Part shown: one piece after another, positions 1 through 31,165 of the stretch
Layout: each line of letters starts with the position of its first letter
Position numbering within the stretch: the stretch's first letter is position 1
DNA from: a virus
DNA length: 31,165 bases
Direction: 5' to 3' (one strand)
IMG/VR virus record: IMGVR_UViG_3300010885_006447
Span: 1-31,165 of that record
Made by a program: the position numbers and the translations under genes
The notes under the pieces: generated by a model
Databases searched by the model: none
What the model was told of the DNA's origin: nothing
The model's input: only the letters and a program-made list of their open reading frames with translations

Positions 1-1
1 A

Positions 2-880
2 CAGACCACAGACAACTTTGTAGACTGGACTAGTTTAAGCGTAGTTGAGCTAACTGACATTACATTTACCAGTAGGCAAGTTCCGCAGGGCACAGAAAGC
101 GAAATAGATGTAGGTACACTGACATTAGAAACTCCTATTTGGATCAGTGCTCCTAGCAAGGTCAAACGTCTTGGTGTTATTCATGATATTGTAATGAACA
201 TACACGACAACGAATACACATTTGAAACACAAGAGACTGTTACAATTGGCGGGTTTAATATATTTGTGTTCAATGAAGGTGGCAATTACTACGCAGAATT
301 ACTAGACCCAAGCGCAATTATAGAAGCACTACCGGACATTGGCGATACGCTATGGAAAAAACACGGTAATGACCTAAACTGGCGCTTGTTATTAGATCAG
401 TACACCAACTTTAAGGCAGGAAGCAGTCAGTTATTTCTAACACAGCCTAACGGCAACGAAGTTATAGGCACAGTAGCACTTAATCCTGTAAATGAAACTA
501 GATTAAGTATTACATTTGACAAGGATACCTACAATACTAATACAGTTATTGCAGGTCCTGCACGTAATAGTAACAACTGGGGTACAGTGGATGCCATTGT
601 TAATCCTGAAACTTACAATCCAGGAACTCCTTTAGAAGGTCAACGTGTGTTATTGTTAAATGATATACCTGAAAATACCTCTGCATGGAATGCCTTTACA
701 GCACCTGCCAATAGTATTGTAGAATTTGACGGCGCAGTATGGACTAAACTAGTGCCACCCGAGGGCATTGTCTATACTACAAACATTCGCACTGGCGTAC
801 AATACAAGTACGAAGACGGTGAGTGGACTCGTGCATTTGAGGGAGACTATTCAAAAGGATCCTGGCGCCTAGTAATCTAA
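2..880 (+). CDS. Virion structural protein, 5'-truncated (C-terminal 292 aa)
   Basis: The frame is open from base 2, so the gene begins left of the window. The ATG at 194 lies inside it and is not the true start, because the preceding residues (for example TDITFTSRQVPQGTESEI) read as normal protein. The segment with FTSRQVPQGTE and then PIWISAPSKVKRLGVI resembles structural proteins of T4-like marine myoviruses. I associate these with neck or tail-completion/sheath-stabilising proteins, but I cannot assign a T4 gene number. The C-terminus (NSIVEFDGAVWTKL, then TNIRTGVQYKYEDGEW, ending GSWRLVI) is also a pattern I know from such phage proteins. It is probably a tail or neck component acting in the assembling virion. 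The Nudix gene follows 13 bases later in the same direction. Structural role is likely; exact role is unsure. Confidence 0.7.
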   Translation, partial: QTTDNFVDWTSLSVVELTDITFTSRQVPQGTESEIDVGTLTLETPIWISAPSKVKRLGVIHDIVMNIHDNEYTFETQETVTIGGFNIFVFNEGGNYYAELLDPSAIIEALPDIGDTLWKKHGNDLNWRLLLDQYTNFKAGSSQLFLTQPNGNEVIGTVALNPVNETRLSITFDKDTYNTNTVIAGPARNSNNWGTVDAIVNPETYNPGTPLEGQRVLLLNDIPENTSAWNAFTAPANSIVEFDGAVWTKLVPPEGIVYTTNIRTGVQYKYEDGEWTRAFEGDYSKGSWRLVI

Positions 881-893
881 AATAAGTACATAC

Positions 894-1328
894 ATGAAAG
901 AACAGATTGTATGCAGTGGCGCCTTATTTTATGCTAAATCAACTCGACGTTTCCTACTGCTACAAAAAGCAGAAGGTAAACACGCAGGTACCTGGGGCCT
1001 AGTTGGCGGCACTAATATAGAAGGTGAGTCAGCTTGGCAAGGACTACAACGAGAAATAGTTGAAGAAATAGGTCTTATGCCCACTATTCTTAAAACAATT
1101 CCTCTTGAGACATTTGTAAGTAACGATACTGTCTTCAACTTTCACACTTATCTATGTGTTATTGACTCAGAGTTTGTGCCAGTATTAAGCAATGAACATG
1201 CAGGATGGGCATGGGCAACAATAGACAGAGCCCCTAAACCGTTACATCAGGGGCTCCGCAATAGTTTTAGTTCAAAAACTATTCGTACAAAACTACAAAC
1301 AGTATTCGATCTAGTTGATTTAATTTAA
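894..1328 (+). CDS. Nudix (MutT-like) hydrolase
   Basis: This 144-residue protein carries a complete Nudix box fitting GX5EX7REUXEEXGU: G39, E45, then R53-E54-I-V-E57-E58-I-G60-L61. The glutamates in REIVEE bind the catalytic divalent metals. The family hydrolyses nucleoside diphosphates linked to another group (oxidised or surplus NTPs, NDP-sugars, ADP-ribose, dinucleoside polyphosphates or RNA caps). The substrate cannot be told from this sequence. It is a single-domain, soluble, cytoplasmic enzyme of usual length with no signal peptide. T4-like phages often carry such enzymes (NudE in T4). No strong Shine-Dalgarno is visible before the ATG, so it may depend on translation of the upstream gene, 13 bases away. 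Its last 9 bases overlap the end of the convergent gene on the other strand. Confidence 0.93.
   Translation: MKEQIVCSGALFYAKSTRRFLLLQKAEGKHAGTWGLVGGTNIEGESAWQGLQREIVEEIGLMPTILKTIPLETFVSNDTVFNFHTYLCVIDSEFVPVLSNEHAGWAWATIDRAPKPLHQGLRNSFSSKTIRTKLQTVFDLVDLI
1228..1256. terminator. Perfect inverted repeat, possible leftward terminator
   Basis: GAGCCCCT at 1228-1235 pairs perfectly with AGGGGCTC at 1249-1256 across a 13-base loop, giving an 8-bp GC-rich stem. It lies inside the Nudix gene, about 65 bases past the stop of the last leftward gene, where the leftward transcript would be expected to end. On the leftward strand the stem is followed by TGTCTATTGTTG, which is only moderately T-rich. It is therefore not a textbook intrinsic terminator and could be coincidental coding sequence. 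Confidence 0.3.
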
Positions 1329-1541
1329 CAGCTTGGCAATATCTTCAGGTAGTTCTTCAACTTCCCAAGTACCGTGTGGTGGTATAAACACAAATGTCAC
1401 TTCTTCTGTAGCTGTTGGTTTGCCATCGTCATCAACAGCACGTACAGCATCTGCCCTTGAAAGAGAAACAATGTGATCACTGTTAATAGTGATTGATTTG
1501 CCTTTATGGGCAGGTGTTGCGTTGGTTAGTGTAATAAACAT
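1320..1541 (-). CDS. Small conserved phage protein, unknown function (73 aa)
   Basis: The protein begins MFITLTNATPAHKGKSITI and ends VFIPPHGTWEVEELPEDIAKLLN. The N-terminal half (bound-residue pattern SDHIVSLSRAD) and the PPHGTWEVEE motif recall a small family I have met in large marine phages, with no known function. It looks like a compact beta-rich protein with no signal peptide or membrane segment. AAAGGAAAAA just ahead of the ATG is a credible ribosome binding site. It is the last gene of the leftward run, 17 bases after the 67-aa gene. Its stop codon lies inside the end of the Nudix gene, so the two transcription directions meet without a spacer. Confidence 0.75.
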   Translation of the reverse strand: MFITLTNATPAHKGKSITINSDHIVSLSRADAVRAVDDDGKPTATEEVTFVFIPPHGTWEVEELPEDIAKLLN

Positions 1542-1558
1542 ATTTTTCCTTTATATGT

Positions 1559-1762
1559 TTACTTATGTGCTTCTAACCACTCCTCTGCTGCCTTTTGGTC
1601 TGCTTGTAGTTGGGACATAACTTCTTCCCATGTAGGTGGTTGACTATTGTTTGGACAAGTCCAACCTGTAAAACGTGCGCCTTCTAGTTGAAAGTTTGCT
1701 CCGGGACGTAGCTTTTTAATAGCTACGTCTACCCCGTACAGTAGTTCATATGGTAAGTTCAT
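1559..1762 (-). CDS. Small protein, possible tail-fibre assembly helper (67 aa)
   Basis: The N-terminal half (MNLPYELLYGVDVAIKKLRP, then FQLEGARFTGWTCP) is followed by a proline hinge and a charged helix (PPTWEEVMSQLQADQKAAEE). A short protein with a PTxEE/PTWEE hinge and a terminal helix, placed directly after fibre genes, is typical of small phage proteins near tail fibres, some of which are annotated as fibre assembly chaperones or XkdW-like. The link is by layout and general pattern only. A strong Shine-Dalgarno (AAAGGAGAAA, core at 1769-1773) sits 6 bases before the ATG. The gene starts 20 bases after the stop of the 802-aa adhesin-like gene. Confidence 0.75.
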   Translation of the reverse strand: MNLPYELLYGVDVAIKKLRPGANFQLEGARFTGWTCPNNSQPPTWEEVMSQLQADQKAAEEWLEAHK

Positions 1763-1765
1763 AGA

Positions 1766-1775
1766 TTTCTCCTTT
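1766..1775 (-). promoter_or_regulatory. Strong ribosome binding site
   Basis: AAAGGAGAAA on the leftward strand, 6 bases (from its AGGAG core) ahead of the ATG of the 67-aa gene. It is the strongest Shine-Dalgarno match in the window; most other genes here have weaker AAGGAA or GGAA types. This would allow the small product to be made in high amounts relative to the neighbouring large adhesin genes. Confidence 0.6.
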
Positions 1776-1782
1776 GAACTAT

Positions 1783-4191
1783 TTAAAAATATTTGTAACG
1801 TACTATGACGATTCCTGATCCGCCAGCGGCTCCAAATGTTGCGCCCTGTCCACCGCCTCCACCGCCGCCACCGGTGTTTGCTAGGCCTGCAATTGGGTTA
1901 ACGTTAACTCCCGCGGCTCCGCCTCCGTAGCCACCACCTCCGCGGCCACCTGCACCCGGGGCAGGGTTACCGTTATTGTTTCCGCCACCTGCGCCACCAC
2001 CACCACCATACCAAGTAGCAGTGCCTGAGATCTCAACTAATATGCCGTCACCGCCGCGACCGCCTTGACCACCTGATCCGCCGTTTAAGCCAAATGCCTG
2101 CCCTTCCTCGCCAGGCATCCCTGCTCCACCGCCACCACCGCCAGGATAGCCTGCGGCTACTGGGCCAAGGCCGCCTCGATTTCCTTGTCCAGCAGTGCCT
2201 GCACCTCCGTAACAGACAATACTACTAGTACGACCACCGCCACCTCCGGAGCCGCCTGACCTAGCATTATTGTTATTAACTTGTCCGCCACCGCCACCGC
2301 CGACAGCAGTGATTGTGCCAAAAATAGAGTTACTGCCGTTGTTGCCTGCGCCAGTGGTTTGTGCGCCGCCTGCACCCACAGTTACAGTATATCGACGTCC
2401 GGCAGTTACAGCATATTGAGTATTATAAACAACTCCGCCAGCACCTCCGCCACCGCCTTCTCCGGGGCCACCGCTACCTCCTCCTGCAACTACTAACACT
2501 TCAACTGTGCCAGTTACTGCTGGAGCAAAGCTAGAAGTACCCACAGTAGTGTAAGTATGTACTAGCCAGTTACCGACTCTGCCTGGAGCTGGTGAATAAC
2601 TTTCTACAGTTTTAGTATACAAACCTGGTGTTGCTACATCTTTCTCAACTTGCAATCCCCAAGCAAAATAGTTAGTGCTAGTGCTACCTGCATATGAGCC
2701 TAATCCGTTTTGATTTGCTATGTAGAAAGTAATACCTGTTGTAGTTTTTCTAAATGTAGCATAACACCTATACCATCCATTTCCTACATCTTGAATACCC
2801 TGAGCAATTGCTGATCCTCCAAATCCACTAGTAGTACCTGCTGATCCGCCACTAATATTAAATGTAGCAGTGCCCTCGCCGTTTGTATGTAAAGTAATTT
2901 GTGTAACGTTTGTATTATTTTTAAAGAATCCACTGAAGCAATATAATGATCCTACAACAGTTGATCCAAATGGAACGTTTTGATACAACAAATGTTGTGC
3001 AGTTGTTGCTGTTTCAGCAATACCAATAGCAGTTCCTACTCCATATGCCGCTGGTATTGCAGTTGTGCCCGATGAGGTTAATGCTGACAGCGTCCATCCT
3101 GGAGTCAATGCCTCACTATAGGTCATTAGATTATGACCACTATAGTTTCTACGTGAATCAAGTGCTTGCCAACCACGCGGTTGATTTATTTCAATACCGC
3201 CAATATCAGTATTATATTCTACTACACCTGTTGGATCCGTGGCATTAGTAGGCAAGTTATAGCGAACAATAACAATACCACTGCCGCCTGTTCCGCCTAT
3301 GCGTAGATTACTAGCGCCGCTGTATCCTGCCGCGCCACCACCACCACCTGTGTTAGCAGTAGCATCACAGTAGCCAACAGCAGGAGTTCCGTTAGAACCT
3401 TTTCCGCCACCACCTAGGCCGCCTTGTCCTTCGCCGTCACTTTGTCCACTTCCACCACCACCGCCGGCATACCAAGTAGGCGTTCCGCTGATATCAAAGT
3501 TAAGTCCGTTACCACCTGCACCCGGTCTGCTGTCATAACGAGCATTATATCCCGGCTCGCCAGCACCACCACCACCGCCACCTGGGTAATATTGGTCGCC
3601 GTAGCCACCACGATTTCCGTAAGATTGTGCATTTGCATAAGTTGGTTGATTGCTAAACCCTGGAACACTAAATGGGTAAGTGACATCTGTTAGGCCCTGA
3701 TGGAATGATCCACCGCCACCACCTGATCCACCATTTTGTCCTTTTTGTCCGCCTGGATAACTCAGTCCTGAACCAGCAACAGTACCAAACATTCCTCCAC
3801 CACCACCACCTTTGGCAATTAATACTCCAAATGCAGAGTCACTGCCGTTTGCACCACACATGTCTCCGTTAATCTGTTGCCAACCTAGTCCACCTAGTCC
3901 GCCGGCGCCGACTACAACAGTATAACTAGATCCTGGAGTAACTGGATAACTTGGGGAATAAACTAATCCTCCTGCTCCACCACCTCCGCAAAATGATCCC
4001 GATCCGCCGCCTCCACCTGCTACTACTAATACTTCGATAGCTGTAACACCTGCCGGGCATACCCATGGTGTTCCTGCGGTCACAGTAGTATAAGAAGTTA
4101 TAACAGTTCCAGTTGTTGGGCGTGTAGCCGTAGTAACTATAGGTATACTAAGATTAGAACCGGTGATCGTTGTATTTTTTAATATTGCCAT
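1783..4191 (-). CDS. Glycine-rich adhesin/tail-fibre-like protein with CBM-like domain (802 aa)
   Basis: Two polyglycine modules flank a beta-sandwich. Module 1 (about residues 42-310) opens with WVCPAGVTAIEVLVVAGGG and closes with GSGIVIVRY. Module 2 (about 545-802) opens with TGTVEVLVVAGGG and closes with GSGIVIVRYKYF at the very C-terminus. Between them, residues about 355-530 hold a carbohydrate-binding-like domain: NLMTYSEAL..GWTL, then YCFSGFFKN, GNGWYRCYATF and GLQVEKDVATPGLY. The N-terminus has the TATRPTTGT motif common to phage fibre proteins. Polyglycine sandwiches are known in T-even-type adhesins (gp38 of S16/T2), so surface binding is the likely role, on the virion exterior. It follows the 726-aa relative by 30 bases. 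It is third of three related genes. Confidence 0.85.
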   Translation of the reverse strand: MAILKNTTITGSNLSIPIVTTATRPTTGTVITSYTTVTAGTPWVCPAGVTAIEVLVVAGGGGGSGSFCGGGGAGGLVYSPSYPVTPGSSYTVVVGAGGLGGLGWQQINGDMCGANGSDSAFGVLIAKGGGGGGMFGTVAGSGLSYPGGQKGQNGGSGGGGGSFHQGLTDVTYPFSVPGFSNQPTYANAQSYGNRGGYGDQYYPGGGGGGAGEPGYNARYDSRPGAGGNGLNFDISGTPTWYAGGGGGSGQSDGEGQGGLGGGGKGSNGTPAVGYCDATANTGGGGGAAGYSGASNLRIGGTGGSGIVIVRYNLPTNATDPTGVVEYNTDIGGIEINQPRGWQALDSRRNYSGHNLMTYSEALTPGWTLSALTSSGTTAIPAAYGVGTAIGIAETATTAQHLLYQNVPFGSTVVGSLYCFSGFFKNNTNVTQITLHTNGEGTATFNISGGSAGTTSGFGGSAIAQGIQDVGNGWYRCYATFRKTTTGITFYIANQNGLGSYAGSTSTNYFAWGLQVEKDVATPGLYTKTVESYSPAPGRVGNWLVHTYTTVGTSSFAPAVTGTVEVLVVAGGGSGGPGEGGGGGAGGVVYNTQYAVTAGRRYTVTVGAGGAQTTGAGNNGSNSIFGTITAVGGGGGGQVNNNNARSGGSGGGGGRTSSIVCYGGAGTAGQGNRGGLGPVAAGYPGGGGGGAGMPGEEGQAFGLNGGSGGQGGRGGDGILVEISGTATWYGGGGGAGGGNNNGNPAPGAGGRGGGGYGGGAAGVNVNPIAGLANTGGGGGGGGQGATFGAAGGSGIVIVRYKYF

Positions 4192-4211
4192 TTTTATATT
4201 ATTCCGTGTTT

Positions 4212-4219
4212 ACTTTATA
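4212..4219 (-). promoter_or_regulatory. Possible T4-like late promoter box
   Basis: TATAAAGT on the leftward strand lies 20 bases ahead of the ATG at 4191, in the 30-base AT-rich gap between two adhesin genes. It matches the T4 late consensus TATAAATA at six of eight positions. The spacing equals that of the box before the giant gene A. In such AT-rich gaps a chance match is quite possible. Confidence 0.22.
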
Positions 4220-4221
4220 TA

Positions 4222-6402
4222 TTACTGTGGAGGATACCATTTGATAATAACTATTCCCGAACCGCCTGCGGCTCCCCATCTAGTTCTTGCGCCGCCGCCC
4301 GCTGAGCCACCACCACCACCGCCTCCGGTATTTGGAGAACCAGCTTGTGGGTAGAATAAATGACCGCCACCTCGACCACCACCACCTAAGCCGCCAGCGC
4401 CTGCTTGGAACTGATGTTCTCCACCACCGCCACCGCCACCGGCATAATATGTCAATACTCCTGAGATAGCATAAGGTAATCCGTCGCCACCTTTGCCTCC
4501 CCATGCGCCAACTCCGTTGCCTACACCTGCAGTTATTGAACTTCCAACATATGCTCCTGGAACCACATTCTGTCCACCTGAGCCGGCTCCGCCACCGCCG
4601 CCGCCGCCACCGTTGGTAATACTGTTACCGTGACCACCTTGATTTCCCTGTGCTAGAGTACCAGCGGTGTTTGTGCCATTAGCACCGCCACTTCCACCAG
4701 CTGAGCCGCCACTACCACCGTTGTTACTATATCCCGCGCCATATCCACCACCTGTGGCAGTATAACCAAATGCCACCGAGTTTGATCCTGCATTGCCGTT
4801 ACTGTTAGCGCCAGACTGCTTTCTTGCGCCGCCTGCACCCACTGTTATTGTATATGTTGTTCCAGGAGTAACATCAAGAGCTGATATGTATACTAATCCA
4901 CCTGCACCACCGCCACCTCCGTGGCCTTCGCCACCTGATCCGCCGCCTGCTACTATTAATGCTTCTACTTTAGTAACGCCCGTTGGGCAAATCCATGTTT
5001 GATCGCCAATATGTGTAAAGATTTGTGATACAGGGACTGGATTTGGGTTAAGATATCTAACTATAGCAATACCACAAGCACCGTCACCACTAAATCCTGA
5101 ACTACGGTCAGCGGCTCCGCCACCTCCTCCTGTATTGGGTGTGGCAGGACCTGCAATATTTTGATGACCATCTGACCCGCCACCTACTCCTCCAACACCG
5201 TTTGTACTATATAGTGCTGTACTATATCCGCCCATGTTGGCCGCAATAGTTGAGCCGCCGCCGCCACCTGCGTACCATGTTGTTGCGCCACTGATGTCAA
5301 AAGCCAGTCCAGGGCCACCGGATCCTGCATTTTTATTTGCGTCTGCTGTACCGCCAACTCCACCTGCGCCACCACCACCGCCACCTGCATAACTGTCATT
5401 TACTCCGCCTGCAAAACCCTGTCCTGCTGTTGCGGCACCTACTGATCCGCCTGCGCCACCAGCGCCACCACCACTACCTCCGGCAACGGCTGCATAACTA
5501 TTTGCGCCTCCGCCGCCTCCGCCAATAGCTGTTAGTGATCCAAATGCTGAGTTTCCACCGTTTTTTCCTTGTTGGTCAAATAATAAACGACCTTGTGCGC
5601 CTCGACCAATAGCAACAGCGTATGATGTTCCAGCTGTTACTGGAAATGCTGAATTATATATTAAACCACCTGCTCCGCCACCTGCACCATTATGTGTTCC
5701 GCCTGAGCCTCCACCTGCAACTAATAATACTTCAACAGTTCCAGTCATCTGTGGTACAAACGCATGAGTATAATGATATGCGTACATATTTTTCATGACC
5801 AGGCCTTGGCCGTTACCAGTGGCAATTGCTTCAGCGCCGCTTGCACTACACATCTCTATAGTAATCTCGTCGCCATCAACTACAGATAATCCTGTTACTA
5901 TAAATTTTCTATAGGCATGTACTGAACTAGTATCGTCTTGGTAAAACGGGCCCGAACTAAATCCGCCTGTAGCAATAGTTGTAGCGTTATTTCTTCTAAT
6001 ACGATAGGCCCAATAATAAGTACCGCTTATAATGTATGCTTCAAATCTAACATCCATTGAGCCAGTTCTAGTGCAACGGAATCTTTTTTGTACTTTAAAG
6101 TTGGCATCTGATGATGTTGTATTAATTTCTGCTACGTCTGCTGCCATTAGTTCATACAAAAATGTGTGATTAACATATGGACCGTAGTGTCCCACAATGC
6201 CGCCTGTGGCTCTGTTGTACTGATTCAGTGGGGTATTATCAACAAACTCAATCCATGTACTACCAGTATAATATTCAGTATATCGTAGATCAGTATTGTA
6301 TCTAACCATTCCTGCTACACCCGTAGGTCTTGTGGCCGTAGACCCTTGTGGCATTTTAAGTAGGCCAGTTGTTGCAATTGCAGTTGTTAGTAAATTTGCC
6401 AT
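4222..6402 (-). CDS. Glycine-rich adhesin/tail-fibre-like protein (726 aa)
   Basis: The N-terminus has the phage fibre signature TATRPTGVAGMVRYNTDLRY then EYYTGSTWIEF (residues about 20-53). Residues about 65-215 form a beta-rich domain (VGHYGPYVNHTFLYELMAAD; RRNNATTIATGGFSSGPF; FIVTGLSVVDGDEITI) that I do not recognise; it looks like a jelly-roll head. Two polyglycine modules follow: about 221-449 (TGTVEVLLVAGGG to GIAIVRYLNP) and about 466-726 (WICPTGVTKVEALIVAGGG to GSGIVIIKWYPPQ). It has no membrane segment or signal peptide. By relation to its two neighbours it is a receptor-binding candidate. It ends 30 bases before the 802-aa gene. The opposite strand shows long proline-rich open frames that are only a mirror of the glycine codons. 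Confidence 0.84.
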   Translation of the reverse strand: MANLLTTAIATTGLLKMPQGSTATRPTGVAGMVRYNTDLRYTEYYTGSTWIEFVDNTPLNQYNRATGGIVGHYGPYVNHTFLYELMAADVAEINTTSSDANFKVQKRFRCTRTGSMDVRFEAYIISGTYYWAYRIRRNNATTIATGGFSSGPFYQDDTSSVHAYRKFIVTGLSVVDGDEITIEMCSASGAEAIATGNGQGLVMKNMYAYHYTHAFVPQMTGTVEVLLVAGGGSGGTHNGAGGGAGGLIYNSAFPVTAGTSYAVAIGRGAQGRLLFDQQGKNGGNSAFGSLTAIGGGGGGANSYAAVAGGSGGGAGGAGGSVGAATAGQGFAGGVNDSYAGGGGGGAGGVGGTADANKNAGSGGPGLAFDISGATTWYAGGGGGSTIAANMGGYSTALYSTNGVGGVGGGSDGHQNIAGPATPNTGGGGGAADRSSGFSGDGACGIAIVRYLNPNPVPVSQIFTHIGDQTWICPTGVTKVEALIVAGGGSGGEGHGGGGGAGGLVYISALDVTPGTTYTITVGAGGARKQSGANSNGNAGSNSVAFGYTATGGGYGAGYSNNGGSGGSAGGSGGANGTNTAGTLAQGNQGGHGNSITNGGGGGGGGAGSGGQNVVPGAYVGSSITAGVGNGVGAWGGKGGDGLPYAISGVLTYYAGGGGGGGEHQFQAGAGGLGGGGRGGGHLFYPQAGSPNTGGGGGGGSAGGGARTRWGAAGGSGIVIIKWYPPQ

Positions 6403-6426
6403 TGTTAATATTTTTCCATTTAATAC

Positions 6427-9057
6427 TTAAGAGATTTTAAGCCAGTAGCTTGCTGGTTGACTCCATCCTTGCGAGTGTGCGCTATTCCAATTTGAATATG
6501 CCGGACTTGCAAATGTGTAAGTGTCATAAGTTGGTGATATTGAGTAGCCCCAGTTGTCGGTAATGTTGTCAAAGTTTCCTGGATATGTGGGCCATCCTGC
6601 TCCGCCTGTTACTGCGGCTGTTCCGCCTTCAGCAAATCCACAACCATCGTTTCTATTGTCAAGAGTATAGCCGTCAAAAGTCATGCCATTCTGAGTGCTG
6701 CCGCCCCAACAAGATTTAAGCCAAGTGTTGGCTGTGACGTTGTTGTTTACTGTGTCTACTCCGCTACTAGAGCCGCCGTTCCAGTCGTTTTTATTTCGTG
6801 CTCTGTAACCTTCAACACCCAACCAACGAGCATTGCCGTCAAGGTTAAAATACCAGTTTTTCCAAGTTGTGCCTGCATTAAGAATTCTAAAACAGGCTAC
6901 ACCCTTATTTCTTCCGTTGATAACTAGTGCGTCAATAAATGGCTGACCTAGGTTGCCTGCTGTGCTGCCTGTTTGACCTGTGTTGATTATTGAAGTATTT
7001 TGTGAAAACATGTTAAAGGGAACGTTGACTTCAAAATCATCTACGTGGCGTCCATCAGTAACTGAAGGTCCACAAAAACTCATTAACATCCATCCGCCGC
7101 CTGCGTTGGTCATGTCACACCATACTTGTTTTGGTTGTCCAGTAAATCCTGCTGGCAAAATCCAATAGTATCCGTTGGTTGTTGTTCCTGTTAAGCGTTT
7201 GATAGCCATAGCACTTGGTGCTGGATTATCAATAGTTGATCCAATGTTACCGTTTACCTGTGGTCGATCATAGGAAATCCTAGTGGTATTGTAGTTTTGT
7301 AATACTTCTCTTTCTAATAATGCACGAGAATACACTCTTATGGTAGAAAGTCTACCTAGCCACCCGCCAGTTTCGCCAGCATTTGTTTTGCCAACAAGTG
7401 AAGATTCCGGCCAGCCAACTGACGAAATGCCGTACCATACGGCTGTTCCTGAAAATCTTCCATTAATAAAGTATTTAATAAGCCCGTTTTCCACAGTTGC
7501 AACCACATGGCTCCATGTGTTTAGTGGAACAGTGCCTGCACTATATGAGTATCTTGGATTGCCGTCGTAATGATATAACTGCACCTTACCGTCTGTATAT
7601 ACACCAAAATTCATGTATACATTGCCCTTGCCAAGAATACATTTTTGCAAATATTGTTGGGTTGGGGAACCATATCCGGTTGGATAAACCCATGTTTCAA
7701 AAGTAAATGCGGCTGTTGCAGTATAATTGAACATGGCTACAGGTAATGTGCCGTATGCGGCTCCTGTACCAGCTAGTGTAAAGTATGACGGTAAAATAAT
7801 TGTTGATCCAGCAGTATAACTAGGAGTCCCAGTTAGTGTGGCATCATTACCTCTATTGCTAACGTCAGTCCAAGTAGTATTGCTTGTTATAAAGCTAGTT
7901 GCAGACAGATGAGTTACTATGCCGTTGGAGACAATACCAGATGATATATCGTCAATTTCCCATGTGTTGCCTGCACTGAATGTTTCTACTACACCGGGAG
8001 CTGTATTAAATCTAAGTTGCCCTACAGGTTGTGTAGTTGACGTTGCTAGTGTGAATCGAATGATAACAACGCCACTGCCGCCGTTACCTGAAACGTTAAC
8101 AGAAATACCCATTCCGCCACCGCCACCGCCAGTACTTGCACCTGCGGCGCCGCCAATACAGTTTGGAGTTGCACTGCCATTAATACCGTCGGCACCATTA
8201 TTGACTCCGCCTTTGCCGCCCAGGCCTGCCACGTTAGGAGTTCCTGAGTTTGCTGTCCATACAGCTCCGCCGCCACCACCACCAACGCCACCATTGCCTG
8301 CTGTAGATCCAAAACCGCTACCGTTTTGTGCGCCGCCACCACCGCCTCCTGCGTAAAAATAAGAAGTTCCGCTGATGCTAAATGCCAGTCCAGGGCCACC
8401 ATTGCCGCCATCTTTTCCAGGTCCTACTGCGTCTGCACCTTTGCCGCCTGCGCCGCCACCACCTGCGCCACTATATGGTCCGTTAGAATACCATAAGATT
8501 TTATCACCACCCGGAAATCCCTGTCCTGCTGTGCCTGCACCGCCGTAATGTGCAATTGCATTAGTTGTATCGTGGCCTGCGCCACCTCCACTTCCGCCGC
8601 TTGCACCGTTGATATTACTAGTTCCGTAGGCACCTCCACCTCCACCGCCAATAGCAGTTAATGTACCAAACACACTGTTTGTTCCATTTACGCCTATAGC
8701 GTTAGCCGATCCGGCGCCAGTAAACCCGGCGCCACCTGTGCCCACAGTTACAGAGTATGCTGTACCAGGAACTACAGGAAATGCTGAGTTATATATTAAT
8801 CCACCTGCGCCACCACCGCCTGCTGATCCGCCAGCTCCTCCGCCAGCAACTACTAATACTTCAATGCTAGTAACACCAGTTGGGCATGTCCACGATGTAT
8901 TAGATACTGTTCCGCCAGATCCGGCTAGTACAGTAAACGCTTGACTACCAGTGTTAGTCCACTGTATTGCAGTATTGGAAAATAAACTAGGGCGAGTTGC
9001 GCTTGGTAATGTTAAGTTTCCGGTGTCATTTACGGTTAAACTTTGCAGGTTTGCCAT
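6427..9057 (-). CDS. Glycine-rich adhesin with LamG and fibrinogen-like domains (876 aa)
   Basis: Three recognisable domains follow one another. Residues about 55-335 are a polyglycine module (WTCPTGVTSIEVLVVAGGG to GSGVVIIRFT). Residues about 445-595 look like a LamG/concanavalin-type sandwich: AFTFETWVYP, then LNTWSHVVATVENGLIKYFI with NGRFSG, and IRVYSRALLEREV. Residues about 612-876 start with TNGYYWILP and QVWCDMTNAGGGWMLM, the hallmark opening of a fibrinogen C-terminal-like domain. They continue with cysteines in KSCWGG and DGCGF and end in ASYWLKIS. All three are sugar- or surface-binding folds, so a receptor-binding role outside the capsid is likely. The start is one base after the stop of the S74 gene, suggesting translational coupling; AAAAGGG in the upstream gene's end could be its ribosome site. 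Confidence 0.87.
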   Translation of the reverse strand: MANLQSLTVNDTGNLTLPSATRPSLFSNTAIQWTNTGSQAFTVLAGSGGTVSNTSWTCPTGVTSIEVLVVAGGGAGGSAGGGGAGGLIYNSAFPVVPGTAYSVTVGTGGAGFTGAGSANAIGVNGTNSVFGTLTAIGGGGGGAYGTSNINGASGGSGGGAGHDTTNAIAHYGGAGTAGQGFPGGDKILWYSNGPYSGAGGGGAGGKGADAVGPGKDGGNGGPGLAFSISGTSYFYAGGGGGGAQNGSGFGSTAGNGGVGGGGGGAVWTANSGTPNVAGLGGKGGVNNGADGINGSATPNCIGGAAGASTGGGGGGMGISVNVSGNGGSGVVIIRFTLATSTTQPVGQLRFNTAPGVVETFSAGNTWEIDDISSGIVSNGIVTHLSATSFITSNTTWTDVSNRGNDATLTGTPSYTAGSTIILPSYFTLAGTGAAYGTLPVAMFNYTATAAFTFETWVYPTGYGSPTQQYLQKCILGKGNVYMNFGVYTDGKVQLYHYDGNPRYSYSAGTVPLNTWSHVVATVENGLIKYFINGRFSGTAVWYGISSVGWPESSLVGKTNAGETGGWLGRLSTIRVYSRALLEREVLQNYNTTRISYDRPQVNGNIGSTIDNPAPSAMAIKRLTGTTTNGYYWILPAGFTGQPKQVWCDMTNAGGGWMLMSFCGPSVTDGRHVDDFEVNVPFNMFSQNTSIINTGQTGSTAGNLGQPFIDALVINGRNKGVACFRILNAGTTWKNWYFNLDGNARWLGVEGYRARNKNDWNGGSSSGVDTVNNNVTANTWLKSCWGGSTQNGMTFDGYTLDNRNDGCGFAEGGTAAVTGGAGWPTYPGNFDNITDNWGYSISPTYDTYTFASPAYSNWNSAHSQGWSQPASYWLKIS

Positions 9058-9058
9058 A

Positions 9059-10150
9059 TTACTTTAACCCTTTTAACTCATTGATTTCTTCTTTTAATGA
9101 TTTGATTGCTTCTACTAGATAAGCAGTTAATTTAGTATAGTGAATTCCTTCTGGATCACCGTTTGCATTTTTGCTAACAATATTTGGAATGATTCTGTTT
9201 ACTTCTTCAGCAATTAATCCTGCTTCAGCTTTACTTGAACCGTCTCGACGATCGTATGTGACGCCAACTAAGTTTAAAACTGCATCTAGTGCGCCAGTAA
9301 TAGGATTAACATTTTCTTTTAATGCAATACTTGAACTTTCTGTTAGTGCTGTTACTGTTAATGTACCGGTTGATGCGTTAAAAGAAAACTTGCTAGCAGT
9401 TGTTTTACCAGCAGTCAAACTTCCAGTTGCGCTTGTTGACAGCACTGGATATAATGTAGTTGATGCTACGTCGTCTGCTAACGATGCACCAACAGACGAC
9501 CAGCTCAATACTCCACTTCCGTTACTAGTAAGAGCATAACCAGATACTGAAGCATCAGCCGCTGGTAATGTATATGTTCCACTAGTAGTTGTTGCTGCCG
9601 CTTGAAAAGTAACAGTTCCGCTAGTAGAGCCTATTAGTCTTAACTTGCCCGATTGTCCAGAAGATCCAACTGTGATGTTTTTATTAACAGCTACACCACC
9701 TGCAAATGTTGCCGCGCCAGTTGACGCACTAGTCGAATCATCGGTTGAACTTGCTACAATATTAAAACCAGTTGATCCTGTTGCTGAGACTTGTCCGCTA
9801 AATGCACCAGTTGTAGCAGTTATTGGACCACCCCCTGCACCCATTGTTACCCAGTTCACACCATCACTGAATAGGGTAGTTGTAGTACCAGTTGACATAG
9901 TTTGACTTGTTGTGCCGCTGCCGCCAGGACCTGTAAAAACTCCCCCGCCGCTTGTGGTAAACGATAGTGTAATAGTACCGCTGGCAGCATTATAAAAAGT
10001 CTGTGATTGACCAGCAAATAGTAAAGGATCTCCAATAGTTACAGTATAACTAGTACCTGTAAGTTTTGTAAATGCACCAGATCCCGGAGATGTAAAGGCT
10101 GCGGTTGTTGACGCAGTTGCTGATGATATTACCGTATTATAACGTGCCAT
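9059..10150 (-). CDS. Tail-fibre protein with C-terminal S74 intramolecular chaperone (363 aa)
   Basis: The first 270 residues are Ser/Thr/Gly-rich beta repeats of fibre type (TGTYTLPAADASVSGYALTS; GAATFAGGVAVNKNITVGS). Residues 273-363 fit the peptidase S74 / endosialidase chaperone domain: SSIALKENVNPITGALDAVL, then GVTYDRRDGSSKAEAGLIAEE, PNIVSK, and a C-terminal coiled helix (AIKSLKEEINELKGLK). In that family the domain drives trimer folding and then cuts itself off at a Ser, helped by a Lys five residues on. Ser273 and Lys278 have this spacing. The mature product would therefore be about 272 residues and trimeric. AGAGAG before the ATG is the likely ribosome site. It sits 20 bases after the 117-aa gene and one base before the next adhesin. 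Confidence 0.88.
   Translation of the reverse strand: MARYNTVISSATASTTAAFTSPGSGAFTKLTGTSYTVTIGDPLLFAGQSQTFYNAASGTITLSFTTSGGGVFTGPGGSGTTSQTMSTGTTTTLFSDGVNWVTMGAGGGPITATTGAFSGQVSATGSTGFNIVASSTDDSTSASTGAATFAGGVAVNKNITVGSSGQSGKLRLIGSTSGTVTFQAAATTTSGTYTLPAADASVSGYALTSNGSGVLSWSSVGASLADDVASTTLYPVLSTSATGSLTAGKTTASKFSFNASTGTLTVTALTESSSIALKENVNPITGALDAVLNLVGVTYDRRDGSSKAEAGLIAEEVNRIIPNIVSKNANGDPEGIHYTKLTAYLVEAIKSLKEEINELKGLK
9062..9334 (-). other. S74 self-cleaving chaperone domain
   Basis: Codes for residues 273-363 of the fibre protein. Predicted self-cleavage is just before or at Ser273-Ser274, with Lys278 as partner. The GLIAEEV motif and the closing helix with heptad-like leucines are family marks. 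Cleavage is inferred from the family, not shown. Confidence 0.75.
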
Positions 10151-10170
10151 ATTAGTATCTCTCTTTTATA

Positions 10171-10524
10171 TTATACTGTTGATGTTTCAATGCCGTAAAT
10201 GTTAACGTTTACGTTGGCGGTTGACGCATATACAGTAATGTATTTTGCACCAGTAGTACTACTTAAAACTAGACCTGTTCTTTCAAATACGCCCTTTGGT
10301 GCAACTACTGTGTCATATTCGATAGCTTCGCTAGGTACTAATGAACCAGTTGGTGATCCAGCAGTTCCTAAACTAGTACCTAGATACAAACGGATAGTTG
10401 CTGCCGATGTGCCTGTATTTGTAAAACTTACGTTACACACGGTGTATGTAGTTGATGGTACCATGTAGGCAGTTGTTGCTGTAGTTGCCGACGGTGTACC
10501 TGTGTATAAAATTCCTGTTGCCAT
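10171..10524 (-). CDS. Small beta-rich virion-associated protein (117 aa)
   Basis: The sequence MATGILYTGTPSATTATTAY, then VSFTNTGTSAATIRLYLG, VVAPKGVFERTGLVLSS and VNVNIYGIE predicts an all-beta sandwich with no signal peptide or membrane segment. Short proteins of this kind occur beside fibre genes in marine T4-like phages and are usually called structural or hypothetical. Its plan (NxGtsaaxIxL, then an 'apkg' turn, then GLVL, then a closing strand ending in E) resembles the truncated protein at 30865-31164. GGAGAAA ahead of the ATG is a clear ribosome site. It lies 24 bases after giant gene A and 20 bases before the S74 gene. A capping, head-decoration or fibre-joint role is possible but unproven. 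Confidence 0.75.
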   Translation of the reverse strand: MATGILYTGTPSATTATTAYMVPSTTYTVCNVSFTNTGTSAATIRLYLGTSLGTAGSPTGSLVPSEAIEYDTVVAPKGVFERTGLVLSSTTGAKYITVYASTANVNVNIYGIETSTV

Positions 10525-10548
10525 TTTTGTTTCTCCAAATTTTTATGT

Positions 10549-13500
10549 TTATCTTTGTCCGAAATATACTAAAGCAACTGGTGCCCCATCTATTCCGCCC
10601 GTAAATGTCATTTTACTACTTACGTAGATTTGTGCATTGTTAGTATTACTTATCGTATTTCCAGCAATGTATATCTGTCCTGATGTGATAGTATTTACGT
10701 TCAGCGAACTCTGACCGCCACCAATCTGTGCTGTAATAAATGCTTTAATAGCCTTCTGTGTAGGTACTACACCATCACTGTTAGCTGTAAAGTACGGATC
10801 AGTTGAGAACTGATAAATTGTTGCTGATCCAACTCCTAAACTAACTGATCCAAGTGTCAAACTCTGTAGGCCTGACAAGTTAAACGCACTAGCGTTCAAT
10901 GTAGCAGTACCAGTTGACTGTTGAACTCCGAACAAATTACCAACGTTGAAGTTACCGTCTTGGTCAGTACTTGTAAAGAATACTCGTCCGCCACCAACAA
11001 ACAACTCTTGATTTGCTGATACTGCTTTAGTAGCATCAACATACGGATAATTAGTAGCTGTGACACCACCTGTACCAATATACAAGAAATCATGTCCAGT
11101 TAGTCGAACGTTACTATAAGACAAGTTAGTTGTGATCAACTCATTGTGTGCTGGCGCTAACAATGTTGATAGTCCAGGATTAATCTGGAATGTAGCACTA
11201 TAGTTACCTGGAACCCCTAGTACATTAGTTACACTAACTAGTTTATACCAGCGATTAGTTCCTGTAATACTACTGAATACCACATTACATCCTGCGGTTG
11301 GTATTTGATATAGACCACTTACGTTTACATACGAACCTACTTGATACAAGTCAGCATATCCATCACCTAAATAGCTTGCTGTAGCAGTTGTGTTAGCAGT
11401 ACCTCGATGTGCAAAACTTGGATTACCTAATGCGCCATTACCAATACGTGCAACAAGTGGTGCTGTGTTAACCTTGTTAGGATCAGTTTGTGTAATGATT
11501 GGGCCTGCAAAGTATGTCATTCCAGATGGAGTAGATGCTGTTAACGCAAAGACTGCTCCACCAGCTGTAGTAGATATTTGAATAGTACCTGCTAGCCCAC
11601 TTGTACTTGTTGGAGTTCCCTTAACATAATAATATGTTCCAGCAACAATACCGCCAGAACTTGTGCCATTAAACACAATAGGTTGGTTAGCTGTTAAGTT
11701 GCTAATATTATCAACGGTGATAGTACCAGTACTTGTTGTGCTTGTTGCTGTAACATTACCGCGTGGAAATCCACTGCCTGGTTCGATCATTCTAACTTCA
11801 CTAACTTGATTGTTAACGACCTTGATACGGCCTTGTGGGCGAGCACCAGTCTGTATTCTAGTAGCAGTCTTACCGCTAGTATTAGATACGGCTACCCATG
11901 TTGGAACTGCACCTAATGTAGCATTTTGAGGATTACCAAATACTAGACCTAACCAGTTGCTTGAACTTGGCATACCGGTTGCATAGTAAGTCCAGTTTAG
12001 ACCATCTGGACTAGTAGCTACTGCTTGGCTTGAAGTTGCTACGGCAACAAACAATCCCTGGCCGTATCTAATTCTACTCCAAGTTGTTATACCGTTGGCA
12101 TATAGTGGGTTGTTTAGTACAGTAACCCATGTGTTATTTGCCGCAGGTGATGGAGTTGTTACCCAAGCATTTGTTTGCCAGTTAGTTGTATAGCATAAAG
12201 TTCCATCACTGGCCAGTGCCACAAAACGTCCATTACCGTATGTAACACTTGCCCAAGTTTTACTTGGTAATGTTGCACCTGCATACCATACTGTTGGATC
12301 TGCCGCAGTAAATGAACTTACAGTTCCGCCAATTGCACAGAATACTCCTGCACCGTAGGTAATATTAGTATAACCCGAGGCGTTTGTTGTAATGTTGCTT
12401 GATCGATCTGACCATGTGCCAGATGGACTACCACTTAATGATACTGCTGACGCACCGCTTGTACCACCAACAGCAATGTATAAATTATTACCATATGCTA
12501 GTGATTTAAGATTAGTTTTACCTGTTGTTCCGCCAGTAGCACTCCATGTTCCGCCTTGATCTGCACTATATGCCGCAGATGCTGTAGCTGTAGAAATAGC
12601 CACAAATGCCGCGTTTGGATCTGTTACTGTCACTGCTGGAGTCGTAGTATACCCATAACCTGGTTGTGATATAGTATAACTTGTTACGCCATAACCTGCC
12701 GCATTAGTATTTGTGTTGGCTCCGGCTACTGCTAGTGTTCCAACATACGCTAATGATACGTTAGTTCCGCCGCTACCGACACCGCTAGCACCGTAACCAG
12801 ATTTACCATAAACTGCATTGGTAAATGTTGGTTTTGTTGAGCTAAATGTTGTTCCTGATCCACTAGCATAATAGTAGTTAGTCACGTTTGGACTTACAGT
12901 TGTATCAACTGCTGAATAATAATTTCCAGCTGTTACGGCGCCACCTGAACTCCAACCAGTGGCTGTAAATGGAGGTGCAATAGTTACAATAGGACTAGCA
13001 TAGTATCCGCTACCCCATGTTGTAGCAGTAATACTTGATAAGCTACCTGTTACAGCAGTAATAATTGGGCTTACATATAAGCTACCAGTGATTATCATAT
13101 CAACTGCCTGTATAGAACCGTTTAATACACGAGCTGTTGCTGTTGCTCCGGCACCAGTTGCATCTGTAATAACAATAGTTGGCGGTGTTAGATAGTTATA
13201 TCCGCCGCTGACTACAGTAATGCTGATAATTTGTCCTGCTGTATTTCCAGTTCCAATAACTGCTGTTAAGACAGCACCCGATCCGCCAACGCCTCCAACT
13301 ATTGCAGTAGCTGTTGCATTTTGGCCGCCACCGTATACAACACTTCCCCATTGAGCACTTGCATCTGTTGGTAATGCTCCGCCGGCTGCCCATGTAGTTC
13401 CGTCTGCGGTAGTTGCTGTACTGGCAACTCCTGTAGCATTTGATGTAGCAACAAACTTGCCTTGACCGTATGCTACGCTTGCCCATGTAGTAGTTACTGC

Positions 13501-16500
13501 CGCTGTCATTGTAATTGCTGTACTAGTAAATCCTGGTGCAGTATAAGACAACGCTGGTTCAATAATATATCCGGATGTAGCATCTAGCAACGAGTAAACT
13601 GTGTTACCCGGAACTACATGATCCCATCCTGCTTCATATACTGGAACTGCAATAGTTCCAGTGATCGCTGTACTTGCTAAGTTTTGGCTTACGCTAACAG
13701 TCCAAGTTGACCCTGCTCCCGAACCGCTAATATTAGCAACAACGTATGTGTTAGGTAATACTGATCCGCCGGTTAGCAACATACCTGGATAGATTGTACC
13801 CGATGTTAATGTTCCTACAGTTAGTGTAGTTCCAACAATAATCGATGCGGCTGTTACTGCGGGGGTTGCACTAGTTGCGTTCAATGAAATATTAGTACCT
13901 GCGGCAGCATTTGCAGCCGAAGTAGCTAGTCTAAATGTTGTGCTGGTTAAACTTGTTGTACTTACATAGTAAACTGTTCCAGTAGTTAAACCAGCAATAG
14001 CCGCACCTAAATAGATTGGTTGTCCAACATGCATAGTTGCTGTGCTAGCCACTGTGAATACTGTAGTATTGTTTGTTGTAATAGTCAGTGTTGCAAAACT
14101 TGGACGAACTACGTTAGCGAGTTTGTTGCTTTGAGCATATCCAATGATATTGGCGTATTGTCCTACGCCTGTACCAGCTATAAGTTGGATTCTCATACCA
14201 ACATAAGCCGAACTTAGTTGAATATCACTGTTAGCAATAGTTATAGTACCGACTGTACCAGTCTGTGCTACGTTACTTGCTGTTAGATAGTTGCTGCCGC
14301 CTGTTCCTTGTCCGTTGTTTAAGTCAACTAGTCGTGTTTCAAACACTGCCGAGTCACGGAACTCGTCTTGTATTGTTACAATATTATATCCTGCTCCGTT
14401 AACTGTTGGCAATGTATTTGTGTATTGGCTACCTGCGTTTTCAAATTCTAAACGTAGAATCTCATCAACACTGTCTGTTACTACGTTTGTAACGTATGCT
14501 GGGCTAGCACGGTTATTTAAACGACCGTAAATTGGAGTTTCATAACTGTCAATACCTTCAGCAATAACACCATATGTACCATATGAACTATTACCGTTAG
14601 TAGCACGGATACGTCCACCGTATTCTGCTAGGTAACCTGCATATGAATAGTATGCGAATACTGAAACAAGTTCAGTTAAGGCGTTAGACCCAGTACACCA
14701 TACGCCAATACCATCACTGATAATAGTTGTGTAGTCGTTAGCAACAATAGATTTATTACCGCCAGCATGTAATGCCGCGTCAATCTTCATACCGCTACAT
14801 CCAGAACCAAACAATGTCAAGTTTTGTGTATACGGTGAGCGATTACTAATCCATGCCGCGCTGTCGCTAGGACCAAATCCTGCGTCAAGACTTGAGTAAG
14901 ATCCAGCTGTTGGTCGGCGAGTTCCTAGTGCATTAGGCAAAGTTAGTGCGCCATTTAACCCGTTTGTAGTCATATTACGTAATCCAGAAGCATTACGTAG
15001 ATGGAACAAGTCTGTTGCTGTAGAACCGCCTTGTGCTGACAGGTAAATTCTTGCAGAACGTGTTGATTTATAGTTACCTGTTAATCCTAAGTCGTAAATT
15101 AATCCGTCAATGTGATAAGTTGCATCACGTACTGCCTTAGTTGTATCAATAAAATAGCTTACAGTCATTGTACCGGTGCCGCCAGTTAATGTTTTAGTAG
15201 TTTGTGTTCCTTTTCCGGGCTGTGTTATTGACACAGTCAATGTTGCAGTAGTTGGGGTTGTTAATACCCAGTATACTGTGGTTGGTGAAAGACTAACATC
15301 AAATACGGTACCGCTGAATACTACAGGATCGCCTACTGTTAAGTTATGTGCTCCGCTACAAGTAATTGTGCCGTTAGTAGCTGTAGTTGTTACTGTTCCT
15401 GTAAACTGCGATAGAACATATGCAACTGCTTCGTTAGCTAAAAATTCTTTATTAGCACGGATAATTTCTGCACCTTGAATAGTAGCCAATGTATTATTAT
15501 AACCACTGGTCATACTGTATGATCCTGTTGGATTATTCCAAGGTTGAATAGTTCCGTTAGTATTTTTATCACAAATGCCTTGATTGATCGGCATACCTGC
15601 TGTGCATGTAGCTGTTAAACTTCCAACGGTATTAGTAATTGCAAATGCTGTGCCACTCTTATATGACTCAGTAACTGTAATTGTAGTGCCTGCAGAAGGA
15701 TATGTGCCAGCAGTTACAGTATTGATCCAATACTGAGCACCGTTTACTAGGCCGCCTGCGGCATTGAAGTTTGCTGTTAATGTTAATCCAGTAGCATTAG
15801 TCAATACCAATGCTGTTCCGCCCAGTGTCGCGGCAATAGTAATTGCACTTGCACTTGCAGTCTTAACATAATAAACTTGATTAGATACAATGCTTGATTG
15901 AGTACCTGTAGCTTGTGGTGTAAATCCTGTGAACCAAACTTTTTGTCCAACAACTACACCTAGTGAGCTTACTGTTGCACCAAGTGTAATGCTACTACTT
16001 GAAATAGTAGTTGCTGTTGTGGTAATATTTGCAGGCAATCCAGTGAATACAATTGGCATGTTAACTAGCATGCCAGCATTACTTGTAACAGTAATCAAGT
16101 TTGTACTTGTAGTTACAGTGGATACTGGGATAGTTGTTCCACTTGCTGTAATATCTGTTGTTAGACCAAGACCACCATAGATGCCATAGACAACTGCCGT
16201 CATGGCTCCTGTGCCAGCACTTGTAATATCAAATGTTGTGCCAAGATATGTTTGGCTAATTGTAAACTGTGTTGAACTCAATACTTGTTTAATATAGTAT
16301 GTGCCTGCTACAAGATTACTAATAGTTGTTCCTGTAATAGTAATAACTAGGCCTGGGACAAACCCGCTAGTAGTACCTGCTGTAAGAACATCATTGTATG
16401 TATTTCCATTAAGAACAATACTTGTAGTTGCGCTTGTAATACTAGTAGTAGTAGATGCCGCTGATTGATTATAGTTTAATAACCATGTTGTACCACTACC

Positions 16501-19500
16501 TGAAACAATAGTAGTACCGTTAGCAATGCCAATGCCTGCTAGTTGCATACCTACTGCAATAGTTCCTGTTACTGCACTATTAACTACTAGTTGTGTACCG
16601 GTAATTGTACCGTTAAATGTTGCTGTTGTTGTGGGTTGTCCGTAAATCTGTGCAACCATTTCGTCGATAACAGTTCTAGTTTGTACTACAGAACCATTTG
16701 AAGCCACTAGTTTAACACGTTCGCCAATAAATCCGATAGATCCATATGTCGAGTCTGCAAGGCTTGTATGTAGTGTAGCAACTGAAGTAACTAGTCTGTT
16801 GTATGAACGACCGCATTGAATACTTTGGAAGTTGCTGCCGAATAGCACGTCATATGCCAATGCACTAACAACGTAACCTGCATCACGATTTGTTAATGAT
16901 AGAATTGGACTTTCATTTTGATAGAATCGTGTTACCCATGATTGAGCATCATTTGCAATTTCACTAGCGCGAGCCTGTACTGCATCATATGATGCTTTGT
17001 TTGCTGTTGATGCTAGTGCGTATGCACCTGATACTATTGGGGTAATAACTAGTGTAGAACCAGTAGCTGTAGCCGACTGGCTTATGCTGATAGTCCAGCT
17101 TGTTCCAGATCCTGCTGTGATATAAGTGCCTGCGGCAATAGTACCACCTGTAACAATCTGTCCAATCTTGATTGTACCGCTTACACCACTAACTGTTAGT
17201 GTTGTACCGCTTGTTGTTCCAGTGAATGTTGCCGCTGATGTATCAGCTGAGCCATTATTGATCCAGTATAAAATATCTGCTACACGAGCCTGTGCAAATG
17301 CCGCGGCTGCGGCAGATCCTGCTGTACCAGTTATATATTGTGTGGTTGTGTTTCCAACGCTTTCTGTAACATTTGCCTTGGTAATAACTTGGCCAATAAC
17401 TGTTGATAATCTAGCTAGCGAGTTTTGTACACCTTTTAAATATGGTGCAAATAGTTGCGCTGTATTCAAACTGTAGTATGAACTACCAGTGATTACTGAC
17501 TGAGTGTTGCTACCATAAGTTAAGTCGTAGCAGATTGCGTCAAGCATAAATCCTAGATCGCGTTTTGTTTCTGCTTTATAAGTTTCGCTGTAGTTTACCC
17601 ACTGTTCAGAACCAGTTAGGTTTGTGTCAGTGTTTAAGAAAGCAACAATCTCATCTTTAATGTACTGATAGTTAGCCTTAATCAATGTTACTGCGTCACC
17701 GTAGTTAGCAAGATATGATGTGTTATACCCTGTAACTGTTGGCATACTGATAGTTGGCTCATATGACAATCCGTTAGGATAGTTTGGATTAGTTGGGCCA
17801 GTAATAACTGCGCCTGCACTAAACATGTCTTGAATAATTTTAGTATTGTTAACTACAAGATTAACAGCTGATAAATTACCTGTGTCGCCTGCAGGTAATG
17901 ATGTTACCTGAGTTGCGGTGTTAGGGAATGTTGTTCCTGTAGTAGTAGGAGTAATTGTAGTATTGGCTACTAGATCAGCAACTACTGATTGAATACGCAA
18001 TAGCGCGGCTGATGTCTTAGGTCTGTCATTGCCTAGATATTGTTGTGGGCCAGCAACTTGCACAATCGTGCTACGTAGTTCGTCGCCAACAACAGCAGTA
18101 TATGCCGGAACTACAATCGGACCATATTCATTATATGTTCCTGTTTTTAAATATATTGTAGTATTTGGACGAACTAGTTGAGGAATATTTCCATATGTGC
18201 CTGCTATTAATGCGCCAGTAATGATGCTTAATAAGTCTTGCGCGATTACTGTTGAGCCATTTTCAATCAAACTAGTAGTTACAGTAGTTCTATTTTGAAT
18301 AGCGTTAACGCTAACACCGTTTAAAGTTTGATAATTGGCTGCTGGCGCAGAGTTAGTCATCACTGCTGGAAATAGCGTGTCTTTTAAATATGCAAGACTT
18401 CCTGCAAATACAGGAGCTTGTTGAGCAGTACCGGTACTAGTGAAACTTGTTAATGTTCTAAAGTATGCTTGAGTAGCAGTTACACTATATAAGTTTCCGC
18501 CGTGAGTTAAGTCAAATATGATACCATCAATAACTGTTCCAGTATCTCGCTCTGCTTTACTCTGTGTATAGTTAAATGTAGCTGTTGATGCTGTAACACT
18601 ACTAGGAGTAATTGCTCGAGTCGAGCCACTTTGATATACATCACTAATTGTAAATGTTCCACTAGTTGGAATAGTATTTACATAGTAAACAGTTCCCACT
18701 GTTACGCCACCTGTTGCTGCCGAGAATGTAATAGGCATGCCATAATACATAGTCGCTGTAGTTATTTGGCTTGTACTACTAGTTCCGCCTACAATAAATG
18801 TGTTCCCGCTAGCACTTGTTCCAGTTACATTAAATGAATACTTGTTTAGAATATATTGGTTAACTTCTTTTATCATAAACTGTTTATTAACAGTTAATGC
18901 CAATCCGGCGTTAGAGTTTAAATATCCGTTTTCAATTTGTTTGCAAGCATATAACAAAGTTCCCCATGGTTTATCTAATGTTAAACCGTATCCGTTGCCA
19001 GATGCATCGGTGCCTGAAGGTGCAACATATACAATATTTTGTAGTTCACCATAGTATTTCCAACTTGGCTCATCGCCGTCAACACGTAAAACTTGACCAT
19101 CGAGACCAATTGGTAGTCGTACAGGACCATTTGCCCCGTAATATACCATGTCACCTTGTGTAGTCAATGCTCCGCTGTCAGCTCCGCTGGCTAATATGTT
19201 CCAGTAAGTTCCACTATCAGTAAGTGGGTCATTAACACCGGTAGACCCAGTATGAGCACTAATACAGATATAGCTACTATTTCCGTAATATACTGCATCA
19301 CCGTCAACGTAAGTTATACCAGTCTTCCAAGTTGCCGCATAACCCGTAGATACAGTAAATGTACCGATCGGACCTGTTGCTCCGCCGCCGGTGATAGTTG
19401 CTACTTTAACAACCAAATCGTTGCCAGGGCTTGCTCCACCTAATGCGCTACCTAACACTTTTAATGTGTCATTGACTGTGTATCCAGTCCCTGCTGTACT

Positions 19501-20817
19501 ACCGATAACTGCTGAATAGCTTGTTCCGGTACGTGTGACTGTAATAGTCGGGCTACCGGAGCCGGTTGCACTAACATTACTACTAGCAACGTTAGTGTAT
19601 GTAGTGTTAGCGGCGGTTGCCCAACGAATACCAGAATTTAATTTGCCCCACTTTAGGCTTATACCTGTACCTGTTAAAGAAGAACTAGATACTGTTTGAC
19701 TATTATTAACTACCCAACTAGTTCCGCTACCTGAAACAATAACTGTTCCCGCTGAAACTGTTCCCCCGGTTACTGTCATACCAATTGTAATTGTGCCAGT
19801 TGGTGAGGAAGTTGTTAACGCAGTACCACTTATACTGCCTGTAAATGTTGCAATATTTAAAGCAGGTGGTTTTGAAGATGAATTATCAGCTTTGGCTATG
19901 TAGCTATATCCGCCTAATGTTACAATACTACCAATTTTATAATCTGTGCTATTGTTCCATTCACCAGTGTACACTAGACCAGTTGTAAATATTTTCCAAT
20001 ATGTTGTTTCTGTACTTGGTATTTTTGGACTTGCAGAGCCGTTATTTTCTATTGCCGTATAGGTATATCCGCCATATGTTACAACGTCACCTATTTGGTA
20101 TTCATTATTTAGGCTCCAAGATCCTTCGAACTCAAAACCGTGAACAAAAATTTCAAAGTTTCCAGTGTCAATGGTTGTACCTGTCGAAGTATGGTGTGTT
20201 GTACATATCCACAAATCAGGGCCAAATTTAACAACATCGTTTAGTTTGTATCGTACACTACTGCCACTCCACAAGCCAAGAAAAGTAATACCTTGATTAA
20301 ATGCATCCCACTTAGATGCGTCAAGTTCTAATCCGTCTGACACTGTTGCGGCAGATGTATGTTGAGTTTTACAAACATAGGTGCTACCACCGTAGTAGAC
20401 AAAATCACGAACTTTATATCGTGTGCTTGTTGCCCATGCACCAAGCCATTTGAATCCTGCAGAGAATTGATCCCATTTACTTAGGTCATCTTCTAAATAA
20501 GTTTGGCTAGTATGTGCAGTCTTACAAACATACACAACTGCTCCCCATATAACTATATCACCTAGCTTATAATAAGTAGTTGCGGCCCATGTATTGCGCC
20601 ATGTTGTACCGTCAGCAATTAAGTTCCATTTAGTAACTCCGGGAATACCGGCTACATCGGTAGCGAATCCAGATACTGAGTTTGTTGACGTGTGACTGAT
20701 TACACAAATATATGTTTTTCCACCGTTGGTAACTACATCGTCAACCACATAACTGCGGTTTTGTGCCCATGCACCTTGGTATACAAACTTAATTCTACCT
20801 AATTTAAATTCTGCCAT
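10549..20817 (-). CDS. Giant modular fibre/tailspike-like protein A (3422 aa)
   Basis: Order of parts by residue: about 13-310, six CBM-like repeats (W...Y..GDxVxxGGxxYxC...HTS...W); 316-380, a GSGTSW module; 493-548, a seventh repeat; 549-590, an ALTTQGD linker; 592-635, VYVAPSGTDASGNG..LDKPWGT, the usual lead-in of pectin-lyase-like beta-helices; 640-1950, helical repeats (NK/ANxxxxxE ... RDxxxxxDxxxxDL) and a KTGTYNEYGPIVVP helix motif near 888-905, with many inserted beta modules; 1936-2090, more beta-helix; 2440-2960, propeller-like repeats (YGxGxFVAxxxxxxxxxSxDGxxW); 3240-3422, a C-terminal domain (DGNFNVGNLFGVQQSTGTAT; GVVPTQKAIKAFI). It is probably a long fibre or spike that binds and possibly cleaves surface sugars. 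AGAGGAT 8 bases before ATG sets the start. It is a paralogue of the broken gene B upstream. Confidence 0.88.
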   Translation of the reverse strand: MAEFKLGRIKFVYQGAWAQNRSYVVDDVVTNGGKTYICVISHTSTNSVSGFATDVAGIPGVTKWNLIADGTTWRNTWAATTYYKLGDIVIWGAVVYVCKTAHTSQTYLEDDLSKWDQFSAGFKWLGAWATSTRYKVRDFVYYGGSTYVCKTQHTSAATVSDGLELDASKWDAFNQGITFLGLWSGSSVRYKLNDVVKFGPDLWICTTHHTSTGTTIDTGNFEIFVHGFEFEGSWSLNNEYQIGDVVTYGGYTYTAIENNGSASPKIPSTETTYWKIFTTGLVYTGEWNNSTDYKIGSIVTLGGYSYIAKADNSSSKPPALNIATFTGSISGTALTTSSPTGTITIGMTVTGGTVSAGTVIVSGSGTSWVVNNSQTVSSSSLTGTGISLKWGKLNSGIRWATAANTTYTNVASSNVSATGSGSPTITVTRTGTSYSAVIGSTAGTGYTVNDTLKVLGSALGGASPGNDLVVKVATITGGGATGPIGTFTVSTGYAATWKTGITYVDGDAVYYGNSSYICISAHTGSTGVNDPLTDSGTYWNILASGADSGALTTQGDMVYYGANGPVRLPIGLDGQVLRVDGDEPSWKYYGELQNIVYVAPSGTDASGNGYGLTLDKPWGTLLYACKQIENGYLNSNAGLALTVNKQFMIKEVNQYILNKYSFNVTGTSASGNTFIVGGTSSTSQITTATMYYGMPITFSAATGGVTVGTVYYVNTIPTSGTFTISDVYQSGSTRAITPSSVTASTATFNYTQSKAERDTGTVIDGIIFDLTHGGNLYSVTATQAYFRTLTSFTSTGTAQQAPVFAGSLAYLKDTLFPAVMTNSAPAANYQTLNGVSVNAIQNRTTVTTSLIENGSTVIAQDLLSIITGALIAGTYGNIPQLVRPNTTIYLKTGTYNEYGPIVVPAYTAVVGDELRSTIVQVAGPQQYLGNDRPKTSAALLRIQSVVADLVANTTITPTTTGTTFPNTATQVTSLPAGDTGNLSAVNLVVNNTKIIQDMFSAGAVITGPTNPNYPNGLSYEPTISMPTVTGYNTSYLANYGDAVTLIKANYQYIKDEIVAFLNTDTNLTGSEQWVNYSETYKAETKRDLGFMLDAICYDLTYGSNTQSVITGSSYYSLNTAQLFAPYLKGVQNSLARLSTVIGQVITKANVTESVGNTTTQYITGTAGSAAAAAFAQARVADILYWINNGSADTSAATFTGTTSGTTLTVSGVSGTIKIGQIVTGGTIAAGTYITAGSGTSWTISISQSATATGSTLVITPIVSGAYALASTANKASYDAVQARASEIANDAQSWVTRFYQNESPILSLTNRDAGYVVSALAYDVLFGSNFQSIQCGRSYNRLVTSVATLHTSLADSTYGSIGFIGERVKLVASNGSVVQTRTVIDEMVAQIYGQPTTTATFNGTITGTQLVVNSAVTGTIAVGMQLAGIGIANGTTIVSGSGTTWLLNYNQSAASTTTSITSATTSIVLNGNTYNDVLTAGTTSGFVPGLVITITGTTISNLVAGTYYIKQVLSSTQFTISQTYLGTTFDITSAGTGAMTAVVYGIYGGLGLTTDITASGTTIPVSTVTTSTNLITVTSNAGMLVNMPIVFTGLPANITTTATTISSSSITLGATVSSLGVVVGQKVWFTGFTPQATGTQSSIVSNQVYYVKTASASAITIAATLGGTALVLTNATGLTLTANFNAAGGLVNGAQYWINTVTAGTYPSAGTTITVTESYKSGTAFAITNTVGSLTATCTAGMPINQGICDKNTNGTIQPWNNPTGSYSMTSGYNNTLATIQGAEIIRANKEFLANEAVAYVLSQFTGTVTTTATNGTITCSGAHNLTVGDPVVFSGTVFDVSLSPTTVYWVLTTPTTATLTVSITQPGKGTQTTKTLTGGTGTMTVSYFIDTTKAVRDATYHIDGLIYDLGLTGNYKSTRSARIYLSAQGGSTATDLFHLRNASGLRNMTTNGLNGALTLPNALGTRRPTAGSYSSLDAGFGPSDSAAWISNRSPYTQNLTLFGSGCSGMKIDAALHAGGNKSIVANDYTTIISDGIGVWCTGSNALTELVSVFAYYSYAGYLAEYGGRIRATNGNSSYGTYGVIAEGIDSYETPIYGRLNNRASPAYVTNVVTDSVDEILRLEFENAGSQYTNTLPTVNGAGYNIVTIQDEFRDSAVFETRLVDLNNGQGTGGSNYLTASNVAQTGTVGTITIANSDIQLSSAYVGMRIQLIAGTGVGQYANIIGYAQSNKLANVVRPSFATLTITTNNTTVFTVASTATMHVGQPIYLGAAIAGLTTGTVYYVSTTSLTSTTFRLATSAANAAAGTNISLNATSATPAVTAASIIVGTTLTVGTLTSGTIYPGMLLTGGSVLPNTYVVANISGSGAGSTWTVSVSQNLASTAITGTIAVPVYEAGWDHVVPGNTVYSLLDATSGYIIEPALSYTAPGFTSTAITMTAAVTTTWASVAYGQGKFVATSNATGVASTATTADGTTWAAGGALPTDASAQWGSVVYGGGQNATATAIVGGVGGSGAVLTAVIGTGNTAGQIISITVVSGGYNYLTPPTIVITDATGAGATATARVLNGSIQAVDMIITGSLYVSPIITAVTGSLSSITATTWGSGYYASPIVTIAPPFTATGWSSGGAVTAGNYYSAVDTTVSPNVTNYYYASGSGTTFSSTKPTFTNAVYGKSGYGASGVGSGGTNVSLAYVGTLAVAGANTNTNAAGYGVTSYTISQPGYGYTTTPAVTVTDPNAAFVAISTATASAAYSADQGGTWSATGGTTGKTNLKSLAYGNNLYIAVGGTSGASAVSLSGSPSGTWSDRSSNITTNASGYTNITYGAGVFCAIGGTVSSFTAADPTVWYAGATLPSKTWASVTYGNGRFVALASDGTLCYTTNWQTNAWVTTPSPAANNTWVTVLNNPLYANGITTWSRIRYGQGLFVAVATSSQAVATSPDGLNWTYYATGMPSSSNWLGLVFGNPQNATLGAVPTWVAVSNTSGKTATRIQTGARPQGRIKVVNNQVSEVRMIEPGSGFPRGNVTATSTTSTGTITVDNISNLTANQPIVFNGTSSGGIVAGTYYYVKGTPTSTSGLAGTIQISTTAGGAVFALTASTPSGMTYFAGPIITQTDPNKVNTAPLVARIGNGALGNPSFAHRGTANTTATASYLGDGYADLYQVGSYVNVSGLYQIPTAGCNVVFSSITGTNRWYKLVSVTNVLGVPGNYSATFQINPGLSTLLAPAHNELITTNLSYSNVRLTGHDFLYIGTGGVTATNYPYVDATKAVSANQELFVGGGRVFFTSTDQDGNFNVGNLFGVQQSTGTATLNASAFNLSGLQSLTLGSVSLGVGSATIYQFSTDPYFTANSDGVVPTQKAIKAFITAQIGGGQSSLNVNTITSGQIYIAGNTISNTNNAQIYVSSKMTFTGGIDGAPVALVYFGQR
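11505..11760 (-). other. Beta module present in A and absent from B
   Basis: About 85 residues (TSTGTITVDNISNLTANQPI to ALTASTPSGMTYFAG) lie between EPGSGFPRGNVT and PLVARIGNGALGNPSF in A. In B the matching stretch runs straight through: ETGSGYTSVPSVSL, then TPRISNGSLGNPTF. It belongs to the same 'QPIVFNG..GGIVAGTYYYVK' type found elsewhere in both giant proteins. Confidence 0.6.
12610..13330 (-). other. Insertion splitting a propeller-like blade in protein A
   Basis: The blade WGSVVYGGG...FVAISTATASAAYSADQGG...TW is interrupted after YGGG by about 240 residues, beginning QNATATAIVGGVGGSGAV and ending VTVTDPNAA, just before FVAIS. The insert holds GSGY/TPPTIVITDATGAGATATA-type modules. In neighbouring blades YGNGRFVALAS and YGQGLFVAVAT run without a break. 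Confidence 0.6.
15560..16630 (-). repeat. Run of tandem beta modules in protein A
   Basis: About 355 residues made of consecutive small beta modules: one GSGTTW type (GTIAVGMQLAGIGIANGTTI), then several of the type 'GMxVxxPIxFTG...G..YYVxxx..S..I.I....G.....L....G' (for example NAGMLVNMPIVFTG and ASAITIAATLGGTALVLTNA). They stand between the third and fourth helical repeat units. Some phage modules of this shape are picked up by E1-FCCH-like domain models; I cannot run that search. Confidence 0.55.
19165..20781 (-). repeat. CBM-like repeat ladder of protein A (7 units)
   Basis: Seven units of about 45-55 residues share W-x5-7-Y-x2-G/D-D-x-V-x3-G-x2-Y-x-C/A and mostly end HTS...W (examples: YKLGDIVIWGAVVYVCKTAH; YVDGDAVYYGNSSYICISAH). 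The pattern recalls CBM5/12 chitin-binding modules and is common at the N-termini of marine phage fibre proteins. Units 1-6 are contiguous; unit 7 is separated and split by inserted modules. Confidence 0.7.
19340..19615 (-). other. Wandering GSGY-type module inserted in CBM repeat 7 of A
   Basis: About 90 residues beginning NTTYTNVASSNVSATGSGSP and including KVLGSALGGASPGNDLVVKV sit between GIRWA and ATWKTGITYVDGD. Removing them joins a normal CBM-like repeat start (compare GFKWLGAWATSTRYKVRD in unit 3). A relative of this module occurs in gene B at 25900-26145 inside a different domain. Confidence 0.6.
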
Positions 20818-20837
20818 TTTATATCATCCTCTGATAG

Positions 20838-20845
20838 TATTTATC
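20838..20845 (-). promoter_or_regulatory. Possible T4-like late promoter before gene A
   Basis: GATAAATA on the leftward strand differs from the T4 late box TATAAATA by one base. It lies in the 60-base gap between B and A, 20 bases ahead of the ATG, with AGAGGAT (20826-20832) between. Transcription starting about 6 bases past the box would leave a very short leader, as in many T4 late genes. A similar GATAAGTA lies at the same place before gene B. Confidence 0.35.
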
Positions 20846-20877
20846 TTTGTTGTATTTCTTATGTTTATGAACGGCGA

Positions 20878-23800
20878 TTATCGTCTTCTCATAAACATAT
20901 CTAACGCTGCCATATTTCCGTCTACACCTTTACCTGTAATATACATCTTGTTGGCAATTTTAACAGCCGACCCAATGGAGCCGTTAGCCACAGTTGATCT
21001 AATAAAGTTTGGTCCGCCGACGTTTACAGTACCAGCAATAAAATTACCAGTAAATGTATTTGCGCCGCCTTGACTTAAACGTCCGGTTAAGAACGACTTA
21101 ACTGCTCGCTGTGTTGGCACTATTGCATCTGAGTTTGCGGCAAAAGTTGGGTCTGTACTAAATTGTGTAATAACTACGCTCGAACTTCCTACAGCAATGC
21201 CGCCTAGGCTCAACGTTTCTAATCCAGTTAATCCAAATTGTGTTGCACTTAGGGTAACTGTTCCTGTTGCCTGTTGTACTCCAAACAAGCCGCCAACACT
21301 AAAGTTACCATTTTCGTCTGTACTAGTATAGAAAATATGTCCTTGATTTGTTTCGACTGCCTGTTGATTTATTTTTGCTGTTGTAATGTCAATATATGGA
21401 TAATTAGCTGTGGCTTTATTTCCTGTGCCGACAAGCAAGAAGTCATGATTGGTTACACGACACTGACTATATAATTGACGGAGCTGAATTTGTGTTCCGT
21501 TTGCCGGACTCAATGTTGTAGTCATTTCAGGTGATATTTGTACACTTGCTTCGATAAACGGAGCTGTTGTCCCAAATACGGCTGTAGCACTAGTTACCTT
21601 ATAGACTTGATCGATTCCTGCAATAGATAAATTGCTACCAACTAACGGTACGGTATTTAGATTACTAACAATTAAGTTTAATCCTATTTGATACGTGTCT
21701 GCATAACCATTACCTGTAATTGTTACTACAGTTGAAGTTGTGTTATATCCAGTTCCTCTATTAACAAAAGTTGGATTACCTAAAGAACCGTTACTTATGC
21801 GTGGTGTAACTGTTGCGTTAACTGATACGTTGTAATCAATAAGGCTTACAGAAGGTACTGAGGTATACCCGGAACCAGTTTCCCATATAGATACTCCTGA
21901 TATCACTCCAGAGTTAACACTTGGTCTACCCTGTGCTCTTGCACCTTCACTGATTACTGTTGCATTTCCGGACGAGTTACCATCTCCAGTTAATGTTGCA
22001 AATACCCCAACATTAGAACTATTAAATCCAAACTTTATTGCATTAATACTTCCGTATGTTAATGTCCTTGTTTTCCAATAGATGCTGTGCTCACTGGCAT
22101 ACGCAGTTGTACTTTCAGAGTTCACAGCTACAAATACTCCTTGACCGTAACTTATCGAAGTTGCAGACATGTAGGTTGCTGATTTCTGCCAGTTAACTCC
22201 GTCAAAGCTGTATGCTGAACGTAAACCTGTTCCTGTCTGTACTGCTACAAATTTATTATTTCCAAAGGTTACATCAGTATATTCTGGTGCGCCAACTGCA
22301 AATGTTAATCCAGCTGTTGTACCTGCGCCAGTTGTTATTGGATTTGTTCCTTGAATTGCGTTAATATAAGTGGTTGCAAGAGTAAATGATGTTTTACCGT
22401 TAGTTGCACTAATATAATAAGTACCGTTTGTGATAGTACACTGACCGCCTGTACCAGCTGCCGGACTAAGTGCGCCTGATACCCTAATACTCTGTCCAAC
22501 TACTAATTGAGTAGTAGTAGTTGTACAAGTAAACTGTCCGGCACTACCAATAATAGTTACGCCACTTAACGTAGTATTGCTTATAGGCAATGTAGAAGAA
22601 GTCCATGTTACACCGTCTGGACTCCAAGCTGTTTGCCCTGTACTATTAACAGCAACAAATAGTCCAGAACCATATGTTAGTGCTACCCATGAACCAATAG
22701 TACTTGTAATAGCTGTGCTTGCGTCACTATTATCTAAATGCATTAATAACATTGTATTTGTATCAGATGTAAAGGGTGCTATTGCAGGACTAAATGTAGT
22801 TGTATATCTACTTACGCCTCTACTAACACGCACTTCATCAATATAACCAGTAGCATTTAGTGATCCAGTCCATGATGCTCCTATTCTTATTGGTCTGGCT
22901 GCATAGGTATTAGCATCTGTATAAGTTGTAGGGGTTAACGTGCCGTTAACAAATATTCTGGTTATTCCACTTGCTCTTGACACCGCTACATGATTCCATG
23001 CGCCTGCTGAACAAGCTACGCTAGATGTAATCTGATAAGCGTTATTAACAAATAATCTTATATTTCCAGATGCATTCATTTCTAAATATATTGCCGCATC
23101 ATTACCAGAACTACGTTGATCAATTAATACCTGTTGTGCTCCAATGGCAGTTGGTCTCCAGAAAAATTCAATAGTGAAGTCTTCGTTGTTATATGCAAAC
23201 TTTTCATCGCTTGCTACAGTAATATAGCTTGATCCGTTTAAGTATAAACTAGAAATACCAAATTTGTATTGCGTAGTACTTATTACAGGACTTCCTGTTA
23301 GTGTCACTGCGGTACTACTTGGTAAACTAGTTGCTGTCCATGTTTGTGCTTGATTAGTTGAGTATGCTGTGCGGGTGTTATCACTGCTGATGGCTACAAA
23401 AGTTCCATTACCATAGGCAATCTTACTCCATGTTGACTTGGTAGGTAATGCGCTAGTTCTCCATCCTAGTCCGTTGGAATTAGTATATGCTACTACAGAG
23501 GTACTGCCAATTGTAGTTGTTCCTAGTGCCGCAAAATAGTAGTTTCCATATGCAATACTGCTCCATGATGCTACTGTAGGAGGTAGCGCCACTGATGACC
23601 ATGTAGAACCATTTGATGATGCCGCTCCTACAGATCCGGTAGTTGGCGTTGCTATAAAGTAGTTGTTGCCATAAGCTATGCTGTTAAAAGATGCCCCACC
23701 AGTTAGTGGTGTTTCTACATTTCCAGACGACTGAGAATACGCTGGCAATGTAAACACTGTTCTAGGTTCAATAAAGTATGCGCTTGTTGAATCAAGAGCT

Positions 23801-26661
23801 ATTGCTGATTGAGTTCCAGGAGTAATATTGTCCCAGCCGCTTGCTGCCATTTGCATATTTCCTACTCCAGTAGTTAATGTAATTGGAGTGCCGGCTAACG
23901 AAGTACTAATAGATAATGTTGGATTTGCACCGGTTGTTAATGCAGTTATATAATAAACAGTATAAGAGTTTACGCCGCCAAACAAGCTAGTTGAGAATGT
24001 TCCATTCATTGTACTGATATTTCCAACACTATTTGTAACAACTAATCTAGTCCCGGTGCTGGTTAATGTCATCGATCCTGTGCCGCCGCCTAATGATAAT
24101 GGTTCAGGGCACGTTCTTGCTTGTATTAATCCTGCTCTAGTAGTTAGAGTAAATGTATTAGTTTTGTCAGCACTTATAGTAATCTCATTTGTGGACGGAT
24201 TAATTGTTTGTATATAATATACTGCTTCAGGCACAATATTGCCAAACGTAGTACTTGTGGCAATTCCACTGAATATAATAGGCTGGCCTTGAACAAACTC
24301 TGTAACACTTGTCATTTTAATCAAGTTTGTGCCGAATGTTGTACTTGTAGCAGTAGTTCTGATGATACTTTCTGCAATGTTAAAAGTACTGCCGTCGACA
24401 ATTTTACTAATATAGTAAGTTGTTCCCGGTTGAATTGCTGAGTCAAAGATTGTTCCACTAAACACAACTGGATTTAATGGTACTAGACTCGTTGTAGTTG
24501 TTGCCACAGTATTAGTTGTTCCGCCAACTGTTGTTGTTGTCGTTAGCGTAACTTTATTTGTAGATACTGTGAAGTTATTTGCGTCGATAATATCGTTAAT
24601 GTAATAGCTAGTTCCTAAAACAACGCCACCCAATGCTACGCCAGTAAAATCAATATCAATATTTGGTACCATGTTTGCTGTTGGGGCTTTAATGTATCCA
24701 GAATATCTTGGATAAGTCATTAGTTGTGATCCGCTTGCTATTGTTGATAAGTCGATTGGGTTTCCAGATAATTCTGCAGATATTTGAATAAGATTATTAA
24801 CATAGTCAATGTCAACAATATAGTATTCATATCCTGGAGTAATATTAAAAGGCCCTTCTCCAAATGTCACTTTCATGTTTAGCAATAAACTTGCTGTTGG
24901 TACAGCAATAGTGTTTATTACTCCGCCTACTGTTGCCGTAACAACAACAGTATCAGTTGATGTTGCAGTTGCAGTTGTGGTATAATATGTAGGAATAAAC
25001 TGCACTGCTTGGTTAACATACCAAGTACTTACATCACTTCCAGATACTAGTGTTAGTAAGTTATTGGCAGGAGTTGCATTGTAGGTCGATGCTACTACTT
25101 CTACTGGGTCGACACTTTCTTTTAATACTAGTGCTGTTTTAGCAGAAATACCATTTGAGTCTACTCCTGATGTAATATTATAATAAGAGATAAATCCGTA
25201 TTGGCCAGCTCCTGTGCCGGATTGTACAAATACACGCATGCCTAGATAGTTATAAAGTCCCTGATCAGTAGGCGATAATGTAATAGTATTAGAGTTGCCG
25301 TCTTGTGCTGTATTTGAACTATTTGCGTATCCTGCGCCGCCTGTGTAGCCATTGCTGTCGGTTGTAATCCTAGCATTAAAAACTGCTCGACTTCGAGGTT
25401 CGTCTCCGGATAATATTGCGCCGGCGCCGGCTCCGACAACTTGATAGTTTGCATATGCTGTAAATCTATTAGTGGTTGTTTCAAGATAAAAATCTGGCAA
25501 TGGGTCTGTTCCCGATATCTCTACTTGAGATCCATAAATTATGGAGTAAGTGTTCAATAGTGGAGCATTTGCACCTTGCGGGAAAAATTTATAAGTTAAA
25601 GTATTATTAACACCTGTTGAGTCGCTAATAGACATCCATACTCTATACCATCCGGCTACTAGAGTTTTTTGAGCACCGTATTGAACTGGGAATGTTCCGC
25701 CGTTAGCACTATTTGTAAGACTAGTTCCGCTGTACGGTGTCACTGTATGACTAGAAACATTATAGTTAATGCCACTAGTTACTGTTGTAGTTCCCGAGAA
25801 TATTGCCTGAATGTCAACGCTTGCTGATGTTCCTGCATATACATACATGCTTAGTGTGTATGATTGATTGCTTCCAGAAGGCACAGTACCAGATGTTGCT
25901 GAAATTGTGGAAATGCCGGTGCCTGCTAAGTTGCCTACAACAATAGTTAAATCGTTAATAGTATCTCGGCCACCAAGTAGTGATCCAAGGATTTTAATAT
26001 TATTGCCTGTTTGATATAATGATCCAGGTGATCCTGCACTTACTGTCACCACATACGCAGTAGGAGTTACTACAATATCAAATGTTGCCCCGGTGCCCGG
26101 AGCACCGTCTTGGGTTACTCCGCTTATGTTAGTATACGTATAGCCGGCCGGATTGATCAAAATACTTTGTTGAATATATCCGGCTCCTGGAGTTGCTGTT
26201 GCACCGGTAAGTAACCATGCTTCGGTATACCCTGTAGGAGCAGTATTATTCTTAGTAAATGACAAATTAGCATCATTAGTCCAGGTGCTAAGAAAATCAT
26301 TACTATACTTTAACATGTTAGTTGTAGCACCATAGTATGCAGATCCTGCATTGGTATAGTTTAATTTTAATAGTTGGTCTGTTGTACCAAATGCACTAGT
26401 GACTTCTGCCTGAACTTGTTGTGATTGATTGTTTACAGTTCCTGTTACTGGAACTTCAGTCAAGTCGTATCCTTCACTTACAACTCCAAATGTACCATAA
26501 GAGCTATTACCGTTAGCTGAACGAATGCGGCCTCCTGCTTCTGCAAAATAACCTGCATAGCAATAGTATGAAAACACGCTAATAGCTTCTGTGATGGCTC
26601 CTGGTCCTGTACACCATATGCCGATACCGTCGCTGATTACCATAGTGTAATCGTTAGACAC
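20878..26661 (-). CDS. Giant gene B, C-terminal fragment (1927 aa from a GTG)
   Basis: The GTG at 26661 falls inside SKSIVSNDYTMVISDG, which matches A's NKSIVANDYTTIISDG. The homology starts upstream near 26889, so this is a continuation, not a new gene. Parts by residue: 1-100, beta-helix; 120-395, a CBM-like domain (NMLKYSNDFLSTWTND; YTLSMYVYAGTS; GWYRVWMSISD) interrupted by a wandering module; 450-970, many beta modules (QPIIFSG..YYIQ types); 990-1546, propeller-like repeats (YGNGTFVAISSDNTRTAYS) with a LamG domain at 1117-1309; 1600-1700, GSGY motifs; 1737-1927, a C-terminal domain (DENGNFSVGGLFGVQQATGT; AIVPTQRAVKSFLTG) shared with A. Confidence 0.82.
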   Translation of the reverse strand: MSNDYTMVISDGIGIWCTGPGAITEAISVFSYYCYAGYFAEAGGRIRSANGNSSYGTFGVVSEGYDLTEVPVTGTVNNQSQQVQAEVTSAFGTTDQLLKLNYTNAGSAYYGATTNMLKYSNDFLSTWTNDANLSFTKNNTAPTGYTEAWLLTGATATPGAGYIQQSILINPAGYTYTNISGVTQDGAPGTGATFDIVVTPTAYVVTVSAGSPGSLYQTGNNIKILGSLLGGRDTINDLTIVVGNLAGTGISTISATSGTVPSGSNQSYTLSMYVYAGTSASVDIQAIFSGTTTVTSGINYNVSSHTVTPYSGTSLTNSANGGTFPVQYGAQKTLVAGWYRVWMSISDSTGVNNTLTYKFFPQGANAPLLNTYSIIYGSQVEISGTDPLPDFYLETTTNRFTAYANYQVVGAGAGAILSGDEPRSRAVFNARITTDSNGYTGGAGYANSSNTAQDGNSNTITLSPTDQGLYNYLGMRVFVQSGTGAGQYGFISYYNITSGVDSNGISAKTALVLKESVDPVEVVASTYNATPANNLLTLVSGSDVSTWYVNQAVQFIPTYYTTTATATSTDTVVVTATVGGVINTIAVPTASLLLNMKVTFGEGPFNITPGYEYYIVDIDYVNNLIQISAELSGNPIDLSTIASGSQLMTYPRYSGYIKAPTANMVPNIDIDFTGVALGGVVLGTSYYINDIIDANNFTVSTNKVTLTTTTTVGGTTNTVATTTTSLVPLNPVVFSGTIFDSAIQPGTTYYISKIVDGSTFNIAESIIRTTATSTTFGTNLIKMTSVTEFVQGQPIIFSGIATSTTFGNIVPEAVYYIQTINPSTNEITISADKTNTFTLTTRAGLIQARTCPEPLSLGGGTGSMTLTSTGTRLVVTNSVGNISTMNGTFSTSLFGGVNSYTVYYITALTTGANPTLSISTSLAGTPITLTTGVGNMQMAASGWDNITPGTQSAIALDSTSAYFIEPRTVFTLPAYSQSSGNVETPLTGGASFNSIAYGNNYFIATPTTGSVGAASSNGSTWSSVALPPTVASWSSIAYGNYYFAALGTTTIGSTSVVAYTNSNGLGWRTSALPTKSTWSKIAYGNGTFVAISSDNTRTAYSTNQAQTWTATSLPSSTAVTLTGSPVISTTQYKFGISSLYLNGSSYITVASDEKFAYNNEDFTIEFFWRPTAIGAQQVLIDQRSSGNDAAIYLEMNASGNIRLFVNNAYQITSSVACSAGAWNHVAVSRASGITRIFVNGTLTPTTYTDANTYAARPIRIGASWTGSLNATGYIDEVRVSRGVSRYTTTFSPAIAPFTSDTNTMLLMHLDNSDASTAITSTIGSWVALTYGSGLFVAVNSTGQTAWSPDGVTWTSSTLPISNTTLSGVTIIGSAGQFTCTTTTTQLVVGQSIRVSGALSPAAGTGGQCTITNGTYYISATNGKTSFTLATTYINAIQGTNPITTGAGTTAGLTFAVGAPEYTDVTFGNNKFVAVQTGTGLRSAYSFDGVNWQKSATYMSATSISYGQGVFVAVNSESTTAYASEHSIYWKTRTLTYGSINAIKFGFNSSNVGVFATLTGDGNSSGNATVISEGARAQGRPSVNSGVISGVSIWETGSGYTSVPSVSLIDYNVSVNATVTPRISNGSLGNPTFVNRGTGYNTTSTVVTITGNGYADTYQIGLNLIVSNLNTVPLVGSNLSIAGIDQVYKVTSATAVFGTTAPFIEASVQISPEMTTTLSPANGTQIQLRQLYSQCRVTNHDFLLVGTGNKATANYPYIDITTAKINQQAVETNQGHIFYTSTDENGNFSVGGLFGVQQATGTVTLSATQFGLTGLETLSLGGIAVGSSSVVITQFSTDPTFAANSDAIVPTQRAVKSFLTGRLSQGGANTFTGNFIAGTVNVGGPNFIRSTVANGSIGSAVKIANKMYITGKGVDGNMAALDMFMRRR
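22735..23310 (-). other. LamG-like domain nested in propeller repeats of gene B
   Basis: About 190 residues with LamG/concanavalin marks: KFGISSLYLNGSSYITV, NEDFTIEFFWRPT, GAWNHVAVSRASGITRIFVN with GTL, IDEVRVSRGVSRY and NTMLLMHLDNSD. It is flanked by propeller-like blades on both sides (AYSTNQAQTWTATSLPSS before; VALTYGSGLFVAVNSTGQTA after). The same place in A has no LamG domain. Confidence 0.75.
25900..26145 (-). other. Second copy of the wandering module, inside a CBM-like domain of B
   Basis: About 80 residues (YTYTNISGVTQDGAPGTGAT; then NNIKILGSLLGGRDTINDLT) resemble the module at 19340-19615 in A (KVLGSALGG...NDLVVKV). Here it separates GYIQQSILINPAG from NQSYTLSMYVYAG, two parts of one CBM-like sandwich. 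Confidence 0.6.
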
Positions 26662-26849
26662 AATTGATTTGCTTCCGCCATTATGCAGATAGCCGTCAAT
26701 TTTAATTCCTGTAGAGCCGTCACCAAATACTGTAACGTTTTGTACATAAGGGCTACGTCGAATAATCCATACGCTAGTATCATTAGGTCCGGTTCCTGGG
26801 TCTAAACTAGTGTATGCGCCGCCTGTTGGTCTAGCTGTATCATATTCGT

Positions 26850-28715
26850 TTACTGCTGAAACTGTTCCTTTAATCCAAAGAATGACATGTTACGAATAGT
26901 AGTGCCGTTTCGCATGTAGAACATGTCTTTTAAACAGTCTCCTGCATAAATCATCATGTTGCCGTTGCCGTTTTCAAAAGTTACCAATTTTCCACTAGCT
27001 GTAAATGTTTGAAGTACTCCGTCTACTGTAGCACTTGAAGCAACGTATGTATATCCATTGGCCAATGGATAACCTAAACACATGGTAATAGTAGCAATAC
27101 TATTAATTTCTTGAGAGAAAGAATATACATATGTATTGGTAGGAATTCCTGGACCGGTGATGGACATTCCTACCATTAGATTTGTAATACTAGTTACGTT
27201 GTGCAATACACTACTATCAGTAGTAGTACTACCGGTAAATGTAAATGTTGGAGCATCTTTTATTTGTAATGTAGTACTAGTGATACTGCTTCCTACAACA
27301 TAATATGTATAACCAGATATTACACCACCAAATGTTGTACTTACATTATTTGAATAGGGGCTAATAAACTGTAAAGGCATTTGGTCTGTTAGTCCAACAG
27401 TACTGTTAACAATCATTAAGTTTGATGTTAATGGATTATTAGTTGGTGCAACTGTTTGACTGCAATACAACGTTTTACTTGTAGCTGGTTGTACCACTGC
27501 GCTACGTAGTTCGTCTCCGATGATTGATACGTTTTCAGGAACAATAATTGGAAGTTGTTCATTATATGTTCCAGTTTTAACGTAGATACTTGCTGATATA
27601 CCAGTATTAGATCCTGGCAATCTGTAGGTATTTTTATCAGCCAATGCTGTTGTAATGATACTCATTAGACTAGACATTTCTTCTGGAGCACCAAACTCTG
27701 GAATCAATTGGCTGTTAAACACTTGGTCAACAACACTATTAGCAGGAACGCTATTGATTGCTTGATAATTAGTTAGCACTGAGTTAGTAATAACGCTTTG
27801 CATTAATGCTAACAAATAATTAAGTGAAGGAACATAATAAACAACAGATGATTCAACTAAACTGTTTATAAGTTGTGTTTTACTGCCGTAATAGAAGAAC
27901 GACAATGCCGCCGCGACAGTTTGACTGTTGCCGCCGCGTTTCATATCGTAAATTATTGCGTCAACAATTCTCTCAGCATCGCGTTGTGCATGTATTGGAT
28001 CCCATAGTGAATCTTGACTAAATGGGCTAATGTTACTAGCTGTTTGATATTGCATCCATTGATACATTTCAGCAATCATATACGCTTTATTGGCTTTTAA
28101 TGACTGTACTGCATTAATGTAATAGAGCCCTTGACTAATAGTATCACAGGCATATCTAATAGATTGCCATGGTTGGTCCCACGTAACGCCGTATGTAGAA
28201 ACATCAGTACCTGAATCTGAGTCAACGTAATATACTGCAGGTACTACGTTTATTTTCCTCCAGTTAGGTACATCTGTTGTTACACCTAGTACATATGTAT
28301 CTTCACCGATTGAAGTAGATTGTGGTCGGCCATTATTAAAAGTTCTTAAGTCGCCTTGTGTAGTTAACGCATTATTTGGATCGTGGGCAACTAATAAAGT
28401 CCACACATTACTTGTAGAAGTAGGACGGGTTGATAATAATGCCTGGTGTGATGATGTGCAATAATATGTGCCGTTAGCCCATACTACTACATCTCCAACA
28501 TAATATTGTGCGTTTTCAACCCATCGATTAGTCCATGTTTTGCCTGGTATCAGTACTGACCAGTAAAGAGAGTTTACACCTGCAAAAGTTAATGATTGTT
28601 TATTAACTAGTGTACCGGTTGGCGGTGAATTTAATAATACATTATATCCTGTACCAGTACCAAGGACCGGTGTTAATGCACTATATACTATAGATTGTAC
28701 AGTATCAAAATCCAT
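26850..28715 (-). CDS. Giant gene B, middle fragment (621 aa)
   Basis: The ATG at 28715 lies within the GSGTSW module and is not a natural start. The frame holds the seventh CBM-like repeat (YYVGDVVVWANGTYYCTSSH, residues about 68-88), ALTTQGD (about 115), YYVDSDSGTDVSTYGVTWDQ and PWQSIRYACDTI (the lead-in to a beta-helix). It continues with a helical unit (KANKAYMIAEMYQWM; AQRDAERIVDAIIYDMKRGG) and KTGTYNEQLPIIVPENVSI (about 380-400). It ends RNMSFFGLKEQFQQ, where A has RNMTTNGLNGALTLPNALG. The last residues are therefore out-of-frame. It overlaps the preceding frame by 28 bases. Confidence 0.75.
   Translation of the reverse strand: MDFDTVQSIVYSALTPVLGTGTGYNVLLNSPPTGTLVNKQSLTFAGVNSLYWSVLIPGKTWTNRWVENAQYYVGDVVVWANGTYYCTSSHQALLSTRPTSTSNVWTLLVAHDPNNALTTQGDLRTFNNGRPQSTSIGEDTYVLGVTTDVPNWRKINVVPAVYYVDSDSGTDVSTYGVTWDQPWQSIRYACDTISQGLYYINAVQSLKANKAYMIAEMYQWMQYQTASNISPFSQDSLWDPIHAQRDAERIVDAIIYDMKRGGNSQTVAAALSFFYYGSKTQLINSLVESSVVYYVPSLNYLLALMQSVITNSVLTNYQAINSVPANSVVDQVFNSQLIPEFGAPEEMSSLMSIITTALADKNTYRLPGSNTGISASIYVKTGTYNEQLPIIVPENVSIIGDELRSAVVQPATSKTLYCSQTVAPTNNPLTSNLMIVNSTVGLTDQMPLQFISPYSNNVSTTFGGVISGYTYYVVGSSITSTTLQIKDAPTFTFTGSTTTDSSVLHNVTSITNLMVGMSITGPGIPTNTYVYSFSQEINSIATITMCLGYPLANGYTYVASSATVDGVLQTFTASGKLVTFENGNGNMMIYAGDCLKDMFYMRNGTTIRNMSFFGLKEQFQQ
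26869..26871 (-). other. Frameshift site 2 in gene B (A run)
   Basis: The leftward strand reads GGA TTA AAG GAA CAG. One more A (TTA AAA GGA ACA GTT) gives FFGLKGTVSAVNEYDTARPT followed by GGAYTSLDPGTG, aligning with A's NGLNGALTLPNALGTRRPTA and GSYSSLDAGFG. The upstream frame stops at 26850. The downstream frame is open from 26889. Confidence 0.72.
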
Positions 28716-30436
28716 GAAGTACCACTGCCTGATAATATAGCGGTATTTTCAGTTATTCCTACTCCGCTTAGTACCATACCTGCCGCGAAAGTGCCGGTTA
28801 CTGTTCCAACTAATGTTAATACATTACCACTTGGTGACTTAACAGTTGTTGTTCCTGTTCCATATGTTCCTGGATCTGCAGAATACAATAACGTAATAGA
28901 TGTTGTTGTACTTGCAGTGGCAGTTAATGCTGTCCCGTTGTAATTTGTGTTACTATTACCTGCAACAATGTATGTTGTTGATAAACTTGGTGCAACAGAC
29001 TGAGACGAGATTGCAAATGTTACACGATAAGCCGCAGGGGCCGTTGAGGTATACGAACTAATTGTATAGGCTGTTTGGCCAATTGTAATAGTAGTTGTTC
29101 CAGATCCGTACACTCCGGGGTCTGCAGAATACAATAATGTAATAGATGTTGTTGTACTTGCAGTGGCTGTAAATGTTCCGTTATAATTTGTGTTGCTATT
29201 GCCTGCAACTGTATAACTAGTATTAATTGCAGGAGCAATAATTTCTGTGGGTATTGCAAATGTAACTTGATAAGTTGCCGGCGTTTTTGTTGTATACGAA
29301 CTTATAGTAATTGTTGGTCCAGATATTGATATTGCCGCACAAGATGCAGAAGAAATATTAACAGTGGAAACTGTCTGTCCGTTAGTTAATCCGGTTCCGC
29401 TAATGTGCATTCCAGGAACAATATTTGCTCCATTGGTTACAAATATGTTTCCGTCTGTTCCTAAAACATATGAAGAAGAAATTGTACCAGTAGTCGGAGC
29501 TTGCGAAGTGTCTGTAGTTGCTTCGTATACTGTGCCGCCTTGAGATACAAGATCGCCAGTAAGATATGAAGTACTTTGAACCCAATTGCCTAAGTAGCGA
29601 TATCCTACGTTAAACAATCCCCATTTTATAGTATCTAGACTAGGTGGTTGTTGGGTAGAGTTAGGATTACCAGTATATGCATTATTTGCTGCCTTACTTA
29701 CATAAGGTGTACCTCCGTAAATTACCACATCGCCTAGTTGATAGGTTGTTTGTTGTGACCAAGAATAATCAAATTTTTCTCCAGGTATCCACATTGTCCA
29801 ACTCATCGGAGTGAATAAGGAGTCAGAGTTATATGCTGAGCAACGATAGATGTTTCCGTTAACTTTAACTAAGTCGTTAATTTTGTATCTTGTACCGCTA
29901 GTCCAGTCCCCTTTGTAGTCAACCCCAGAAAAATATACTTCCCAAGAAGCCTGATTGGCTTCAAGACCTAGACTAGCTGATCCAGCAGATAAATGGTTAG
30001 CAATACACTTGTAAACAATTCCGCCGTACTTTACAACATCATTAAGACCATAGGCAGTATTAGTAGTCCAAGTTGGGTGCCAGGCGTCAAACTCAGTATA
30101 TTCGTCCCAGTTTGCCGCGTCGGCAAGAAAGGTAGTACTGGTATGAGCAGTCGATGAATAGTAGGCTTTTCCGCCAAATATGACAATATGACCGACGCCG
30201 TATGAATAACTTGATTGCCAAGGGCCTACCCAAGTTTTACCATCGAGCATTATAGCCCAACGAGGGAAAACATTATACAAGTCTGTATAAAAATTTGCAC
30301 TTGAAGTATTTGGAACTAGGCAAGTGTATGCTTTCCCGTCATTGAGAACTATGTCGTCTCGTCCGTATGCTGTAGCAGGAGTCCATGTTCCTGCCCAGTT
30401 GTAGCGTAGTCTACCTAGTTTAAATTCTGCTGCCAT
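28688..30436 (-). CDS. Giant gene B, N-terminal fragment (582 aa)
   Basis: Six CBM-like repeats fill residues about 13-310 (for example YGRDDIVLNDGKAYTCLV, YQLGDVVIYGGTPYVSKA). A GSGTSW-type module partly follows (about 315-360), then two 81-82-residue tandem copies (about 377-540), then another GSGTSW-type module that stops abruptly with ILILYNL. In A the same module continues GSGTSWVVNNSQTVSSSSLT. Here the other frame supplies FDTVQSIVYSALT, so the last seven residues are out-of-frame. AAGGAAAAA ahead of the ATG is the ribosome site. The true start is well supported by agreement with A. Confidence 0.8.
   Translation of the reverse strand: MAAEFKLGRLRYNWAGTWTPATAYGRDDIVLNDGKAYTCLVPNTSSANFYTDLYNVFPRWAIMLDGKTWVGPWQSSYSYGVGHIVIFGGKAYYSSTAHTSTTFLADAANWDEYTEFDAWHPTWTTNTAYGLNDVVKYGGIVYKCIANHLSAGSASLGLEANQASWEVYFSGVDYKGDWTSGTRYKINDLVKVNGNIYRCSAYNSDSLFTPMSWTMWIPGEKFDYSWSQQTTYQLGDVVIYGGTPYVSKAANNAYTGNPNSTQQPPSLDTIKWGLFNVGYRYLGNWVQSTSYLTGDLVSQGGTVYEATTDTSQAPTTGTISSSYVLGTDGNIFVTNGANIVPGMHISGTGLTNGQTVSTVNISSASCAAISISGPTITISSYTTKTPATYQVTFAIPTEIIAPAINTSYTVAGNSNTNYNGTFTATASTTTSITLLYSADPGVYGSGTTTITIGQTAYTISSYTSTAPAAYRVTFAISSQSVAPSLSTTYIVAGNSNTNYNGTALTATASTTTSITLLYSADPGTYGTGTTTVKSPSGNVLTLVGTVTGTFAAGMVLSGVGITENTAILSGSGTSWILILYNL
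28707..28710 (-). other. Frameshift site 1 in gene B (T run)
   Basis: The leftward strand reads TCA TGG ATT TTG ATA. One more T (ATT TTT GAT ACT) keeps the frame and yields SGSGTSWIFDTVQSIVYSALT, aligning with A's GSGTSWVVNNSQTVSSSSLT. The pause codon context T-TTG could slip in principle, but there is no classical X-XXY-YYZ heptamer. Confidence 0.7.
28820..29308 (-). repeat. Tandem duplication of an 81-residue module in gene B
   Basis: Two head-to-tail copies, offset 243-246 bases. Both contain VAGNSNTNYNGT, then TATASTTTSITLLYSADPG and YGxGTTT. The DNA around 28881-28965 and 29127-29207 is nearly identical (both start GAATACAATAA on the given strand), so the copying is recent compared with the rest of the mosaic. 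No such module is seen in A. Confidence 0.8.
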
Positions 30437-30461
30437 TTTATATTTTTCCTTATCTCTCTAT

Positions 30462-30469
30462 TACTTATC
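30462..30469 (-). promoter_or_regulatory. Possible late promoter before gene B
   Basis: GATAAGTA on the leftward strand, 25 bases ahead of the ATG at 30436, in a 42-base AT-rich gap. It matches the T4 late box at six of eight positions. The whole leader (GATAAGTAATAGAGAGATAA, then AAGG and ATATAA) resembles that of gene A (GATAAATACTATCAGAGGAT, then ATATAA), consistent with duplication of leader and gene together. Confidence 0.28.
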
Positions 30470-30478
30470 TGTTTGTTT

Positions 30479-30853
30479 TTAGCTGACAATTTGATCTTGT
30501 GTATATGGGTAAGATTTGTTGATTCTTACCACTAGCTCGCCTTGAGCATTGATGTAGTAATAACAATCTTTACCATCCCAACGATACTGATCAAATGCCA
30601 AGTTAGGGTAAGGACGACTATGGTCTGCGGCCAGCCTCCCGTCAAAGAAATCAATACCGTACTCAAAACTTTCAAAGTTATTGTCTGCTGATCCAGGAAC
30701 GTTTAATGTGATAGTTTCTACATCTTTGATCTGATCAATCTTGCTAAAATACAATATATTATCATCACCTCTGCGAAGTGCATAGAAAAATCTAGGATTG
30801 CCTTCACCTAATACTTCGTTTAAACTAATTTCACCGCCAACATAGTAAGTCAT
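30479..30853 (-). CDS. Conserved hypothetical phage protein (124 aa)
   Basis: Starts MTYYVGGEISLNEVLGEGNP and contains FFYALRRGDDNILYFSKIDQ, then FESFEYGIDFFDGRL and YRWDGKDCYYYINAQGELVV. It looks soluble and mixed alpha/beta, without signal peptide or membrane segment. I recall similar short proteins next to fibre genes in T4-like marine phages, of unknown function. AAAGGAATAT ahead of the ATG is a suitable ribosome site. It follows the 96-residue gene by 11 bases and precedes giant gene B by 42 bases. It could be a structural accessory or an assembly factor; nothing in the sequence decides. Confidence 0.78.
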   Translation of the reverse strand: MTYYVGGEISLNEVLGEGNPRFFYALRRGDDNILYFSKIDQIKDVETITLNVPGSADNNFESFEYGIDFFDGRLAADHSRPYPNLAFDQYRWDGKDCYYYINAQGELVVRINKSYPYTQDQIVS

Positions 30854-30864
30854 AATATATTCCT

Positions 30865-31164
30865 TTAAATAATCTCAACGTAGCTCATTACAAGATCTAA
30901 GCTGTCATCTATACTTGATGAGATTGTGATTGTAGTACTTGCACCTAATACCAATTTCTCGCCACCATTAACTACTCGCAAACTTTGATTTGGTGGAATT
31001 AATACATCTTTTATAAAATAAGCAGTGACTGATTGTCCTGCGCCTGCGCCGTTAGGATCAGTTAGTTTAATACTTGCTAACAAAATAGAGTTAGTTAGAT
31101 TAGACAAACTAAGACCAATTACCGTAGTCTTTGAGCTTGCTCCTGTAGTCAGCACGTCTGTAGG
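30865..31164 (-). CDS. Small beta-rich phage protein, 5'-truncated at window edge
   Basis: The frame is open to the right edge. A GTG at 31155 could start it, but the codons before it (P-T-D) fit the protein too, so it probably starts outside the window. Visible sequence: TDVLTTGASSKTTVIGLSLS, then NLTNSILLASIKLTD, DVLIPPNQSLRVVNGGEKLV and LDLVMSYVEII. It predicts an all-beta sandwich of the kind common near marine phage fibre genes. Its plan resembles the 117-aa protein at 10171-10524: a strand before N, a 'pp/apkg' turn, a G-LVL strand, and a last strand ending in E. Function is unknown; it may be a virion decoration or joint protein. Confidence 0.68.
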   Translation of the reverse strand, partial: PTDVLTTGASSKTTVIGLSLSNLTNSILLASIKLTDPNGAGAGQSVTAYFIKDVLIPPNQSLRVVNGGEKLVLGASTTITISSSIDDSLDLVMSYVEII

Positions 31165-31165
31165 C

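Follow-up and report, generated by a model that had tools for sequence, protein, structure and literature searches.

Three tandem adhesin genes of a T4-like phage lineage as candidate chains of a heterotrimeric host-recognition tip

Three consecutive genes for glycine-rich proteins lie next to a tail-fiber gene in a virus record of 31,165 bases (here called the window), which is probably a fragment. They raise the question of what the proteins do and why there are three of them. A preliminary description of this DNA had reported three tandem genes with five copies of one module, and this was confirmed: the 802-aa and 726-aa proteins carry two copies each, and the 876-aa protein carries one (Table 1). 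The module ends that it quoted are approximate, with "VEVLVVAGGG" occurring exactly in one of the five modules and "GGSGIVIVRY" in two. The three proteins are very probably adhesins of some kind.

Table 1 Features of the adhesin locus and its upstream neighbors in the window
Feature	Position	Strand	Remarks
Adhesin gene 3 (802 aa)	1783..4191	-	Tag, TG module, EYNT motif, carbohydrate-binding-like domain, TG module
TG module 1b, aa 542-802 of 802-aa protein	1786..2568	-	Module chosen for structure prediction
Partner domain of 802-aa protein, aa 313-545	2557..3255	-	Resembles RcGTA head-spike fiber
TG module 1a, aa 28-314 of 802-aa protein	3250..4110	-	
Adhesin gene 2 (726 aa)	4222..6402	-	Tag, RYNT-W motif, partner domain without match, two TG modules
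TG module 2b, aa 458-726 of 726-aa protein	4225..5031	-	
TG module 2a, aa 200-452 of 726-aa protein	5047..5805	-	
Partner domain of 726-aa protein, ~aa 55-205	5788..6240	-	No match in PDB sequence search; model of low confidence
Adhesin gene 1 (876 aa)	6427..9057	-	N-terminal tag, TG module, RFNT motif, LamG, fibrinogen-like C terminus
Fibrinogen-like C-terminal region of gene 1, weak	6430..7260	-	Match in first ~50 residues only; tenascin, E 5e-5
Laminin_G_3 domain, aa 432-585 of 876-aa protein	7303..7764	-	Pfam, E 7e-21
TG module 3a, aa 40-338 of 876-aa protein	8044..8940	-	
MARYNT fiber gene (363 aa), Peptidase_S74 chaperone domain	9059..10150	-	Upstream neighbor of adhesin set
117-aa gene	10171..10524	-	Anchor for finding relatives
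3422-aa fiber gene	10549..20817	-	Conserved backbone of locus

A known module and its partner domains

The five modules are 48 to 56% identical to one another overall and 26 to 38% identical at aligned positions other than Gly-Gly. All 10 pair scores (434 to 569) exceeded the best of 100 shuffles that preserved glycine positions (best scores, 270 to 396). The module is already known and not new: all five copies belong to the Pfam family Gly_rich_2 (PF21722; 162.6, 154.9, and 61.3 bits against a cut-off of 24.3), a sequence family to which our results attached no structure or function. Module 1b was modeled with AlphaFold2 on a 24-row alignment of modules from the window and from viral contigs, and it was the only one of the five modeled alone with high confidence (mean pLDDT, 92.9; pTM, 0.91). 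In VIA-align, its best match was the Pam3 fiber 7ypx (Z 16.0; 2.3 Å over 175 residues), with a second Pam3 structure at Z 14.9 and the Bxb1 tail tip at Z 15.3. The matches to Pam3 and Bxb1 span most of the module. Among the structural matches listed, ALK/LTK followed at Z 9.2 and lower, and the remaining chains started from 4.7. Pam3 fibers were also the best match of a module profile against PDB sequences (E 1e-5, with strong composition bias). These results support the prediction that the module is a TNF-like plus glycine-rich (TG) domain. The ordered glycine-rich fold that the preliminary description had expected therefore holds up as a prediction, but its T-even precedent gives way to the TG domain of Pam3 gp24; the T-even gp38 adhesin was absent among the fold matches listed for module 1b, an absence that excludes nothing. 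A BFVD search with the fold returned 221 matches at E <= 0.001. Since the fold is this widespread in viral proteins, the module itself is ordinary.

The partner domains differ from gene to gene, as had been proposed: a Laminin_G_3 domain in the 876-aa protein, a middle domain in the 802-aa protein that matches the RcGTA head-spike fiber (PDB sequences, E 2.6e-8), and an N-terminal domain in the 726-aa protein for which a search of PDB sequences gave no match. Over a short stretch, the RcGTA-like domain also matches a structural protein of Synechococcus phage ACG-2014h, and the fibrinogen-like stretch of the 876-aa protein scored below the Pfam cut-off (20.3 versus 22 bits). A full-length model of the 726-aa protein (P0002; mean pLDDT, 63.2) was too poor to describe its N-terminal domain; near the N terminus it has strands and no long helices, the first residues being of low confidence. 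By eye, the first ~25 residues of all three chains form a similar tag that finishes near TATRP or AQRP, and an R/E-F/Y-N-T motif follows it, directly or beyond an inserted TG module. As judged from these sequences, the tag may be the docking part of the chain.

A fixed site with hypervariable adhesins

On the minus strand, the gene for the 3422-aa fiber is followed by the 117-aa gene, the S74 fiber gene, and then the 876-, 726-, and 802-aa adhesin genes. Searches for related loci with P0003 and P0002 as queries found no relative, and megablast of 20 kb found no phage record. A tblastn search of phages with one module also gave no hit, probably because low-complexity filtering masks so glycine-rich a query. 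A first set of 18 related records was found through the 124-aa gene; PF21722 was present in six of them at E 0.001 (five above the cut-off) and the 117-aa gene in 16. The relatives are T4-like, with Gp23 in 9 of 10 records and a gp15-like tail-sheath stabilizer nearby. A psbA-type reaction-centre gene, checked as a sign of a cyanobacterial host, was absent from all 22 records, some of which are fragments.

Around the adhesins, the neighbors are conserved. Aligned segments of the 3422-aa fiber are 71 to 88% identical in the close relatives L080, L081, L083, L084, and L087, and the version in G011 (the contig of L100, in the 90%-identity cluster of L099) matches it at 88% identity along most of the protein. 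In L099, the nearest relative, the 117-aa protein is 97% identical and the S74 fiber 73% identical to those of the window, whereas the adhesins are 39, 42, and 44% identical; the corresponding values for L101 are 87%, 83%, and 39, 52, and 49%. The partner domains in the adhesins of the closest relative also differ from those of the window. Hypervariable adhesins at a fixed site support the earlier proposal of a cassette of exchangeable adhesins. LamG was kept in gene 1 of the window, L099, and L101, and the weak fibrinogen-like match is to gene 1 in the window and to gene 3 in L099. Such labels shared with other triplets (LamG, fibrinogen-like, CBM_4_9) come from Pfam only, some below the cut-off. 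The idea that the partner domains have sequence orthologs in other triplets received no support from phmmer. The second half of the L099 gene at 13901-15826 encodes another glycine-rich domain of a different sequence type, ALK/LTK-like by eye and without a Pfam match.

Recombination through shared GGN-rich DNA, also suggested in the preliminary description, found no support within the window, where the modules have no long tract in common. The longest exact DNA match between modules was 14 to 20 bases, within or near the values for synonymous shuffles. Shared 14-mers totaled 76 (shuffle mean, 28.5; maximum, 53), a modest excess of a kind that homology alone can give.

Other features of the region were noted. 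A second large fiber gene, at 20878-30436 on the minus strand, is apparently split over three frames (open reading frames of 582, 621, and 1927 aa); its homolog is intact in the relative L087 (725-10018), and the split is either a broken gene or an assembly error. A NUDIX gene (894-1328, plus strand) lies beside a tail-sheath-stabilizer-like gene, and this pair bounds the far side of the adhesin region in several relatives. Most of the loci L081, L083, L084, and L088 to L098 have genes, lacking in the window, after or flanking the adhesin set. They encode flavoproteins like tryptophan halogenases (E 1e-28 to 1e-109 for the three that were scanned), a NodU-like carbamoyltransferase (from a scan of one), and numerous short proteins resembling 2OG-Fe(II) oxygenases by eye. 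The products of these halogenase-, carbamoyltransferase-, and oxygenase-like genes may act as modifying enzymes on the tips or on the cell surface.

Three paralogs as the usual number

The 117-aa gene fetched 63 loci, which with the window made 64. These were collapsed into 40 clusters, loci being joined when their DNA had at least 90% identity across 60% of the first 4 kb downstream. Exactly three mutual paralogs followed the fiber gene in 27 of the 40 clusters. One other cluster had four paralogs (two of them 98% identical), two (L151 and L158) had two, nine had one such gene or none, and one (L118) was cut by the contig end. Among the triplets, L123 stops 196 bases from its contig end, where a fourth gene is possible. 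When runs of at least two were compared, threes made up 27 of 30, versus 8 of 36 for other paralog sets of the same stretches (Fisher p 2e-8, for loci that share ancestry and so are not independent cases, and with control counts taken by eye). The adhesin set is interrupted by ~2.4 kb of other sequence in two loci.

Chain lengths are nearly equal in many triplets, the ratio of longest to shortest being at most 1.10 in 18 of 27. Examples are 283/284/286 aa (the compact triplet L112), 175/175/176 aa, and 279/279/282 aa; L107 (361/382/373 aa) and L146 (314/322/322 aa) are compact triplets as well. Pairwise identities within a triplet are often nearly equal as well (57/63/63, 40/39/43, and 61/60/61). 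The window (ratio, 1.21) and its closest relatives are among the exceptions in length; L156 has the highest ratio, 1.78. In the family famB, the middle gene alone has ~180 extra residues in three of five loci (L109, L119, and L139); in gene 2 of L119, the one that was aligned, they lie between the stalk and the TG domain.

One gene per triplet was scanned to type the tips, and these are of several unrelated types (TG, C1q, S74, and others). Besides TG triplets, we found a C1q tip in L146 (26.2 bits; cut-off, 23.7), a C1q match slightly under that cut-off in L123 (23.2 bits), an S74 tip in L141, the tail-fiber tip phrog_6942 in L108 and L145, and an unclassified type in L159. Cultured phages carry such genes too. 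In the cyanophage S-CAM1 (L163), genes 226 to 224 are three neighboring mutual paralogs near a homologous gene, and P-SSM2 (L162) has two such genes. Cysteine-rich, glycine-rich tips with Cys-Cys-Cys runs were seen in L153, L085, L092, S-CAM1, and P-SSM2, and they look like a cysteine-rich branch of this tip type.

Trees of the genes by position were quick ones with SH-aLRT support only, less trustworthy than a careful method. Three position clades were recovered in famA for L112/L113/L114/L135 (support, 95 to 100) and likewise for L115/L136/L157 (90 to 98). Genes also grouped by position in L107/L117 (95 to 99), in L106/L156 (92 to 100), and in famD, where L121 (of the L123 cluster) grouped with L146 (99 to 100). 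The grouping was partial in famB, with position 3 together in all five loci (98). Gene 1 of the window grouped by position (100, three loci) and gene 2 grouped with that of L101 (99); gene 3 showed no resolved position grouping. The L104 triplet grouped by locus rather than position, and genes 2 and 3 of L099 grouped together (80).

Three chains of one tip or three adhesins

Tips of phage fibers are commonly trimers, usually described as homotrimers. The explanation that we put first, with the scales about level on these sequences, is that each of the three genes supplies one chain of a single heterotrimeric host-recognition tip. The modules with their predicted fold, the fixed site, the hypervariability, and the usual number of three are results of this analysis; virion location, receptor binding, docking through the tag, and 1:1:1 assembly are inferred. 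The three genes would encode receptor-binding tip proteins of a T4-like phage tail fiber. The short N-terminal tag would probably dock each chain to the fiber or baseplate, the TG domains would form TNF-like strands bearing a bundle of glycine-rich loops, and the extra lectin-like domains of the window would touch the host surface. The three chains would most likely assemble one of each, and host range would be changed by replacing or reshuffling the distal domains while the three-chain frame is kept. More tentatively, a broad T4-like lineage may build an obligate A-B-C heterotrimer, keeping the three-chain frame and swapping the tip fold, which would give an asymmetric tip with three receptor surfaces that evolve separately. 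The animal C1q A/B/C system is a comparison for such an asymmetric three-chain tip.

We put the heterotrimer first because three genes of equal length and equal divergence, with position-specific descent, are the pattern that a mixed trimer would be expected to leave, and because the virophage DSLV2 is reported to have the same signature. As described in the DSLV2 paper (PMC12724248), three consecutive tail proteins of comparable length group by position, co-purify as a complex of the mass expected for a heterotrimer, and have a receptor-binding role; the authors relate them to tail proteins of Synechococcus phages. The DSLV2 proteins differ in having collar-domain (PF07484) tips on a virophage capsid (PMC12724248); the three window proteins gave no match to that domain up to E 0.01. 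Subscription literature was mostly outside our search, which found the virophage paper and, among the titles listed, no earlier report of a three-gene or heterotrimeric phage tip.

Pam3, the closest structural relative, points the other way. According to its report, the TNF-like domain of the Pam3 fiber extends into a glycine-rich lattice proposed to bind the host, with conserved stems and variable tips (PMC9608196). Pam3 gp24 (7ypx/7yfw) is like the predicted module in fold, but it is a homotrimer made from one gene, with a helical N terminus and a separate chaperone, and the window has three genes whose chains carry several modules as well as lectin-like domains. Trimerization of gp24 is mainly by its N-terminal helices, with loose TG contacts, which counts against a heterotrimer (PMC9608196). 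The T-even gp38 of S16 shares a glycine-rich distal recognition domain but has a beta-helix domain in place of the TNF-like one of Pam3 (PMC9608196). Among marine phages of Synechococcus, S-ShM2 (genes 033 to 035), like S-CAM1, has neighboring genes after its tail-fiber genes; a Gly_rich_2 module occurs in 034, and the match of 035 is to the fibrinogen-like part, but related N termini extend to 032 and 036, so that the set is not a clean three.

The main alternative is that the genes encode three independent adhesins. Each would be a monomer or homotrimer, would recognize a receptor of its own, and would dock at an equivalent site by the shared tag. Several specificities per virion would then broaden host range with no mixed trimer. 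We regard this as a serious rival, above all for the window, though the less likely of the two. It is favored by the one-protein trimer of Pam3 and by the similar tags, as well as by the different partner domains and unequal chains of the window, whose one, two, and two TG modules in different orders call for caution about the heterotrimer. The clusters with four, two, one, or no such genes and the two genes of P-SSM2 count against a mixed trimer too, as do the other sequence inside the set in two loci, the by-locus grouping of L104, the pairing of genes 2 and 3 in L099, and gene 3 of the window. Separate adhesins leave unexplained, however, why there are exactly three in 27 of 40 clusters across unrelated tip folds and why the three chains have diverged equally.

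The number could also be mostly a matter of common descent, from one ancestral triplication with no functional demand; such an origin is compatible with either assembly. A single anchor gene brought in all 63 loci, hence their ancestry is shared at this site, and position clades mark old, inherited copies. We nevertheless consider it unlikely that descent accounts for most of the count, as one family's distal domains are unrelated to another's (TG, C1q, S74, and phrog_6942) and three were kept through replacement of the tip. Further, two famA groups each have their own three position clades, which suggests a repeated return to three. Least probable of all, and in our view improbable, is that the proteins are virion surface or capsid decorations or fiber-assembly helpers. 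The PHROG links, to "unknown function" (phrog_2295) and "tail fiber assembly" (phrog_863), would fit such roles, but the genes adjoin fiber genes, the best fold matches are a phage fiber tip and a tail tip, the partner domains are lectin-like, and the adhesins are hypervariable relative to their neighbors.

The cassette reading was right. What deserves following is that three genes prevail even where the tip folds are unrelated. A real heterotrimer would connect phages with the one described for a virophage in 2025 (PMC12724248). Were three different chains in use throughout a large phage group, each could have a receptor of its own. Specificity would then reside in a matched three-gene set and not in one gene, and genomes would have to be read differently for host range.

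Follow-up and report, generated by a model that had tools for sequence, protein, structure and literature searches.

How a closed fold tolerates a block of some 240 residues inside one of its own repeating units, and whether such an arrangement points to a process that adds modules within folded units and not only between domains, are questions raised by a very large gene of viral origin. The DNA analysed here, called the window throughout, comprises an entire viral contig, 31,165 bases long, whose minus strand carries structural genes of tail type; terminase, capsid and portal markers were not recognised in this 31-kb fragment. The gene in question, gene A, is laid out as a series of CBM5/12 repeats, a long middle region, a propeller and a conserved C-terminal region, and the propeller repeats take the form W-x-S-V-x-Y-G-x-G-x-F-V-A ... 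S-x-D-G-x-x-W. Both A and its paralogue, gene B, have seven such blades. The features discussed below are collected in Table 1.

Table 1. Features of genes A and B in the window, with positions numbered from its first base
Feature	Position	Strand	Residues or sequence	Basis
Gene A, tail-fibre-like protein	10549..20817	minus	3,422 aa	
Module inside CBM5/12-like repeat near the A N-terminus	19657..19851	minus	SGSGTSWT-type	
A seven-bladed propeller, insert counted in	11842..13536	minus	2428-2992	AlphaFold2 and PDB match
A blade 1, uninterrupted	13351..13485	minus	WASVAYGQGKFVA...	
A blade 2, strand 1	13324..13350	minus	2490-2498; WGSVVYGGG	
Insert in A blade 2	12610..13323	minus	2499-2736; 238 aa	
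Nested module in a GSGY module of the insert	12736..12966	minus	~77 residues; TATGWSSGG...SLAYVGT	
A blade 2, strands 2-4	12511..12609	minus	2737-2769; AFVAISTATASAAYSADQGGTWSATGG..., AFVAIS ... SADQGGTW	
A blades 3-7	11845..12510	minus		
Different module in the GSGY module directly after the A propeller	11503..11754	minus	between GSGFPRGN and PIITQTDPNK	
Gene B, main open frame, paralogue of A	20878..26661	minus	1,927 aa	
B propeller and flanks, blade 2 uninterrupted	21850..23841	minus		AlphaFold2, 3ow8_A match
B blade 2, intact counterpart of the split blade of A	23431..23565	minus	WSSIAYGNYYFAALG...	
Laminin-G/ConA-like domain between B blades 3 and 4	22696..23307	minus		PF13385, E 9e-22
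Module between B blades 4 and 5	22282..22569	minus		

A blade in two halves

An initial sequence-only reading of the window had placed an insert of about 240 residues at 12610-13330, within one blade of A, where GSGY-type modules part the motifs YGGG and FVAIS while the neighbouring blades are unbroken. The position was right to within a few bases, and blade 2 consists of two halves parted by 238 residues of GSGY-type beta modules, which occupy the hairpin loop between strands 1 and 2; directly after them the protein resumes as AFVAISTATASAAYSADQGGTW. The description of the neighbours holds as well, the neighbouring blades being continuous except for some ten extra residues in the same hairpin of blade 7 (FGNPQNATLGAVPTWVAVS).

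An AlphaFold2 model of A residues 2391-3022, for which the alignment input was 61 A-type propellers, reached a pLDDT of 83 and a pTM of 0.78. When the model was compared with PDB chains, virginiamycin B lyase (Vgb, 2z2p_A) ranked first (Z 29.6, 2.3 Å), with 279 of 293 residues aligned over the model range 39-601, a likeness of fold only, at 10% identity, which carries no claim of Vgb membership. Because this match extends over the ring, everything in the model except the insert, short loops and the low-confidence N-terminus is explained by a ring of seven blades. In model numbering the strands of blade 2 flank the insert, one at 100-106 and two more at 347-352 and 358-361, and the strand order common to the other blades is matched in blade 2 only when these three are joined, strand pairing being deduced from the order of the strands together with the fold match. 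YGGG and FVAIS, which the sequence-only reading had assigned to a single blade, do fall in the same blade of the predicted structure. The model of B (pLDDT 85, pTM 0.83) is a ring of the same kind, with 270 residues aligned to 3ow8_A (Z 25.4), and its blade 2 is intact, with four consecutive strands. Both predicted models thus have the seven-bladed beta-propeller fold over the whole ring, and blade 2 of A is predicted to fold around the insert, the inserted block projecting from the propeller.

Distribution of the insert and of further modules

A first scan comprised 78 loci. After it, 78 A-type genes were compared (77 relatives and the window), and every one of them has the insert; the same split occurs in 61 of 61 aligned A propellers and is absent at blade 2 from every B-type propeller compared, so that the split in A is not a matter of chance. 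Its start, YGGG(Q/E)xATAxxxGG or a close variant, is nearly constant among the A-type genes, and all sampled members of the A clade keep the insert, even at identities as low as about 45%. The query of the third scan starts after the insert and therefore did not select for it. A tree of 114 genes was calculated from blades 3-7 and the C-terminal region with the insert left out; it is a quick tree with midpoint rooting, in which the insert state of eight genes was set by reading their sequences, the automatic call having been empty. All 36 insert-bearing genes form one clade (SH-aLRT 100) with one change of state, while the B side of the tree consists entirely of uninterrupted genes and those of the A side branch outside the clade. 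Since every insert-bearing gene groups in this one clade, the insert was most simply gained once, long ago.

Relatives with the uninterrupted form, which the sequence-only reading had suggested looking for, were found in the paralogue B, in B-type relatives, many of whose propellers have no insert anywhere, and in three A-side genes in which blade 2 is continuous (WTDVQYGAADNIWVAVASGG; L120, L121 and L122). Among the relatives sampled, no two near-identical genes were found that differ in the blade-2 insert. Searches of cultured phages gave no match, whether made by protein with the insert alone, by near-DNA comparison with gene A or for an uninterrupted A-side propeller. None of 56 pattern matches to the insert in genome contigs was confirmed, and Pfam gave nothing over its cut-off for the module types.

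Blade 2 is one of several sites at which the propellers of this family are interrupted. With loop positions in the relatives assigned from sequence against the A and B models, an LGGATPAND-type module is found in the strand 1-2 loop of blade 1 (L141, L148, L150, L154, L161, L166) and in the strand 2-3 loops of blade 3 (L042, L060, L063, L077), blade 4 (L042, L045, L123, L140) and blade 5 (L060, L063). The sister group formed by L141, L148, L154, L161 and L166 has a different module in the identical loop of blade 2, and L075 and L076 have a third module type in the second half of that blade. The largest case is blade 6 of the A-side genes L134|4796 and L142|4817, in which several modules totalling about 1,060 residues are inserted, far more than make up the propeller itself. 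It is thus supported that related propellers take modules within blades as well as between them, and with modules in several blades insertion within folded units is a recurrent pattern in this propeller family. Together with the uninterrupted homologues, these cases indicate that modules do get added within folded units here.

Further modules of gene A extend this pattern. A module of about 70-77 residues sits within a GSGY module of the insert in the window and in about half of its clade, the other members reading SGGGS at the same place, and the tree shows at least four changes of its state, as scored with a pattern that missed at least one gene in which the module is visible by eye (L051). 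As this module lies inside an insert that itself lies inside a blade, the window shows three levels. The GSGY module that follows the propeller, interrupted in A, is continuous in B at the corresponding point. Near the N-terminus of A, the SGSGTSWT-type module is present in the window, L002, L008 and L013 and absent from L003-L007 and L021, in DNA that otherwise matches.

In B the laminin-G-like domain and the module between blades 4 and 5 are both missing from most relatives. An inter-blade laminin-G domain resembling in sequence that of B in the window also occurs in L138|2189, which shares a contig with L024, and is lacking in the sister genes L019 and L028; the exact empty site for this junction could not be placed against them, the flanks being too diverged. 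Gene B itself occupies three successive frames at 20878-30436, whereas its relatives L090, L105 and L113 are continuous at about 2,650 aa, which implies either sequencing errors or a pair of frameshifts, one near 28.7 kb and the other near 26.7-26.85 kb.

Origin of the insert and route of the modules

It is very probable that A, a protein of tail-fibre type, contains one seven-bladed Asp-box-like propeller with a GSGY block in the hairpin of blade 2 that was gained a single time. The separation of the two halves by 238 residues of sequence could instead be taken to mean that YGGG closes one truncated blade and FVAIS opens another, with a GSGY domain between two part-propellers, but this can hardly be entertained when the model is a single ring aligned over nearly its whole length, when the strand pattern of the blade is complete only with the halves joined, and when the joined blade is seen in B and L120. 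Fixation of the insert throughout the sampled A clade would also be expected if the long loop were ancestral and had been lost in B and the other uninterrupted genes, no insertion having taken place. Such a history is nonetheless very improbable: the insert clade is nested, with full support, among uninterrupted genes on the A side and the whole of the B side, many B propellers are free of inserts throughout, and GSGY modules are found outside the propeller too. The block in blade 2 of A is supported as a true insertion inside a folded unit.

How the modules came to be there is a separate matter. The suggestion that a process adds modules within folded units is borne out as a pattern, in that modules lie inside several blades, but not as a distinct process, the gain in A being single and old and the insert ordinary in composition (GC 0.43, close to the 0.46 of the blades) and lacking any significant short direct repeat at its junctions. 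The longest exact repeat at its ends is 8 nt, as expected by chance when random pairs from this gene are compared (p 0.32); allowing one mismatch gives 12 nt (p 0.08). These values also speak against a dedicated element or diversity-generating mechanism that puts modules at propeller hairpins, as do the retention of the inserts in the protein and the inspected module junctions of A and B, where alignments with close relatives without the module overlap by 0-2 nt at the empty site; even with a few module families inserted repeatedly at equivalent hairpins, and patchily so among genes about 75-83% identical in DNA, a mechanism of this kind is very improbable. As to source alone, the insert may have been copied locally from the GSGY modules behind blade 7 of the same gene, an origin compatible with a single gain in the blade 2 hairpin. 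Both A and B have GSGY modules right after blade 7, and the insert is built of the same kind; on the other side, the insert and the LGGATPAND module match weakly when their profiles are compared (probability 51%), so that module sources cannot be ranked, and local duplication is conceivable but rather less than probable.

No special process is identified by these data. The most economical reading that we can infer is that tail genes rich in modules recombine in frame and that the tolerance of the fold decides what is kept; ordinary in-frame recombination with selection for tolerant loops explains the data. New modules would come, in frame, from tail genes of this kind that these phages have in common and would survive on landing in hairpin loops that tolerate them; the propeller would act as a scaffold on which they may add or change contacts with host-surface glycans. 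A bolder and distinctly tentative proposal is that the hairpin loops of the propeller are acceptor sites, at which a small set of mobile modules is placed repeatedly, in frame and in nested fashion, by a recombination route that diversifies tail fibres.

Comparison with known propellers and phage context

Among Asp-box propellers, those of organisational type 2, such as the Vibrio cholerae sialidase, have an inserted domain that interrupts the repeat array and yet form one propeller (Quistgaard and Thirup, 2009; PMC2716378). In the predicted models A and B likewise appear as one propeller each despite an interrupted repeat array, in keeping with type 2, and the inter-blade laminin-G domain of B resembles the lectin-like insert of that type (PMC2716378). 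A relaxed S-X-D-X-G-X-T-W (Asp-box) pattern is present in three of seven blades in A and in three of seven in B, with the Pfam BNR match below cut-off; one such motif of A, SADQGGTW, comes directly after the insert in blade 2. Asp-box propellers are described as having a well-defined loop 1-2 on the bottom face, with only the top face functional (PMC2716378), whereas in A it is loop 1-2 that holds the insert. The integrin alpha-I domain was also gained once in a seven-bladed propeller and took on binding functions, but it lies between blades 2 and 3 and not within a blade, and no homology is claimed (PMC10659397). In the NanI and NanJ sialidases a small beta domain, missing in NanH, is inserted in the propeller domain; the excerpted account concerns an enzyme with one such site, of about 70 residues, and reports no nested or recurrent series (PMC11525138).

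Phage tail fibres are known to be mosaic, with domains exchanged and gained (Smug et al., 2023; PMC10684548), although the main text of that study does not use 'propeller', 'inserted' or 'within domain' and does not treat insertion inside one blade. Domain insertion in general affects 20% of multidomain proteins, with nested cases known and inserts smaller than their hosts (PMC13114784); the main text of that survey contains neither 'phage' nor 'propeller', and here several module families enter one fold at many loops. In the limited collection of literature searched, no paper was found on domain insertion in phage propellers or on nested domain insertions in phages. Domain insertion, also into propellers, is thus already known; what is new is that one phage propeller takes insertions repeatedly, at several sites and one within another, with several module types inside blades at many loops, including loop 1-2. 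The genes form a natural series, from the empty blade through one module and a module within a module to several filled blades, which can be used to ask how insertions are tolerated in a closed fold and how tail-fibre diversity arises in uncultured phages on a scale smaller than the whole domain. The series also indicates that loop 1-2, described as conserved in known Asp-box propellers, can hold about 240 residues, little less than the size of the propeller.

Judged from its sequence, A appears to be a giant tail-fibre-type protein of an uncultured tailed phage, with a C-terminal region nearest to the Kyanoviridae (T4-like cyanophages). Both genes match the tail fiber protein profile phrog_9851 (E 2.5e-129 for A, 5.4e-49 for B), and the C-terminal region of A is 43-55% identical to Kyanoviridae tail-fibre proteins. 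Homologous C-terminal regions occur in S-CAM1, S-SSM7, P-SSM2, Mosig and Sf-FS3, of which the first four carry a tail-fibre annotation in one or more records, but the blade profile finds no blades in these Kyanoviridae genes, unlike A. A role as a receptor-binding tail fibre with the propeller as scaffold is likely, given the carbohydrate-binding modules, the LamG domains, the tail-fibre profile match and the S74 chaperone gene that adjoins the tail-fibre genes.

Several smaller features were seen around these genes. Downstream of gene A, L004 carries about 1.2 kb of extra DNA (17770-18974) relative to L009, and the ends of this segment bear a repeat of about 10 nt like CAATATTCAT. In the window a neighbouring open reading frame at 6427-9057 encodes a second laminin-G-like domain together with a glycine-rich one and matches Fibrinogen_C weakly, just under the cut-off, and at the edge of the tail genes a NUDIX hydrolase gene (PF00293) lies on the plus strand at 894-1328.
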